Assembly (NCBI GenBank): GCA_019454765.1
Contig: JACFNR010000004.1
Span: forward strand, 21,191-79,779
Direction: 5' to 3'
From: Trueperaceae bacterium
GTDB lineage: Bacteria > Deinococcota > Deinococci > Deinococcales > Trueperaceae
Length of the DNA stretch: 58,589 nt
Part shown: one piece after another, positions 1 through 58,589 of the stretch
Numbering within the stretch: position 1 is the first letter of the stretch
How the letters are laid out: each line of letters starts with the position of its first letter
Program-made: the position numbers and the translations under genes
Notes under the pieces: generated by a model
The model's input: only the letters and a program-made list of their open reading frames with translations
Told to the model about the DNA's origin: nothing
The model's database searches: none

Positions 1-57
1 GTTGTCATCGGTTACGGCGAACCCGAGAAGGTAGTTCTTGACCCCGATCTCAAGTAG
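1..57 (+). CDS. C-terminal fragment of an unidentified protein, cut by the window edge
   Basis: The first frame of the plus strand is open from base 1 and ends at TAG (55-57). It would encode the last 18 residues of a protein (VVIGYGEPEKVVLDPDLK). The composition is protein-like, but the fragment is too short to assign to a family. Nothing else suggests a gene between here and the end of the next gene at 180. It may be chance. Confidence 0.25.
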   Translation, partial: VVIGYGEPEKVVLDPDLK

Positions 58-179
58 AGCGAGAAGGTCGCTCGGACCACGCCATGGAGCCCGAACTAGC
101 TATCGCGGCTTCGGTCGAGACCTTGCGTATCGCGATCGGGTAGATGTCTGCCGGGAGGCTCTGGCCGCGCGGGTAGCGG

Positions 180-1349
180 TCACCGTTCGCCCCACACCAC
201 CCGCGCCAACTCCCGCCACGGCGTGACGCGCACACCGAGCCGGTCCTGGCTCGCGTCGCCGCCGTACACGAGGTACCGCTCCCAATCGTTCTCCGGTAGT
301 CCGGTCAGGTGCCGCATGAACTCCGCCTGCACCGTCTGACCGGCCTTGGCCTCAACGGCGATGCCCCGTGGGTGCCCTGGGATCAGCACGTCGATCTCGG
401 CGCCGCGGACCTCGCGGTAGTGGTGGAGGTCGGCGGTGAGGCCGCGGTTCAGGTGCCACTTGAGCAGTTCTCCCGCCACGAAGGTCTCGAAGATCGCGCC
501 CCGCAGCGGGTGGTTGGTCAGCTGGGCGGGGTCGGAGATCCCGAGCAGGGCGCAGGCCAGGCCGGTGTCGACGAAGTGCAGCTTGGGGCGCTTGACGAGT
601 CGCTTGGTCACGTTCGGGTGCCAGGCGGGGAGCTGGAAGACGAGGTGGCTCGCCTCGAGCACGCCCAGCCAGGCGCGCGCGGTGTTGTGTGACACGCCGG
701 CGTCGGCGCCCAGTTGGCTGAGGTTCACCTCCTGCGCCGTGCGGCCGGCGCTGAGACGCACGAGGCGGGTGAACGCGCTGAGGTCGCTTACCTGCGTGAG
801 CTGACGGACGTCGCGCTGCACGTAGGTCGTGATGTAGTCCTGCAGCCACCGGTAGTGAGGTATCCCGGCCACCAGCGGCCGGGGGTAACCGCCCTGGACC
901 AGGACCTCGTCCAGCGAAGCGTGGCGGGGTCGCGCAGCGAACCGCTCCTCGAGGGAGAAGGGGAGCAGCACGAGCATCGCCGTCCGGCCGGCCAACGACT
1001 GGCTGACCGTCGTGGTGAGGTTCAGGTTCTCCGAGCCCGAGATGATGAAGCGCCCCGGCGTGGGGTCCTCGTCGACCAGTTCTTGCAGGTAGCTGAACAG
1101 CTCCGGCACGCGTTGTGCCTCGTCGAAGATCGCACCGGCCGCGTGCTGGCTCAAGAAGCCGCGGGGATCGGAGGTGGCGAACTCCCGGTTGTCGAGGGGT
1201 TCGAGGGAGACGTACGCGTGCTCCGGGAACGTGGCTCGGCACAGCGTCGTCTTGCCGGATTGGCGCGGCCCGGTGACCGTGACGACCGGGTACTGCGCCG
1301 CGGAGGCCAGGAGGGGCCCAGCGAGCGTCCGCGGGACGAACTCGGCCAT
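180..1349 (-). CDS. AAA-type ATPase with C-terminal DUF4143 (PD-(D/E)XK-like) domain
   Basis: This 389-residue protein belongs to the AAA_14/DUF4143 ATPase family, common stand-alone proteins of unknown role that are often mobile or found in accessory regions. The N-terminus has a Walker A motif GPRQSGKTT (about residues 27-35) and a Walker B-like AIFDEAQ. The C-terminal part carries GAEIDVLIPG followed by AVEAKAG, the D...ExK pattern of the nuclease-fold DUF4143 domain. The start is fixed by a promoter whose -10 box ends six bases before the ATG, so the transcript is probably leaderless and separate from the permease operon upstream. The family assignment is firm; the cellular role is unknown. 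Confidence 0.85.
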   Translation of the reverse strand: MAEFVPRTLAGPLLASAAQYPVVTVTGPRQSGKTTLCRATFPEHAYVSLEPLDNREFATSDPRGFLSQHAAGAIFDEAQRVPELFSYLQELVDEDPTPGRFIISGSENLNLTTTVSQSLAGRTAMLVLLPFSLEERFAARPRHASLDEVLVQGGYPRPLVAGIPHYRWLQDYITTYVQRDVRQLTQVSDLSAFTRLVRLSAGRTAQEVNLSQLGADAGVSHNTARAWLGVLEASHLVFQLPAWHPNVTKRLVKRPKLHFVDTGLACALLGISDPAQLTNHPLRGAIFETFVAGELLKWHLNRGLTADLHHYREVRGAEIDVLIPGHPRGIAVEAKAGQTVQAEFMRHLTGLPENDWERYLVYGGDASQDRLGVRVTPWRELARVVWGER

Positions 1350-1355
1350 GCACCG

Positions 1356-1384
1356 ATTGTAAATCAGATTGACAGATGGTGCAA
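1356..1384 (-). promoter_or_regulatory. Sigma70-type promoter of the DUF4143 ATPase gene, leaderless
   Basis: On the minus strand there is TTGCAC (1384-1379), a 17-base spacer and TACAAT (1361-1356). The expected start of transcription falls on or next to the A of the ATG at 1349. This is the leaderless arrangement known to be frequent in Deinococcus. Confidence 0.7.
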
Positions 1385-1413
1385 ACCGGCGAGTCGCCGT
1401 GTCGTCACCGGCA

Positions 1414-2256
1414 TCATCTCGTCCGCGGATCGAACGCGTCCCTCAGCCAGTTCCCGAGGAATATCAGGCTGAGCGACAAGAGGGTGATGGCCACCCCCGG
1501 GAAGGTCGCCAGCCACCAGGCGGTCGACACGTACTGCTGACCCTGCGAGAGGAGTTGGCCCCACGTGAGGGTGGGGGGTTGCACGCCGAAGCCGAGGTAG
1601 CTGAGGGTCGACTCGATGATTATCGTCGAGGACGCCTTGAGGGTGCCGAGCGCGATGACGCTGCCCATGATGTTGGGCAGCACGTGGCGGACGGCGGTGA
1701 CGCCCTCGCGTTGGCCGAGCGCGCGCGACGCCTCGATGTACTCGCGGTTGCCGATGGAGAGCACCTCGCTGCGGATGATGCGCGCGGTGGTCGTCCAGCC
1801 GAGGAGGCCGATGACGGCGATCAGGAGCGGCAGGCTGGGGCCGGCGAGCGCCATGATCGTCAGGTAGAGGATGTAGTTGGGCACGGAGACGATGATGTCG
1901 ACGAGGCGCATGATGGCCGTGTCCCACGCGCCCCTGAAGAAGCCCGACACCACGCCGAGGGCGACGCCCACGAGCATCGCCAGGCTCGTGGCGGCGAAGG
2001 CGACGAGGACGGCCACGCGGCTGCCGTAGAGCACGCGCGACGCGAGGTCGCGACCGAGCTGGTCGGTGCCCAGGGGGTACGCGCGGCTGCCTCCTTCCAG
2101 CCAGAAGGGCGGCAGGAGCCGCGCCCGCAGGTTCTGCTGCAGCGGGTCGTGAGGCGCGAGCACGGGCGCCAGCAGGGCCATGAGCAGGAACGCGAGCAGG
2201 ATGATCATGCCCGTCACGGCCAGCGGGTTGCGGTGGATGCCGCGGAGCTGCCTCAC
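1414..2256 (-). CDS. Peptide ABC transporter permease, DppC/OppC type
   Basis: A 280-residue inner-membrane permease of a family-5 (peptide/nickel/opine) importer. It has one N-terminal membrane helix followed by the OppC_N segment (PLGTDQLGRDLASRVLYGSR) and the BPD_transp_1 domain. The EAA loop that docks the ATPase is EASRALGQREGVTAVRHVLPN. The start overlaps the stop of the DppB-type gene by four bases, indicating translational coupling. It is the last gene of the operon that starts with the M29-like peptidases; no ATPase gene follows. The substrate is inferred to be a peptide from the neighbouring peptidases. Confidence 0.93.
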   Translation of the reverse strand: MRQLRGIHRNPLAVTGMIILLAFLLMALLAPVLAPHDPLQQNLRARLLPPFWLEGGSRAYPLGTDQLGRDLASRVLYGSRVAVLVAFAATSLAMLVGVALGVVSGFFRGAWDTAIMRLVDIIVSVPNYILYLTIMALAGPSLPLLIAVIGLLGWTTTARIIRSEVLSIGNREYIEASRALGQREGVTAVRHVLPNIMGSVIALGTLKASSTIIIESTLSYLGFGVQPPTLTWGQLLSQGQQYVSTAWWLATFPGVAITLLSLSLIFLGNWLRDAFDPRTR

Positions 2257-3191
2257 TGGTAGCGGATCCTCGGGTCGATGATGGTGTAGAGCAGGTCGAC
2301 GACCAGGTTGGCGAAGATGACGAGGACGGCGGAGAAGATGACCACGGCCTGGATGAGCGCCATGTCGCGCCCGCCGAGGCCGTTGATGAACAGGAGGCCC
2401 ATGCCCGGCCAGGCGAAGATGCGCTCCACCACGACCGAGCCGCCCAGGAGGCTGGGGACGGCGAGGCCGAGGAGGGTCACGTAACCCAGCGCCGCGTTGC
2501 GCAGCGCGTGCTTGAGCAAGACGGTGCGGCGCGCCAGGCCCTTGGCGTGCGCGGTGCGCACGTAGTCCTGCTGCAGGGCCTCGATGAGGCCCGAGCGCAT
2601 GAGGCGCGTCTGGAGGGCGGCCATGGAGGTGCCCAGGGTGAGGGCGGGCAGGACGAGGTTGCGCCAGCTGCCGCTGCCCGACACGGGCAGCCAGCCGAGC
2701 CGCACGCTGAACAGCAGGATGAGCATCACGCCGAGCCAGAAGTTGGGCATGGCGTCGCCGATCACGGAGTAGACGTTCACGACGGTGTCGGGCAGCTTGT
2801 TGCGCTTGACGGCGGCGAGGATGCCGCCAGGCAACGAGATCAGCACGGCGACGAGCAGGGCGGCGGCGGCCAGCGTGGCCGTGGCAGGCAGGCGCTCGAG
2901 CAGCAACGCCAGGGCGGGGCGGTTCTGGTAGATGAACGACTGGCCGAAGTCGCCCCTGGCGACGTTGCCCAGGAAGACGAGGTACTGGACGGGCAGGGGG
3001 CTGTCGAGGCCGAGGTGCCGCCTGATGGCGGCCTCCTGCTCGGGGGTGATGACGGCGCTATCGGCGGCGTCGCTCCCCAGGTAGGCGGCGATGGGGTCGC
3101 CCGACAGGCGCAGCGTCACGAAGACGAGGAGGGTGATCCCCACGAGCGTGGGGATCACCTGCAGGAGCCGCCTGAGGACGTAACCGGTCAT
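2253..3191 (-). CDS. Peptide ABC transporter permease, DppB/OppB type
   Basis: A 312-residue membrane permease with the N-terminal helix typical of DppB (YVLRRLLQVIPTLVGITLLVF), a large periplasmic loop and six predicted membrane segments. The EAA loop reads DYVRTAHAKGLARRTVLLKHALRN, and the C-terminal end DLLYTIIDPRIRY is characteristic of the family. It pairs with the DppC-type protein downstream (four-base overlap) and lies 16 bases after the binding-protein gene. It forms half of the translocation channel of this importer. Confidence 0.93.
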   Translation of the reverse strand: MTGYVLRRLLQVIPTLVGITLLVFVTLRLSGDPIAAYLGSDAADSAVITPEQEAAIRRHLGLDSPLPVQYLVFLGNVARGDFGQSFIYQNRPALALLLERLPATATLAAAALLVAVLISLPGGILAAVKRNKLPDTVVNVYSVIGDAMPNFWLGVMLILLFSVRLGWLPVSGSGSWRNLVLPALTLGTSMAALQTRLMRSGLIEALQQDYVRTAHAKGLARRTVLLKHALRNAALGYVTLLGLAVPSLLGGSVVVERIFAWPGMGLLFINGLGGRDMALIQAVVIFSAVLVIFANLVVDLLYTIIDPRIRYQ

Positions 3192-3207
3192 CGCTTGCCT
3201 GGGCCGC

Positions 3208-4710
3208 CTACTGGGCCGGGGTGGTCTCCGCCAGCACGATCAGCGAGTCGGCGCGCGGCGTGAACGAGACGCGGTTGCTGACCCCGACGAAGGAGGCGTT
3301 GCTGTAGAGGTAGTACTGGGGGCGCTGCTCGAGGAGGATCTCGGTCGCCTGGCGCAGCAGCTCGGCGCGCTTGGCGTCGTCGAACTCCTCGTTGGCGGCC
3401 TCGACGAGGCGGGTGTACTCCTCGTCGCACCAGTGGCTGCGCTTGGCGTGCACGCCGTTGGGGCAGGTGAGGTCGACGAGGGAGTTGCCGTAGTCGAACG
3501 ACGAGTCGCTCGAGGCGCCGAACGCGACGTTGGTGAAGTCGCCGGGCTGCCAGTAGCGGCTGTTCCACACGCTGCTCTCGAACAGCTCGATGCTGGTGTT
3601 CACGCCGACGTCCGCGAGCATGGCGGCCACCAGGTCGGCGAGGTCGGCGTGGCTCGTGTTGCCCATGAGGGTGAGGGTCAGCGCGCCGTCCGCGTAGCCG
3701 GCCTCGCCCAAGAGGCGGCGGGCCTCCGCCGGGTCGTAGAGGTAGGCGTCGTAGTACTCGAGCGGCGAGAACGACGTCTCGGGCGACACGCGGGCGCGCA
3801 CCGGCACCCCGGCGCCGTCGGTGAGGATCTCGGCGAGGAGCGCGTCGTCGACGGCGTAGTCGACGGCGGCCCGCACGAGCGGGTCGGCGGTCGGCTGCCC
3901 GGTGGAGACGTTGAAGGTGATGTACTGCGTGCTGTTGCCGCCCACGTGCTCGACGCGCGCGCCGCTGGCGCCCTGGATGCGGCCGACCTCGGCCACCTTG
4001 ACGTTGGTCACGATGTCGACGCCGCCCGTGAGGAGCTCGCTGACGGCAGTGGAGTTCTCGGGGATCACGCGGAAGACGGCGCGGTCGAAGGCGGCGCGCC
4101 CGCCCCAGTAGTCGGCGAACGCCTCGAGGACGAGCCTGTCGTCGGTGCGGTACTCGACGAAGCGGTAGGGGCCGGTGCCGATGGGGGCGAGGGCGGCCTG
4201 CTCGACGCCGACGGCCTCGTAGTAGTGCCGGGGGATCACGCTGGCGCCGTTGCGGCTGAGGGCGCTGAGGAAGGTGGGGTCGGGTCCGTCGGTGTGGAAC
4301 ACGACCTCGTGGTCGTTCACGACCTCGACGTCGGTGATGTTCTTGTAGTACGAGTGGCGCACCAGGAGCTCGTCCTTGGCCACGCGCTCGAACGTGAACT
4401 CGACGTCGGCGGCCGTGAACGGCGTGCCGTCGTGCCACTTGACGCCCTCGCGCAGCTGAACGCGCCAGGCGCTGCCGCCCACCGGCTCCCACGCCGTGGC
4501 GAGGGCCGGCTGGAAGGCGCCGGTGGCGTCCTTGAAGATGAGGTAGTCGAACAGGTTGATGTAGATGCCGGAGGCCACGGCGCGGTTGTTGTTCTGCGGG
4601 TCGAACCCCGGCGGGCCCTCGGGCACCGCGATCGTCACGGTGCTCTGGGCAGCGGCCAGGGCCAGGCCCATCAGCAGGGCCGTCGTCGTCAACAGGGTGC
4701 GGAATCTCAT
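3208..4710 (-). CDS. Peptide ABC transporter substrate-binding protein (SBP family 5)
   Basis: A 500-residue extracytoplasmic solute-binding protein. I chose the ATG at 4710 because it begins a classic signal peptide (MRFRTLLTTTALLMGLALAAAQ) and has GGGAG a few bases upstream; the longer open frame encodes an arginine-rich stretch and is not credible. Family-5 hallmarks include the LREGVKWHDGTPFTAADVEF segment, GTGPYRFVEY and the YDPAEARRLLGEAGY motif. There is no lipobox, so it is probably secreted or periplasmic. It lies between two M29-like metallopeptidases and DppB/C permeases, so it probably captures a peptide or amide that the peptidases process. Confidence 0.94.
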   Translation of the reverse strand: MRFRTLLTTTALLMGLALAAAQSTVTIAVPEGPPGFDPQNNNRAVASGIYINLFDYLIFKDATGAFQPALATAWEPVGGSAWRVQLREGVKWHDGTPFTAADVEFTFERVAKDELLVRHSYYKNITDVEVVNDHEVVFHTDGPDPTFLSALSRNGASVIPRHYYEAVGVEQAALAPIGTGPYRFVEYRTDDRLVLEAFADYWGGRAAFDRAVFRVIPENSTAVSELLTGGVDIVTNVKVAEVGRIQGASGARVEHVGGNSTQYITFNVSTGQPTADPLVRAAVDYAVDDALLAEILTDGAGVPVRARVSPETSFSPLEYYDAYLYDPAEARRLLGEAGYADGALTLTLMGNTSHADLADLVAAMLADVGVNTSIELFESSVWNSRYWQPGDFTNVAFGASSDSSFDYGNSLVDLTCPNGVHAKRSHWCDEEYTRLVEAANEEFDDAKRAELLRQATEILLEQRPQYYLYSNASFVGVSNRVSFTPRADSLIVLAETTPAQ

Positions 4711-4769
4711 GGTGCTTCTCCCGTAGCTTCGTTCCACGTCACGGCTGCTTCGCTTCCGCCGGCGCGCCG

Positions 4770-5783
4770 TCAAGCGCCGACGAAGACCCCGTTCTCCGCG
4801 AAGATCTCGCCGTCGAGCGAGATCCGCCCCCCGCCACGTAGGTCCTTGATGAGGTCCCAATGGAGGGCGCTGTCGTTCAGCCCCCCGGTCTGTGGGTAGC
4901 TCTTGCCGAGCGCCAGGTGCACGGTGCCGGCCGTCTTCTCGTCGAAGAGGGTGGCGCCGAGGAAGCGCGTCATGCGTTCGTTGCCGCCGATGCCGAGCTC
5001 GCCGACCACGCGCGCGCCCGCGTCGACGGCCAACCGGCGCGTCAGCGTGGCCTCGCCCTCGACGGCGGTGGCCCGCTCGAGCCGACCGCGGTCGAACTCG
5101 AGCGTCACGCCCGCGACGCGCTCCGGGAAGTTGTAGCTGGGCACGTCGAAGCGGATGACGCCGTGCGCCGACGTCTCGACCGGGCTCGTGTACATCTCGC
5201 CGCTGGGAACGTTGCGGCGACCGTAGCTGTTCACCCAGCCGCGCCCGGCCGTGCTCAGGGTGAGGTCGGTGCCGTCGCCCTCGATCCGCACCGTCCGGGC
5301 CGCGCGCAGCCGCGCGAGCAGCGCCTCCTGGCGGTCGCGCAGCGCGTGGAAGCCGACCACCGGGTCGGGGTCGTCCAAGTGGAGGAGGCCCGCGTAGTAG
5401 TCGGCGAGCTGCGCCTCCGACATGCCGGCGCGAGCCGCGAGCGCCACGTCGGGCAGGTAGGTGGAGGTCTTGCGGAGCGTCATGCGCAACTGGCGCACGG
5501 TGGCGCTCGGCTCCGGCCGGTCGGCCGGCGCGGCCGCCACGGTGCGGAGGCTGACGTAGCCCGTGAGGCGGCGCCAGAGCGCCTCGTCGGTCGCGGCCCC
5601 TCGCGGGTCGTCCAGGTCGACGAGCAGCGCCTCCGCTCCGCGCGCGCCGAGCGCCTCGGCGACCGACCGGCCCACCGCGGCGGTCGCCGCCACGACCTCC
5701 ACCAGCACCAGGTCGCCGGCGGCGGCCTCCTGGCAGAAGCCGGCGACGAGGTTCGCGAAGGCGGCGCGGCGTTCCGGGGTCAT
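4770..5783 (-). CDS. M29-family (AmpS/PepS-like) aminopeptidase
   Basis: A 337-residue cytosolic metallopeptidase-like protein. The C-terminal half has M29 landmarks: YTSPVE (metal-binding glutamate region), GELGIGGN, TVHLALGKSYPQ and NDSALHWDLI, which supply the histidine and aspartate ligands. It is shorter than typical AmpS (about 410 residues), mainly through a reduced N-terminal domain. The ATG at 5783 shares one base with the TGA of the preceding gene (TGATG), so the pair is translationally coupled. It probably releases amino acids from peptides brought in by the co-transcribed ABC importer. Confidence 0.85.
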   Translation of the reverse strand: MTPERRAAFANLVAGFCQEAAAGDLVLVEVVAATAAVGRSVAEALGARGAEALLVDLDDPRGAATDEALWRRLTGYVSLRTVAAAPADRPEPSATVRQLRMTLRKTSTYLPDVALAARAGMSEAQLADYYAGLLHLDDPDPVVGFHALRDRQEALLARLRAARTVRIEGDGTDLTLSTAGRGWVNSYGRRNVPSGEMYTSPVETSAHGVIRFDVPSYNFPERVAGVTLEFDRGRLERATAVEGEATLTRRLAVDAGARVVGELGIGGNERMTRFLGATLFDEKTAGTVHLALGKSYPQTGGLNDSALHWDLIKDLRGGGRISLDGEIFAENGVFVGA

Positions 5784-6754
5784 CAGACGTCGAGCCTCCC
5801 GGCGTCCATGACGACGCGGCCGTCCACCGTGATGGTTGGGTCGTGCAGCACGAAGTCGTAGTGGCACTTGGCCTTCACGTCGCCGCCGAGGGTGTAGCTG
5901 CTGCCGATGCCGAAATGGCAGGTGGTCGCCACGCCCTCGTCGTCGAGCATGCGGCCCGTGAGGCGGCAGCTCGGGTTCATGCCGATGCCCAACTCGGCGA
6001 GGTGGTAGACGTTCGGGTCGGCCAGGGCCTCCCAGGCGGCCCGCACGGTGTCGGCGGCGGCGCCACCCTCGATGCTGACGACGCGGCCTTCCTCCACCGT
6101 GAGCGTGACGGGTTCCGTCAGGAGCCCGATGCCGAGGTAGGGGATGCTGGCGTCGCACACGATGACGCCGCTGCCCGTGACGGGGGAGACCGGCGCCTCG
6201 ATGTCGGGGATGGGGTGGAACGTGCCCGGCCGCACCACGCCGGTCTTGGCGTGGGGGGTGCCGAGGCGACCGCGGATGTCGAGGGTCATGTCGGTGCCGG
6301 CCGCGCTCGTCACCCGGACGGTGGAGCCCTCGTCCCAGACGCGCGCCATGCGCATGACCTGCGGTTCGATGGCGCGGAAGTCGGCCTCGATGCCGCCGCC
6401 TTCCAGCATCTCGGGCACCCACTGGGTGAGCGCGGCCACCCGGGCGCCGGCGGCGCAGGCCGCCTTGGTGGCCTCGGTGTGCGTGAGCGACACCTGCACG
6501 GCCGTGAAGATCACGTCGGACGCGAGCATGGCGGCCGCCACGGGCGGCGCGGCCTCGCCGGAGTCGGTCTTGGCGCTGTCGGTGAGCAGCACCGTGGCCA
6601 CAGCGCCGACCTCGCGCAGCGCCTGGGCGAGCGCCCTGCCGATGAGGGGGTCCGTGGCCGTGTCGATGACCACCAGGCCCTGCTCGCCCGCCTTCACGTC
6701 GGTGCAATGCGAGACGAGCCGGCGCGCGCCGTACATGTACTTCTCTTCGACCAT
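5783..6754 (-). CDS. M29/NicX-like metalloenzyme (leucyl aminopeptidase family)
   Basis: This 323-residue protein resembles the M29 peptidase/2,5-dihydroxypyridine 5,6-dioxygenase (NicX) superfamily. Visible landmarks are TFHPIPDIEAPVSPVTGSG, HLAELGIGMNPSC, CHFGIGSSY and CHYDFVLHDP, with conserved His/Asp near the C-terminus. The ATG at 6754 is preferred because GGGAG lies eight bases upstream; an upstream GTG (6769) has no spaced Shine-Dalgarno. It is the first gene of the five-gene operon and is divergent from the HTH-citrate-synthase regulator. Peptidase and ring-opening dioxygenase functions cannot be told apart from sequence alone; the peptide-transport context favours a hydrolase. Confidence 0.78.
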   Translation of the reverse strand: MVEEKYMYGARRLVSHCTDVKAGEQGLVVIDTATDPLIGRALAQALREVGAVATVLLTDSAKTDSGEAAPPVAAAMLASDVIFTAVQVSLTHTEATKAACAAGARVAALTQWVPEMLEGGGIEADFRAIEPQVMRMARVWDEGSTVRVTSAAGTDMTLDIRGRLGTPHAKTGVVRPGTFHPIPDIEAPVSPVTGSGVIVCDASIPYLGIGLLTEPVTLTVEEGRVVSIEGGAAADTVRAAWEALADPNVYHLAELGIGMNPSCRLTGRMLDDEGVATTCHFGIGSSYTLGGDVKAKCHYDFVLHDPTITVDGRVVMDAGRLDV

Positions 6755-6784
6755 GGTGGATGCTCCCACCTTGGCATCAACGTT

Positions 6785-6820
6785 GTCAATCTTGATTGAC
6801 TGTCAAGATGTTGCTAGCCT
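6785..6820 (+). promoter_or_regulatory. Palindromic operator overlapping the regulator's promoter
   Basis: GTCAATCTTGATTGAC (6785-6800) is a perfect inverted repeat with 7-base arms and a 2-base centre, in the 76-base gap between divergent genes. A plus-strand promoter can be read as TTGATT (6792-6797), a 17-base spacer and TAGCCT (6815-6820), ten bases before the ATG at 6831. The operator would therefore cover the -35 box. A minus-strand TTGACA (6806-6801) faces the peptidase operon, but its -10 box is unclear. The regulator divergently encoded here is the natural ligand of this site (inference). Confidence 0.6.
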
Positions 6821-6830
6821 GGTCGTCACC

Positions 6831-8051
6831 ATGGCCGAGACCTCGAGCGACTACATGACAGCCACTGAGGCCGCCGACTTCCTCGGCGTGTCGAAGGCGA
6901 CGCTCTACTCCTACGTCAGCCGCGGCATGCTCGCCTCGCTGGAGCTCGAGCCAGGCGCCCGCCACCGCAGCTACCGCAGGGCGGACCTCGCCGCCCTCAA
7001 GCACCGCAGCACCTTCAGGAAGAACCCCGACCTCGCCGCCACCGAGGTGATCGAGTTCGGCACGCCCATCCTCGCCACGGCCATCTCGCAGATCACCGAG
7101 GCGGAGCACTCGTACCGCGGCGTCAGCTCGCGCGAGCTGGCAAGGCTCTACTCGTTCGAGCAGGTGGCGGAGTACCTGTGGACGGGCGAGCCCGCGGCCG
7201 CGCCCAACGGCGCGCCGCTGCCCCCACCCAGGGACGTGTGGCGCCGGCCCATCGACCCCGGGTTCGGCGGCAGGCCGCGCGTCGCCCTCAGCCCCGTAGA
7301 GCGGCTGCAGGCCGTGCTCCCCCTCATGGAGAAGGACGACCTGCACGCCTACGGGGTCAAGCCGGCGGTCCTGTTGCCCGCCGCCGCGCGCATCGTGCTG
7401 CAGCTGGCCGCGTTCGCCAGCGGCACCCGCTACGGCGGCTCGCTGGCCGGCACGCTGGCGGATGCCTGGGGCGCGGACGCCGCCAAGCTGGACGCCCTCC
7501 TCGTACTGGTCGCAGATCACGAGCTGAACATCGCGACCTTCACGGCCCGCTGCGCCGCCAGCGCCGGCGCCAGCATCTACCAGGCCGTCCTCGCGGGCCT
7601 GGCGGCGCTGCAGGGGTACAAGCACCTGTACGGGCAGGTGGCCGAGGCACGGGCGTTCTTCGCCGAGGTGGTCGCCGAGGGCGGTCCGGCGCCCGTCGTG
7701 AGGCGTTACCTGCGCCAGCGCGGCGTGGTGCCCGGCTTCCACAACCCGTACCGGCGGCTCTACGCGGGCAACGACCCGCGGGTGGCGGCGCTGGTCGAGC
7801 TCCTCGCCGACTCGCCCCGCTACCCGCTCCTCCGCGAGACCCTAGACGTGGCGGAGGCCGCGACCGGCGAGCACCCGCGCGTCGACTTCGCCCTCGCCGT
7901 CGCGGAGCCGCTCCTCGAGCTGCCGGAGGACGCCATCTTCAGCCTCATCGCCCTGGGGCGCACGGCCGGCATGATCGCGCACGTGTTCGAGCAGTACGCC
8001 TCCGAGCGCGTCATCCGGCCGCGCGCGCGCTACGTGCCGCGCGTGGGGTGA
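6831..8051 (+). CDS. HTH-citrate synthase fusion, putative metabolite-sensing transcription regulator
   Basis: A 406-residue protein. Residues 8-58 form a MerR/excisionase-like helix-turn-helix (TATEAADFLGVSKATLYSYVSRG followed by a RSYRRADL wing). Residues about 70-400 are a citrate-synthase domain. The three catalytic residues of citrate synthase are all present: His230 in ADHELN, His304 in GFHNPYRRLYAGNDPR, and Asp352 in RVDFALA. The architecture is known in databases as a citrate synthase family protein with an HTH, but its regulatory role is poorly defined. The gene is divergent from the peptidase/peptide-transport operon and has a palindrome in its promoter, so I infer it controls that operon in response to an acyl-CoA or keto acid. 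Confidence 0.85.
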   Translation: MAETSSDYMTATEAADFLGVSKATLYSYVSRGMLASLELEPGARHRSYRRADLAALKHRSTFRKNPDLAATEVIEFGTPILATAISQITEAEHSYRGVSSRELARLYSFEQVAEYLWTGEPAAAPNGAPLPPPRDVWRRPIDPGFGGRPRVALSPVERLQAVLPLMEKDDLHAYGVKPAVLLPAAARIVLQLAAFASGTRYGGSLAGTLADAWGADAAKLDALLVLVADHELNIATFTARCAASAGASIYQAVLAGLAALQGYKHLYGQVAEARAFFAEVVAEGGPAPVVRRYLRQRGVVPGFHNPYRRLYAGNDPRVAALVELLADSPRYPLLRETLDVAEAATGEHPRVDFALAVAEPLLELPEDAIFSLIALGRTAGMIAHVFEQYASERVIRPRARYVPRVG

Positions 8052-8157
8052 GGGCGGCGGGCCCGCGCTGGCGTCACCACGGCCGCGCTCGTGCCATCTA
8101 TACTCCGCTCAGCATGCCGAGGCCGACGGTTCCCCGCGCCCCCGAGCGGAGCACGCG

Positions 8158-9324
8158 GTGAGCCTCGACGGCCGCACCGTCTTCGTGATGGGGGTCGGCT
8201 TCCTGGCCGTCACCACCCTCACCCTGGCGCTGTTGGTGCGGACCCTCCCGCGAGACACCCGCCGCAGCGCGCTCGTCGGCGCGTTCGCCAGCGCGACGCT
8301 CGCGCTCTCCTGGACGCTGATAGCGCTCGAAGGTCACGTGCCGGAGGCGGTTTCGGTCGTGGGCGCCAACCTGCTCTACCTGGTCGCCATGGCGCTCGTC
8401 TACCAGAGCGTGCGCCTACTGGACGGCGAGCCAGCCGGGTCGGGCGTCTACCTGCGCGTCGTCGCCCCCACCATGCTGATCGTCGTCGCGGCGCGTTACG
8501 TGGTGGACCTGTACGAGGTGCGCGTCATCGCGATGTCGGTGGCGCTCGCCCTGCTCCTGGCACTCGCCTCGCGGCGGCTGTTCACGGCCGCGCCCGGAGC
8601 CCCGCCCAACCCCGGCAGGCGCGCGGCGGCCTACTGGCTGGCCACGTCGGCGGCGGTGCTGCTCGCGAGGGTGGTGATCACCGCGGCGCAGGGCGGCGCG
8701 AGGCCGCTGTTCGGCGACGACGCCGTGCCAGGCCTGCTGGTCGCGGGCAGCGTCGTCGTCGCCCTGGGCGCGGTGTTCGCCTACTTCCTGCTGTTCAGCG
8801 GCCGCGTCACGGCCGAACTGGCGCTGCAGGCCCACCTCGACCCCCTCACCGAGGTCCTGAACCGCCGCGGCTTCGAGGAGCGCGCGCGGCAGGAGCTCAA
8901 GCGCGCAGCCAGGTCGGGCACGGCCGTCAGCCTCCTCATGGTCGACGCCAACGAGTTCAAGCGCATCAACGACGGTTGGGGCCACCAGGCCGGCGACGAG
9001 GCGCTACGCGCGATAGCGAACGGCATCCGCGCGCAGGTGCGCCCCTACGACCTGGTCGCGCGCCTCGGCGGCGACGAGTTCGTGGTCCTCCTCCCCGGCC
9101 TAGACGCGCAGAGCGCCGCCGACCTGGTGACGCGCCTGCGCGCCTCCGTGGCCGCTCAACCCACCTCGCACGGCGGCGGCCTCGACGTGAGCATCGGTCG
9201 CGCCAGCCTGACCCCCGGCGTGAGGAGCCGCGAGGAGGCGGAGCCCGACGTGGACGAGGCGCTGCGGGCGCTGCTTGGCGCGGCGGACAAGGACCTTTAT
9301 GGGGTCAAGCACACGCGTTACTAA
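8158..9324 (+). CDS. Membrane-bound diguanylate cyclase (GGDEF)
   Basis: A 388-residue protein with about seven hydrophobic segments in residues 5-215, then a GGDEF domain that makes cyclic-di-GMP from two GTP. The active-site motif is GGDEF (residues 304-308), and an inhibitory RxxD site (RPYD, 295-298) sits five residues before it, so the enzyme should be product-inhibited. The substrate-binding region HLDPLTEVLNRRGF is intact. The start is GTG with GGAG upstream; a -10-like TATACT is at 8099-8104, without a clear -35. It is monocistronic. Cyclic-di-GMP controls Pel-type polysaccharides in other bacteria, which may be relevant to the cluster at 41-56 kb. Confidence 0.92.
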   Translation: MSLDGRTVFVMGVGFLAVTTLTLALLVRTLPRDTRRSALVGAFASATLALSWTLIALEGHVPEAVSVVGANLLYLVAMALVYQSVRLLDGEPAGSGVYLRVVAPTMLIVVAARYVVDLYEVRVIAMSVALALLLALASRRLFTAAPGAPPNPGRRAAAYWLATSAAVLLARVVITAAQGGARPLFGDDAVPGLLVAGSVVVALGAVFAYFLLFSGRVTAELALQAHLDPLTEVLNRRGFEERARQELKRAARSGTAVSLLMVDANEFKRINDGWGHQAGDEALRAIANGIRAQVRPYDLVARLGGDEFVVLLPGLDAQSAADLVTRLRASVAAQPTSHGGGLDVSIGRASLTPGVRSREEAEPDVDEALRALLGAADKDLYGVKHTRY

Positions 9325-9452
9325 TAAGTAGTGGGCGTGTGCCCTGACCACGGGCGTAGGGCCGCGCGCCCAGCGGGCGTCTACGCTGCTAGGTGCCTGG
9401 CGCCTGGGGAACGCGGACACGGGTGGCCGTCGGCCGGACCCGACCGCGCCCG

Positions 9453-10466
9453 TCAGCCCCGCTGGGCAGTCGCGGCGTCGCCGAAGATGAACGCGTAATC
9501 GCCCGCGAACACGCGCCCGAAGAGGCCGCGGATCATGATGAGGATCGTCTCGTCGTAGGGCGCCCGGTACTCCTCGAGCAGCTCGTAGGTGTTGGGGTCA
9601 CGCACCTCGCCGACGAGCGTGCCCTTGCTGACCACCTTACCGAGCCGTTCGAAGCCGATGGCCGGCACGAATACCCCGCCCTGGAGGTGCCTGGCCAGCT
9701 TGCGATCCCCGATGACGACCTGCCGCGGGTTCTGCGTCGGAGCGCCCTCCAGCATGCCCAACGCGCGCATGACGTTGTGCACCCCGGCGACGGAGCGGTC
9801 CAACACCGCCTGGGAGCCGCTGGTGACGGCGCCACCCAGCATGGCCACGACGGCCGGTATGCCCATCGACTCCGCCAGTTCCGAGATGGAACTGATGGCG
9901 TCCGGGTCGGTGCGAGTGATGGAGAGGTAGTCGGAGCCGAACGCCTTGGAGAGTTCGAGGATCTTGGGGGCGACCGGCCCGCCGCTCTGCTTGACGAGCG
10001 TGTAGTCGATGGCGCTCTCCAGCCCGCCGCTATGGAAGTCGATCAACGCGTCGAGGTGCGGCAGGTACTGCTTGGCGATGACGTGCGCCATCTGCGCCAC
10101 GAGCGAGCCCGTCGGTGAGCCGGGGAAGACGACGTTCAGGTTCACGGCGTCCGTGGTCATCCCGATGCCGGTCAGGCGCGTGAACGTCTCGAACGCCACG
10201 GGGTTGCATACGGGGAGGCCGAGGACGGCGCCGCTCAGGGTGGCCGGGTCGAGATTGTCCATGACCTCGTGGATGGTCCTTATCGCGAACGCCTCGTCGC
10301 CGTGTGAACCGGACTCCAGCCCAAGCACGGGGCCCGGCTTCAGGCCGACGACCGCCCGCACGACCAGCCCAAGGGTGTCGCCCCGCGGCATTCGAGCGAC
10401 CGGGAGGGTCACGAACTTGCTCTCGCCGGGGCGGATGGTGGTTCCGGCAACGGTAATCGGTTCCAT
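9453..10466 (-). CDS. Succinylglutamate desuccinylase/aspartoacylase (AstE/AspA) family protein, catalytic Glu missing
   Basis: A 337-residue protein of the AstE/AspA zinc carboxypeptidase-like deacylase family. Zinc ligands are visible as SHGDE (His55, Glu58) and DFHSGG (His145). The family's catalytic glutamate, normally in a (V/L)E(V/L/A)GG motif and present in the paralogue at 17067-18044, is replaced here by methionine (VVAMLGG, Met209). The start ATG at 10466 follows AAGGAG; the longer open frame merely overlaps the permease gene. It ends the operon that starts with the binding protein at 13856. It may have a changed mechanism, or act as a carrier or binding protein. Confidence 0.87.
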   Translation of the reverse strand: MEPITVAGTTIRPGESKFVTLPVARMPRGDTLGLVVRAVVGLKPGPVLGLESGSHGDEAFAIRTIHEVMDNLDPATLSGAVLGLPVCNPVAFETFTRLTGIGMTTDAVNLNVVFPGSPTGSLVAQMAHVIAKQYLPHLDALIDFHSGGLESAIDYTLVKQSGGPVAPKILELSKAFGSDYLSITRTDPDAISSISELAESMGIPAVVAMLGGAVTSGSQAVLDRSVAGVHNVMRALGMLEGAPTQNPRQVVIGDRKLARHLQGGVFVPAIGFERLGKVVSKGTLVGEVRDPNTYELLEEYRAPYDETILIMIRGLFGRVFAGDYAFIFGDAATAQRG

Positions 10467-10504
10467 GTTCAACGCTCCTTGGTTACCTTTCGGCACGGGT
10501 CGGT

Positions 10505-11368
10505 TCAGTTCTTGATGCGCGGGTCGAGCCTGTCTCGCAGGCCATCGCCGATCAGGTTGATGGCCAGGACGGTGAGCATGATCGCTAGGCCGGGCAGCGT
10601 CGCCGGCCACCAGGCGATGAGTAGGTAGGTGCGGCCGTCGGCGAGGCTGGCGCCCCACGACGGCGTGGTGGCACCGACTCCGAGCCCCAGGAACGACAGG
10701 GTCGCCTCCGAGACGATGGCCGTGGCCACCCGAGACGAAGCGATGACGATTATCGAGGAGAAGATGTTGGGAAGGACGTGCCGCAGCATCACGCGCCACG
10801 GGCCGGCCGCCAGGGCCTGCGAGGCTTCCACGAACTCGCGCTCCTTCAGCCCCAGCACCTTGGCGCGCGCCACGCGGGCGTACGGCACCCAGCTCGTGAA
10901 GCCGAGCACGAGTATCACGTTGGTGAGGCCCGGGCCCGTCAGGGCCATGACCACGAGGGCCAAGACGAGGAACGGGAAGGCGAGGAAGACGTCGACGATC
11001 CGCATCACGATCGAATCGAAGACGCCGCCGAGGTAACCCGACACCAGTCCCAGGAGCGTCCCGAAGCTGCCGCCGATCATGACCACGGTGAGGCCCACGA
11101 CCAGGGAGACGCGTGCGCCGTAGATCAGCCTGGACAGGATGTCGCGCCCCAGGCCGTCGGTTCCGAGCAAGAAGCGTGGGTCGCCTCCCAACCACGACGG
11201 TGGCTTCAGGCGCATGATCAACGTCTGTAGGCCGGGGTCCTGAGGCGCCAACCACTGAGCGGCCACGGCGCATACGACCGGGACCACCAGCAACGCGGCT
11301 CCGATGCTGAGCATCTTGTTGCGCGCGAGGGTCCGCCTTAGGCGCGAGCGGGGTCGGGCGTCAGTCAT
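10505..11368 (-). CDS. Peptide ABC transporter permease, DppC/OppC type
   Basis: A 287-residue DppC-type permease with an N-terminal OppC_N segment (FLLGTDGLGRDILSRLIYGARVS) and the EAA loop EASQALAAGPWRVMLRHVLPN. Five to six membrane segments follow. Its ATG overlaps the end of the DppB-type gene by eight bases. It belongs to the second peptide/amide importer of the window and lies between the DppB-type gene and an AstE-like gene. Confidence 0.93.
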   Translation of the reverse strand: MTDARPRSRLRRTLARNKMLSIGAALLVVPVVCAVAAQWLAPQDPGLQTLIMRLKPPSWLGGDPRFLLGTDGLGRDILSRLIYGARVSLVVGLTVVMIGGSFGTLLGLVSGYLGGVFDSIVMRIVDVFLAFPFLVLALVVMALTGPGLTNVILVLGFTSWVPYARVARAKVLGLKEREFVEASQALAAGPWRVMLRHVLPNIFSSIIVIASSRVATAIVSEATLSFLGLGVGATTPSWGASLADGRTYLLIAWWPATLPGLAIMLTVLAINLIGDGLRDRLDPRIKN

Positions 11369-12284
11369 AGCGGATCCTCGGGTCGAGGAACCCGTAGGCG
11401 ATGTCGACGACGAGGTTGATGCTGACGAAGAAGACCGCGAAGAGCACCACCGCGGCCTGGACGACGGGGTAGTCGCGGTTGGATATCGATTGGATCATCA
11501 AGCGCCCGACGCCCGGCCACGCGAACACCGTCTCGACCACGACCGAGCCGCCCAGCAGCGCACCGAACTGCAGGCCCAACATGGTGACGGTGGGGATGAG
11601 GGCGTTCTTGAGGGTGTGGTGCCATACCACCGCCCGCGGGCTCGCGCCCTTGGCCTTCGCGGTCCGCACGAAGTCCTGGGTGAGCGTCTCCAGCACGTCG
11701 GTGCGGATAAGTCGCTGGATGATGGCGACCATGCTGGCGCCGAGGGTGAATGCTGGCATGACCAGGCTAGGGAACCCGTTGCGGCCCGAGATCGGGAACC
11801 ACTTGAGTTGAACCCCGAAGATAAGGATGAGCATGAGGCCCAGCCAGAAGTTCGGCATCGACATGCCCAGTAGCGAGACCGAACTGAGTCCGATGTCGAT
11901 GGCCGAGTTGCGGCGCAGGGCGGCGGCTATGCCAAGGGGGACGCCGACCGCTACGGCGAACGCGAGTGCGATGAGCGAGAGCTCCAGGGTGGCGCCGAGA
12001 CGGGAGACTACGCTTCCCATGGCGTCCTGCCCGCCGTAGTACGACACGCCGAAGTCGCCCTGCAGCGCGTTCGTGACGAACAGCCACAACTGCACCGGTA
12101 GTGGCTGGTCGATGCCGATAGACCGGCGGATCTCCTGCAACTGCGTCGGGGTTATGGCCGTGTCCGGAGGGATCAACATCACGGCCGGGTCGCCGAGCAG
12201 CCGGAGCAGGAGGAAGACCGTGACCAACACGCCCAGGAGCGTGGGCACGGCTAGAGCGATGCGGCGGAGGGCGTACGTCAGCAT
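11361..12284 (-). CDS. Peptide ABC transporter permease, DppB/OppB type
   Basis: A 307-residue DppB-type permease. I chose the ATG at 12284 because MLTYALRRIALAVPTLLGVLV is the usual N-terminus of the family; the upstream extension is encoded within the intercistronic hairpin. The EAA loop is DFVRTAKAKGASPRAVVWHHTLKN, and the C-terminus VDIAYGFLDPRIRY is typical. No good Shine-Dalgarno is visible. It may be expressed at a lower level than the binding protein, from which it is separated by a strong stem-loop. Confidence 0.92.
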   Translation of the reverse strand: MLTYALRRIALAVPTLLGVLVTVFLLLRLLGDPAVMLIPPDTAITPTQLQEIRRSIGIDQPLPVQLWLFVTNALQGDFGVSYYGGQDAMGSVVSRLGATLELSLIALAFAVAVGVPLGIAAALRRNSAIDIGLSSVSLLGMSMPNFWLGLMLILIFGVQLKWFPISGRNGFPSLVMPAFTLGASMVAIIQRLIRTDVLETLTQDFVRTAKAKGASPRAVVWHHTLKNALIPTVTMLGLQFGALLGGSVVVETVFAWPGVGRLMIQSISNRDYPVVQAAVVLFAVFFVSINLVVDIAYGFLDPRIRYD

Positions 12285-12306
12285 CGGGAGGGCGACGGTT
12301 GACCGA

Positions 12307-12347
12307 TCGTGGGTGCCCGCACCGGCCGGTGGTGCGGGCACCCACGA
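12307..12347 (-). other. Strong intercistronic stem-loop between binding-protein and permease genes
   Basis: A perfect 17-bp inverted repeat (12307-12323 with 12331-12347) encloses a 7-base loop, seven bases after the stop codon of the binding-protein gene. There is no following T-run. Such elements in ABC operons usually protect the upstream mRNA from 3' decay or attenuate transcription, giving more binding protein than permease. That role is inferred here from position and strength. Confidence 0.75.
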
Positions 12348-12353
12348 CGGGCG

Positions 12354-13856
12354 TCAGTCGTTGAGGCTGGCCCCGTAGAAGTAGAGGCGTTCGTCGATCC
12401 GGGGCTGCCAGTTCACACGGTTCGAGAGCCCGTAGATCGCGTCGAGGTAGTACATGAAGATGTGGGTCGCCTGCTCCTTGACGCGCTCCTGCAGCTCGCC
12501 GTAGATGCGGGCCCGGTCGGCCTGGTCGAGGTTGAAGCGCGCCGCGATGATCATCTCGTCGGTGACGGGGTCGCTGTTGAACGAGCCGGTGCCCTTGGTG
12601 TGGAAGAGGCCGTAGAACACGCCGTCGGGGTCGTTGTCCCAGGTCTTCCACTGCCAACGAATCATTGGTGCGGCGGTCCGGTCGCCGTAGACCAGAGTCC
12701 GCATCACGCCGTACTCGTTGACCCTGAGGTTGACGTTGATGCCGACCTGACCGAGGTAGGCCACGATGGCCTGCGCGACCTCGAGGTTGTTGGTGCCGCC
12801 GACCGACGGCGTGATGTCGAAGTCGATGGAGAAGCCGTCAGCGTAGCCGGCTTCCGCCAGCAGTTCCTTGGCCTTGGCGGGGTCGTAGGGGTAGGGCTCC
12901 ACGTCGGGGTTGAAGCCCAGGACGAACGGATGGACGACGGTGGCGTAGCGGTGAGCGTAGCCCGAGAGAAGGGTGCTGATGATCGTGTCGAAGTCGATGG
13001 CGTAGTTCATGGCCTGCCGCACGCGCAGGTCCTGAAGCGGGCTCTCGACGTCCGTCCGCAGGATGATGACCTCGTTGATCGGGCTGACCCTGGTCACAAC
13101 CTGAGCGGTCTTGCTTGCCTTCACCAGGTCGATGAACTCGGGCTGGAGGCCCGTGACGACGTCGACGCCCCCGGCGAGCAGCTCAGAGACGCGCGACGAC
13201 GCTTCGGGGATGGCGCGGAACACGAGCCGCTTGATCGCGGGCGCGCCCAGGTAGTAGTCCTCGTTCGCTTCGAGCACGATGCGGTCGGCGGCTATCCACT
13301 CTACGAACTTGAAGGGGCCGCTCCCGATCGGGTGGCGGTTGAAGTCGTCGCTCTTAGGGTTGCCGAGCATGCTCGGCGGAGCGATGAAGAAGTTCTTCAT
13401 GCGGGCCGGCAGCAACGGGTCGGGGGCGACCGTGGTGATCTCGAACTGGTACTCGCCCGTCTTGCGCCACTCCTTGAACACGTCGAACGAGTAGCTGGCT
13501 CGCGGCTCGTTCGGATCGCTCATGCGCTCCAGGTTGGCGATGACGACGTCGGCGTTGAACACCTCGCCGTTATGGAACTTGACGCCTTGCTGCAGGTTGA
13601 ACCGCCAGGTCGTGTCGCTGACGGCCTCCCAAGAGGAGGCGAGTGACGGCGACAGGTTGCCGTCGGCGTCCAGCCTGGTGATGCCATCGAACAGGGCCAT
13701 GAGGACGTGGGCAGAGTTGCCGGGTGCACGATGCGGGTCGAGGTGGTCGCCCAGGGCGTCGACCGCCACCACGAGTTCGCCCGGGTTGGCCGCCAACGCG
13801 TTCGGCGCCACCAAGAGCAAGAGCGAGGCGAGCACCGCTAGGATGGTTCTCTTCAT
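12354..13856 (-). CDS. Peptide ABC transporter substrate-binding protein (SBP family 5)
   Basis: A 500-residue extracytoplasmic binding protein. The N-terminus is a signal peptide (MKRTILAVLASLLLLVAPNALA); GGAGG precedes the ATG at 13856. Family-5 features are WRFNLQQGVKFHNGEVFNADVV, GSGPFKFVEW and YPYDPAKAKELLAEAGY. It is the first gene of an operon with DppB, DppC and an AstE-like protein, reading from a good sigma70 promoter about 150 bases upstream. With deacylases, an M20 enzyme and an amidohydrolase nearby, the ligand may be an N-acylated amino acid or small peptide; this is inference. Confidence 0.94.
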   Translation of the reverse strand: MKRTILAVLASLLLLVAPNALAANPGELVVAVDALGDHLDPHRAPGNSAHVLMALFDGITRLDADGNLSPSLASSWEAVSDTTWRFNLQQGVKFHNGEVFNADVVIANLERMSDPNEPRASYSFDVFKEWRKTGEYQFEITTVAPDPLLPARMKNFFIAPPSMLGNPKSDDFNRHPIGSGPFKFVEWIAADRIVLEANEDYYLGAPAIKRLVFRAIPEASSRVSELLAGGVDVVTGLQPEFIDLVKASKTAQVVTRVSPINEVIILRTDVESPLQDLRVRQAMNYAIDFDTIISTLLSGYAHRYATVVHPFVLGFNPDVEPYPYDPAKAKELLAEAGYADGFSIDFDITPSVGGTNNLEVAQAIVAYLGQVGINVNLRVNEYGVMRTLVYGDRTAAPMIRWQWKTWDNDPDGVFYGLFHTKGTGSFNSDPVTDEMIIAARFNLDQADRARIYGELQERVKEQATHIFMYYLDAIYGLSNRVNWQPRIDERLYFYGASLND

Positions 13857-14011
13857 TCTTGTTCCCTCCTACCGCCACAGTTAGACGCCGTCCGCTGTTA
13901 CGCCGGTGAGTGCTCTGGTGCTGGAAGGCCAGGCCGCAGACGCCGGCGGCTGGCAGGGATGCGACGAGCGGGTCACGACCCGGACGTAACGGCTTGAGAC
14001 CTCCGAGTCGG

Positions 14012-14059
14012 ACTATATGGTCACCCGCTGCTCATTGTCAACGGTCGGCTGTCGACCGT
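14012..14059 (-). promoter_or_regulatory. Promoter and operator of the peptide-transport/AstE operon
   Basis: On the minus strand TTGACA (14041-14036), an 18-base spacer and TATAGT (14017-14012) form a near-consensus promoter for the binding-protein gene, leaving a leader of about 150 bases. Immediately upstream of the -35 box lies the inverted repeat ACGGTCG-GCTGT-CGACCGT (14041-14059). A related palindrome is at 20365-20379, upstream of the amidohydrolase operon. The GntR/FCD regulator at 16237-16962 is the likely ligand. The rest of 13857-14138 holds the plus-strand start region of the TPR gene, where only a TACACT at 14061-14066 resembles a -10 box. Confidence 0.65.
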
Positions 14060-14138
14060 GTACACTGATGCCAGACCGCGCTGCCGGATGGCCGACCCCG
14101 CGCCTTCCCATGCGTACCCGCCTCAAGGAGGAAGCAGC

Positions 14139-15749
14139 ATGCCCATCAGGCCTGAAACAGTGTCGTTCCTCGGCAGACAGCTCTTCGCCGCACCCGTGCG
14201 TGCGGGGCGCGACGCCGAGCAGCTCGATAACAAGGTCGCGGCGGCCCTCACGGCGATGGAAGCGCACGACACCCCGCAGACCCGCGTCCGCCTGATCGCC
14301 GCCCTGCGCGAGGCGGGCCGCTACCGCATGGCTATCGCCCGCGCGACGGCGGGGCTGCGGCGCTGGCCCAACGACGCCACGCTGCTCACGGAGCGTGGCC
14401 ACACCTACGTGAACGTACGAGCCATAGGCGCCGCGCTCGCCGACCTGGAGGAAGCCGTCCGCCTCGCCCCCAGGTCGACCGAGGCCTGGTATCACCTAGG
14501 CCTCGCGCTATGGTTCTCACAGCGCTACGACGACGCGGCCCGTGCCTTCGCGAAGACGGCGGAGGTCACGCCGAGCGCCTCCACGCGGCTGGCCGCACGT
14601 ACCTGGCAGTACACGGCCCTGCGGCGTGGCGGCGACACGGCGGCCGCGGCCGCCCTCCTCCCCGCCATCGAGTGGGACGTCGACCTCGAAGGCAAGAACC
14701 TCAACTACCAGCTCCGGGCGCGGTTCTACCAAGGCGACCTGACTGAGCAGGACCTGGTCGCTGCCCAGGAGCCCGGCACCAAGTCGGAGGGCTCGCTCTC
14801 CTTCGGGCTCGGGGTGTGGCACCTCGTGAACGGCGACACCGCCGCGGCGCGACGCCACTTCGAGGCGGGCGCCGGGTCGGAGTTCTGGCCCGCCTTCGGG
14901 GTCGCCGCCTCTGAGATGGAACTCGCGCTCATGGACGGCGAGGCCGTGGTGGAGCCCGAAGCCTACGGGATCCTGGGCGACCCGCTTCATTCGCTGGTCT
15001 CACAAGGTGATCAGGCGCAAGAGCTCGAGGCGAAGGTGCGGGAAGCCCGAGCCGCGTTCGACGAGGACCCGATCGCGCCGGAGGCGATCCGCGCCTACGC
15101 CAAGGCCCTGGCCAGTGGTTCGGCGCGCTACCGGGAGGCCATCGCGGTCCTGGATGAGGGCCTCGCACACCACCCAGAGCACCCTATGCTGCTCTGCGAC
15201 CGTGGCCACTACCGCGTGAACACCCGCGAGTTCGCGCTTGCCAAGGCGGACTTGACCCGCGCCAGGGAACTTCGAGACGATTCTAACGACGTCTGGTACC
15301 ACCTCGGCCTTGCCCACTGGATGTCGGGTGAGTTCGAGCCCGCCCTTGACGCGTTCCAACGCGCCCTGAGCCTGGCGGAGGACGAGTCGCGGACGGTTGC
15401 CTACTCCGATTGGGTCTACCTCGCCCTCAGGCGCCTCGGCAGGCACGCGGAGGCGACGGCCGCCATCGCGCCGATCCACAAGGACATGCACACGACGATG
15501 AACAACCACCTCTACCTGAAGCGCCTCCTCTTCTATAAGGGCGAGTGGACGGAGGAGCAGTTGGTCGAGGTGTTCGAGCAGGGTGGGTTGGCGTTCGCCG
15601 CGTACTACGGCCTGGCCTGCTGGCATCTCTACGAGGGGAACGACGCGAAGGCGCGGGAGTACTTCCTCAAGGTCGTCGACAACGGCACCTCCTGGGGCGG
15701 TTTCGCTCACGTGGCGTCCGAGGCCGAACTCTACCGGGGGCTCCTGTGA
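14139..15749 (+). CDS. TPR-repeat protein with an internal tandem duplication
   Basis: A 536-residue cytosolic tetratricopeptide-repeat protein without signal peptide; the ATG at 14139 follows AAGGAGG. Two homologous halves are evident. RSTEAWYHLGLALWFSQRYDDA in the first half matches SNDVWYHLGLAHWMSGEFEPA in the second, and FGLGVWHLVNGDTAAARRHFEAG matches YGLACWHLYEGNDAKAREYFLKV. Each half ends in a conserved FG(V/H)AASE-EL-like segment. No catalytic motif is visible; TPRs suggest a scaffold. It overlaps the RidA-like gene by four bases and heads the operon that contains the GntR regulator. Its exact role in the catabolic locus is unknown. Confidence 0.82.
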   Translation: MPIRPETVSFLGRQLFAAPVRAGRDAEQLDNKVAAALTAMEAHDTPQTRVRLIAALREAGRYRMAIARATAGLRRWPNDATLLTERGHTYVNVRAIGAALADLEEAVRLAPRSTEAWYHLGLALWFSQRYDDAARAFAKTAEVTPSASTRLAARTWQYTALRRGGDTAAAAALLPAIEWDVDLEGKNLNYQLRARFYQGDLTEQDLVAAQEPGTKSEGSLSFGLGVWHLVNGDTAAARRHFEAGAGSEFWPAFGVAASEMELALMDGEAVVEPEAYGILGDPLHSLVSQGDQAQELEAKVREARAAFDEDPIAPEAIRAYAKALASGSARYREAIAVLDEGLAHHPEHPMLLCDRGHYRVNTREFALAKADLTRARELRDDSNDVWYHLGLAHWMSGEFEPALDAFQRALSLAEDESRTVAYSDWVYLALRRLGRHAEATAAIAPIHKDMHTTMNNHLYLKRLLFYKGEWTEEQLVEVFEQGGLAFAAYYGLACWHLYEGNDAKAREYFLKVVDNGTSWGGFAHVASEAELYRGLL

Positions 15750-16210
15750 GCGAACTCGAGGGGCGGCTGAGCGCCATGGGCGTCGTGGTGCCCGACAGGA
15801 CCTGGAACAAGGGGAAGAACGTGGCGGTTAACCACGTTGGGGATCTACTCTACGTGGGCGGCCACGGCCCCACCGACCCCGACGGCGTGGTACGCCTGAA
15901 GGGCAAACTCGGTCGTGAACTGACGGTCGACCAGGGTTACCAGGCGGCGAGGAACTGCGCCGTAGTCGCGTTGGGTAACCTGAAGTCGTACCTCGGCGAC
16001 CTCGACCGCATCTTGCGCGTCGTCAAGGTGCTCGGGTTCGTGAACGCGGTTGAGGACTTCCAGCAGCACGGGAAGGTGATCGACGGGTTCTCCGACCTGT
16101 GGATCGCCCTCCTGGGCGAGGCCGGTCGCCACGCACGCAGTTCGATCGGTGTCAGCTCTCTCGCAGGCGACATCGCGGTGGAGATCGAGTTCATCTTGCA
16201 GGTCCGCTGA
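15746..16210 (+). CDS. RidA/YjgF-like protein (putative enamine/imine deaminase)
   Basis: A 154-residue protein of the RidA/YjgF/YER057c superfamily, in the variant annotated as YjgF/chorismate-mutase-like. The C-terminal signature ARSSIGVSSLAGDIAVEIEFI contains the conserved Arg and Glu of deaminating members. The GTG start at 15746 overlaps the TPR stop (GTGA). RidA proteins hydrolyse reactive enamines or imines from amino-acid metabolism, so it fits a locus that breaks down amino-acid derivatives. A start further downstream is possible, but the coupling favours this one. Confidence 0.85.
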   Translation: MSELEGRLSAMGVVVPDRTWNKGKNVAVNHVGDLLYVGGHGPTDPDGVVRLKGKLGRELTVDQGYQAARNCAVVALGNLKSYLGDLDRILRVVKVLGFVNAVEDFQQHGKVIDGFSDLWIALLGEAGRHARSSIGVSSLAGDIAVEIEFILQVR

Positions 16211-16236
16211 AGGGGCGGGGAGGGGAGGTGGTGTCG

Positions 16237-16962
16237 ATGTTGCCCAGCGAGGCGACCTCTACCACCGGCATCAAACGCTATACGCTCACCGAACAGATAG
16301 TCGAGTGGCTCTCCACCCGGATCATCACGGGGGAGTACCGACCCAACACGCCGCTCACCGAGGTCGAGTTGGCCGAGACCATTGGGTGTAGCCGCAGCCC
16401 GTTGCGAGAGGCGCTGCGGGTACTGGCTCAGGAGGGGTTGGTGGACCTGGTTCCCGGCAAGGGCGCCACGGTGAGCCCGCTGGAGCCCAAGCTGGCCGCC
16501 GACCTCTACGACACGAGGGCGCTACTGGAGCCGGCGGCCGCGCGGCTGGCGGTGGCCGTCATCACCGGCGCCGACCTTGCTCGTCTGCGGGACGCCTACG
16601 CCGAGCTGCGGCTGGCTGCGGACAACCAAGACGTGACGCGGTACCAGGGCCTCAACTGGTCGTTCCACTCTGACCTCTACAGCCTCTGCCCCAACTCCAC
16701 GATCGTCGACCTCATCCGACTGACGTGGCGCAGGAGCCTACGCTACGGCCAGCTCCTGCGTAGCAACAGGGACAGGCCGAGGGGCTCGGTCGTGAGGAAG
16801 GCGAGGCTCATGGAAGCGATCGAGGCGAGAGACGCCGACGGGGCCGCCGAGCACGTGGCGGCCATCATCATGAGCGGGCGGTCCGACGTCCTGGAGGCGC
16901 TGACGGAGCGCCCCGACGACCCCTACAGCTACTGGGAGAAGAGCGAGCTCGCGGCCGGCTGA
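16237..16962 (+). CDS. GntR-family regulator with FCD effector domain
   Basis: A 241-residue transcription factor. Residues about 15-75 form a winged HTH (EQIVEWLSTRIITGEYRPNT, LAETIGCSRSPLREALRVLAQEGLV), followed by an all-helical FCD domain that binds a small carboxylate and often a metal. The ATG at 16237 is preferred since GGGGAGG lies eight bases upstream; a GTG at 16231 would be too close. It is the last gene of the TPR-RidA operon. It is likely to act at the palindromes near 14050 and 20372, which flank the two minus-strand catabolic operons. Confidence 0.9.
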   Translation: MLPSEATSTTGIKRYTLTEQIVEWLSTRIITGEYRPNTPLTEVELAETIGCSRSPLREALRVLAQEGLVDLVPGKGATVSPLEPKLAADLYDTRALLEPAAARLAVAVITGADLARLRDAYAELRLAADNQDVTRYQGLNWSFHSDLYSLCPNSTIVDLIRLTWRRSLRYGQLLRSNRDRPRGSVVRKARLMEAIEARDADGAAEHVAAIIMSGRSDVLEALTERPDDPYSYWEKSELAAG

Positions 16963-16993
16963 CCCGCGGGGTCGCTCTCGTTCGGCTGGTCGA

Positions 16994-17027
16994 TCGCGAG
17001 CCGCCCGGGTGGATGGGCGGCTCGCGA
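16994..17027. terminator. Bidirectional terminator between convergent genes
   Basis: A perfect 13-bp stem (16994-17006 with 17015-17027) and an 8-base loop lie between the GntR gene (plus) and the AstE-type gene (minus). The flanks are only modestly T-rich. The position between two convergent stop codons supports termination in both directions. Confidence 0.65.
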
Positions 17028-17066
17028 CGGTTCGGGTTCTTGTGATCGACGCGGCTCGGCGGCCGC

Positions 17067-18044
17067 TCAGGCGTTGACGATGACCTCAGCGGACGAGAGG
17101 TCGCCCAAGATGTAGGCGTAATCGCCCGGGTTCACGCGCGAGAGAAGCCCCCGCATCATGATCATGATCGTGTCTTCGTAGGGTGCGGTGAACACGTCGA
17201 GTTCCTCGAACGTCTGCGCGTTGAAGACGCGCGCCAGGACCGTCCCGCCCTTCACGGCCTTGCCCAGCTTGTCCATGAAGACCTCAGGCTGGAACATCCC
17301 ACCGTTGGTCGGGCGCACCAGCACGCGCCGCCGCATGAGGTACTGCTTCCTCGGCAGCACCTTCTCGCCCTCCCACATGCCAAGCTCGATCATCACGTTG
17401 AACACGCCTTGCACGCACTTCTCGAGGTAGTCCGGGTCGTTGGCCAGCACCGAACCGCCCACCTCGACCACGACGGACGGCTTGCCCTGCTCGATGGCGA
17501 GGTCCGTGAGGGTGCCGGAGTGCACGGGCTTGGCGTGCTCGAACAGGATCTCTGTGCCGTACACGCGTGACAGGTGGCGTGAGCGCGCATGAGTCTCGCC
17601 GCCCCCGGCGTGAGTGAGCACGTAGTCGATGCCGCTCTCCACCCCGCCGCAGTGGAAATCGAGGACGTAGTCGGCCTTGGCGACGAACCCGGTCGAGATC
17701 GTGTGCGCCATCTGCTGGGTGAGCCAGCCACCGGGGTCGCCGGGGAACACCCGGTTGAGGTTGTTCATGTCCGTGTTCATCCCCTGGCCCGTAGTGCGCG
17801 TGAACGACTCGAACGCCACCGGGTTACCGAGGGGCATGGCGAGGATGCGCCCCTTGAGCCGCGCGGGGTCAACCCGCTTCAGGACCTCCCTGATGACGAG
17901 GACGGCGTACGCCTCGTCGCCGTGAGAGGTCGAGAAGAGGCCGAGGGTAGGGCCTGCGGCGGCGCCTTCGAGCGTGTGCAAGGCGATGCTCAGCTTCTCG
18001 CCGGAGGAACGGGTCGTGACGGGCAGCCACTCTAGCTTGGTCAT
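17067..18044 (-). CDS. Succinylglutamate desuccinylase/aspartoacylase (AstE/AspA) family deacylase
   Basis: A 325-residue zinc-dependent deacylase-like protein. Zinc ligands are SHGDE (His41, Glu44) and DFHCGG (His131); the catalytic glutamate is present in VVVEVGG (Glu194). It is clearly paralogous to the product of 9453-10466, sharing the NPVAFE-FTR-TG-GM segment and the C-terminal GDYA(Y/F)I(L/F)GD. The ATG at 18044 overlaps the M20 stop by four bases. It is the last gene of the amidohydrolase-M20 operon. It probably removes an N-acyl group from an amino acid; DoeB-like N-acetyldiaminobutyrate deacetylases belong to the same family, but I cannot assign the substrate. Confidence 0.9.
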   Translation of the reverse strand: MTKLEWLPVTTRSSGEKLSIALHTLEGAAAGPTLGLFSTSHGDEAYAVLVIREVLKRVDPARLKGRILAMPLGNPVAFESFTRTTGQGMNTDMNNLNRVFPGDPGGWLTQQMAHTISTGFVAKADYVLDFHCGGVESGIDYVLTHAGGGETHARSRHLSRVYGTEILFEHAKPVHSGTLTDLAIEQGKPSVVVEVGGSVLANDPDYLEKCVQGVFNVMIELGMWEGEKVLPRKQYLMRRRVLVRPTNGGMFQPEVFMDKLGKAVKGGTVLARVFNAQTFEELDVFTAPYEDTIMIMMRGLLSRVNPGDYAYILGDLSSAEVIVNA

Positions 18045-19504
18045 CCGGCGTTCTCCCGTTTCTCCTCCGCGATCCGGAGGTACTCGACGAACGTGGCGCA
18101 GACCGACTTGATGTTGTCCTTCAGGCCCTCGACGACGGCGTACTCGTTCGGTGCGTGGATGAGGCCGCCGTGCCCCAGGCCGTACGCGATGAACGGGATG
18201 TTCAAGTGGGCGTTGGTGAAGAGGTACGCGGGTCCGGAACCCGGGTAGATGGGCCAGATCTCGCCGTTGGTGTGGCCGGCCTTGTCCATCGCGGCGACCG
18301 CGGCCCTGGCGAGGTCGGAGTCGGGGTCTGACTTCGAGTAGGGCGTCACCTCGCTGAAGGTCACCCTGACGTCGTCGTACCCGTGCTTGGCCAGGTGGTC
18401 GAGGACGCTTGCGATGATCTTGTCGCCATCCATCTGCGGCACCATGCGCACGTCGATCTTCACGCGCACGCGGTAGGGCACGATCGTCTTCTGGCCGGGG
18501 CCGGTGTAGCCGCCGTAGATGCCGTCGATGTTGAAGGACGGCGTGAAGAGGAACTTCTCCATCAAGGCACGACCCTCGAGCCCGTCCATGAACCGCGCCA
18601 CGTCGGCGCGCTCGGCGAACATCTTCGTGTCGAACGTGGTGAGGAGCCGATCGAGCAGCTGCGTGTCGGTCTCGCCGGGCGGGAGGACGTCGTCGTAGAA
18701 ACCGTCGACCAGTACCTTGCCGTCGGGCGTGCGCAGGGTGGAGAGGGCGTGGACGAGGCGCCAGACCGGGTTGTCGACCCACGCGCCGTTCATGCCGTGG
18801 ATGTCCACGCTGCGCGGACCGCCCCAGTCGCCGCCCTTGATCTCGAGCTCGAAGTAGGCGATGCCCTTGTTGCCGAGCAGCACCTTCGGCTTGCCGTTCT
18901 CGTCCTGGCGTAGGCCCGGCAGGTAGACGCCGTCGGCGACCCTGAGCTCGTCGGCGTACTCGGGGACGAAGCGCTTCAGGTTCTGGCTGCCGACCTCCTC
19001 CTCGCCTTCGATGACGAAGATCAGGTTGATCGGCGTGTAGCCGAGGACCGCCTGCATGGACTTCACGGCGCTGAAGAAGTTCACGAGGGGCCCCTTGGAG
19101 TTCGTCACGCCGCGTCCCACGACGCAGGGGCCGTAACCGTCGACGTCCACGATGTCGGCCCCGAAAGGCTCCACGTTCCACTCCTCGAGCGGCTCGGGCG
19201 GCTGCACGTCGTAGAGGCAGTACACGATCAGGGTCCCGGCGTTGGGGTCCTCGCTGTCGAGGCGTCCGTAGACGACCGGGCTTCCGCTCTCGTACTCCAC
19301 GAGGCGCACGTCCTTCGAGCCCAGCTCCCGGATCATGTCGCGCACCATCTCGGCCGCCTCGTGGATCCCCCAGGATTGCGCTGCCACGCTGGGTTGGCGC
19401 ACCAGGGTCCGGATGTCTTCGAGGTAGCCGTCGAAGTTCTGGTCGATGTGCTCGTAGAGCTTCGCCAGAGCTGCGTCGAGGCTCATGGTTCTGGTCACGC
19501 TCAC
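18041..19504 (-). CDS. M20-family metallopeptidase homologue with altered metal-site residues
   Basis: A 487-residue protein with the two-domain M20 dipeptidase layout. The first metal motif, usually (G/N)HYDVQP, reads CLYDVQP, so the His ligand is Leu97. The bridging Asp-Asp of GRGA.DDKG reads GRGVTNSKG (Asn135, Ser136). The EGEEEVGS motif (Glu167-169) is kept. The second M20 protein in this window (30365-31711) has the canonical residues. The GTG start at 19504 follows AGGAGG. It lies between an amidohydrolase and an AstE-type deacylase in one operon. It is either an M20 subfamily with a different metal site or a non-peptidase. Confidence 0.85.
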   Translation of the reverse strand: MSVTRTMSLDAALAKLYEHIDQNFDGYLEDIRTLVRQPSVAAQSWGIHEAAEMVRDMIRELGSKDVRLVEYESGSPVVYGRLDSEDPNAGTLIVYCLYDVQPPEPLEEWNVEPFGADIVDVDGYGPCVVGRGVTNSKGPLVNFFSAVKSMQAVLGYTPINLIFVIEGEEEVGSQNLKRFVPEYADELRVADGVYLPGLRQDENGKPKVLLGNKGIAYFELEIKGGDWGGPRSVDIHGMNGAWVDNPVWRLVHALSTLRTPDGKVLVDGFYDDVLPPGETDTQLLDRLLTTFDTKMFAERADVARFMDGLEGRALMEKFLFTPSFNIDGIYGGYTGPGQKTIVPYRVRVKIDVRMVPQMDGDKIIASVLDHLAKHGYDDVRVTFSEVTPYSKSDPDSDLARAAVAAMDKAGHTNGEIWPIYPGSGPAYLFTNAHLNIPFIAYGLGHGGLIHAPNEYAVVEGLKDNIKSVCATFVEYLRIAEEKRENAG

Positions 19505-19517
19505 TGTGTCCTCCTGC

Positions 19518-20276
19518 CTAGTCGAGTTTGAGAAGCTTCATGGCGGTGCCGCCGAGGATCTTGGCTCTGGTCTCCTCGCTCACGTCCATCTCGCGGATCG
19601 GGTCGAGGTTGTACTTGAAGCGCCACGTGCGGTTCGGGTTCGCGTCGGAGCCGTATAGCACCTTCTCGTCCGAGCGCATCCAATCGAGCATCTCCGGTCC
19701 GATCCGTGGGATGAGCCGGGCTATCTGCGCGAACGTGAGGGTGGTGTCCAGGTAGACGTTCGGGTGCTTGCCGGCGATGTAGGGGTCGGGTCCGAAGGGG
19801 TTGCCGTGAGCGATGATCATCGTCGTGTTCGGGTGCCGGATCGCCAGCTCGTCGATCAGGAGAGGATCGCCGTAACGGATGATGCCCTCTCGCAGGAAGA
19901 CGCCGCCGGTATGGAACAAGACGGGTAGGTCGAGCTCGGCGCACTTCTCCATGAGCGGCGACACGCGGGGGTCGTCAATCGAGAAGTGCTGGATGGGTGG
20001 GTGCAACTTTAGGCCACGGAAACCGTGGTTGCGGACCAGTTCCTCGAACTCCTTGACGGCGTTCTTGCGAGTGGGCGTAACGGAGGCGAAGCCGGTGAGT
20101 CTGCTCGGGTGCTTCTCGACCAGACCGGCGATGAGGCGGTTAGACGCCTCGAGCTCCTCCTGGTCCTGACCGAGCGCGAGCACCACCGAGAGCTGGATGC
20201 CCTCCTTGTCCATCTCGGACAGGAAGTGGGGCACGTCCGTTCCAGGTTGGATGTGGGTGTGAAAGTCGATGACCAT
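19518..20276 (-). CDS. Amidohydrolase family 2 protein (TIM-barrel metal hydrolase)
   Basis: A 252-residue amidohydrolase_2 protein. Metal-binding and catalytic residues are visible in order: IDFHTH (HxH), GLKLHPP, VLFHTGG, IIAHGNPFG and YGSDANP. The ATG at 20276 has GGAGG five bases upstream; the long upstream extension of the frame runs through the promoter and is not coding. It is the first gene of the operon with the M20 and AstE-type enzymes. It probably hydrolyses or decarboxylates a small cyclic or amide substrate; no closer assignment is possible. Confidence 0.9.
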   Translation of the reverse strand: MVIDFHTHIQPGTDVPHFLSEMDKEGIQLSVVLALGQDQEELEASNRLIAGLVEKHPSRLTGFASVTPTRKNAVKEFEELVRNHGFRGLKLHPPIQHFSIDDPRVSPLMEKCAELDLPVLFHTGGVFLREGIIRYGDPLLIDELAIRHPNTTMIIAHGNPFGPDPYIAGKHPNVYLDTTLTFAQIARLIPRIGPEMLDWMRSDEKVLYGSDANPNRTWRFKYNLDPIREMDVSEETRAKILGGTAMKLLKLD

Positions 20277-20364
20277 CTGATCCTCCGACCTCGCGGTCCG
20301 GCCGTCCTGCAGGACCGGTCTCTGTCTAGGCGGCTGTACGGCACGGCTGACCGGTATTCCAAGG

Positions 20365-20379
20365 TGTCGACTGTCGACA
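20365..20379. promoter_or_regulatory. Palindromic operator upstream of the amidohydrolase operon
   Basis: TGTCGACTGTCGACA has 7-base arms and a one-base centre. It shares GTCGRCTGTCGAC (R = A or G) with the inverted repeat next to the promoter near 14050. The rest of the 392-base gene-free stretch (20277-20668) shows a perfect palindrome GTCCTGCAGGAC (20304-20315) within the presumed leader and a possible TATGTT on the minus strand near 20398. I see no clear terminator for the helicase gene there. Confidence 0.55.
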
Positions 20380-20668
20380 GCAGCCTGGTTAGAACATAGC
20401 ATGCGCGGAGGTAGGCGTCTCGGTGCGCTGGTCGTGGGTCGATCGGTCAAGGGGTTCGAGCGCTGCGCGAGGGACGGCGTCTGTCGCATCTTGCCGGGAG
20501 AACGGTCATTCGAGCAGAATCATCGCGCCATCAACGGCCCAAGAATCTTGATTCCACCGCTTCTACAAGCTCTCTCCGTGTCAATATGCGATGCGGAGCG
20601 GACGACGGACGCCCATCCGGAAGCCTGCGGGCTCGCGCTTGCCGCACCTCCGCAGGTGCCCACCTTCC

Positions 20669-22957
20669 TCAAGTAACGCCGGCCACGAACCCCACCCGCT
20701 CTATGACGCGCCGCCGCCGCCTGTACATCCGGTCGAGGAGGGGTACCTCAGCGTCGTGGTAATCGTGCAGCTCAGGCACCGAGGTTCCGCTGCCGCGAGT
20801 GATGCGGCCCGCCAACTGGATCACCTTGCCCTTGAACGACACGGGCATGGTCAAGAAGAGAGTGTCGAGCGCCGGTAGGTCGAGCCCTTCCCCCGCGATC
20901 TTGTCTATCGCTACCAGAACGCTGCCGCCTCCGGTAGAGCTCCGTGCCCGAGCCATGACAGCGGACCGTTCCTTGGTCTTCAGCTTGCCGTGGAGTACTT
21001 CGGCGTCGGCGCCGGCCCGTTTGATGAGGTCGTTCAACACGTCGGCATGATCCACGCGGTTCGTGAGTACGAGACAACGACGGCCCCGACCAGCCGCTGC
21101 TAGCACGTCGGCGACTATCTGTTGGTTGCGTGTCGGATCGGTAGCGAGCTCACCGTAGATGGCCTGGATCGAAGCGCCGGACCGTCCATCTTCACGTGTC
21201 ACGAACGAGGTGGTGTGCACGTGCAGACAGCGCGCTTCGTGTGGCGCCACCATCGTGTGGCGCACCGGCCCGCATTGCATGGTTATCAGTTCGTCCATGT
21301 GATCGGCGCGGAACGGGGTGGCGGTCAACCCAAGCCAGTAGGGCGCTTCTAGCTTGTCGAGGGCCGCCAACGCGGCTGGGGCGGCCGCGGCATGGCACTC
21401 GTCGATCACGACGTGTGCGTAACCGTTCAGGCTATCCGGGTCGAACCCACGGCGACTGATGGTCTGTAGCATGACGATGTCCAACAGCCCACCCAGCCGC
21501 CTGCGGCCCGCACCAAGCTGGCCGATCGAATCGGCCTGGACTCCCAGGAAGCGCATGAGGCTGGCGCGCCACTGGTCGACGAGTTCAGCGCGGTTCACGA
21601 TCACGACGGTCGGCACCTGACGCGCGGCGATAAGGTTGCAGGCCATCACCGTCTTGCCTGCGCCTGGAGCCGCGACGAGTATCCCCACCGGGTGACGTCT
21701 CAGGGCGGCCGTCGCCACCCTTTGCTCGGGTGTCAGGTGGCCCACGAACGAGAACGGAACAGTGAACGGAGCGGGTTCGGTTCGTGAGGTGGCCACCGTG
21801 ATCCCTGAGGCCTCGAGCAGCCCCTTGGCGACCTCCAACAAACCTCGGGGTAAACGCAGTTCGCCCTCGCGGAGCTCATACGCCGTGACGAGGCGTGGCG
21901 TGCCGAACGTACTGAACCTCTGGGCTTGCTTCCTGTAGAACTCGGGGTTCGGCAGCGACGCCGCGTGCTTGAGCGAGTTGATGGTGGCGGGCCCCACGCC
22001 CTCCAGGGGGATGTGCACCCCGGCGTCCAAGCGGAGAGTGACGTTCGCGGCGGGGACGCCACCAGGTGCAGGTATAGGTCGGCTCGGTGCCGAGAGGACA
22101 CGCTCAAGGTCACTAGCGGAGACCTTGGCGATGGACGCTAGGTGCGCGAACTGGTCGTCGTGGATCTCCCAGGTGGTTGGATCGGCGAAGACCGTAGTGC
22201 CCCGCTTCCGACTTTCACCCTGGAGTGGGAGCGCGATCAGGTTGCCCAACCGGGCGCGGCCGTTGGCGTTCGTCGGGAGGAGGTCTTGAGAAGGGAATAG
22301 GCGGTCGTAACTCCCGAAGCTCAGCGTGCCACGACGGTCCATGGCAAGTTTCAGTAGCTCGGCGCCCAGAAGCCTGGCCACGCGGGCGGGTGTCGGCGTT
22401 TCGAAGAATAGCCAGACGTGAGCTCCTCGCCCGGACCGCGAGATCTCTACTAGCGGCGAGAGGCCCCGCTCCTGACACGCCGCCGCGTAGGCTGCCGCGT
22501 CTGCCTGCCACTTGGACTCATCGAAGTCGCACGCGAGCAGGCTGCACGCGTCGTCGATCAACAGCGGGTAGATGCCTGCGTGGAAGCTATCGCCGCGTGG
22601 CGTCCTCCCGCGCAGGTGCTGATCCACGACCGTAGCGTTGTATGGCAGGTAGTCCTGGGGGGCATCGCCGTCAGTGTGGTAGCCGCCTCGCACGGCGGGA
22701 CTCCAGCCCGCCTTGCCCGTGCGCCCACTTACCCAGCGCGTGGCGAAGACATCCGGACGGCCGATGAAGTAGCTCATGAAGAGCGCGACCTTGGCCTCTG
22801 GTGACGAACGGGCGTCGATCGTCGTCTTGGCAGGACCATCCCGACGAGAGTTCTGCAGCTCGGCAAGTTCTGCCCTCAACGCCGCTAGGCGCGCCGCGGT
22901 CGAGGCGATCTCCTGTTCGAGTCGGCGAATGCGAGGGTCGTCGGGCGACAGGTTCAT
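20669..22957 (-). CDS. TOTE conflict-system-type primase-helicase
   Basis: A 762-residue protein fusing an archaeo-eukaryotic primase (AEP) domain to a superfamily-2 helicase, the arrangement databases call the TOTE conflict-system primase. After a short coiled coil (residues 5-37), the primase has the catalytic LLACDFDE motif (Asp144, Asp146) and SGRGAHVWLFF (Ser175, His180). Helicase motifs follow: APGAGKT (430-436), VIDECH (517-522), GLTATPFR (543-550) and the arginine-finger motif QLAGRITRG (714-722). It stands alone between metabolic genes, in a stretch with more varied codon use. No nuclease or transposase lies next to it. Its likely role is in conflict with mobile elements (family knowledge, not shown here). 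Confidence 0.88.
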   Translation of the reverse strand: MNLSPDDPRIRRLEQEIASTAARLAALRAELAELQNSRRDGPAKTTIDARSSPEAKVALFMSYFIGRPDVFATRWVSGRTGKAGWSPAVRGGYHTDGDAPQDYLPYNATVVDQHLRGRTPRGDSFHAGIYPLLIDDACSLLACDFDESKWQADAAAYAAACQERGLSPLVEISRSGRGAHVWLFFETPTPARVARLLGAELLKLAMDRRGTLSFGSYDRLFPSQDLLPTNANGRARLGNLIALPLQGESRKRGTTVFADPTTWEIHDDQFAHLASIAKVSASDLERVLSAPSRPIPAPGGVPAANVTLRLDAGVHIPLEGVGPATINSLKHAASLPNPEFYRKQAQRFSTFGTPRLVTAYELREGELRLPRGLLEVAKGLLEASGITVATSRTEPAPFTVPFSFVGHLTPEQRVATAALRRHPVGILVAAPGAGKTVMACNLIAARQVPTVVIVNRAELVDQWRASLMRFLGVQADSIGQLGAGRRRLGGLLDIVMLQTISRRGFDPDSLNGYAHVVIDECHAAAAPAALAALDKLEAPYWLGLTATPFRADHMDELITMQCGPVRHTMVAPHEARCLHVHTTSFVTREDGRSGASIQAIYGELATDPTRNQQIVADVLAAAGRGRRCLVLTNRVDHADVLNDLIKRAGADAEVLHGKLKTKERSAVMARARSSTGGGSVLVAIDKIAGEGLDLPALDTLFLTMPVSFKGKVIQLAGRITRGSGTSVPELHDYHDAEVPLLDRMYRRRRRVIERVGFVAGVT

Positions 22958-23009
22958 GACGAGGGTCTCAAAGACTGACCAAGCAGAGTAAGCATGGCGG
23001 CGCGGCCCA

Positions 23010-23036
23010 ACCTCGGCGTCCGATCGATGCCGAGGT
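23010..23036 (-). terminator. Stem-loop between GntR and helicase genes
   Basis: An 8-bp stem (23010-23017 with 23029-23036) and an 11-base loop lie 49 bases past the stop of the GntR gene and before the helicase start. It has no T-run. It could end transcription of the GntR gene and isolate the helicase. Confidence 0.4.
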
Positions 23037-23084
23037 GAAGCCCGACGACCACCTTGCTGCGCACCCCACTACTCGACAATGTAC

Positions 23085-23792
23085 TCAAGCCGAGTCGGTC
23101 TTGGGCCGCACCTCTCGCGCCGCCACGAACGCCTCGAGCGTGTCCAGCCCCCGCCGCATGTGCGCCTCGACCTCGTGAAGCATGGCGTTCAAGTCGTCGC
23201 CCTTGGCGAGCGCCACGTAGGTGTCGTGGGCGTCGGGGAGGGCCGCCTTGCGGTGGTGGGCCTCGTGGTGGAGGGTGAAGTAGAAGTGGAGCCGGCTGCG
23301 GAGCAGGTTCCACGACTCGATGAGGCTGCGGTGCTTGGAGTACTCGTAGACGAGGCCGTGGAGGTCCATCTCGCGCTTGATGGCCTGCTGCTGGTCGCCG
23401 GCGTAGGTGGCGTAGGCGAGGGCGCGGTGGCGCGAGTCGAGCGCGCGGAAGAAGTCCTCGCCGCGCTTGTCCCACACGATCTTGAAGGCGAACGACTCGA
23501 GGAGGGTGCGGAAGGAGTAGATCTCCTGGATGTCCTCGATGGATAGGGACCTGACGACGGCGCCGCGGAAGGGCACCTGGTCGACGAGTCCCTCCTCGAC
23601 CAGTTGACGGATGGCCTCCCTGAGCGGACCGCGGCTGACGCCGAGTTGGTCGGCGAGGGTCGTCTCCACGAGGCGCTCGCCGGGCGGCAGGGTCGCTTCG
23701 AGGATGGCCTGACGCAGGGCGATGACGAGCTGTTCGCGGAGCGTCCTGCCGGCACCCTGTTCGCGGTCGAGTCGACCCAGCCGTTCGAGCAC
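23085..23792 (-). CDS. GntR-family regulator with FCD effector domain
   Basis: A 235-residue regulator. The winged HTH spans about residues 15-80 (REQLVIALRQAILEATLPPG, LADQLGVSRGPLREAIRQLVEEGLV), followed by a helical FCD domain with conserved His residues (DLHGLVYEYSKHR, HEAHHRKAALPDAH) suited to metal and carboxylate binding. The start is GTG with GGAGG six bases upstream. It is encoded directly downstream of the class-IV aminotransferase (86-base gap) and may regulate that gene and the divergent M24/peptide-transport genes. Confidence 0.9.
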   Translation of the reverse strand: MLERLGRLDREQGAGRTLREQLVIALRQAILEATLPPGERLVETTLADQLGVSRGPLREAIRQLVEEGLVDQVPFRGAVVRSLSIEDIQEIYSFRTLLESFAFKIVWDKRGEDFFRALDSRHRALAYATYAGDQQQAIKREMDLHGLVYEYSKHRSLIESWNLLRSRLHFYFTLHHEAHHRKAALPDAHDTYVALAKGDDLNAMLHEVEAHMRRGLDTLEAFVAAREVRPKTDSA

Positions 23793-23878
23793 TACGTACC
23801 TCCATGCGCCCCGGCGTGAGGATGCCTCATCCCACCGCCAAGGAAGCCGACCCCCGGCGCCTGCCGTAGGTTAACGCG

Positions 23879-24841
23879 CTATCCCGGCCCCGTCCTGCCT
23901 GGCCGCGCCGCCACGTAACGCGCCTTCGCGTCCTCGTACAGGTTGGCCAACCGCGCGGTGACCGGCCCCGGCACCGCCCCGTCCCCTATGACCCGCCCGT
24001 CCACCTGGGTCACCGGCGTCAGCCCGCCGAAGGTACCGGTCACGAACGCCTCGTCCGCGCCGTACACGTCGGTCAGGGAGAAGTCGCGCTCGAACACCGG
24101 GATGCCGTTCTCGTGGCAGAGACGGATCACGTTCCCTCGCGTTATCCCGTTCATGCAGTACTGCCCGGTCGAGGTCCACACCTGCCCACCGCGGACGCAG
24201 AAGAAGTTGGTGGCGTTGCAGGTGGCGACCGCGCCGTTGGGGTCGAGCATCAGGGCCTCGTCGGCACCGGCCAGGAGCGCCTGCTGCAGCGCGATCACCT
24301 CGTGGAGCTTGCTGTGGCAGTTGAGCTTCGGGTCGAGCACGTCGGGGGAGGGGCGCCTGACCGTCGAGGTGAAGAGCTTGACGCCGGCCGCGCGCACGCC
24401 GGGGTTGCTCGCCTTGTGCTCCGCGATGATGACGATGGTCGGGCCCGTCACCACGAAGCGCGGGTCCTGCGACGGCGTGCGCTTGCTGCCGCGCGTGACC
24501 ATGAGGCGCACGTGCACGCCGTCGCGCATGCCGTTGGCGTTCAGGACCTTCCAGATCTCGTCCGTGAGCTGCTCGGGGGTGAGGCCGATGTCGAGCGCTA
24601 TCGCCTTGGCGCCCTCGTAGAGGCGCTTCAGGTGCTGCTCCAGGAAGAGGAGCGCGCCGTCCTGCAGCCGGAGCCCCTCCCAGACGCCGTCGCCCACGAG
24701 GTAGCCGCTGTCGAAGACCGACACGGTGGCCTCCTCGCGCGGCTTCAGGGCGCCGTTCACGTAGACGCGCACGTCCTTGTTGCGCTCGTCGGGCAGGGCG
24801 TCGTGCGTGCCCCAACTGGAGCTACTGGTGGTCGTCGTCAT
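23879..24841 (-). CDS. Class-IV PLP aminotransferase (branched-chain/D-amino-acid type)
   Basis: A 320-residue fold-type IV aminotransferase. The PLP lysine is in NCHSKLHEV (Lys178), and the phosphate-binding region TGTFGG is present near residue 275. The glutamate that normally contacts the pyridine nitrogen (EG..(S/E)N(L/I)F motif) is replaced by Thr207 in VATCNATNFF. The ATG at 24841 has GGAG close upstream. It shares its transcript with the GntR regulator downstream, driven from a promoter at 25046-25075. It probably transaminates branched-chain or D-amino acids released by the neighbouring peptidases; substrate uncertain. Confidence 0.87.
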   Translation of the reverse strand: MTTTTSSSSWGTHDALPDERNKDVRVYVNGALKPREEATVSVFDSGYLVGDGVWEGLRLQDGALLFLEQHLKRLYEGAKAIALDIGLTPEQLTDEIWKVLNANGMRDGVHVRLMVTRGSKRTPSQDPRFVVTGPTIVIIAEHKASNPGVRAAGVKLFTSTVRRPSPDVLDPKLNCHSKLHEVIALQQALLAGADEALMLDPNGAVATCNATNFFCVRGGQVWTSTGQYCMNGITRGNVIRLCHENGIPVFERDFSLTDVYGADEAFVTGTFGGLTPVTQVDGRVIGDGAVPGPVTARLANLYEDAKARYVAARPGRTGPG

Positions 24842-24886
24842 GCTCTCCGATCTTCGGACTTCGAATGGACGGTGGGGGGAACGCCA

Positions 24887-24958
24887 CTAGCCCGCCAGCG
24901 CGCTGCCGAACAACCCCACCACGAGCACGAGCGACAACAGGAGTCTCTTCACGGTCAC
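24887..24958 (-). CDS. Signal-peptide-only small ORF (23 aa), possible remnant of a secreted protein gene
   Basis: GTG at 24958 follows GGGAG by four bases and opens a 23-codon frame ending in TAG. The product is a complete export signal (TVKRLLLSLVLVVGLFGSALAG after the start) with nothing beyond the ALA cleavage site. It lies between a sigma70 promoter and the aminotransferase start codon. It could be the remnant of a deleted binding-protein gene, a small membrane peptide, or a leader peptide. A second in-frame GTG at 24952 is possible. Confidence 0.45.
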   Translation of the reverse strand: MTVKRLLLSLVLVVGLFGSALAG

Positions 24959-25045
24959 GCTTCTCCCTTCGGACGCGCCGGGCGGGATCCCGGCGGGCTT
25001 CCTTCGGCGTTGGTCCGGTCCCGCTCGCGAGGGCTGGTTGTGGGG

Positions 25046-25075
25046 AGCGTAGCGCCGGGCGTGCTAGATTGTCAA
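25046..25075 (-). promoter_or_regulatory. Sigma70 promoter for the small ORF-aminotransferase-GntR unit
   Basis: On the minus strand TTGACA (25075-25070), an 18-base spacer and TACGCT (25051-25046). The same layout (TTGACA, 18 bases, TATAGT) occurs at the promoter near 14030. The divergent M24 gene begins 66 bases away, so its regulatory region overlaps this one. Confidence 0.6.
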
Positions 25076-25140
25076 CAGTATGAGAAATGGCTGAAGGGGC
25101 GGCCTGCCCGCTCGTCCCGGAGCCGACGATGGGAGTCCAC

Positions 25141-26922
25141 ATGCCGAACCCCACAGCTAGACTCGGCCGCTTGCGGCAGAGCATGCAGCGTCACGGCGTG
25201 GCCGCCTGGCTGGCCACCACGGGCGACGCCCACCTCAGCGAGTACCTCTCCGAGCGGTGGCGCGCCCGCGCCTGGCTCAGCGGTTTCCGCGGGTCGGCGG
25301 GTCGGCTGGTGGTGACGGCCGACCGGGCCGGCCTCTGGGTCGACCCGCGCTACCACATGCGGGCCGACACCGAGACGGCCGGCGCGCCCATCGAGGTGTT
25401 CAAGGAGGGCAAGCCCGGCACCCCCGACCTCGCCGCCTGGCTCGTCGAGACGCTGCCGAGAGGCAGCGCGGTCGGGTTCGACCCCGAGTCGGTGAGCGTG
25501 GAGGCGCTCCACGCCCTGGAGGCCCGGCTGGCCCCGGCGGGGCTCGGCGCCAAGGCGTGCCCGGGCCTGCTCGACGAGGTCTGGACCGACCGCCCGGCCG
25601 ATGAGCCGGCGCCCGTCGTCGACCACCCGCTGAGGCACGCGGGCGAACCCGCCGCCGAGAAGCTCGGCCGCGTGCGGGCGCGCCTGGCGGACCTGGGCGC
25701 CGAAGGCATGCTCGTCACCGCCCTCGACGAGGTGGCGTGGCTCCTCAACCTCCGCGGCAGCGACGTGCCCATGAACCCGGTGGCGCTCGCGTACTGCCTC
25801 GTGCGGGGCGCCTCGGCGGAGCTGTTCGTCCACGAGGAGCAGGTGACCCCCGCCCTGCGCGCCTCCCTGCTGCCCGAGGTGACGCTGCGCCCGTACGACG
25901 CCGTGACCGCCGCGCTGGCGGAGCTGCCCGCGGGCACGAGGCTGCTGCTCGACCCCGCCAAGACCAACGTGCTCCTCTACGACGCGGCGGCGCGCCTCGA
26001 CCGCGTGCTGGCCGCCAGCCCGGTCGACGCCATGAAGGCCAGGAAGAACGAGACCGAGATCGCCGGCGCACGCCAGGCGCACGCCCTCGACGGCGCCGCC
26101 GTGACGCGGCTCCTCCACTGGCTGGCCACCACCGACCCGAGCGCCGAGACGGAGCTTTCCGTGTCTGAGAAGCTGCAGGAGTTCCGCGCGGGCCTACCCG
26201 ACTACCGCGGACCCAGCTTCGACACCATCGTGGGGTTCGGCCCGAACTCGTCGGTGGGTCACTACCAGCTGAACCGCGAGGACCCGCAACCCCTCGCGGC
26301 CACCTCGGTGGTCCTCATCGACTGCGGCGCGCAGTTCCCGAGCGGCACCACCGACACGACCCGCACCGTGGCCCTCGGCACCCCCACGCCGGCGGAGAAG
26401 CGCACCTACACGACCGTCCTCAAGAGCCTCATCGCGCTCGGCGCCGCCCGCTTCCCCCGCGGCACGACCGGCCAGCGGCTCGACGCCCTGGGCCGGCAGC
26501 ACATCTGGGCCAACGGCTGGGAGTGCCGCCACGGCATAGGCCACGGCGTCGGCAGCTACCTCCACGTGCACGAGGGGCCGCAGCGGATCAACAAGACGAA
26601 CGACGTCGTGTTCGACGTCGGTCACGTCAACTCGTGCGAGCCCGGCGTGTACTTCGAGGGGGTGTTCGGTGTGCGCCTCGAGAACGTGATGACCGTCGCG
26701 CCGGCCGAGTCGGGCCCGTTCGGCGAGTTCCTCGCCTTCGAGACCCTCACGCTGTGCCCCTTCGACCGCGACCTCATCGACCCGGCGCTGCTGACGGCGC
26801 AGGAGGTCGCGTGGCTGGACGCCTACCACCACAGGGTGCGCGAGGCGTTGAGCCCGCTGCTGCCCGAGGAGGTGCGCGCCTGGCTCGTGGGTAGGACGGC
26901 ACCGCTCGGTACGCTCAGCTGA
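25141..26922 (+). CDS. M24B Xaa-Pro aminopeptidase (aminopeptidase P, three-domain type)
   Basis: A 593-residue metallopeptidase that removes N-terminal residues preceding proline. It has two creatinase-like N-terminal domains (about 1-170 and 175-310) and a pita-bread catalytic domain. Dinuclear-metal ligands lie in DCGAQFPSGTTDTTRT (two Asp), HGIGHGVG with HVHEGP (His), EPGVYFEG (Glu) and AFETLTLCPFD (Glu). The length and motifs match the long eukaryotic-type form rather than the ~440-residue bacterial PepP. The ATG at 25141 has GGGAG upstream; 25129 is an alternative. It is divergent from the aminotransferase unit and lies beside a peptide importer. Confidence 0.93.
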   Translation: MPNPTARLGRLRQSMQRHGVAAWLATTGDAHLSEYLSERWRARAWLSGFRGSAGRLVVTADRAGLWVDPRYHMRADTETAGAPIEVFKEGKPGTPDLAAWLVETLPRGSAVGFDPESVSVEALHALEARLAPAGLGAKACPGLLDEVWTDRPADEPAPVVDHPLRHAGEPAAEKLGRVRARLADLGAEGMLVTALDEVAWLLNLRGSDVPMNPVALAYCLVRGASAELFVHEEQVTPALRASLLPEVTLRPYDAVTAALAELPAGTRLLLDPAKTNVLLYDAAARLDRVLAASPVDAMKARKNETEIAGARQAHALDGAAVTRLLHWLATTDPSAETELSVSEKLQEFRAGLPDYRGPSFDTIVGFGPNSSVGHYQLNREDPQPLAATSVVLIDCGAQFPSGTTDTTRTVALGTPTPAEKRTYTTVLKSLIALGAARFPRGTTGQRLDALGRQHIWANGWECRHGIGHGVGSYLHVHEGPQRINKTNDVVFDVGHVNSCEPGVYFEGVFGVRLENVMTVAPAESGPFGEFLAFETLTLCPFDRDLIDPALLTAQEVAWLDAYHHRVREALSPLLPEEVRAWLVGRTAPLGTLS

Positions 26923-26975
26923 CCGAAGCGGTCGGCCGGGGGCCGGGCCAAGCGCAACGCGACGACCGACCCTCC

Positions 26976-27827
26976 TTACCCGCCCGGCGCCGTCAGGTCC
27001 CTGAGCGTGTCGCCGAGCAGGTTGACCGCCAGCAGCGTCACGAGCAGCACGAGCCCGGGCATGGTGGGTAGCCACCAGGCGACGGCCACGAACACCTGGC
27101 TCTCGGCGAGCATGCCGCCCCAGCTGGGCGTGGGGGGTTGCACGCCGAGGCCGAGGAACGACAGGCCCGCCTCCGCCAGGATGAGCCCGCCCAGCTGGAG
27201 GGTGCCCTCGACGACGATGATGGGCACGAGGTTGGGGAAGAGGTGCTTGAGCATGAGGCGCCAGCGGCGCGCGCCGAGCGCCTGGGCGGCCACCACGTAC
27301 TCCTCGTCGCGCAGCTCGAGCACGCGGGCGCGGGTCAGGCGCGCGAACGACACCCAGCCCGTGAGGCCCAGGGTGAGGATGACGACGGGCAGGCTGGCGC
27401 CCACCGCCGCGATGACGGCGATGGCGAGCAGCACGAACGGCAGCGCCATGAGGGTCTCGGTGATGGCGGTGATCACGGCGTCCACCACGCCGCCAAGGAA
27501 GCCGGCCAGCACGCCCAACACGACCCCGAGGGTCATGGCGATGGCGAGGGCCGTGGCGCCCAGCGCCAGGGACACGCGGGCGCCGGCCAGCAGTCGGGCG
27601 AGGACGTCGCGGCCGAGCTGGTCGGTGCCGGCCACGTGGGTGACCCCGCCGCTCGCGAACATGGGGGGCTTGAGGGTGGCCATGAGGTCCTGCTCGAGCG
27701 GGTCGATGGGGTAGAGGGGCCCCAGCAGCGCGCCCGCCACCACGGCCGCCAGCGCGATCACCGACAGGAAGACGCGCGGGCGGCGCAAGTGCTTGGCGAG
27801 CCGGAGGCGCCACCGTGCCGCCGTCAC
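26976..27827 (-). CDS. Peptide ABC transporter permease, DppC/OppC type
   Basis: A 283-residue DppC-type permease: N-terminal helix, OppC_N segment (VAGTDQLGRDVLARLLAGARVS) and EAA loop VAAQALGARRWRLMLKHLFPN. The GTG start at 27827 overlaps the DppB-type stop (GTGA). Together with the upstream permease it serves the binding protein encoded divergently at 28836. It is convergent with the M24 gene; the 53 bases between them show no convincing terminator. Confidence 0.92.
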   Translation of the reverse strand: MTAARWRLRLAKHLRRPRVFLSVIALAAVVAGALLGPLYPIDPLEQDLMATLKPPMFASGGVTHVAGTDQLGRDVLARLLAGARVSLALGATALAIAMTLGVVLGVLAGFLGGVVDAVITAITETLMALPFVLLAIAVIAAVGASLPVVILTLGLTGWVSFARLTRARVLELRDEEYVVAAQALGARRWRLMLKHLFPNLVPIIVVEGTLQLGGLILAEAGLSFLGLGVQPPTPSWGGMLAESQVFVAVAWWLPTMPGLVLLVTLLAVNLLGDTLRDLTAPGG

Positions 27828-28741
27828 TGCAGCCTCACGCGGGGGTTGAGGAGCGTGAAGGTGATGTCGACGAGGGTGTTGACGAGGATCAGGAACACCG
27901 CCACCACCAGCACGCCCGCCTCCACCACGGGGTAGTCGCGGGCGTAGACGGAGCGCACCAGCAGCCGGCCAAGGCCGGGCCAGGCGAACACCGTCTCGGT
28001 GATGACGGAGCCGCCCAGCACGAAGCGCAGCTGCAGCCCGATGACGGTGACGACGGGGATGGCGGCGTTGCGCAGGGCGTGGCGCCACACCACCCGGCCG
28101 CGCCTGAGGCCCTTGGCGCTGGCGGTGCGCACGTAGGCGGCGCCCAGCACCTCGAGCATGCTGATGCGCGTCATGCGCACGATGCCGCCCAGCAGGAAGA
28201 GCGCCAGCGTGCCGGTGGGCAGCACGTAGTGGCGCCACGTGGCGGCGCCCGCCGCCGGCAACCACTTGAGCTGCACCGCGAAGAGGAGGATGCCCATCAC
28301 GGCGACCCAGAAGACGGGCAGCGACTGGCCCGTCACCGCCACGCCGGTGATGACCGCGTCGCTCGCCCCGTCGCGCCGCAGGGCGGCGAGCACGCCGAGG
28401 GGCACGCCCACCACCACGGCCAGGAGGATGGCCAGCCCGGCCAGCGAGAGGGTGGCGGGGAGGCGCTCGAGCACCAGCCCGAGGGCGTCCTGGCGGAACT
28501 GCAGGGAATCGCCGAAGTCGAAGCGCACGAACTGACCGAGGAAGCGCCAGTAGCGCTCGACGAGCGGCGCGTCGAGGCCGAGCGTCCGGCGGAGCTCGTC
28601 CACCTGGGCGTTGGTGGCGTCGGGCGGCAGCAGCAACCTCACCGGGTCGCCCGAGAGGTTGACCATCGTGAAGACCAGGAGCGACAGGCCGAACAGCACG
28701 ACGAGGCTCATGACCAGGCGCCTGCCCAGGTAGGTCAGCAT
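27824..28741 (-). CDS. Peptide ABC transporter permease, DppB/OppB type
   Basis: A 305-residue DppB-type permease starting MLTYLGRRLVMSLVVLFGLSL, with the EAA loop AYVRTASAKGLRRGRVVWRHALRN and C-terminus DITFTLLNPRVRLQ. The longer open frame upstream runs antisense through the binding-protein gene and is not coding. The gene is divergent from its presumed binding protein, 94 bases away; this differs from the two other peptide importers, where all parts are on one strand. Confidence 0.92.
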   Translation of the reverse strand: MLTYLGRRLVMSLVVLFGLSLLVFTMVNLSGDPVRLLLPPDATNAQVDELRRTLGLDAPLVERYWRFLGQFVRFDFGDSLQFRQDALGLVLERLPATLSLAGLAILLAVVVGVPLGVLAALRRDGASDAVITGVAVTGQSLPVFWVAVMGILLFAVQLKWLPAAGAATWRHYVLPTGTLALFLLGGIVRMTRISMLEVLGAAYVRTASAKGLRRGRVVWRHALRNAAIPVVTVIGLQLRFVLGGSVITETVFAWPGLGRLLVRSVYARDYPVVEAGVLVVAVFLILVNTLVDITFTLLNPRVRLQ

Positions 28742-28835
28742 GGCGCCAGAGTACCCGCCCTCACGGCGTCCGGTATCATTCTTCACTGAGTTCGGGACGG
28801 GGACCCGGGCTCCGGGGGTCACTAGGAGGCAACCG

Positions 28836-30329
28836 ATGCTCGGTAGAGTCCGCAACCTACTCCTACTACTCGTGGTGGCGTTCGCCGCGCTCGCGGGCGC
28901 GCAGAACGTGGTGGTCATGCAGAGCGCCGACGCCAAGACGCTCGACCCCACCCAGAACCGCGAGACCCCCACCTTCAACGTCATGCTGCACCTGTTCGAC
29001 GCCCTCGTCTTCAAGAACCCCGACGGCACCTTCGCGCCCGGCCTGGCCGAGTCGTGGTCGGCGCTCGACGACCTCACCTGGGAGTTCCACCTGCGGGACG
29101 GCGTGAAGTTCCACGACGGCGAGCCGCTCACCGCCGACGCCGTCAAGTTCACGGTGGAGCGGATCAAGGACCCCGAGGCCGCCTCGCCCATCGCCGGCGG
29201 CTACGCCTTCATCGACCACGTGGAGGTCGTCGACCCGTTGACCGTGCGGATCGTCACCAAAGCGCCCACGCCGCTGGCCGAGGTCTACTTCTCCGAGATC
29301 TTCATCGTGCCGCCCGCCTACTACCAGAGGGTCGGCGCCGCCGAGTTCGCCTCCCACCCCGTGGGCACGGGGCCCTTCAAGTTCGTCGGCTGGACGCGCG
29401 ACGTGAGCCTCACCCTCGCCCCCAACGCCGATTACTGGCGGGGCGCGCCGAGCCTGCCGGGCATAGTGTTCCAGCCCGTGCCGGAGGCCATCACGCGCTT
29501 CTCGAGCCTCAGCGCCGGCGAGGCCGACATCATCACGCAGGTGCCGCCCAGCCTCACCGCCGCCGTCGACGGCGCCACCAACGCCCACCTCGCCACGGTG
29601 GACGGGGCGCGCGTCCTCTACATAGGCATCAACACCACGGGTAGCAACGCTGCGCTCAAGGACGCGCGCGTGCGCCAGGCCCTCAACTACGCCGTCGACC
29701 GCAACGGCATCGTGCAGGGCATCTTCGGCGGGCTGGCCACCGCCACCACCGGCCTCTTGACCCCCATCGACTTCGGTTACGACCCCGAACTCGCCCCCTA
29801 CCCGTACGACCCGGAGCGCGCGCGGGCGCTGCTCGCCGAGGCCGGTTACGCGAGCGGCCTCACCCTCGTGCTGGGCACCCCGAACGGCCGCTACGTGAAC
29901 GACGTGCAGGTGGCGCAGGCCGTGGCCGCGCAGCTGCAGGCCGTGGGCGTGACCGTCGACCTGCAGGTGCGTGAGTACGGCGCCTACGTGGGCGAGCTCT
30001 TCGGCGGCGCCGCCCCCGACCTGTTCCTCATCGGCTGGGGCAACGCGCCGTTCGACGCCGACTTCGTCTACTGGAACCTGCTGCGCACCGACCAGCTGCT
30101 CAGCTACTACTCCAACCCCGAGCTCGACGCGCTCATCGACGTTGGCCACACCACCATCGACCGCGGCGAGCGCCTCGCCGCCTACCTGAGCGCCGCCGTC
30201 ATCATCCAGGACGAGGCGCCCATGATCTTCCTCTACAAGCAGAAGGACGCCTACGGCGTGAGCGACCGCCTCGTGTGGGAGCCGCGCGCGGACGAGTTCA
30301 TCTACCTCTACGGCGCCACGCTCAAGTGA
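28836..30329 (+). CDS. Peptide ABC transporter substrate-binding protein (SBP family 5)
   Basis: A 497-residue extracytoplasmic binding protein with signal peptide MLGRVRNLLLLLVVAFAALAGAQ; AGGAGG (28824-28829) fixes the ATG at 28836. Family-5 features are WEFHLRDGVKFHDGEPLTADAV, GTGPFKFVGW and YPYDPERARALLAEAGY. A TATCAT at 28774-28779 resembles a -10 box, without a clear -35. It is followed at once by an M20 peptidase gene, and its permeases are divergent. The ligand is probably a short peptide. Confidence 0.94.
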   Translation: MLGRVRNLLLLLVVAFAALAGAQNVVVMQSADAKTLDPTQNRETPTFNVMLHLFDALVFKNPDGTFAPGLAESWSALDDLTWEFHLRDGVKFHDGEPLTADAVKFTVERIKDPEAASPIAGGYAFIDHVEVVDPLTVRIVTKAPTPLAEVYFSEIFIVPPAYYQRVGAAEFASHPVGTGPFKFVGWTRDVSLTLAPNADYWRGAPSLPGIVFQPVPEAITRFSSLSAGEADIITQVPPSLTAAVDGATNAHLATVDGARVLYIGINTTGSNAALKDARVRQALNYAVDRNGIVQGIFGGLATATTGLLTPIDFGYDPELAPYPYDPERARALLAEAGYASGLTLVLGTPNGRYVNDVQVAQAVAAQLQAVGVTVDLQVREYGAYVGELFGGAAPDLFLIGWGNAPFDADFVYWNLLRTDQLLSYYSNPELDALIDVGHTTIDRGERLAAYLSAAVIIQDEAPMIFLYKQKDAYGVSDRLVWEPRADEFIYLYGATLK

Positions 30330-30364
30330 GTGACGGCGCGCCGCAGCGCGGATCCGGCGGGGGC

Positions 30365-31711
30365 ATGACGCTCCCGCCGGAGCTCGCGCGCTTCGCCAAG
30401 GCGGCCATCGCCGACCTCGTGGCCATCCCGTCCGTGGCCGCGCAGGGCCGCGGCGTGGCCGAGGCCGCCGAGGCCGTGCGCGCCCTGCTCACGGCCGAGG
30501 GGTTCCCGGCAGAGCTGCACGCCACCGCCGGCAACCCCGTCGTGTACGCCGAGGGGGGCGCCACCGCGGCCGGCGCGCCGACCGTCCTCTTCTACAACCA
30601 CTACGACGTGCAGCCGGCGGAGCCGTTCGAGGAGTGGGACTCGGACCCGTTCACGCTCGACGAGCGTGACGGTGCCCTCTACGGCCGCGGCGCCGCCGAC
30701 GACAAGGGCGAGCTGGTCACGCGCCTCGTGGCCCTGCGCTGGTTCCAGCTCCGCAACGGCCCCCTGCCGTTCAGGGTCAAGTTCGTGGTGGAGGGCGAGG
30801 AGGAGATCGGCAGCCCGAGCCTCGCCGGCTACCTGGAGCGCGAGCGCGAACGGCTCAAGGCGGACGCGGTGGTGTGGGAGTTCGGCGCCGTCGACGCCCA
30901 CGAGAGACCCACCACCTTCCTTGGCCTCAAGGGCATCCTGGCGCTCGAGCTGCGGCTCAGGACGGCCGACCGCGACCTGCACTCGTCGTACGGCCCCGTC
31001 GTCGACAACGCCGCCTGGCGCATGGCCGCCGCCCTCGCCTCGCTGCGCGACGCCACCGGCCGCGTGCTGGTCGAGGGGTTCTACGACAAGGTCGTCACCC
31101 CGCCCCACGACGTGGTGGCAATGGTGGACGCCCTGCCCGCCGAGGAGAGCGAGCTGGCGCGCCTATTCGGTCTGCGCGGCTACCTGAACGGCGCAACGGG
31201 CCGCGACTGGCTGCGCGCCGTGGTGCTGGCGCCCGCCCTCAACGTCAACGGCATCAGCTCCGGCTACGCCGGCGAGGGCGCCAAGACCGTCATCCCCGCC
31301 GCCGCCACCGCCAAGATCGACGTGCGCCTGGTGCCCGACCAGGACCCGTTCGAGGTCAAGGGGTTGATCGAGCGACACTTGGCCCGCGCCGGCTTCGCAG
31401 ACATCGAGGTCGTGCTCCTCCAGCACCACGAGAAGCCCGTGTGGGGGCCGCGTGCGCACCCGTTCGTCGATGCGGCGCTGGCCGCGTTAGAGGAAGTGCA
31501 CGGGGTGGCGCCGGCCGTGTACCCGAACACCCCGTCGTCCGGCCCCATGCACCCGTTCGTGGAGCAGCTCGGCGCGCCCGTCGTGGGGTTGGGCGCCAGC
31601 TACCCCGGGGGGCGGATCCATAGTCCGAACGAGCACGTGCGGTGGCGGGATATCGAGAATGGGAGTGCGGTGATCGTCAGGGCGTTGGAGAGGTATGTGG
31701 TGGGGGGGTAG
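30365..31711 (+). CDS. M20-family metallopeptidase (dipeptidase-like), canonical metal site
   Basis: A 448-residue M20 peptidase. The metal ligands are all present: NHYDVQP (His79, Asp81), GRGAADDKG (Asp112-Asp113), EGEEEIGS (Glu145-146), and a C-terminal His in RIHSPNEH. The lid domain runs from about residue 185 to 330. The ATG at 30365 is preferred because an upstream GTG (30326), which overlaps the binding-protein stop, would add a glycine-rich tail unlike the family. It is co-transcribed with the binding protein and probably cleaves the imported peptides. Confidence 0.92.
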   Translation: MTLPPELARFAKAAIADLVAIPSVAAQGRGVAEAAEAVRALLTAEGFPAELHATAGNPVVYAEGGATAAGAPTVLFYNHYDVQPAEPFEEWDSDPFTLDERDGALYGRGAADDKGELVTRLVALRWFQLRNGPLPFRVKFVVEGEEEIGSPSLAGYLERERERLKADAVVWEFGAVDAHERPTTFLGLKGILALELRLRTADRDLHSSYGPVVDNAAWRMAAALASLRDATGRVLVEGFYDKVVTPPHDVVAMVDALPAEESELARLFGLRGYLNGATGRDWLRAVVLAPALNVNGISSGYAGEGAKTVIPAAATAKIDVRLVPDQDPFEVKGLIERHLARAGFADIEVVLLQHHEKPVWGPRAHPFVDAALAALEEVHGVAPAVYPNTPSSGPMHPFVEQLGAPVVGLGASYPGGRIHSPNEHVRWRDIENGSAVIVRALERYVVGG

Positions 31712-31941
31712 GTCCGGGGGCGTTCAGATGTGGGTCGCGGCGTGGTGCAAACTGCGCGCGAAGGGGCCGGTGTGGACGCCGGCACGCCGTGATGGGCCGA
31801 GTCACAGGTGGCGAGTCGGTTCGTTGTAAGGCGGATGCCGCCCGGTGGGGGGAGTGCAGCGGTTCCTTCCGACACATAGGCCGGGTGGCATATGGGGAGT
31901 GGCTGCGGCGCCGCGTGCTCGGGACGCGCGGATAGGGAGAG

Positions 31942-33582
31942 TCAATAGCCGTCCTGTCGCCGAGGCAAGAGTTGTTTCCTACTCGGCGTAGCCACGTCGG
32001 ATTTGGGGTGGGCCCCGGCCTGGGGCCCGTAGCCGTAGCCGTAGCCGTAGCCATAGCCGTAGCCGTACTTGCCGACCCTAGCTGCTCTCCCGCCGTGGTC
32101 GACGTTCGTGATCACGGTACCCAGGACGCGCACGCCGATACGCTCGTAGAGATCGAGTGTGGCCGCCGTCGAACGACGGTCCGTGGTTGGAAGGCTGAGC
32201 GCTAGAACCACGGCCGTTGCGTGTGGGGCGATGGTCAGCGTATCGGCCACGGGGAGCGTGGGAGGCGAGTCGATGACGATCGCGTCATACTGCCCCTTCA
32301 ACCGCATGAGGAGCGTAGCGAACGACCGCGATAACAACTCGGTGGGGTCCGGAGCCGGCTCGAGCGTCGGTAGTACGTCCAGGCCCACGCCGTCCAGATG
32401 GACCGTGACTGGCCTGCCGCTACCATCGGGGTTCTCCAGGAACGCTCTAAGCACGGAGTTGCCAACCTGATCCTTCGTCAACCCGGCCCTGGCTGATACC
32501 GTGGGTTTCCGCATGTCTGCGTCTATCAGCAACGTGTTGTAGTCATTCCTCGCGAGGCTCTGTGCCAGGCCCAGCGCCACGGTGCTCTTCCCCTCGGCGG
32601 GACCGGGGCTAGTCACGACGATGACCTTGGGTAGGTCCTGAGAAGTTGCGAACATGATGTTAGTGCGGAGGTAACCGGTCGCCTCGCTGGGTAGGCGCGT
32701 GGTCCCCGATGGAAGTCGCGGGAACTCTCCCAGGACAGGTAGTTCCGTCGCGCGCTGTATGTCCTCGGAGTTGCGGAAGCGCGTGTTCATGGCCTCCCGC
32801 AACATGACGAGGCCGTATACGAGGAAGAGTCCTAGGGTGAAGGCCAGTGCAGCGTTGCGCGCGGGTTGAGGTCTCGATGGTCGCAGGGCTGGCATCGCCG
32901 GCTCGAGTACCTCGAGGAGCCCGACCGCCGATGCGCTGAGGGCGCGTACCGCGTTCAGCTGGTTCGCTCTGTCGGCCCGCAGGGCCTTGATTCCCTCCAC
33001 CTGCGTCGACTGCGAGGCATCTGATCCGACGCCCGTGGAAGCACCAACGATCTCCGCATCGAAAGCGTCGATCTGTGACTGGAGGGTCGCGATGAGGACT
33101 TGGAGGTTCTGCTTAGCTCGCGCTATGTCCCAGCCGAGAAGCGCATTCCCGAGGGCGTTAGCCGCCTCCGCCGCCCACGACGGATCGGCGTCTCGCACCG
33201 TCACGCGCAAGAGGCTCGACTGCTGGGCCGATTCAGCCCGCACACTCACTACTTTCGAGAACGCCCCGACCGTAGCGACGCCAGCGTCGTGGACACCAAG
33301 CGTCTCGAGGGCTGTCGACAGAACTGGGTAACTCTTCGCAGCGGCCTGGTACGCCGTGATGTCGATAGTGGGTGCGGTTACAAGCGAGACTCCGAACGTG
33401 CCCTGGGCGCTGCCTGGTCTACTGACCAGCAGCGTTGCAGTCGAGTCGTACTCGGGCGTCATGCGCCTGCTCAAGTAGTAGGTCAACCCGGTAGCGCCAA
33501 GTGCAACGGCAAGTGCGAACACCAATCCGCGGCGCAGCAATTGAACTAGGTCCTGAAGGCTTATCTCCTCTTCGTATTCCAT
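31942..33582 (-). CDS. Wzz/BY-kinase fusion: polysaccharide co-polymerase and tyrosine autokinase
   Basis: A 546-residue inner-membrane protein that sets exopolysaccharide chain length and export through phosphorylation cycles. A Wzz domain is flanked by two membrane helices (about 20-38 and 242-262). The cytosolic kinase has Walker A SPGPAEGKST (325-334), Walker A' LLIDAD (351-356) and Walker B AIVIDSPP (434-441). The C-terminus has seven alternating Tyr residues (506-518, YGYGYG...), the autophosphorylation tail. It is divergent from the subtilisin-like gene and has no glycosyltransferase beside it; the nearest polysaccharide genes start about 9 kb away. The 230 bases after its stop hold no gene. 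Confidence 0.92.
   Translation of the reverse strand: MEYEEEISLQDLVQLLRRGLVFALAVALGATGLTYYLSRRMTPEYDSTATLLVSRPGSAQGTFGVSLVTAPTIDITAYQAAAKSYPVLSTALETLGVHDAGVATVGAFSKVVSVRAESAQQSSLLRVTVRDADPSWAAEAANALGNALLGWDIARAKQNLQVLIATLQSQIDAFDAEIVGASTGVGSDASQSTQVEGIKALRADRANQLNAVRALSASAVGLLEVLEPAMPALRPSRPQPARNAALAFTLGLFLVYGLVMLREAMNTRFRNSEDIQRATELPVLGEFPRLPSGTTRLPSEATGYLRTNIMFATSQDLPKVIVVTSPGPAEGKSTVALGLAQSLARNDYNTLLIDADMRKPTVSARAGLTKDQVGNSVLRAFLENPDGSGRPVTVHLDGVGLDVLPTLEPAPDPTELLSRSFATLLMRLKGQYDAIVIDSPPTLPVADTLTIAPHATAVVLALSLPTTDRRSTAATLDLYERIGVRVLGTVITNVDHGGRAARVGKYGYGYGYGYGYGYGPQAGAHPKSDVATPSRKQLLPRRQDGY
32029..32067 (-). repeat. Hexanucleotide tandem repeat encoding the Tyr-Gly tail of the BY-kinase
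   Basis: Six units of GTAGCC (one reads ATAGCC) at 32029-32064 plus a final GTA encode seven Tyr separated by Gly on the minus strand. A 6-base in-frame repeat can gain or lose Tyr-Gly pairs by slippage without frameshift. Confidence 0.85.
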
Positions 33583-33816
33583 GTCTTGCGATACTTCCTA
33601 TCGCTGCATGCGCGGAAGGAATACCCGTCCCCCTGGCCTCCCCCAGCACATCTCCCCGTCCCCGGTCGCAGCAAGGGCGATGTGGCGCGAGCATAACCCG
33701 GCTATGATTCTCGGAACCGATGTTGGCTGGCGTTCGGCCGCGGCGGGGCTTCTGCGTCTCTTGGGCGTCTTGTTGCGGTCGCGCCGGCTGGGTCGGGCGT
33801 TAGGAAGGTGATCGGT

Positions 33817-35919
33817 TTGAGGTTCCCGGGGAGGCTCTCTCGCAAGTCCATCTGGCCGGTGGTGGCCACGTTGGCCCTCGTGCTGGCGGCGTGCACGCCG
33901 CCCGATTCGACCCCGCCCACCGTGGCCATCACGGCGCCGGCGGCCAACGCCGTCGTCACGGCCGGCACCACCGTTCACGTGACGGGCACGTCCGACGACA
34001 ACGTGCGCGTGGCCGGCGTCACCGTCCTCGTGAACGGTGAGGCGCTCAACACCGTGGTGCCCTCCGACACGGGCGACTGGGCCCTCGACTGGGTGCCCAC
34101 CACCGAGGGCGCCGTCCAGCTCGTGGCCAGGGCGAAGGACACGGGCGGCAACCCCGCCGACTCCGCCGCCGTGTCGGTGACGATCAGTGGCGCCACCGGC
34201 AGCGTAGTGGGCACCATCACGCGCGCCCCCACCACGTTCTCGCTTGGCGCGCAGGCCGCCGGGCCCGAGGCCGCTCCGGTGGTGCCTGGCGAGCTGTTCG
34301 TGACGTTCGAGCGCGGCGCGCGCGACGCGCGCTTCGGCACCACCGCCCAGGGCGCGGCGGAGGGCTTCACCTTCCGCGCCGACGGCGGCTTCGCCTTCGG
34401 CGGCACGAGCTTCGCGGCCGTGACCACCTTCCCGCTCGTGGAGGGCCTGACGCTCTACCGCGCCGCGGGCCTCGACGCGGCCGCCACGCGAGCCATGGCC
34501 GAGCGGCTCTCGGCCACCGGCTTGGTGCGGAGCGCCTTCCCGAACTGGATCCTCTCCACCACCGCCCTCACGCCGGACGACCCCCTCTACGCGGGGCAGG
34601 CGTGGCACTACGAGCTCCTCAACCTGCCCGAGGCGTGGGAGGTCGAGACGGGCGCCACCGATAAGGTCACGGTGGCCGTGCTCGACACGGGCAAGTACGA
34701 CCACGCCGACGTGCAGTGGGCCGCCGGCGGCGCCAACTTCGCCAACTGGGACCCGGTTGCCCAGATGCCCGGCGAGGGCACCATCGACGACCCGTACACC
34801 CTGGCGGGCGGCTCCACCCACGGCACGCACGTGGCGGGCACCATCGGCGCCGTCACCGACAACGCCGTGGGCGTGGCCGGCGTCAACTGGAACGTCGACG
34901 TTCTGCCCGTCAAGGTGCTGGGCGCGAACGGCAGCGGCAACTTCGCCGGCATCCTCGAGGGGCTCTTCTGGGCCGCTGGAGTCGACGACCCGGCCTACGG
35001 CGGTCACGTGAACGCCAACATCCCGCGCGTGATCAACATGAGCCTCGGCGGCAACGTGTTCGCGGCGTGCCCGGCCGACGCGGACGCCATCTTCGGCGCC
35101 CTCGCCAGCATGGGCATCACGACCGTGGTGTCGGCCGGCAACGACGGCTCGGCGGCCGACATCTTCTTCCCCGCCAGCTGCCCGAGCGTCATCACCGTGG
35201 GCGCCGCCGGCCCCACGGGCGCTCGCGCCTACTACTCCAACTACGGCCTGCAGGTCGACGTGCTGGCGCCCGGCGGCGACGACGACTACGCTCACCCGGA
35301 CCTCCCCGGCGACTACGCCTACGCCGGTGTCCTCAGCACCGTCTCCGACGGCGTGATCGAAGATTACGGCCTCATGGAGGGCACCAGCATGGCGGCGCCG
35401 CACGTCAGCGGCGTCGTGTCGCTCATGCTGGCGCGCGAGCCCGGCCTCAGCACGGCGCAGATCCGCGCGCGGCTGCACGCCGCCTCTGCGCCCCTCGCCC
35501 TCGCAGAGTGCGCCGCGCCCGTGCAGGGTCTCGCCGACTTCAACCTGTGCGGCGCGGGGCTCCTCGACGCCAACGCGGCGCTCCTGGGCCTCACCCTTGC
35601 AAGCAGCCCCACGGCCACCGTGTACGCCCTGCCGTACGTGAACGGCGTGGCGCCCGACCCGGGCTTCGGCAGCCTCCCTAGCCTCGGCGAGCTGGCGCCC
35701 TACCAGACGGCCGCCGTGCCCCTCGGCGACGGCACGTACACCTACACCCTCGACGGGCTCGCTCCCGGCACCTACCTGGTGCTCAGCATCGAGACGCGCG
35801 ACGCCGCCACGGGCATCTCGGGCGTCGACCGCGTGGCGGTCGTGGACGAGGTCGAGGTGACGGCCGGCGCCGCCACCGACGTCGACCTCACGGGCGTGCC
35901 GCTCTACACCTTCTACTAG
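33817..35919 (+). CDS. Subtilisin-like serine protease lipoprotein (S8 family)
   Basis: A 700-residue surface protease. The N-terminus is a lipoprotein signal ending in LVLAAC (Cys26). An Ig-like domain (about residues 30-125) and a prodomain-like region precede the S8 catalytic domain, with the triad Asp290 (AVLDTGKY), His335 (STHGTHVAGT) and Ser524 (EGTSMAAPHVSG); oxyanion Asn is in SAGNDGS. A C-terminal beta-rich domain follows. The TTG at 33817 is preferred because AGGAAGG sits at a suitable distance; a GTG at 33808 touches it directly. The gene is divergent from the Wzz/BY-kinase gene. Confidence 0.92.
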   Translation: MRFPGRLSRKSIWPVVATLALVLAACTPPDSTPPTVAITAPAANAVVTAGTTVHVTGTSDDNVRVAGVTVLVNGEALNTVVPSDTGDWALDWVPTTEGAVQLVARAKDTGGNPADSAAVSVTISGATGSVVGTITRAPTTFSLGAQAAGPEAAPVVPGELFVTFERGARDARFGTTAQGAAEGFTFRADGGFAFGGTSFAAVTTFPLVEGLTLYRAAGLDAAATRAMAERLSATGLVRSAFPNWILSTTALTPDDPLYAGQAWHYELLNLPEAWEVETGATDKVTVAVLDTGKYDHADVQWAAGGANFANWDPVAQMPGEGTIDDPYTLAGGSTHGTHVAGTIGAVTDNAVGVAGVNWNVDVLPVKVLGANGSGNFAGILEGLFWAAGVDDPAYGGHVNANIPRVINMSLGGNVFAACPADADAIFGALASMGITTVVSAGNDGSAADIFFPASCPSVITVGAAGPTGARAYYSNYGLQVDVLAPGGDDDYAHPDLPGDYAYAGVLSTVSDGVIEDYGLMEGTSMAAPHVSGVVSLMLAREPGLSTAQIRARLHAASAPLALAECAAPVQGLADFNLCGAGLLDANAALLGLTLASSPTATVYALPYVNGVAPDPGFGSLPSLGELAPYQTAAVPLGDGTYTYTLDGLAPGTYLVLSIETRDAATGISGVDRVAVVDEVEVTAGAATDVDLTGVPLYTFY

Positions 35920-35936
35920 GCGCGCGCATGAAACAG

Positions 35937-35965
35937 GTGGCGCCGGTCATCACGACCGGCGCCAC
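35937..35965. terminator. Bidirectional terminator between the protease and sugar-permease genes
   Basis: A perfect 12-bp stem (35937-35948 with 35954-35965) and 5-base loop sit 17 bases past the protease stop, between convergent genes. On the minus strand a short T-containing run follows. Confidence 0.7.
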
Positions 35966-36053
35966 GTCCTCTCTCCGACCCAGTCACGGTGGCGGCGGCC
36001 CGCGTGACCCGCACGCCGCGGCGGCCGGCCCTTTCCGCGCCGACGCTTGCTGG

Positions 36054-36926
36054 CTACTCACCGGCCACCGCCGTGAGCCCCGCCACGAAGTGGTCGATGA
36101 AGAAGGTGTACAGCACGGCCACGGGGATGCTGGCTATCAGGGCGCCCGCCAACAGCGGGCCCCACCTGAACACGTCGCCGCGCACGAGCTCGGTGGGCAC
36201 GCCGATGCTCACCGTCTTCTGCGCCGAGTCCTGCACGAACGTGAGCGCGTACACGAACTCGCTCATGGAGAGCGTGAACGCGAACACCACCACGGTGAGG
36301 ATGCCCGGCACGGCCAGCGGCAGCACGGCGCGCACGAAGGCGCCGAAGCGCGAGTAGCCGTCCACCATGGCCTGCTCCTCGATGTCGGCCGGTATGCCCT
36401 TGAAGAACCCCATGAGGAGCCACGTGCAGAACGGCACGGTGAAGGTGGGGTAGGCGACGACCAACGACCACATGGAGTTCTGCAGCCCCAGGAACGCGAT
36501 CACCTTGGCGAACGGCAGGAACAGGAGCGTGGGCGGGATCAGGTAGGTGAGGAAGATGCCTATCGCCAGCGCCTCCCCCCAGCTGCCCGCCAGGCGCGCC
36601 AGGCTGTAGGCGGCCGGCACGGCCAGCACCAGCGTGATGGCCACCACCAACCCGCCAACCAGGAACGAGTTGAGGAGCCAGCGCACGAACAGCGTGTCCT
36701 GGAAGAGGAGCCTGATGTGCTCCAGCGTCGGCGACTGGCTGAACCAGAACGGGTTGGCGTTCGGGTCGAAGAAGTCCGAGTTGCGCTTGAACGCCGTGAT
36801 GAGCATGACGTAGAAGGGCAGCGCCGCGAAGACGGTGAAGAGCGCGATGACGAGGTAGAAGACGCCGCGCCCCGCCAGGCGCCCCGCGCCCCCGCGCCCG
36901 GGCGCGCCGAGCGACGTGGCGGCCAT
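36054..36926 (-). CDS. Sugar ABC transporter permease, MalG/UgpE type
   Basis: A 290-residue inner-membrane permease with six membrane segments. The C-terminal part has the carbohydrate-importer EAA loop IEEQAMVDGYSRFGAFVRAVLPLAVPG. The ATG at 36926 shares one base with the TGA of the MalF-type gene (TGATG). It is the last gene of a complete sugar importer: binding protein, ATPase, two permeases. The sugar cannot be named from sequence. Confidence 0.92.
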   Translation of the reverse strand: MAATSLGAPGRGGAGRLAGRGVFYLVIALFTVFAALPFYVMLITAFKRNSDFFDPNANPFWFSQSPTLEHIRLLFQDTLFVRWLLNSFLVGGLVVAITLVLAVPAAYSLARLAGSWGEALAIGIFLTYLIPPTLLFLPFAKVIAFLGLQNSMWSLVVAYPTFTVPFCTWLLMGFFKGIPADIEEQAMVDGYSRFGAFVRAVLPLAVPGILTVVVFAFTLSMSEFVYALTFVQDSAQKTVSIGVPTELVRGDVFRWGPLLAGALIASIPVAVLYTFFIDHFVAGLTAVAGE

Positions 36927-37843
36927 CAGCCGACCTCGCTGCGGCGGATGAGGCTGAGCAGCACCCCGCTCACGCCCGCCAGGGCGGGGAAGAGGAACAG
37001 CGCCACGGCCGCGCCCTTGCCGAGGTTGCCGCCCAGGATGCCCGTGAAGAACGCCATGGACGCCACCACCTGCGTGCTGTTGGCCGGCCCGCCGCGCGTG
37101 AGGATGAAGATGCTGATCATGTCGCCGAACGTGAACACGAACGTGAACAGGATGGCCACGAGCAGGATGGGCGAGATCATGGGCAGGACGATGTCGAACA
37201 GTCGCCTCAGGTAGCCGGCGCGGTCGATGCGCGACTGCTCGATCACGTCGCGCGGCACGGAGTTGAGGCCCGCCAGCACGATCACCGTGGCGAGCGGCAG
37301 TAGCCGCCACACGTTCACGACGATCACCGACGGCATGGCCAGCTGCTTGTCGCCCAACCAGTAGAGGTTGGGCATGGCGCCCAGGAGCGCCCCGGGGCGC
37401 CCCAGGAGCCCCAGCTGCCTGAGCAGCCAGTCGATGGGGCTGAACACCGAGTCGTACATCCACAACCAGCCGATGAGACCGAGCGCCACGGGTGCCGTCC
37501 ACGGCAGCAGCAGCAGGAACCTCACCACCCACTTGCCGCGGAACTTGCGCATGAGCAGCTCCGCCTGGATGGTGGCGAGGACCAGCACGGCCACGAGCGT
37601 GCCGAACGTGAACCAGATGGTGTTCTTGAGGGCGGTGATGAAGTTGCGGTCGCCGAATAGCTCGAGGAAGTTGCCCGCCCCCACCCAGCGCGGCTCGGTG
37701 CCGCCCGTGGTCACGTCGTGCAGGCTGTAGTAGATGGCCAGCCCGAACGGCACGCCCACCAAGAGCACGATGAAGAGCACCGCCGGCAGGAGCATGCCCA
37801 CCGCCAGGAGGGCGTCGCGGCGCTGCGGCGCGTGGGCGCTCAT
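36926..37843 (-). CDS. Sugar ABC transporter permease, MalF/UgpA type
   Basis: A 305-residue MalF-type permease: six membrane segments, a periplasmic loop (about residues 115-165), and the EAA loop VIEQSRIDRAGYLRRLFDIVLPMISP. The ATG at 37843 overlaps the ATPase stop by four bases, and its own stop overlaps the MalG-type start. Confidence 0.92.
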   Translation of the reverse strand: MSAHAPQRRDALLAVGMLLPAVLFIVLLVGVPFGLAIYYSLHDVTTGGTEPRWVGAGNFLELFGDRNFITALKNTIWFTFGTLVAVLVLATIQAELLMRKFRGKWVVRFLLLLPWTAPVALGLIGWLWMYDSVFSPIDWLLRQLGLLGRPGALLGAMPNLYWLGDKQLAMPSVIVVNVWRLLPLATVIVLAGLNSVPRDVIEQSRIDRAGYLRRLFDIVLPMISPILLVAILFTFVFTFGDMISIFILTRGGPANSTQVVASMAFFTGILGGNLGKGAAVALFLFPALAGVSGVLLSLIRRSEVG

Positions 37844-38931
37844 GCCGTCTCGGCGGCCGCGCGGCGGCGCCCGGTGGCGGGGTCGAAGACCTTGACGAGG
37901 CCGGGCTGCACGAAGAAGTCGTGCTGCACGCCCACCTCCACCCGCCCCGCCAGCCGCGCGGGCAGCTTGGCGATCACGTCCGCGCCCTTCGGCCCATCGA
38001 CGAGCATGGCGGCCGCGGCGTCGGTCGCGCCCTCCTGCGGCACCTCCTCGGCGTTGGGCACGCGGCCGTACAGCAGGATGTCGGCGCCCAGGTCCTCGAC
38101 GCCCGTGACGTAGAAGCCCAGGTGCCTGGCGCCCGGCCGAGCCTCGAACTCGCCCTTCGGCAGGAAGTTCTCGGGGTGGAAGCCGATGACCTCGCCGCCC
38201 ACCCGGAGGAGGTTCATGGCGGGCGAGCCCATGAAGCGCGCCACGAACGTGTTGGCGGGCTCGCGGTAGATGTCGGACGGCGTGCCGATCTGCTCGATCT
38301 TGCCGTGGTTCATGACGGCCACGCGCTCGCCCAGGCCCATGGCCTCCACCTGGTCGTGCGTGACGTAGATGGTGGTGATGCCCACGCGCTGGTGGAGCTT
38401 CTTCAGCTCGTGGCGCGCCAGGTGCCGCAGCTTGGCGTCGAGGTTGGAGAGGGGCTCGTCGAGGAGGAACAGGTTGGGTTCGCGCACGAGCGCGCGCGCC
38501 AGCGCCACCCGCTGCCGCTCGCCGCCCGAGAGCATGCGCGGCTTGCGCCTGAGCAGGTGCCCGATGCCGAACAGGCCCGCCGCCCAGTTGACCTTCTCCC
38601 TGATGACCGCCTCGCTCGTCCTCACCGCCTCGAGGGGGAAGGAGATGTTCTTGTACACGCTCTTGTGCGGGTACAGGGCGTAGCTCTGGAACACCATGGC
38701 GATGTTGCGCGCGTTGGGGGGCAGGTCGTTGACCACCCGCCCCCCGATCAGCACGGCGCCCGACGTGAGCTTCTCGAGCCCCGCGATGGTGCGCATGAGC
38801 GTCGTCTTGCCGGAGCCGGAGGCGCCCAGCAGCACGAGGAACTCGCCGTCGCGCACCGCCAGGTCCACGCCGTCGACGGCGCGGACCCCGGCGAAGTGCG
38901 TGTGCAGCTCCCGGACCTCTAGGGTGGCCAT
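37840..38931 (-). CDS. Sugar ABC transporter ATPase, MalK/UgpC/MsmX type
   Basis: A 363-residue ATP-binding subunit. It has Walker A GASGSGKTT, Q-loop MVFQSYALYPH, signature LSGGERQRVALARAL, Walker B LFLLDEP, D-loop and H-loop YVTHDQ. A C-terminal TOBE-like regulatory domain (about 235-350) is typical of sugar importers. The ATG at 38931 begins MATLEVRELH; the longer frame is not needed. It is the only ABC ATPase in the window, and its type should not serve the family-5 peptide importers. Confidence 0.94.
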   Translation of the reverse strand: MATLEVRELHTHFAGVRAVDGVDLAVRDGEFLVLLGASGSGKTTLMRTIAGLEKLTSGAVLIGGRVVNDLPPNARNIAMVFQSYALYPHKSVYKNISFPLEAVRTSEAVIREKVNWAAGLFGIGHLLRRKPRMLSGGERQRVALARALVREPNLFLLDEPLSNLDAKLRHLARHELKKLHQRVGITTIYVTHDQVEAMGLGERVAVMNHGKIEQIGTPSDIYREPANTFVARFMGSPAMNLLRVGGEVIGFHPENFLPKGEFEARPGARHLGFYVTGVEDLGADILLYGRVPNAEEVPQEGATDAAAAMLVDGPKGADVIAKLPARLAGRVEVGVQHDFFVQPGLVKVFDPATGRRRAAAETA

Positions 38932-38934
38932 GTC

Positions 38935-39006
38935 AGGCCGCCGCGCGGGAGGCGGGCGCGCGCCCACCTGGCGGGGCCGCGCGCGACCCCGCGCGCGCGG
39001 CGGCCT
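38935..39006 (-). other. GC-rich stem-loop between sugar-binding-protein and ATPase genes
   Basis: A perfect 13-bp stem (38935-38947 with 38994-39006) encloses 46 bases that hold further short inverted repeats. It lies between the stop of the binding-protein gene (39031) and the ATPase start, as the stem-loop at 12307 does in the peptide operon. It probably stabilises or attenuates the transcript. Confidence 0.55.
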
Positions 39007-39030
39007 TGGAGCGGGGGCGGTGGTGCAAGG

Positions 39031-40464
39031 TCAGATCAGCCCCCGCTGGCGCCAGCCCTCGAACACCTTGCGCGCCTCGGCCGCGCCCGTCTTGATGGCC
39101 TGCTCCGGCGTCTCGTCGCCGCGCACGGCGCGCGCGAACATGTTGGGGATCACGAAGGTGTTGAACACCTCCGCCACGGCCGGGCTCGTGTAACCGGGCC
39201 GCCCCACGTTCGTGGTCCACTCCACCGCGTTCTTGAGGGGCTTCAGCTTGCCCGCCGGCTCGCCCTCGAGGCGGAACGGGTCGTCGTCGAACCACGCCTC
39301 GTGCAGGTCCGCGAACGTCTTCGCTCCCGCCACCGCCGGGTACTCGCCGGCGCCCGTCACTGGCGCGTTGAAGTAAGAGGGCGAGTTGTACAGCTTGCTG
39401 GCGTACATGGCCTGGTCGTAGTTCTCGGCCAGGTCGAGCACGAACTGCTTGGCGGCGTCGACGTTCCCCGAGTGCTGCGGCACGATGTAGTTGTAGATCA
39501 CGTGCGCGTTGCTCCAGGCGCTGCCGCGCGGCCCGTGCAGCGCCGGCCCGAAGAACACGTCCTTGGCGATGTCGGGCACGTCCGCCTGCGCCGAGCGGTA
39601 CGCCGAGATGCTGTTGAGGATGTAAGACGCGCGCCCGGCCAGGAGCGCCTGGTTGTTGGAGGCCGCGTTCCACGCGAACACCTCCGGCGTCATGGCCGCC
39701 TCGTACAGCCGCTTCATGAAGTTGACGGCCTCGAGCGCCCGCTCGAACGGCTCGCCCGAGTCGATCACGATGTTGCTCTCGGCGTCCTGCAGCATGCTGT
39801 CGAACGAGTACAGGATGGCGCGGTGCGCCATGTTCGAGTCGAGCTCCTGCGCCAGCCCGATGCCGAGCTGCACCCCCTGCTCGTCGCGGATCTTGCCGCC
39901 CACCGTGACGAGGTCCTCCCAGGTGGTGGGGCCGTCCGGCATGCCCGCCTTCTCCCACAGGCTGCGCCGGTAGTTGGCGGGGTCTATCGTCCAGCCGATG
40001 CAGAAGCCGTAGTACTTGTTCGTGACGGGGTTGAAGGAGTAACGCTTGCCGATGTCGAGCTGATCGCCGAAGCGGCTGGCGGCCTCCTGGTTGATGTCGG
40101 TGAGGTCCAAGAGGCTCGGCTCGAACTGCCCCGCCTCGGCCCCCACGATCTCGATGAGGTCGTGCCCGCTGCCCGCCGAGATCTCCGCCGCCACCGCCGT
40201 GGGCAGGTCGGCCAGGTTCACGTGGTCGACGATCACGTTCACGCCGTTGGCGGCGCCCCACGCCTTGGCGTAGGCGTCGAACCAGGTGTCGTAACTCGGG
40301 ACGAAGTGGCTCCACTGGAGGATGCGCAGCGTGCCCGACTGCCCCTGCGCCCGCACGAGCGCCGGCCCGGCGGCCGCGGCCGCCGCCGCCACCCCCATCA
40401 GCTTCATGAACGACCTACGCGAGATGCGCTTCCTGAACGGGTCGAGCCTAAAGAGCTGATCCAC
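39031..40464 (-). CDS. Sugar ABC transporter substrate-binding protein with Tat signal (SBP family 1)
   Basis: A 477-residue extracytoplasmic binding protein. The N-terminus has a twin-arginine signal: SRRSFMKLMG followed by an alanine-rich core and ALVRAQ. The body has SBP_bac_1 features (TWEDLVTVGGKI, LLAGRASYILNSISAYRSAQ). The GTG at 40464 follows AAGGAG by five bases; a GTG at 40470 is too close. Tat export implies folding in the cytosol. It starts the sugar importer operon. Confidence 0.9.
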   Translation of the reverse strand: MDQLFRLDPFRKRISRRSFMKLMGVAAAAAAAGPALVRAQGQSGTLRILQWSHFVPSYDTWFDAYAKAWGAANGVNVIVDHVNLADLPTAVAAEISAGSGHDLIEIVGAEAGQFEPSLLDLTDINQEAASRFGDQLDIGKRYSFNPVTNKYYGFCIGWTIDPANYRRSLWEKAGMPDGPTTWEDLVTVGGKIRDEQGVQLGIGLAQELDSNMAHRAILYSFDSMLQDAESNIVIDSGEPFERALEAVNFMKRLYEAAMTPEVFAWNAASNNQALLAGRASYILNSISAYRSAQADVPDIAKDVFFGPALHGPRGSAWSNAHVIYNYIVPQHSGNVDAAKQFVLDLAENYDQAMYASKLYNSPSYFNAPVTGAGEYPAVAGAKTFADLHEAWFDDDPFRLEGEPAGKLKPLKNAVEWTTNVGRPGYTSPAVAEVFNTFVIPNMFARAVRGDETPEQAIKTGAAEARKVFEGWRQRGLI

Positions 40465-40844
40465 CTTCACTCCTTCCACTCCCGTGCCGAGCACGGGCTG
40501 CCCGATGGGACCGCGGCCGGCCGCCTGCCGGCACGCCCGCCGCGAACGGCCCCCCGAGACGGGCATAGGGCGTCGCCTGAGGCCCGAGGCTCACGGCAGG
40601 GAAGGGAAGACGCGGTGGAAGGAGGCCCCGCGTGAGCGCGGGCGAGGCTGTTTGCACGACTCGACTCCGGCTCGCCTCCTTCTCGCGCGAACGCGCGCGC
40701 CTGGCGAGGGTGGCTCGGCGCGCCGCTCGCGGCGCCCGGCCGGCCACGGCCTGCGCGGCCCGCTGCGCAGGTGCGCGCGGCCGCCGCTAGGTCGCCAGGT
40801 TAGTTACCGAGGTCACAATAGGTCCGGGCGGGCGGGCGGTGCAA
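40465..40844 (-). promoter_or_regulatory. Promoter and long structured leader of the sugar ABC operon
   Basis: On the minus strand TTGCAC (40844-40839), an 18-base spacer and TATTGT (40820-40815) form a plausible promoter. This leaves a leader of about 345 bases before the GTG at 40464. The leader holds GC-rich stems: 40750-40756 with 40765-40771, and 40695-40701 with 40717-40723. It matches no riboswitch class I recognise. Bases 40845-41124, before the GH114 gene, show nothing further that I can support. Confidence 0.45.
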
Positions 40845-41124
40845 GGGTAGATGGGCGGAGGGGGGTGAGCGAACGGCGTGGAGAACCCCTCGACCGTGAG
40901 CCTTCGTGCACCGCGGCCACACTCACGCTTCTCACTGCGCTCGGGCCGAGACTCGGGCCACGAGGGGCAGCCCTCGAAACGCGTTGAAACCCGGTCCGTA
41001 TCTGGGCGCCTGGGCCGGGTGGAGCGAGTGGCGCAACCGGTTCGAGCAAGCCCTGGCGCTTGTGCCAATCAAGCTGGTTGCCACCGCTCTAAGCGGCGCC
41101 CACGCGAAGCGGGGTAAGAGGTTG

Positions 41125-42345
41125 ATGGCCAGGCAGGTCAGCATCATCGGTAGGCGTAACTTGCAGTTGCTCGTCGCAGGTCTACTCGTAGCGCTCGTCG
41201 CCGCCTGCTCCGCGGGTGAGACGACACGCGCAGGCGGCGTCGCAATTTACGCCAGTCTCGACCCCGCCCACGCCGACGCCTTCCCGCTCGACGGCCGCAC
41301 CCTCGAGGTTTCGCCCCTGCACGTGTTCGTGCGCGAACCGTCGGGCGGACTCGAGTTCGTCGAGTTCACCGTGGTAGGCGCTGATGGCGACAACCTCCTC
41401 ACCTACACCGACCACGACTCCCCCTTCACTCCGACGGCGGATGCCGGGCCGTTGGAGCTGGCCGAGTACGGCGAGGGCACGCTAACCATTGTGGCCAGGT
41501 CGAAGCTCGCCGCGGGCCCGACGGTCACGGCCCACGCCACCTTCCGGGTCGCGAGCGCACAACAGCCCCCGGCCGACCCCGATGACCCGCGCGAGCCTCA
41601 CGACCCGAGCGGTCCGGGTGCGCCGGGGCGACCCACGACGGGCAACATCTGGCAACCCAAGCCCGGCACGTCGTGGCAGTGGCAGCTGTCTGGCAGGCTC
41701 GACACTAGCGTTCCCGCCGATGTCTACGACATCGACCTCGAGACCAACAGCGCCGCCACCATCGCCCAGTTGCACGACCAGGGCCGGCGCGTCATCTGCT
41801 ACTTCAGCGCCGGCAGCTTCGAGCCCGGACGTTCCGACGCCGGGCAGTTCCCCGCGGCCGTGAAGGGCAAGAAGATGGCCGGTTGGAACGAGCTCTGGCT
41901 CGACATCCGCAAGATCGACGCCCTCGCCCCCGTCATGCTCGCGCGCCTCGACATGGCCGTCGCCAAGGGTTGCGACGCCGTCGAGCCCGACAACGTCGAC
42001 GGCTACCAGAACGACACCGGCTTCCCCCTGAAGGCGGCTGACCAACTCGCCTACAACCGCTGGCTGGCCGGCGCCGCGCACGAACGCGGCCTCGCCATCG
42101 GCCTCAAGAACGACCTCGATCAGGTGACGGACCTCGTCGACCACTTCGACTTCGCGGTCAACGAGGAGTGCTTCGCCTACGGCGAGTGCCGGCTGCTCCT
42201 TCCTTTCGTCAGGGTAGGCAAGGCCGTGTTCGGGGCCGAGTACGAGATCCCGACTGCACGCTTCTGCGCCGAGGCGAACGAGCTCAACATGGACTTCATC
42301 CGCAAGAACTGGGACTTGGACGCCTTCCGGCAGTCCTGCCGCTGA
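41125..42345 (+). CDS. GH114 lipoprotein, putative endo-alpha-1,4-polygalactosaminidase
   Basis: A 406-residue surface lipoprotein (LVALVAAC, Cys28) with a beta-rich domain (about 35-143), a Pro/Asp linker, and a GH114 domain from about 175. GH114 signatures are WQWQLSG, YDIDLETN (Asp202/204), RVICYFSAGSFEPGRSD, WLDIR, GCDAVEPDNVDGY (Glu287, Asp289) and GLKND. GH114 enzymes such as fungal Ega3 cut galactosamine-containing polymers (family knowledge). The ATG at 41125 has AAGAGG upstream; the longer frame adds non-protein-like sequence. It converges on the minus-strand PelF/PelG cluster and probably acts on the same polymer. Confidence 0.9.
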   Translation: MARQVSIIGRRNLQLLVAGLLVALVAACSAGETTRAGGVAIYASLDPAHADAFPLDGRTLEVSPLHVFVREPSGGLEFVEFTVVGADGDNLLTYTDHDSPFTPTADAGPLELAEYGEGTLTIVARSKLAAGPTVTAHATFRVASAQQPPADPDDPREPHDPSGPGAPGRPTTGNIWQPKPGTSWQWQLSGRLDTSVPADVYDIDLETNSAATIAQLHDQGRRVICYFSAGSFEPGRSDAGQFPAAVKGKKMAGWNELWLDIRKIDALAPVMLARLDMAVAKGCDAVEPDNVDGYQNDTGFPLKAADQLAYNRWLAGAAHERGLAIGLKNDLDQVTDLVDHFDFAVNEECFAYGECRLLLPFVRVGKAVFGAEYEIPTARFCAEANELNMDFIRKNWDLDAFRQSCR

Positions 42346-42366
42346 GGGCCTTAGCGCGGGAGCGGG

Positions 42367-43080
42367 TCAGCCGGGCAGGCCGGTGACGTCGCGGTTGGTC
42401 ACCTGCACCGGCACCTCAAGGTTCGCGCCGCGGGACACCGCGAAGTCGGCCAGTTCCGGCCGGTTGGCGTAATCGAGTACGAACAGCTCGCGCCCGGTCG
42501 CGCGCAGGCCCGGCAGGCGCGCGGCGTTGTCGAGGAGCTCGCGGCCGCGCAGGGCGCGGTAGCCGTCCTCCCAGGTGGTGGAGAAGGCCTCGAACAGGAA
42601 ACCGTCCACGAGGGGCGCCAGGTCGGCGAGTAGCGCGTGACCGCGGTTAGCTAACATGTAACCTCCGGCGACGACGGCACGCAACTCGCGCACGACAGCG
42701 AGCGCCGCCCTGCGGTGGCCGCCAAGGATGGGCGGCGTCTCGAGGGTGTCGAGCAGGAGCCCCGTGAAACCGGCAGCCAGAGCCGCCTCTGCCTGCCGCC
42801 GCAGGTGCTCGTGCCAACCCGGGTGGGCTACGTCGACGTAACTGCCGCCCCACACGGGGTTCTTGCCAGCCAGCTGCCACGGCGCCATCGGGCCCGTGTC
42901 CTCGCCCACCGACAGGTAGGCCAGGGAGCTAACGCCCTGCGCGGTCAGCGCGGCGATCTCCCCGGTCGTGTAATGGTCAGGTTGCAGCACGACACGCCGA
43001 CTGGCAGCGAGGGCGGGCAGCTGTCCGGAACCGTAGTAAACGAGGAGGTCGCCGTGACCCCTATAGGAGGTAGATGGCAT
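42367..43080 (-). CDS. GH114/PelA-hydrolase-like TIM-barrel protein without signal peptide
   Basis: A 237-residue protein resembling the TM1410/PelA N-terminal hydrolase group of GH114-like barrels. Features in order: LVYYGSG, VVLQPDHYT, LAYLSVGED, YVDVAHPGWHEHL, GLLLDTLETP, LANRGHALL, DGFLFEAFS and LDYANRPE. The ATG at 43080 lies inside the end of the PelG-like gene (20-base overlap). No export signal is visible, so it is either cytosolic or exported by another route; if it acts on exported polymer, that is puzzling. It is the last gene of the exopolysaccharide cluster. Confidence 0.8.
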   Translation of the reverse strand: MPSTSYRGHGDLLVYYGSGQLPALAASRRVVLQPDHYTTGEIAALTAQGVSSLAYLSVGEDTGPMAPWQLAGKNPVWGGSYVDVAHPGWHEHLRRQAEAALAAGFTGLLLDTLETPPILGGHRRAALAVVRELRAVVAGGYMLANRGHALLADLAPLVDGFLFEAFSTTWEDGYRALRGRELLDNAARLPGLRATGRELFVLDYANRPELADFAVSRGANLEVPVQVTNRDVTGLPG

Positions 43081-44386
43081 ACCGGCCCACCTGCCTGACA
43101 CGCCACTGGGCCACGAGCAGTAGGGAGGCGGCCAACGCGACGCCCACCCAGAGGAAGGGCAGCCCCGCCCACGCCGCCACCCCCGCCAGGACGAACGGCA
43201 CGCTGGCGCCGGCCGGGTTGCCGAGCGCGAAGTCGACCACGGCGATCCCGAGGCTCGTGCCGAACAGGCCGAAGGCGTACCAGTGGAAATGCCACGGCGC
43301 CGGCCCGGCGAGGAGCTCGAGAGCCAACGCGGCGCCCAATGGGACGAGGAACAGCGTCACGTAGCCGAGGAGGGCGAGCTGCGCGAACTGTTTGAAGTCC
43401 GCCCTGTTCCGCGCGCGCCAGAGGCGGTCGGTGAGTAGCGCCTTTAGGGCGATGAGGAGACGCTGCGACACCAGGATGATGACGAGCAGCAGTAGCGCGC
43501 CCGGCAGGACGTTGCGGTCGGGCTCCTGGTCCGCGAGGAGCGCGAGGATGAGCAGCCCCTGGCCCACGCCGTAGAGGAGCGGGTGTGGCACTACGCCGGC
43601 GCTGCGCCGCAGCCATGCCAGGCTCTGGCGCGGGTCGTGGCGCGCAAGGGGTAGGCACAGAGAGGTTGCCGTGCCGATGGCCACGAGCTGCACGACGATC
43701 GGTGGCAACGAGAACGCCGCCGAGAGCGCGAGGCCGGCCCCGACCACCAGCGGCACGGCGACCGCGGCGAGGTGCCGTTCGGCCCAGAGCAGGCTGCCAA
43801 CCGCGAACCAGACGAGCGTTGGCGCCAGCGTGGCCGGCCCGAACCGCAGGAGCAGCCAGGTCAGGGCCAGCGCCACCAGCCCCAGCTGCACGATCACGGC
43901 CAGCGCCCCGCGTTGGTCGGCGTGCGGGAGCTCGCCCTTCGCCTTCATGAGTAGCGCGGACCCGACCTGCGACCAGACGAGCACGACGACGGCCGGCGCC
44001 AACATCTCCACCTGACTGAAGGCGCCCAGGAAGTAGGTGATCACGAACGCCAGGCACATGGCCGTAGGCGTGGCCCAATCGCGCTTGTCTTTGCGCTTCG
44101 GTTCGCGCCGCTCGCGGATCCTCGGGGTGCGCTCGTAGAGCGCGTGCGCCAGCTCGAAGTGACTGGTCACGTGGAAGCGCGCAAGGGCGGTCGGGCTGTT
44201 GAGGCCGAGCGCCTCCAAGTGCGCGACGATCTCGTAGGGGTCGCTTGCCTCCAGGCAGAGCCGGTTGAGGGAGCGGCCGAGCCGGTCGATGGGGTCGCTG
44301 CTGCGGCGCTCGGCTCCCGCCCAAGAGTCCGCCGCCACCTCGGGTGGCACGTAGTCGGGCGGCGTGTAGGCGACGGGCTGGCTCAT
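43061..44386 (-). CDS. PelG-like multi-spanning membrane protein
   Basis: A 441-residue protein: a cytosolic N-terminal region of about 105 residues, rich in charged residues, then 12 hydrophobic segments. This layout suits a polysaccharide exporter of the MOP-flippase type, and pairing with a PelF-like glycosyltransferase (one-base overlap TGATG) suggests PelG. No strict PelG signature is visible and the N-terminal extension is unusual, so the assignment rests on context and topology. It would move the polymer across the inner membrane. Confidence 0.68.
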   Translation of the reverse strand: MSQPVAYTPPDYVPPEVAADSWAGAERRSSDPIDRLGRSLNRLCLEASDPYEIVAHLEALGLNSPTALARFHVTSHFELAHALYERTPRIRERREPKRKDKRDWATPTAMCLAFVITYFLGAFSQVEMLAPAVVVLVWSQVGSALLMKAKGELPHADQRGALAVIVQLGLVALALTWLLLRFGPATLAPTLVWFAVGSLLWAERHLAAVAVPLVVGAGLALSAAFSLPPIVVQLVAIGTATSLCLPLARHDPRQSLAWLRRSAGVVPHPLLYGVGQGLLILALLADQEPDRNVLPGALLLLVIILVSQRLLIALKALLTDRLWRARNRADFKQFAQLALLGYVTLFLVPLGAALALELLAGPAPWHFHWYAFGLFGTSLGIAVVDFALGNPAGASVPFVLAGVAAWAGLPFLWVGVALAASLLLVAQWRVRQVGRYAIYLL

Positions 44387-45801
44387 CAGACGGCGCGGGC
44401 CTGCTTGCGGGCGCGCACCCCCAGCTCGCCATAGAGGCCGCGGTAACCGTCGTACATGCGCGAGAGCGTGAAGAGCTGTAGAGCGCGCTCGCGGGCGCCG
44501 ACGCCTAGGCGCCGTCTGAGCGGAACGTCCACGAGGAGTTCCGTCAGAGCGGCGCCGAGCTCGTCGGGCGAGCGTGGGTCGACCATCCGCCCGAAATCGC
44601 CGACCGCCTCCCCGACGCCACCCACCTGGGTGGCCACCACCGGTCGGCCGCACATCATGGCCTCGATGGCAACGTACGGGAAGCCCTCGGAGATGCTGGA
44701 GAGCGCCACGACGTCGGCGGCGTGATAGGCGTGATGAACCGGCTTGACCGGCCCCTCGAAGGTGACGGAGCCGCCCAGGTCGAGGTCGCGCACGAGTCCC
44801 TTGACCTTGGCGTCGTACTCCTCGTTCCCCTTCGGGACGGGCCCGAAGAGCTTCAGCTTGGCCTCCGGCGCGGACTTCGTCACCGTCGTGAACGAACGCA
44901 CAAGGGTCTCGAGGTCCTTGATGGGGTCGATGCGGCCCACCCACGACACGGTGGGTCGTGACTGCGTGTCTGTTGTGGCCACGGGGAACGCCTCCGGCGC
45001 GACGCCGTTGTACACGATGCGCGTTCTCTCGGCCGGCGCCCCGAGCTCGATCTGCCAGGTGCGGTTGAACTCGCTGACCGACACGATCAGGTCGGCCTCC
45101 TGGTACATCATCCGCGCCAGGGCGTAGTAGAAGCGGGACCGGAGCAGCTTGAGGCCCGGCGGGTTCTCCTCGCTCGTGAGGCTCAGGTACCGCTCGCGCA
45201 GGTAGAGGCCGTGCTCGGTGAGCATCAGCGGCACACCGTAGGCCTTGGCTACTAACCAGGCGGGGATGGCCGAGAGGCCGTTCGAGGTTGTGTGGGCCTG
45301 GTCGGCGTGCGGTGGGATGAAGAGGAGGGGCCCAAGCGTGCCCTTCAGCCAGTTGACCGCCAGCGCGACCTCCGCCATGGGCGGAGCCTCGCCGTTGGTG
45401 CGCCAGATGGCCACACGCACCGCCTCCCAGGTGGAGCGCTTGTCGAAGTAGGGCCACAGGTCGACGTCGGTGCCCAGCGTGGCGAGGTCTAGAAGCCCGG
45501 TCGCGAACGACTCGAGGTCGTCCTCGGCGAACCCAAGCAGGCGTTCCAGGCCGCGCGCGAACGTGCGTTCGGAGCCGCGCCCCTTGCCGGGACGACCGCT
45601 CCTTGGCGTCCACAGCCTGACGGAGGTCAGGCCTCTCACGTTGGCGGATAGGGCGTAGGCCGGCTTCGTCGGCAGCGGCCCGGTCACCTCGAGCAGGTGG
45701 TACTCGTGCTCGGCCATGCCGCGCACCAGCTGGTCGCACCAGGTCGAGACCCCACCCATGATCGAGGGGTAGGTGCCTTCGGTGGTCAGGAGGAGCTTCA
45801 C
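44386..45801 (-). CDS. PelF-like GT4 glycosyltransferase
   Basis: A 471-residue cytosolic glycosyltransferase of the PelF (DUF3492 + GT4) type. The N-terminus TTEGTYPSIMGGVSTWCDQL is close to the PelF signature. ADQAHTTSNGLSAIPAWLVAK and MLTEHGLYLRERYLSL follow. The C-terminal GT4 domain has NGV, VGRIDPIKD and the EGFPYVAIEAMMCGRPVVAT nucleotide-sugar site. In known Pel systems PelF uses UDP-GalNAc/GlcNAc. The GTG at 45801 has AGGGGG upstream and starts MKLLLTTEG. Its stop overlaps the PelG-like start. It is the polymerase candidate of the cluster. Confidence 0.88.
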   Translation of the reverse strand: MKLLLTTEGTYPSIMGGVSTWCDQLVRGMAEHEYHLLEVTGPLPTKPAYALSANVRGLTSVRLWTPRSGRPGKGRGSERTFARGLERLLGFAEDDLESFATGLLDLATLGTDVDLWPYFDKRSTWEAVRVAIWRTNGEAPPMAEVALAVNWLKGTLGPLLFIPPHADQAHTTSNGLSAIPAWLVAKAYGVPLMLTEHGLYLRERYLSLTSEENPPGLKLLRSRFYYALARMMYQEADLIVSVSEFNRTWQIELGAPAERTRIVYNGVAPEAFPVATTDTQSRPTVSWVGRIDPIKDLETLVRSFTTVTKSAPEAKLKLFGPVPKGNEEYDAKVKGLVRDLDLGGSVTFEGPVKPVHHAYHAADVVALSSISEGFPYVAIEAMMCGRPVVATQVGGVGEAVGDFGRMVDPRSPDELGAALTELLVDVPLRRRLGVGARERALQLFTLSRMYDGYRGLYGELGVRARKQARAV

Positions 45802-45939
45802 GCCGCGCCCCCTGCGGCCGCGCGCGCGACTACCCACCACGCGCCCACCTCCGCACGCCGACGCGCGGTGCGGCGAGCGTGCCGCGCCGTGTGAGCGCCG
45901 GGTCGGAGGTGAGCGGGGCGGGAGGGCGGCATCGTCATG

Positions 45940-48900
45940 TCAATCCAAGAACTCGAAGCTCACGTCGATCGCGACGTCGGAACGGACGATCATGCTGCAG
46001 GTTTGCCCGGTGCAGGCTCCCGTGAAGCCGCCGAGGGTGGAACCGAGGAGCGGCACGGCCGTGAGGGTGACGGTGGTACCGGCCGGGACGGTGGCGCTGC
46101 AGTCGTCCACGCACGCCTGGCCGGCCGGGCTGGCGATGACGGCACCCAGGCCCGACCCCGAGAAGGTGAGGGTGAGTTCGACCATCTCGGTGACGGGCGG
46201 GGTCTCGACCGTCACCGTCGTCTCCCTGACGACCTCACCGCCGGGCCAGGCGGCCACCAGTTCGTACGTCGTGGTGGCGAGGGGGCCCACGGAGCGGCTG
46301 CCGTCGGCGGGGAGGTCGGTGGCCACCACGGCGCCGCCCTTCTCGCGCAGGACGATGCTCGTCGAGGTGCCGGTCACCGTCCAACTGAGGAGGGCGCTCT
46401 GGCCGGCCGTGATGGTCGCCGGCGACGCGCCGAACGTGATGCTCGGCTCGACCGGCGCCGAGGTGACGGCCACGGTGGCCGTCCGCACGATGGGGGCGCC
46501 CCCGGTCCAGGTGACAACGAGCTCGTAGGTGGTCGTAGTCGCCGGGCTCGCGGTGTGCGAGCCGGTGGCCGGCAGACCTCCCTCGACCTCGGCGCCGCCC
46601 TGCACCCGCAGCGAGATCGATTCGTGGGCACCCGTGACGCTCCAGTGGAGCTCGGAGCTGCCGCCCGCGACGATGCTCGCGGGGTCGGCGACGAACGTGA
46701 TGGCCGGCGCCTCCGGCGGGGTGACCGTGACGACGGTGCTCGCCGTCACGGCGGCGCCACCGGAACGCGCGACGACCAGCTCGTAGGTAGTGGTGGCGGC
46801 CGGGGTCACCGCCAGCGTGCCGCTCGGCTGCAGCAGCGTGGCGACCATGCCGCCGCCGGCTTCTCGGACCGTAATCGTGTCGAACGCCCCCGTCACGTTC
46901 CAGCCGAGCGTGCTCGTGTCGCCGAGGTCGATGCCGGCGGGTGTGGCGGTGAACGACTCGATGACGGGGGCGGTTGGCGCTCCCCCGTCGACGCTGAAGC
47001 GGATCGTCTGCCCGGGAGCGAGGCTCCTCTGCGAGATGGTGCGACCGTTGTAGGTGACGTTGGTGGCGCCGCCGCCAAGCGACGCGCCAGTGAAGAAGAC
47101 GGGGCCGCCAGCGGCCGACGTCAGCGTGACGAGCCCGGTGGATCGGTCCCACACTGCGGACACGCCCGCGTCCAAGAACTGCGTGCGCGCCAGGACGTAG
47201 TCGCCCGTCTGGTCGTTCATGTAAGTGAGGAGCGGCTCGTTGACCATGGAGGCGTACTTGCCAAGGAGCACCTCGGTCCAGTCGAAGAGCGTCGAGCGGC
47301 CGGCCTCGTACTCGTAGAAGTTGGGGATGTGGAAGTAGTGCGGGTAGGGCGAGCCGGCGAGCAGGTGTCCGAGCGCGATGTCGGTGTCGATGTCGAGGAT
47401 CTGCTCGTAGGTCAGCGGATCGTCGTAGCCGAGCTCGTGGAAGGTACCCGGAGGGTAGACGATGTTGTACGCCTGCGTGACGGCCGCCGGCGTGGTGACC
47501 GTGGCGAACAGGTTGGTGGGGTAGCGCGGCACGAGGAACACGGCGGGGTCCATGGGGTGGACGATGCCGCACGACCAGCAGTCGGGCTCGTGGCTGGGGG
47601 TCGACATGTTGGAGGCCAGGTAGCTCTTGCCCGTGGCGACGGCCGCTTCGAGCAGGTAGGGGCTCGAGGCGTTGAGGCCGAAGTCGACCTTCTGCACCGG
47701 CTCGTGCTCGGGACCGAGCGGGTCGTACCAGCCGAGGCCGGAGATGTCGCCGGTCACCAGGCTCCTACCCGAGTAGGTCGGGGTGAGCCCGAAGGTCGAC
47801 GCCAAGCCGTCGTTGAGCGAGATTTCAGTCGTTACCTGCGCCGTGTCGAGGTTCACGTGAGGCGGGTTGTAGTCCATGTAGGCGTGCGTCCACGTGTGGT
47901 TGACCCACCAGAAGTCGCCCGCCAGGCAGCGCGTCATGCTCGATAGCGTGTGCAAGTTGGTGGGCAGGGCGCAGTCGACGACGCTTCCGACGTCGGCACC
48001 CGAGCCGTTGAAGGCCATCGACCAGGTGAAGTCGCTGGCGATGCCGCCGCCGATGGCGCGCAACAGGTTCTGCTGCGCGACCAGGCTGTATGCGTCCTGC
48101 GCCGACATGGCGAAGCCGGGGTCGTCGACGATCTGCGCCGTGTCGACGTCCCACAGGCCGGTGACGCTGAACCAGTCGTCGACGTCGGCCTGGTAACTGT
48201 TGCGCTTCTCGCCGATGTGCACGCCGCCGAGCGCCCAGCGAAGGAGCGACGGCCCGATCTGTTGGGTGTAGATGGCTGGCGTGTTGGTGACGCCCCAGGC
48301 GGGGTTGTTGTAGAGCATGGCAACTCGCTCGCGGCCGTCCGTGTTCGTGTGCACGGCGAGGATGTCGCCGTTCGCGGCCGTGAGGAGCGGGGTGGTGCCG
48401 GGCTGCGGGTCGCTGCTAGGGAAGCCGGTGGTGCCGTAAGGGAGGATGACGCTGCTCACACCTAGGTCGGTGAAGACCGCACGGCCCGCCGCCGTGGCAG
48501 TCAGGGTCATGCCGTCCATCGGCGTCTCGCCGCCCACCGGCGTGACGCCGTAATCCTCGTGAGGGCTGTAGGGGCTGGCGAAGAGCGTCGCCTGGCGCAC
48601 CCCGTAGGCGCGCTCGTAGTTGAACAGGACGTCCCACTCCGTGCTGCTGAGGGCCGAGGGCCACGCCGTGCCGTCGAAGTACACCAGGTTGCTGGTGCTG
48701 AGCAGCACCGCCTGGTAGCGACCGACGCCGTCCTCGCGCACGAGGACCTCCGGCGTGATGGTGGTGGTGCTGGCGACCACCCAGTCGTACGGGACGCCGG
48801 CCTGATCCAGGAGCGTCTTCCAGGCGCCCGCGGAGGCCTCCGCGACGAGGTTGTCTGTGGCGCTGAGGAGGAGGGCCTTCATCTCGACCTCGTCGCCTAG

Positions 48901-49176
48901 GGCCTGGGGCATGATCCAGCCGCTGGGCTCGCCTTCCGGGATGACGCCCAGGTGCAGCGGGGCAGAGTAGAACGGCCCGCGCGGCACGAAGGCGGCGCCG
49001 TCCCACTCGGGGGCGCTGGTGGGCGGGAGCTCGAAATCGGCTCGTGGGTCGGCGCTCCTTGTGGGGGCGCCCGTGCTGCTGCACGCAGCCAAGACGCTGA
49101 TCAGCACCCCCATGAGGAGTAGCGTCACCGCCTTGAGCCAGACAGCGTCGCGGCCGCTCCTGCCGACCACCTTCAC
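45940..49176 (-). CDS. Large lipoprotein with Agd3/CE18-like deacetylase domain and three Ig-like repeats
   Basis: A 1078-residue surface lipoprotein (SVLAAC, Cys32). Residues about 60-315 form an N-terminal domain; about 316-660 resemble the CE18 deacetylase of fungal Agd3, a NodB-like fold with DVDDWF (Asp333-334) and HTWTH (His427, His431) as metal and catalytic sites, plus PYPHYFHIPN near residue 615. Three Ig-like repeats follow (738 to about 990), then a Cys-containing InlB-type repeat. Agd3 removes acetyl groups from galactosaminogalactan (family knowledge). The GTG start overlaps the upstream lipoprotein stop (GTGA). It probably deacetylates the PelF-made polymer. Confidence 0.82.
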   Translation of the reverse strand: MKVVGRSGRDAVWLKAVTLLLMGVLISVLAACSSTGAPTRSADPRADFELPPTSAPEWDGAAFVPRGPFYSAPLHLGVIPEGEPSGWIMPQALGDEVEMKALLLSATDNLVAEASAGAWKTLLDQAGVPYDWVVASTTTITPEVLVREDGVGRYQAVLLSTSNLVYFDGTAWPSALSSTEWDVLFNYERAYGVRQATLFASPYSPHEDYGVTPVGGETPMDGMTLTATAAGRAVFTDLGVSSVILPYGTTGFPSSDPQPGTTPLLTAANGDILAVHTNTDGRERVAMLYNNPAWGVTNTPAIYTQQIGPSLLRWALGGVHIGEKRNSYQADVDDWFSVTGLWDVDTAQIVDDPGFAMSAQDAYSLVAQQNLLRAIGGGIASDFTWSMAFNGSGADVGSVVDCALPTNLHTLSSMTRCLAGDFWWVNHTWTHAYMDYNPPHVNLDTAQVTTEISLNDGLASTFGLTPTYSGRSLVTGDISGLGWYDPLGPEHEPVQKVDFGLNASSPYLLEAAVATGKSYLASNMSTPSHEPDCWSCGIVHPMDPAVFLVPRYPTNLFATVTTPAAVTQAYNIVYPPGTFHELGYDDPLTYEQILDIDTDIALGHLLAGSPYPHYFHIPNFYEYEAGRSTLFDWTEVLLGKYASMVNEPLLTYMNDQTGDYVLARTQFLDAGVSAVWDRSTGLVTLTSAAGGPVFFTGASLGGGATNVTYNGRTISQRSLAPGQTIRFSVDGGAPTAPVIESFTATPAGIDLGDTSTLGWNVTGAFDTITVREAGGGMVATLLQPSGTLAVTPAATTTYELVVARSGGAAVTASTVVTVTPPEAPAITFVADPASIVAGGSSELHWSVTGAHESISLRVQGGAEVEGGLPATGSHTASPATTTTYELVVTWTGGAPIVRTATVAVTSAPVEPSITFGASPATITAGQSALLSWTVTGTSTSIVLREKGGAVVATDLPADGSRSVGPLATTTYELVAAWPGGEVVRETTVTVETPPVTEMVELTLTFSGSGLGAVIASPAGQACVDDCSATVPAGTTVTLTAVPLLGSTLGGFTGACTGQTCSMIVRSDVAIDVSFEFLD
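46200..46980 (-). repeat. Coding repeats: three Ig-like modules
   Basis: Three tandem modules of about 85 residues share the pattern (F)xAxPxxIxxGxSxxLxWxVTG...GG...GS..V.P..TTTYEL. They match the eleven modules in the protein at 50304-55694. Confidence 0.85.
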
Positions 49177-49991
49177 AGGCTCCCCGGGTAGGCGAGGCGA
49201 AGGGTGTTGACCATGAGGAGCGCGCTGCCGCTACGGGCCTGGGTGGTGGTGATGCGGCCCAACGTGTCTAGCGTGCCGGTGGCGAAGCCGGCGTCCACGA
49301 GCTCTTGACGCGTGGCGTCCGGGAAGACGAAGGCGCCGAGGGAGTCGTCGGCGAGGCACGAGTAGCTGACCCCACCGCTCGAGCCCACCAGGAGCACGGC
49401 GGCCTTGCCGGTGGTGGGGGTCCAACCGAACACGGTGTCCACCGTCACGCCGTTGGCGTCGAAGCCCGGAGCGACGACCGGTTCGCTGCCGGTGTCGACG
49501 GGGACGCCGGCGAAAGCCGGGAAGCCGCCGGTGGCGGCGATATCCACGGTGAGCGCCGCAGGCAACGGGCCGGTTGCCCCCGCGAGGTGGTAACGGTCGT
49601 TCTCGTCGCGAGTCAGGGACGCGTAAGTGCTGCCACCGACGTGAAGCGTGGGGTCGCCGGCGAGCAGCCGGTTCCCGCCCGCAGCGGGCGAGGCAGGACC
49701 CGTCCCGGGCGCCGCCGCCGACGCCACGCGGCAGGTGCCGAGCTGCTCTCCGAACGGCTCGGCGAGAAGTCGTTCCGCCCGCGCAGTGCCGAGCGCAACG
49801 AACGTCGCCTGGCCAGCCGCGGCGCCGGCGTGCGCCTGGGTCAGGAGAACCACGCCGACGCGGTCGACCGACCCCGGCGCGAGCTGATCCTGCGGCCTGC
49901 AACTGGCCAGCACCGTCGCCAGGCAGGCGAGCGCTGCTGCGGCGGCGAGCCTCGCGCCGCGGCCGGTACCGTGTGAACTCGTGAACGTCAT
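49173..49991 (-). CDS. Small lipoprotein of unknown family, paired with the CE18-like gene
   Basis: A 272-residue lipoprotein (ATVLASC lipobox). I do not recognise the family. It is clearly paralogous to the product of 55699-56517: both have SVDR(V/I)GVVLL after the lipobox, NRL(L/N)AG, YASL(T/S)R, and a C-terminal GRIT(T/S)TQA(R/T)SGS(A/S)LLM(V/I)N. The ATG at 49991 has AAAGGA upstream. Its stop overlaps the start of the CE18-like gene by four bases. It could be a partner that anchors or regulates the deacetylase. The 312 bases before it hold an inverted repeat but no gene. Confidence 0.8.
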   Translation of the reverse strand: MTFTSSHGTGRGARLAAAAALACLATVLASCRPQDQLAPGSVDRVGVVLLTQAHAGAAAGQATFVALGTARAERLLAEPFGEQLGTCRVASAAAPGTGPASPAAGGNRLLAGDPTLHVGGSTYASLTRDENDRYHLAGATGPLPAALTVDIAATGGFPAFAGVPVDTGSEPVVAPGFDANGVTVDTVFGWTPTTGKAAVLLVGSSGGVSYSCLADDSLGAFVFPDATRQELVDAGFATGTLDTLGRITTTQARSGSALLMVNTLRLAYPGSL

Positions 49992-50103
49992 CTGGCAGGG
50001 TCCTTTCGGTTGGGGGCGCGCCGCGCTGCCGGCTCGGGGCGAGGCGGGCGCGCGACTGCGGACCAGGTGCCGCGCCCCCGCGGCCGTGGGTCTCATATCG
50101 GGC

Positions 50104-50123
50104 AGCGCGAGTACTTTCGCGCT
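50104..50123. promoter_or_regulatory. Inverted repeat upstream of the small lipoprotein gene
   Basis: AGCGCGA (50104-50110) and TCGCGCT (50117-50123) form a 7-bp inverted repeat with a 6-base loop, in the 312-base gap 49992-50303. It could be an operator or an RNA hairpin. A TATCAT on the minus strand near 50235 resembles a -10 box without a clear -35. Confidence 0.35.
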
Positions 50124-50303
50124 CGTACGTTGGAGAGTAGGTGATGGCTTCTTACAACGCTCTTATGCCCCCGGGCCGGGCCGCGCCCCAGAGAGGGGTG
50201 TGCCTCCGTGGCGCGGCGCCGTCGAACAGGCATGATACCGCGCTCCCGCCCCGCATTGCCGGGTCGAGGTGTCAATGAGGCGGTCGCCGCGCCTTGCACC
50301 GCG

Positions 50304-53300
50304 TCAGTCCTCGAACCCGAAGCGCGCCTCGACCACTAGTGGCTCGCCGGCCAGGACCAACGAGCATGCGTCACCGGTGCACGCACCGCCGAAGCCCTGG
50401 AAGGTCGAACCCAGGAGGGGCACCGGCGTGAGTGTCACGGTCGTTCCCTCGAGGTAGGCGACGGTGCACTCGTCGAGGCAGACGGCTCCGTTCGGGCTGC
50501 CTATCACGAGACCGAAGGCCTCGCCGGTGACCCGCAGCGTCAGGGTGGTCTCGCCTTCGCCTGGCTCGGGGTCCGGATCCGGGTCGGGGTCAGGGTCCGG
50601 TGCGGGCCTGACCACGACCGTGGTCTCGGCCGTGACGGTACCGCCCGCCCAGGTGGCTGCCAACTCGTAGGTGGTGGTCGCCGCTGGTGCGACTTGCCGC
50701 GTGCCGACCGTGTTGACGCCAGCGGCGATCACGTCGCCCCCCTTGATCCTCAACGACACGCCCGTGGCGCTGCCCGTGACCGCCCACGACAACTGCGTGC
50801 TCTCGCCCTCGGTTATCGTGGCCGGATAGGCAGATAGCGTCACCTCCGGCTCCACCGGTGCGGCGGCGACCTCGACGGTCGCTTGGCGCACGATGTCTGG
50901 GCCGCCGCCCCAGCTGACCACGAGGTGGTAGCTGGTCCTCGCCGTGGGGGTGACCGGGAAGCTGCCGACCGCGTCGGCGTTGGCCAACAAGATGACTCCC
51001 GCCTCCGTCTGCAGGGTCACGGCGTCGTGAGCCCCGGTCACCTCCCAGGCGAGCGTGGAGGTATCGCCCGCGACGATGCTCGCGGGGTTGGCCGAGAAGC
51101 TCACGGCGGGGGCGGCCGGGTTGACTGTCACCAGCGTCGCCGCCGTGACGGGCGCCCCGGCTGGCCACGTCACAACTAGCTCGTAGGTCGTGGTCGCTGT
51201 CGGGGTGACCGTGCGGGAGCCGGTGGCCCCAAGCCCATCGGCGATCGTTCCCGCCGAGTTCCTCAGGCTGATGTTCGTGTACGTACCGGTGACCGCCCAG
51301 CTCAGGCTTGTCGCCTGACCCGCCGTGACGGTGCCGGGGTTGGCGGTCAGGGTGGCTGCGGGAGCGACCGGCAGAGGTTCGACCGTGACCGTAGTGGTGG
51401 CGATGGTGGCGGGGGAACCAACCACCGGCGTGACGACGAGTTCGTAGGTGGTCGTTGTCGTGGGTGCGACCACGGCCGAGCCGGTCGCCGCAACGCCGGA
51501 GCTGACGATCTGACCGCCGGAGGTCCGCACGGTCGTGTTCGTGAAGTGGCCCGCCACCTGCCAGGCGAGGGTGCTCGCTCCTCCCACCAAGATCGTGGCT
51601 GGCTCGGCAGACAGCGTGCCACTGGGCGCAACCGGCACCTCCACGGTGAGCGCCGTCGTGCGGGTGACGGGTGCGCCACCGCTCCAACCGACCCTGAGCT
51701 CGTAAGTGGTGGAGGCGGCCGGGGTCACCGTGAGCGTCCCGCTAGACGCGAGGCCGTCTTGCACGAGGGTGTCGGCCGCGAACACGGCGATGCCGGTCGC
51801 CGAACCGCGCACCTCCCAGGCGAGGTGCGCGCTCTGCCCGGCGAAGACGGTGGTGGGGGCGACGGCGAAGCCGATGACCTCGGGCGCGACGGGGGCCGGG
51901 CTCACCGTGACGGTCGCCAGGCGGCTCACCGTGCCGCCGAGGTACTCGACGCGGAGCTCGTACGTGGTGGTGGCGGTGGGAGAGACGGGGAGGCTGCCGG
52001 TGCTCGCCTGGTCTGCGGCGAGGACGGTGCCCCCCTGGAGGACCGTCACCCGGGTGTGGCCACCGGCCACCACCCAGGCTAGCGTTGAGGTGCCGCCGCT
52101 GACGATGTCGGTCGGAGTGGCGCTGAAGGTGGCGGTGGGGACGACCGTGACCTGCTGGCTACTCGTGACCGTCCCTCCGGCCCACTCGACGCGAAGCTCG
52201 TAGGTGGTGGTGGCGTCGGGCGTCACGCTTATCGAGCCGTTGCGATCGAGGGCGGAGCCAACGGTCGCGGCCCCGGCGTGAAGCGAGGCGCGCGAGTAAT
52301 CGCCAGTGATGGACCAGGTCAGGAGGCTGCTCCCGCCGAGGTCGAGGCTGGCGGGCGCGGCCGCCAGCGCGGCGACGGGCGCGACTGGTGGAGTGACGGC
52401 GACGGTCACCTCGCGTGTCACCGCGGGCGTCCTCGCCCACTCGACCACTAGACGATAGGTGGTGGTGACGTCCGGGTGGTGCGTGAAGGAGTCGGTGACG
52501 GCCGCGGTCGGCACGAGCACCGTACCGGTGGCGGTCTCCAGCCGGACGTTGGTAGCGCCAGCTCCGACGGCCCAGGAGAGGGTGACAGCGTGACTCGCGG
52601 TGATGCTCGAAGCGCTCGAGGTGAAGGTGACGGTCGGAGGTTCTGGCGCCGCCTCCACCGTGACGGTGACCGGGACGACGACGGGAGCCCCACCCACCCA
52701 ATCCAGTACCAGCTCGAAGGTCGTCGTGGCGGTCGGGCTCACCTGCTGCGTGCCGGTGGCGATGAGGCCTGGATAGAGGACGCCTCCGCCCTGCGTGCGG
52801 ATGGAGATGGACGTGGCGTCGCCGCTGACCTGCCACTCGAGCGTTGTCGCGTCGCCCGAGGCGATGGTGGGAGGCGTGGCGGTGAAGGTGGCGCTCGGTC
52901 GCACGGGGGCCGGCGTCACGGCCACCTCGACCGCAGCGCTCAGCGACTCGCCACCTGCCCAAGCGGCCGCGAGCTGGTAGCTCGTGGACTCGATCGGGCT
53001 GACCGTGAGGTTTCCAGTGGCAGCCAGGCCGTCTGCGACCACGCCGCCGCCAGTCCCTAGCGCCCTCAGTTGTACGTTCCCGTGCGCCCCGGTCACCTCC
53101 CAGGAGAGGGTGCTCGACTCGCCGGCGACCAAGACGGTCGGGTCGGCGACGAGGCTGACGGTGGGGGGCTGGATCACCGCGACCGCCAGCTCGCTAGTCA
53201 GCGTCCCGCCGACCCAGGAGACGACGAGCTCGTAGGTGACGGTCGATCGTGGCTCGACGGAACGCGACCCGCTGGCCGGGAGGCCGGTTGCTACGTCGCC

Positions 53301-55694
53301 ACCGCCCTTCGCGCGCAACGTGATGTCCGTGTTGGCGCCGATCACCGCCCAACTCAGTTCGACCGGCGCGCCGGCCACCACCTCGAGCGCTGACGCCTCG
53401 AACGAGCTGATCTGCGGCGCCGAGGGCGGCGTGCCAGCCACGTCGATGGTCACGCTCTGGTTGGCGGTGAACGCGCGTTCCGAGATGACGCGCCCGTTGT
53501 AGGTGACGGTCGTGGCGCCGCTCCCGAGTGACGCGCCCGTGAGGAACACGGTGCCGCCGTTGGCGGAGGTGACGGTGATCTCGCCGGTCGTGCGGTTCCA
53601 CACACCGCTGACTCCTGCGCGAGCGAAGTCGGTGCGCTTCTGCACGTACGCTGCCGAGTCGTCGTTCTTCAGGGAGTGGAGGGGTTCGTTCACCAGCGCG
53701 GCGTACTTGCCGATCAGGACGCTCGTCCAGTCCGTGAGCACCGACTTGCCGGGCTCGTACTCGAAGACGTTGGGGGTATGGAAGTAGTGCGGGTACGGCG
53801 AGCCGCTTAGTAGGTGACCCAGGGCGATGTCCGTGTCGACGTCGAGGATCTCCTGGTAGGTGAGGTCGTGGTCGAAGTGGTTCTGATCGGTGCCGTGCTC
53901 GCCGTAGACCATGTTGTACGCGTCCACGACCTCCGCCGGGGTGGTAACGGTCGCGAACAGGTTGGTGGGGTAGCGAGGGACGAGGAAGACCTCGAACCCC
54001 GACGCCGCCCCGTAGACGTTGTTGGCGAGCGTGAGGTAGGTGCCGCACGCCCAGCAGCCCGGCTCGTGGCTGGGGGTCGACATGTTCGACGCCACGTAGC
54101 CGTGCCCGGTGCTCACGGCCGCGCGGATGAAGTAGGGGCTCGAGTAGTTCAGGCCATGATCCACCTTGGGGCCGGTGTCGGGGCCTTGCGGGGCGTACCA
54201 TCCCAAGCCCGAGATGTCGCCCGTTACGACGCTGTTCCGGGAGTAGTTGGCGCCGAAGCCGTAGGTGACGGCGAGCTGGTCGTTGTCGGATAGGCGCTGC
54301 TCGACCTCGGCCTGGTCGAGGTTCACGCCGAAGGTTGGGATGAAGTCCATGTACTCGTGATCCCACGTATGGCTAACCCAGAAGAAGTCGTTGGCAACGC
54401 ACTTGGTGATGTAGGTGAGTGTCGCGGAGGTGGATTCGGTGCAGTTGGTGGGCACCTGCCCCTGACCGTCGTACGTGGTGCCCATGCCGTTGAAGGCCAT
54501 GCTCCACGTGAGGGCGGAGGCTATCCCGCCGTTCTGGGAGCGCAAGGCCTGCTGTTGGTCGCGCAGGCTCAGGACGTCCTTCGCCGTCAGGTTGAAGGCG
54601 TCGTCGTCGATCTGGTGCGTGTTCGCGTTCCAGTGTCCTGCGTCTAGGAACCAATCGTCGATGTCGCCCTGGAAGCTGTTGCGCTTCTCGCCCAAGTGGA
54701 TCCCGCGGGTGGCCCACCTGACGAGGGCGGCGCCCAGTTGCTGGGTGTAGGCCACCGGCACGCCGCCCCAAGCGGCGTTGTCGAAGAACAGCCCTACGTA
54801 CTCCCGGCCGCCGTTCGTGACCCGCACCGCCATGACGCTGCCGTCCTGTGCGGTCAGGAGGGGGGTGGCGATACCCGGGTTGACCAGGGTGCTCGGGTAG
54901 CCGTAGGAAGCCTCCACGGTGATCTGGCTTGCGGCGTCGACGTCGGAGAAGACGTCGCGCCCGGCGCTAGTCGTGCCGAGTTGGTAACCGGTGAGGCCCA
55001 CTCCCGTTACGGGAGGGGTGACCCCGTAGTCGTCTGGCGAGCCCCAAGGGAAGGAGGGCTGGGCGTATAGCGCCACTTGACGCACCCCGTAGGCGCGCTC
55101 GTACGCCTGCAGCACCGCCCACTCGGCCGCATCGAACGCGGATGGGAAGGTGCCGTCGGGCGCTTCGTAAGCGAGGTTGTTGGTGGCCAGGAACACCGCC
55201 TGGTACCGGCCGGTACCGTCGCTGGCGACCAGCCGGTCCGTGAGCGACTGCGGGTTCCACTCCGGGTCCGTGGCCACGATGTGGTCGTACGGCATGCCGA
55301 CCTGCTGGAGCAGAGCTAGCGCGGCGTTCAGTGACGGTTCGAAGGGATCGGTCGCGTGGAACGGTCGCGCCGAGATGACCAACGCTCGCATCTGCACCAC
55401 GACATCACCAGGGGCCTGCGGCCAGAGGACCGTCGCCTCTGGATCGGCGGCCGGCAGGATGTAACCGAGGTGAAGTGGGAGCGATGAACCCGGACCCTTG
55501 CGGGCGAGGTTCGGGTTCCAGGCCGGGGCCTCGGGCGGGACCGCAGCCTGCGGTCCGTCTCGCCTCGGGCCGGCGTCAGCGTTCGGGCCGTCGCCGCTAC
55601 ACGCGGCGACGGCCAAGACGACGGCGATCAGCAGGAGGGCGAAGCGGATGGCGGCGCTCCTCGTCAAGCGGCGGTGCTTGGGTGCTCGTGGCAT
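50304..55694 (-). CDS. Giant lipoprotein (1796 aa) with Agd3/CE18-like deacetylase domain and eleven Ig-like repeats
   Basis: A 1796-residue surface lipoprotein (AVAAC, Cys32), paralogous along its length to the product of 45940-49176. The deacetylase domain has DIDDWF (Asp346-347) and HTWDH (His442, His446), so the metal site looks intact. From about residue 758, eleven Ig-like modules of ~85 residues follow, ending in an Asp-Pro repeat linker and a Cys-containing InlB-type domain (VTLTPVPLLGSTFQGFGGACTG). The stalk could project the enzyme far from the membrane. It starts four bases after the stop of its partner lipoprotein gene. It is the largest gene in the window. Confidence 0.83.
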   Translation of the reverse strand: MPRAPKHRRLTRSAAIRFALLLIAVVLAVAACSGDGPNADAGPRRDGPQAAVPPEAPAWNPNLARKGPGSSLPLHLGYILPAADPEATVLWPQAPGDVVVQMRALVISARPFHATDPFEPSLNAALALLQQVGMPYDHIVATDPEWNPQSLTDRLVASDGTGRYQAVFLATNNLAYEAPDGTFPSAFDAAEWAVLQAYERAYGVRQVALYAQPSFPWGSPDDYGVTPPVTGVGLTGYQLGTTSAGRDVFSDVDAASQITVEASYGYPSTLVNPGIATPLLTAQDGSVMAVRVTNGGREYVGLFFDNAAWGGVPVAYTQQLGAALVRWATRGIHLGEKRNSFQGDIDDWFLDAGHWNANTHQIDDDAFNLTAKDVLSLRDQQQALRSQNGGIASALTWSMAFNGMGTTYDGQGQVPTNCTESTSATLTYITKCVANDFFWVSHTWDHEYMDFIPTFGVNLDQAEVEQRLSDNDQLAVTYGFGANYSRNSVVTGDISGLGWYAPQGPDTGPKVDHGLNYSSPYFIRAAVSTGHGYVASNMSTPSHEPGCWACGTYLTLANNVYGAASGFEVFLVPRYPTNLFATVTTPAEVVDAYNMVYGEHGTDQNHFDHDLTYQEILDVDTDIALGHLLSGSPYPHYFHTPNVFEYEPGKSVLTDWTSVLIGKYAALVNEPLHSLKNDDSAAYVQKRTDFARAGVSGVWNRTTGEITVTSANGGTVFLTGASLGSGATTVTYNGRVISERAFTANQSVTIDVAGTPPSAPQISSFEASALEVVAGAPVELSWAVIGANTDITLRAKGGGDVATGLPASGSRSVEPRSTVTYELVVSWVGGTLTSELAVAVIQPPTVSLVADPTVLVAGESSTLSWEVTGAHGNVQLRALGTGGGVVADGLAATGNLTVSPIESTSYQLAAAWAGGESLSAAVEVAVTPAPVRPSATFTATPPTIASGDATTLEWQVSGDATSISIRTQGGGVLYPGLIATGTQQVSPTATTTFELVLDWVGGAPVVVPVTVTVEAAPEPPTVTFTSSASSITASHAVTLSWAVGAGATNVRLETATGTVLVPTAAVTDSFTHHPDVTTTYRLVVEWARTPAVTREVTVAVTPPVAPVAALAAAPASLDLGGSSLLTWSITGDYSRASLHAGAATVGSALDRNGSISVTPDATTTYELRVEWAGGTVTSSQQVTVVPTATFSATPTDIVSGGTSTLAWVVAGGHTRVTVLQGGTVLAADQASTGSLPVSPTATTTYELRVEYLGGTVSRLATVTVSPAPVAPEVIGFAVAPTTVFAGQSAHLAWEVRGSATGIAVFAADTLVQDGLASSGTLTVTPAASTTYELRVGWSGGAPVTRTTALTVEVPVAPSGTLSAEPATILVGGASTLAWQVAGHFTNTTVRTSGGQIVSSGVAATGSAVVAPTTTTTYELVVTPVVGSPATIATTTVTVEPLPVAPAATLTANPGTVTAGQATSLSWAVTGTYTNISLRNSAGTIADGLGATGSRTVTPTATTTYELVVTWPAGAPVTAATLVTVNPAAPAVSFSANPASIVAGDTSTLAWEVTGAHDAVTLQTEAGVILLANADAVGSFPVTPTARTSYHLVVSWGGGPDIVRQATVEVAAAPVEPEVTLSAYPATITEGESTQLSWAVTGSATGVSLRIKGGDVIAAGVNTVGTRQVAPAATTTYELAATWAGGTVTAETTVVVRPAPDPDPDPDPDPEPGEGETTLTLRVTGEAFGLVIGSPNGAVCLDECTVAYLEGTTVTLTPVPLLGSTFQGFGGACTGDACSLVLAGEPLVVEARFGFED
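50605..53420 (-). repeat. Coding repeats: eleven Ig-like modules
   Basis: Eleven tandem modules of about 80-90 residues, each ending in a TTTYEL-like strand followed by (W/G)-x-GG and a VTV strand. They are divergent at DNA level, so the array is old rather than a recent expansion. A codon run for about five Asp-Pro pairs marks its 3' end (about 50565-50600). Confidence 0.85.
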
Positions 55695-55698
55695 GACG

Positions 55699-56517
55699 TC
55701 ACTCGTTCCTTGGGTCGGTGAGGCGGAGGGCGTTGATCATCAGGAGCGAGCTGCCGCTCGTGGCCTGGGTGCTGGTGATGCGGCCGACGACGTCGAGCTT
55801 GCCGCCGGCGAAGCCGGCCGCTGCGAGCTCCTGGCGCGTGGCCTCGGGGAAGGCGAAGGTGCCGGTGGCGTCGTTGGCGAGACAGCTGAAAGCGGTTCCC
55901 CCGCCCGAGCCGATGAGGATGACCGCCGAGCCAGCCTCGCCCGGGTCCCACGCGAACGCCGTCTCGGTCGTGATGGCATCGGGATCGACGGTGTCGGCGA
56001 GCCGCAGCGCCGTTCCTGTGGCGACACTCAGGTCCGTCAACGACGGGAAAGCTCCGCTCACGGCCAGGTCGAAGCTCAAAGCCGCAGGCAGTGGCTCGGT
56101 CGCGCCAGCCAACTGGTAATGGCCGGAGTCGGTGCGCGAGAGGGAGGCGTAGTTGGTGCCGCCAGCCCGGAACGTCGCGTTACCGGCGTTCAGCCGGTTG
56201 CCGGTTGCGCCGGGGGCCATCGGACCTGCCGAGGGGTCTACGTCACCGGTCACGCGGCAAGAACCGACCTGAGCACCGAGCGGCGCCGCTACCTGGGCCG
56301 CTGCGCGCGGCGCCTCTAGTCGGGTGAAAGTCGCCTGCCCGGATACCTTTCCGCTTGGTGCCTCGCTCAGGAGCACCACCCCGATGCGGTCGACAGATCC
56401 GGCCGGGCGGCCCTCCGGCGGCCTGCACGCCACCAAGACCGCGCCCAGGCAGGTCAACAGCGTGACCCATCGACGCCACGCTCCGTTCATGGTTCTGGTG
56501 CTCCGCGAATGCGCCAT
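55699..56517 (-). CDS. Small lipoprotein of unknown family, paired with the giant CE18-like gene
   Basis: A 272-residue lipoprotein (GAVLVAC lipobox), paralogous to the product of 49173-49991 over its whole length, including SVDRIGVVLLSEAPSGKVSG and RITSTQATSGSSLLMINALRL. The ATG at 56517 has AAGGA upstream, as the paralogue does; MNGAWRR at 56490 is an alternative start. It is the first gene of the exopolysaccharide cluster, four bases before the giant deacetylase gene. Its function is unknown; the conserved pairing suggests a complex. Confidence 0.8.
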   Translation of the reverse strand: MAHSRSTRTMNGAWRRWVTLLTCLGAVLVACRPPEGRPAGSVDRIGVVLLSEAPSGKVSGQATFTRLEAPRAAAQVAAPLGAQVGSCRVTGDVDPSAGPMAPGATGNRLNAGNATFRAGGTNYASLSRTDSGHYQLAGATEPLPAALSFDLAVSGAFPSLTDLSVATGTALRLADTVDPDAITTETAFAWDPGEAGSAVILIGSGGGTAFSCLANDATGTFAFPEATRQELAAAGFAGGKLDVVGRITSTQATSGSSLLMINALRLTDPRNE

Positions 56518-56614
56518 GCCGTCCGGTCCTTCCGTGTCCCGGTCGGTTGCGCTACTGGCTCAGCGTGCTCCAAGCGCCCATCTACGGAGCACGCGTCGTT
56601 GCTTCGGGTTGTGT

Positions 56615-56650
56615 AGGGCTCGCCCCAAGGTCAGCGTTTGGGCGAGCCCT
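56615..56650 (-). other. Stem-loop in the leader of the exopolysaccharide cluster
   Basis: An 11-bp perfect stem (56615-56625 with 56640-56650) and 14-base loop lie about 100 bases before the start at 56517. On the minus strand a TATACT about 20 bases upstream (near 56665) could be the -10 box, so the stem would be in the 5' leader. The rest of the 344-base gap (56518-56861) holds GTGAAATTCTCAC (near 56680) and a GATAAT (56752-56757) that may serve the plus-strand gene. Confidence 0.4.
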
Positions 56651-56861
56651 TTGGATGAGAAGTATATGTGTGAAATTCTCACGGCGTTCTTACGTGGCCA
56701 CCCGGTAGGGCTCCGACATCCCGGCGCGGTCGAGGCGAGGAGGCGATCTTGTGATAATCCCGCGAGAGCCTCCTAGCTAAGATGGTGCCAAGCTCGGCCT
56801 GGTCGGTTCGCTCCGACTACGGCCGCGTTCGTGCCGCTGCACGCCGAGGAGGGCCAGGACG

Positions 56862-58445
56862 ATGTTGAGAAGGTTGACCGTACCGTTCGTGATCGCGCTG
56901 CTCATGGTTGCTTGCACGCCAGAGCAGGGACCCGCCAAGTTGACAATCAGTTCCAGGACGCCGGCCGCCGGCGCGGCCAACGTTGCCATCGACTCCGTGG
57001 TGAGCGTCACGTTCAGCACGGCCATCAAGGTGGCTAGCCTCGACGGCAAGTTCACGCTCGCACGAGGCGGTGCCGCGGTCCCGGGGATCGTCAGCTACGA
57101 CCCCGCCGCTCGCAAGGCCACTTTCACCCCGGCGACGCCACTCGCCAACGGCACCGAGTACACCGCCACGGTTGGTGCCGAAGTGGAGAGCGCCCAGGGC
57201 GTGAAGCTGGGCGCCAAGAGTTCCTGGGTGTTCACGACGGTGGCGGTCGCCCCCAGCGTGACTAGCGTCACCATCCAGGGCGGCGACCAGGCCGTGACGG
57301 CCGGTGACTCGGTGGACCTCGACGTGGTCGTCGAGGTCGTCGGCGGCGCAAGTCAAGCCGTGACGTGGAGCAGCAGTGACGATGCCGTCGCGATGGTGAC
57401 TGCCGACGGTGTCGTGACCGGCGTTGCCGCCGGCAGCGCGACCATCACGGCCACGAGCGTGGCCGACGCGGAGAAGTTCGACAGCGTGACCGTTACAGTC
57501 GCGGCCGCACCCGCGGTCACGGGCATCGCCATCGACCAGGCCGCCCCGGCCACCACCGTCGGCGGAACCGTCACCCTCACGGCGACTGTCTCCACCGTCG
57601 GGGGGGCGAGCACCGCCCACACCTGGGCCAGCGCCAACGAGGCCGTCGCCACGGTCGACGAGGCCACTGGCGTCGTCACCGGCGTCGCTTCCGGCACGGC
57701 CGAGATCACCGTCACGAGCGATGCCGACGCCGCATACAGCGCAACGGTCGACGTGGTCGTGGCCGAGCCCCTCGCCTTCGGTGGCGATTACGCCGCGTTC
57801 GTTGGGACCGGCAGCGTCACGAACCCGATCTCCCTGGCCGCACCCGCCGCCACTTCGCCTGGCTACGGGGACCTCACCTACGCGCTGACCGCCGGCGCCC
57901 TGCCAGCCGCGTTCGTCGTGGACGACGGCGTGAACCCTGCCGAGACGTTCGAACTCACTGTCGACGCCGCGACCGGCCAGATCTCGGGGGCCACCGGCTA
58001 CCCCGGCACCTACACGGGCACCGTGACCGTCACCGACTCCCTCGGGCAGACGGCGGAGATCGACTTCGCCATCGACCTGGCGCTGTCGATGCAGGTGTTC
58101 AACTCCGAAGGCACCGCACCCCAAGGGACGTTCGCCTACACCAACGCCAGCACCACCGTGGTGCCCGGGGATCGCATCAGGGTCAGCGGCGTGACCAACA
58201 CCGAGTGGCTCCCCGCCGACTTCGCCTCGCAGCTGGTGTTCGAGCTCGACTACGTTTCGGCCGTTCCGGCCCAGACGCCGGCCGACGCCGCGGCCGCGTT
58301 CGAGGTGAACACGGCCCAGGGCACCGTCACCCGCGGGGTTGCGCCCACGACGGGCGACGACATCGACTGGACCTTCGACCTGGTGCTGAGCTACGGAACC
58401 GATACAGCGACAGTGCCGCTCGTGTTCGAAGGGGTCGTGCCCTGA
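56862..58445 (+). CDS. Lipoprotein with SbsA-type and BIG2-type Ig domains
   Basis: A 527-residue surface lipoprotein (LLMVAC lipobox, Cys18). An SbsA-type Ig-like domain spans about 25-125 (RTPAAGAANVAIDSVVSVTFS). Two BIG2 domains follow (about 130-215 and 218-302), with the GVVTGVA.G.A.IT signature in each. A cadherin-like/He_PIG-type segment (about 320-400) and a C-terminal beta domain end the protein. No catalytic motif is visible. AGGAGG precedes the ATG. It is divergent from the exopolysaccharide cluster and may be an adhesin or polymer-binding protein. Confidence 0.85.
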   Translation: MLRRLTVPFVIALLMVACTPEQGPAKLTISSRTPAAGAANVAIDSVVSVTFSTAIKVASLDGKFTLARGGAAVPGIVSYDPAARKATFTPATPLANGTEYTATVGAEVESAQGVKLGAKSSWVFTTVAVAPSVTSVTIQGGDQAVTAGDSVDLDVVVEVVGGASQAVTWSSSDDAVAMVTADGVVTGVAAGSATITATSVADAEKFDSVTVTVAAAPAVTGIAIDQAAPATTVGGTVTLTATVSTVGGASTAHTWASANEAVATVDEATGVVTGVASGTAEITVTSDADAAYSATVDVVVAEPLAFGGDYAAFVGTGSVTNPISLAAPAATSPGYGDLTYALTAGALPAAFVVDDGVNPAETFELTVDAATGQISGATGYPGTYTGTVTVTDSLGQTAEIDFAIDLALSMQVFNSEGTAPQGTFAYTNASTTVVPGDRIRVSGVTNTEWLPADFASQLVFELDYVSAVPAQTPADAAAAFEVNTAQGTVTRGVAPTTGDDIDWTFDLVLSYGTDTATVPLVFEGVVP

Positions 58446-58482
58446 GTTAGACCGAACGCTGTAACCGCAGAGAGTCGTGGGG

Positions 58483-58589
58483 GCGCCCCGGGGGGGGGCC
58501 CCCCCCGGGTGGGGGGCGGGCGGGGGGGGGGAGGCCCCCGCGCCCCGGGCCCCCGCCCCCCCCCCCCCAACCCAAGGGCCCCGCGGGCA
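58483..58589. other. Low-complexity G/C homopolymer tail, probable assembly artefact
   Basis: After the last gene, the sequence turns into runs of G and C (up to about a dozen identical bases) with almost no A or T. This differs from all other intergenic DNA here and is typical of poor-quality read ends at a contig border. It should not be used for annotation. Confidence 0.75.

Follow-up and report, generated by a model that had tools for sequence, protein, structure and literature searches.

What is made by a gene cluster that seems to join parts of the bacterial Pel system to parts of the fungal galactosaminogalactan (GAG) pathway, and by what route would the product leave the cell? The question is raised by a 58,589-nt stretch of DNA from a Trueperaceae bacterium (Deinococcota; contig JACFNR010000004.1), hereafter the window, in which a first-pass annotation had seen a bacterial polymerase/exporter pair combined with separate enzymes of the fungal style. 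The operon lies on the minus strand and runs from 56517 to 42367 through seven genes, which encode in this order a small lipoprotein, CE18 deacetylase B, a second small lipoprotein, CE18 deacetylase A, PelF, a multi-spanning membrane protein (MEM) and a hydrolase. Most of these genes abut or overlap their neighbours: the start of the MEM gene is overlapped by the stop of pelF, and the ATG of the hydrolase gene lies 20 bases within the 3′ end of the MEM gene, while spacers of about 200 and about 140 bases lie upstream of the second lipoprotein gene (49173-50096) and of pelF, respectively. A gene for a GH114 lipoprotein (41125-42345, plus strand) is convergent to the operon and separate from it, and beside this gene a solute-binding protein and an ABC transporter are encoded at 36926-40566. 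Judging from the sequence analyses described below, we think it probable that the products of the operon make a Pel/GAG-like, GalNAc-rich exopolysaccharide, export it and remove part of its N-acetyl groups, and that the operon belongs to a second branch of PelF machines.

The glycosyltransferase encoded at 44386-45801 (471 aa, GT4, minus strand) is a PelF, with scores of 175 bits against NCBIfam NF038011 (cut-off 100) and 160 bits against PF11997, and it takes its place in the PelF tree described below. The two large lipoproteins, A (45940-49176, 1078 aa) and B (50304-55694, 1796 aa), both encoded on the minus strand, are Agd3-type CE18/CBM87 deacetylases. They match PF25116 with 44.7 and 44.5 bits and PF25115 with 25.6 and 34.4 bits (cut-off 27.6), and a profile built from 18 CE18 proteins of Deinococcota (DEACETYLASES) found a single PDB protein, Aspergillus Agd3 (6nwz, E=1.3e-42); PelA 9cgy (900 aa) was in the same library and was not matched. 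With Agd3 as the only profile match, a PelA-type deacetylase (CE21, or the CE26 of Gram-positives) was rejected. Both copies possess equivalents of the residues that are essential in Agd3, namely D377, D378, H510, H514, R613 and H668 (PMC7229062), in the common pattern DxDD, [NS]HTWxH, VPRYPTN and HYFHxPN, which reads DVDDWF, NHTWTH, VPRYPTN and HYFHIPN in A (where the assignment also draws on an alignment with 6nwz) and DIDDWF, SHTWDH, VPRYPTN and HYFHTPN in B. The full complement of the family is present: CBM87, the CE domain, the catalytic base, the metal triad, the CM3 arginine and the catalytic histidine. The two points on which the first-pass annotation had staked its reading, a match to PelF at 44386-45801 and a likeness of the large lipoproteins to CE18, have therefore both been borne out.

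The two deacetylases differ in their stalks. Both carry Ig-like repeats, each some 86 aa long: copy A has three of them and an InlB-B-repeat-like C-terminus (PF18998, score below cut-off), and copy B has a tail of about nine, as counted by their signature. In another genome (G093) one of the counterparts reaches 2644 aa with 17 such repeats. The small putative lipoproteins encoded at 49173-50096 (307 aa, paired with a CE18 gene) and 55699-56517, both on the minus strand, are paralogues with 49% identity, for which G093 encodes two homologues; they match nothing in Pfam or NCBIfam, and their AF2 model is unreliable (pLDDT 41). The lipoprotein/CE18 pair has been duplicated in tandem, apparently before the split from G093, since either CE18 copy shares more identity with its G093 counterpart (62-63%) than with its local paralogue (51%).

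Two hydrolases of the GH114 type had been proposed, and one of them keeps this assignment. The lipoprotein encoded at 41125-42345 (406 aa, lipobox VAAC) is of the endo-alpha-1,4-galactosaminidase type, with 280.7 bits against PF03537 and the motifs VEPDNVDGY and NEECF, and its homologues lie close to the operon in Meiothermus and in some Trueperaceae. The hydrolase of the operon itself (42367-43080, minus strand, 237 aa) matches PF03537 only marginally (28.8 bits; cut-off 27). A profile of 13 homologues matched the P. aeruginosa PelA hydrolase 5tcb (GH166) in the PDB at 4.5e-33 and PelA 9cgy at 2e-30, with weaker matches to TM1410 (GH191, 6e-9) and to 9ep5, which has an annotated GH114 domain (1.6e-6); as this comparison favours PelA-H/GH166, a GH114 identity was rejected for this protein. 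In line with GH166 enzymes, it combines a PelA-H-like TIM barrel with a conserved aspartate and glutamate: D111 and E164, invariant in the alignment columns of 61 of 61 homologues, align with the aspartate of the PelA motif LFLDTLD and with E218. With one GH114 and one PelA-type GH166 enzyme, the hydrolase side of the locus is not purely fungal in style.

The GH166 protein lacks a signal peptide, as do its relatives in two overlapping sets, 13 sequences from Deinococcota and the 48 loci scanned (about 60 relatives). In all homologues inspected the barrel begins directly after the start codon with no signal-like segment, and several of the genes (e.g. those of loci L090 and L107) have an in-frame stop 2-5 codons upstream, which leaves no space for a signal. 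Since none of these relatives has a signal peptide, the hydrolase is probably cytosolic. Pel systems place the PelA hydrolase outside the cytoplasm, whereas this PelA-H homologue lacks a signal peptide; the PelA-H of B. cereus is synthesised with a signal sequence and works extracellularly (PMC7112168), so that a cytosolic PelA-type hydrolase is unusual.

The claim of a PelG-like protein with 12 transmembrane segments fared less well. MEM (43061-44386, minus strand, 441 aa) is a putative polymer exporter, as judged by its AF2 model, Foldseek matches and co-occurrence. None of 16 family members matched any Pfam model, PelG included, the window protein found no match in NCBIfam, and the MEM profile found nothing among PDB sequences. 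An hhalign comparison of 70 MEM with 9 PelG proteins, the latter a thin set (Neff 2.5), gave a probability of 0.2%. MEM was thus rejected as a PelG by profile, and at the level of sequence it is an unannotated family separate from PelG; it was not found on plasmids. The AF2 model (pLDDT 81.5, pTM 0.72) suggests a fold like that of the MOP superfamily: the first 19 Foldseek matches in the PDB were all MATE, MurJ or WzxE proteins, with probabilities mostly near 1, E-values of 0.012 or worse and TM scores of 0.38-0.46, values that fall short of proving a common fold. PelG is itself a MOP member (PMC13254593), and in this predicted structure the likeness of MEM to it goes no further than the MOP fold. 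In addition, MEM begins with a helical domain (roughly residues 32-86) that is conserved in all 81 MEM-type proteins compared and in which L36, A55, L57, E58, G61 and F77 are invariant.

These observations bear on the closest alternative, namely that MEM is a highly diverged PelG and the locus an ordinary Pel operon that lacks pelD, pelE, pelB and pelC and has had its deacetylase swapped. MEM and PelG share the predicted superfamily fold, and MEM holds the position of PelG after pelF. Furthermore, a 590-aa protein encoded near a PelF gene in genome G126 carries the N-terminal domain of MEM together with a membrane part that weakly matches PelG (20.3 bits, under the cut-off) and may connect the two exporters, and in two Actinomycetota genomes (G136 and G166) the genes for PelF, PelG and CE18 are adjacent, so CE18 occurs with the classical exporter too. 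The profile comparisons with PelG described above speak against this alternative, as do the absence of the MEM N-terminal domain from PelG and the deep split between the PelF proteins of the two types. We regard it as a serious contender, somewhat less likely to be right than wrong.

That split was seen in a quick tree computed by maximum likelihood from 55 PelF proteins, where a single branch (SH-aLRT 100) separates the 9 whose partner is PelG from the 46 whose partner is MEM or a MEM-like protein. PelF thus appears to be divided by exporter type into a PelG side and a MEM side; because the tree has long branches, midpoint rooting and few PelG rows, we take it as support, not proof.

The distribution of the genes ties MEM to PelF and CE18. 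CBM87 (for CE18), PelF over its cut-off and MEM were searched for independently of one another across 111 Deinococcota genomes, and were found in the identical 27, none of which has PelG. Indeed, PelG (PF16933) was detected in none of the 111, with a positive Thermotoga control, and in none of 15 CE18-bearing actinomycete genomes. The 27 genomes are scattered over 9 of 31 genera, and patchiness extends into the genus of the window, where two of six genomes are positive. That three sets searched independently coincide exactly implies strong functional linkage, although no meaningful formal probability can be attached to this because the genomes are related. The gene order CE18-PelF-MEM is conserved in Deinococcota. 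When genome contigs of bacteria and archaea were scanned for CE18, 61 loci were returned, mostly from Micromonosporaceae, Streptosporangiaceae and Pseudonocardiaceae (Actinomycetota) together with Thermaceae and Trueperaceae. PelF and MEM adjoin CE18 in this same order in 59 of them, and the remaining two end at or near the ends of contigs or stretches; a strong GH166 match lies within 10 kb in 48. Certain actinomycete genomes encode PelF and a MEM-type protein with no CE18 beside them. The proposal of an undescribed Pel variant in Deinococcota cannot be upheld in that form, with the core common in Actinomycetota and bacterial agd3 operons reported in 2020 (PMC7229062).

The same conservation bears on the idea that this is a scavenging locus, which would bind, deacetylate and degrade polymers resembling galactosaminogalactan, made by fungi or by other bacteria, and import the products through the ABC transporter. 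The solute-binding protein and transporter beside the GH114 gene fit this idea, as does the fact that the enzymes are lipoproteins. The transporter, however, does not belong to the conserved neighbourhood of CE18-PelF-MEM, and what invariably accompanies CE18 is a cytosolic polymerase together with a membrane protein, for which reason we set a catabolic role aside as highly improbable.

A further alternative keeps the machinery and changes the product to another amino-sugar polymer, such as a mixed Gal/GalNAc, GlcNAc-containing or wall-linked glycan, in place of a Pel/GAG polymer. MEM-type PelF proteins are often merely 37-45% identical within Deinococcota and are deeply split from classical PelF, and the Meiothermus loci contain nucleotidyltransferase and epimerase genes, which suggest another activated sugar. 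Yet the characterised relatives of GH114, GH166 and CE18 all act on alpha-1,4-GalN/GalNAc polymers (PMC12054363, PMC7229062, PMC7112168), and we consider a different product unlikely.

Of the other components of classical Pel systems, PelD (PF16963) was over cut-off in none of the 111 genomes, as the first-pass annotation had noted for this locus, in a search that had no positive control and is weaker than the PelG result. No candidate for PelB, PelC or PelE was recognised among the locus proteins scanned with the general models of Pfam and NCBIfam. Deinococcota have an outer membrane, and no exporter for it was recognised among the same proteins.

How, then, might a GalNAc-rich exopolysaccharide be made and exported by this operon? 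PelF, by its family, would polymerise UDP-GalNAc in the cytosol, and MEM, with its MOP-like predicted fold, would act as exporter in PelG's stead. The N-terminal domain of MEM is predicted to be cytosolic and may dock PelF, as PelD and PelE do in classical Pel. Outside the membrane, the CE18/CBM87 lipoproteins on their long Ig-like stalks would deacetylate the emerging polymer, presumably alpha-1,4-GalNAc, rendering it cationic and adhesive, and the secreted GH114 enzyme may trim the deacetylated polymer. The GH166 enzyme, with its conserved catalytic residues and no signal, could cut stalled or over-long chains in the cytosol, in an editing role. Several points weigh against this scheme. Although the host is diderm, no outer-membrane exporter was recognised among the scanned locus proteins; the link from MEM to PelG runs through predicted fold only, at E-values of about 0.01 and the TM scores given above; no epimerase for UDP-GalNAc is adjacent to the operon in the window; and in the cytosol a GH166 enzyme would encounter polymer that is still fully acetylated, although its family favours partly deacetylated stretches (PMC12054363).

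The cluster type is already known from Bamford et al. (2020, PMC7229062), who described bacterial operons in which agd3 is accompanied by genes for a cytoplasmic glycosyltransferase, a membrane protein with multiple spans and a GH114 enzyme, and who named Actinobacteria and Deinococcus-Thermus. The window locus has all of these beside its Agd3-type CE18/CBM87 proteins. In the available text of that paper, PelF and PelG do not occur, the membrane protein is uncharacterised and a signal-less GH166 is not mentioned. The pelDEADAFG operon of B. cereus is alike in its PelF, MOP-type exporter, separate deacetylase and PelA-like hydrolase and in having no outer-membrane parts, but has PelG, PelD, PelE and a CE26 deacetylase (PMC7112168, PMC13254593), where the window locus lacks PelG and PelD, carries CE18 and has a hydrolase without a signal. 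The pelABCDEFG system of P. aeruginosa shares PelF and a hydrolase, PelA-H, related to the GH166 enzyme; its periplasmic PelA, however, fuses hydrolase and CE21 deacetylase, which are separate here, and it includes PelB, PelC, PelD, PelE and PelG. In the Aspergillus galactosaminogalactan cluster (uge3, sph3, gtb3, ega3, agd3; PMC4817252), CE18 and GH114 are likewise separate proteins, but the polymerase is a single transmembrane protein, Gtb3, whereas the window locus has separate polymerase and exporter genes and no Sph3 or Uge3. The proposed combination of a bacterial polymerase/exporter pair with fungal-style separate enzymes thus stands for PelF, CE18/CBM87 and the separate hydrolases, and fails for the exporter, which is not PelG. 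What seems new here is the PelF branch, the proposed replacement of PelG and the probably cytosolic GH166; in the literature searched, subscription papers and supplementary tables aside, we found no description of the MEM family, its pairing with a PelF branch or the signal-less GH166.

The Pel surveys of 2020 took proteins of the Pel operon, PelF and PelG among them, as their anchors, and Deinococcota go unmentioned in their main texts (PMC7112194, PMC7112168). Surveys that start from PelF together with PelG, or from PelC, would miss the MEM branch, which 27 of the 111 Deinococcota genomes and dozens of actinomycetes carry. More tentatively, and with more doubt than assurance, we suggest that there are two ancient kinds of PelF machine: one with PelG, controlled by PelD and PelE, and one common to Deinococcota and Actinomycetota, in which a MOP-fold exporter with a PelF-docking domain replaces PelG, PelD and PelE and which works with CE18 and intracellular editing by GH166. 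The fungal GAG pathway could derive from the latter kind, and the loci described here supply bacterial candidates for testing a bacterial origin of that pathway. Finally, these results raise the question of what a PelA-type hydrolase does inside the cell, give a likely role to an unannotated exporter family, and suggest that a PelF polymerase may work without the PelD/PelE c-di-GMP module.

A second polysaccharide cluster of the Wzx/Wzy type appears to flank the PelF/CE18 operon, as suggested by the Wzx-like flippase, several GT4 glycosyltransferases, Wzc/ParA-like AAA proteins and asparagine synthase encoded, together, at 31942-33582 of the window and in the stretch immediately to its right (contig positions 79600-99599). 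The window also carries a candidate defence element, a gene for a TOTE conflict system primase-helicase at 20669-22957 on the minus strand (PF22548, 235 bits, with ResIII and Helicase_C).

Ig-like repeats can form unusually long stalks for the Agd3-type CE18 deacetylases, as seen at 50304-55694 of the window and at 3992-11926 of the comparison locus L033. Each repeat spans about 86 aa, and the copy number ranges from 3 to 17, differing between paralogs and species. The window's CE18 genes are each paired with one of two paralogous genes for small putative lipoproteins (49173-50096 and 55699-56517); among the loci searched, such proteins were found only in this genome and in genome G093.

Other observations concern MEM, the multi-spanning membrane protein and putative exporter of the operon. 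In a Thermus locus (L047) its reading frame lies in two pieces of 315 and 231 aa, owing to an assembly error or else to disruption of the gene. In the actinomycetotal genome G126, a 590-aa protein encoded near a PelF gene (L119, 9307-11076) has the MEM N-terminal domain and a membrane part that weakly matches PelG; it is a possible evolutionary link between MEM-type exporters and PelG. Finally, in further actinomycetotal loci (L123-L129), a PelF-like glycosyltransferase lies next to a protein that bears the MEM N-terminal domain, with no CE18, a pair that may represent a further, undescribed polysaccharide locus.
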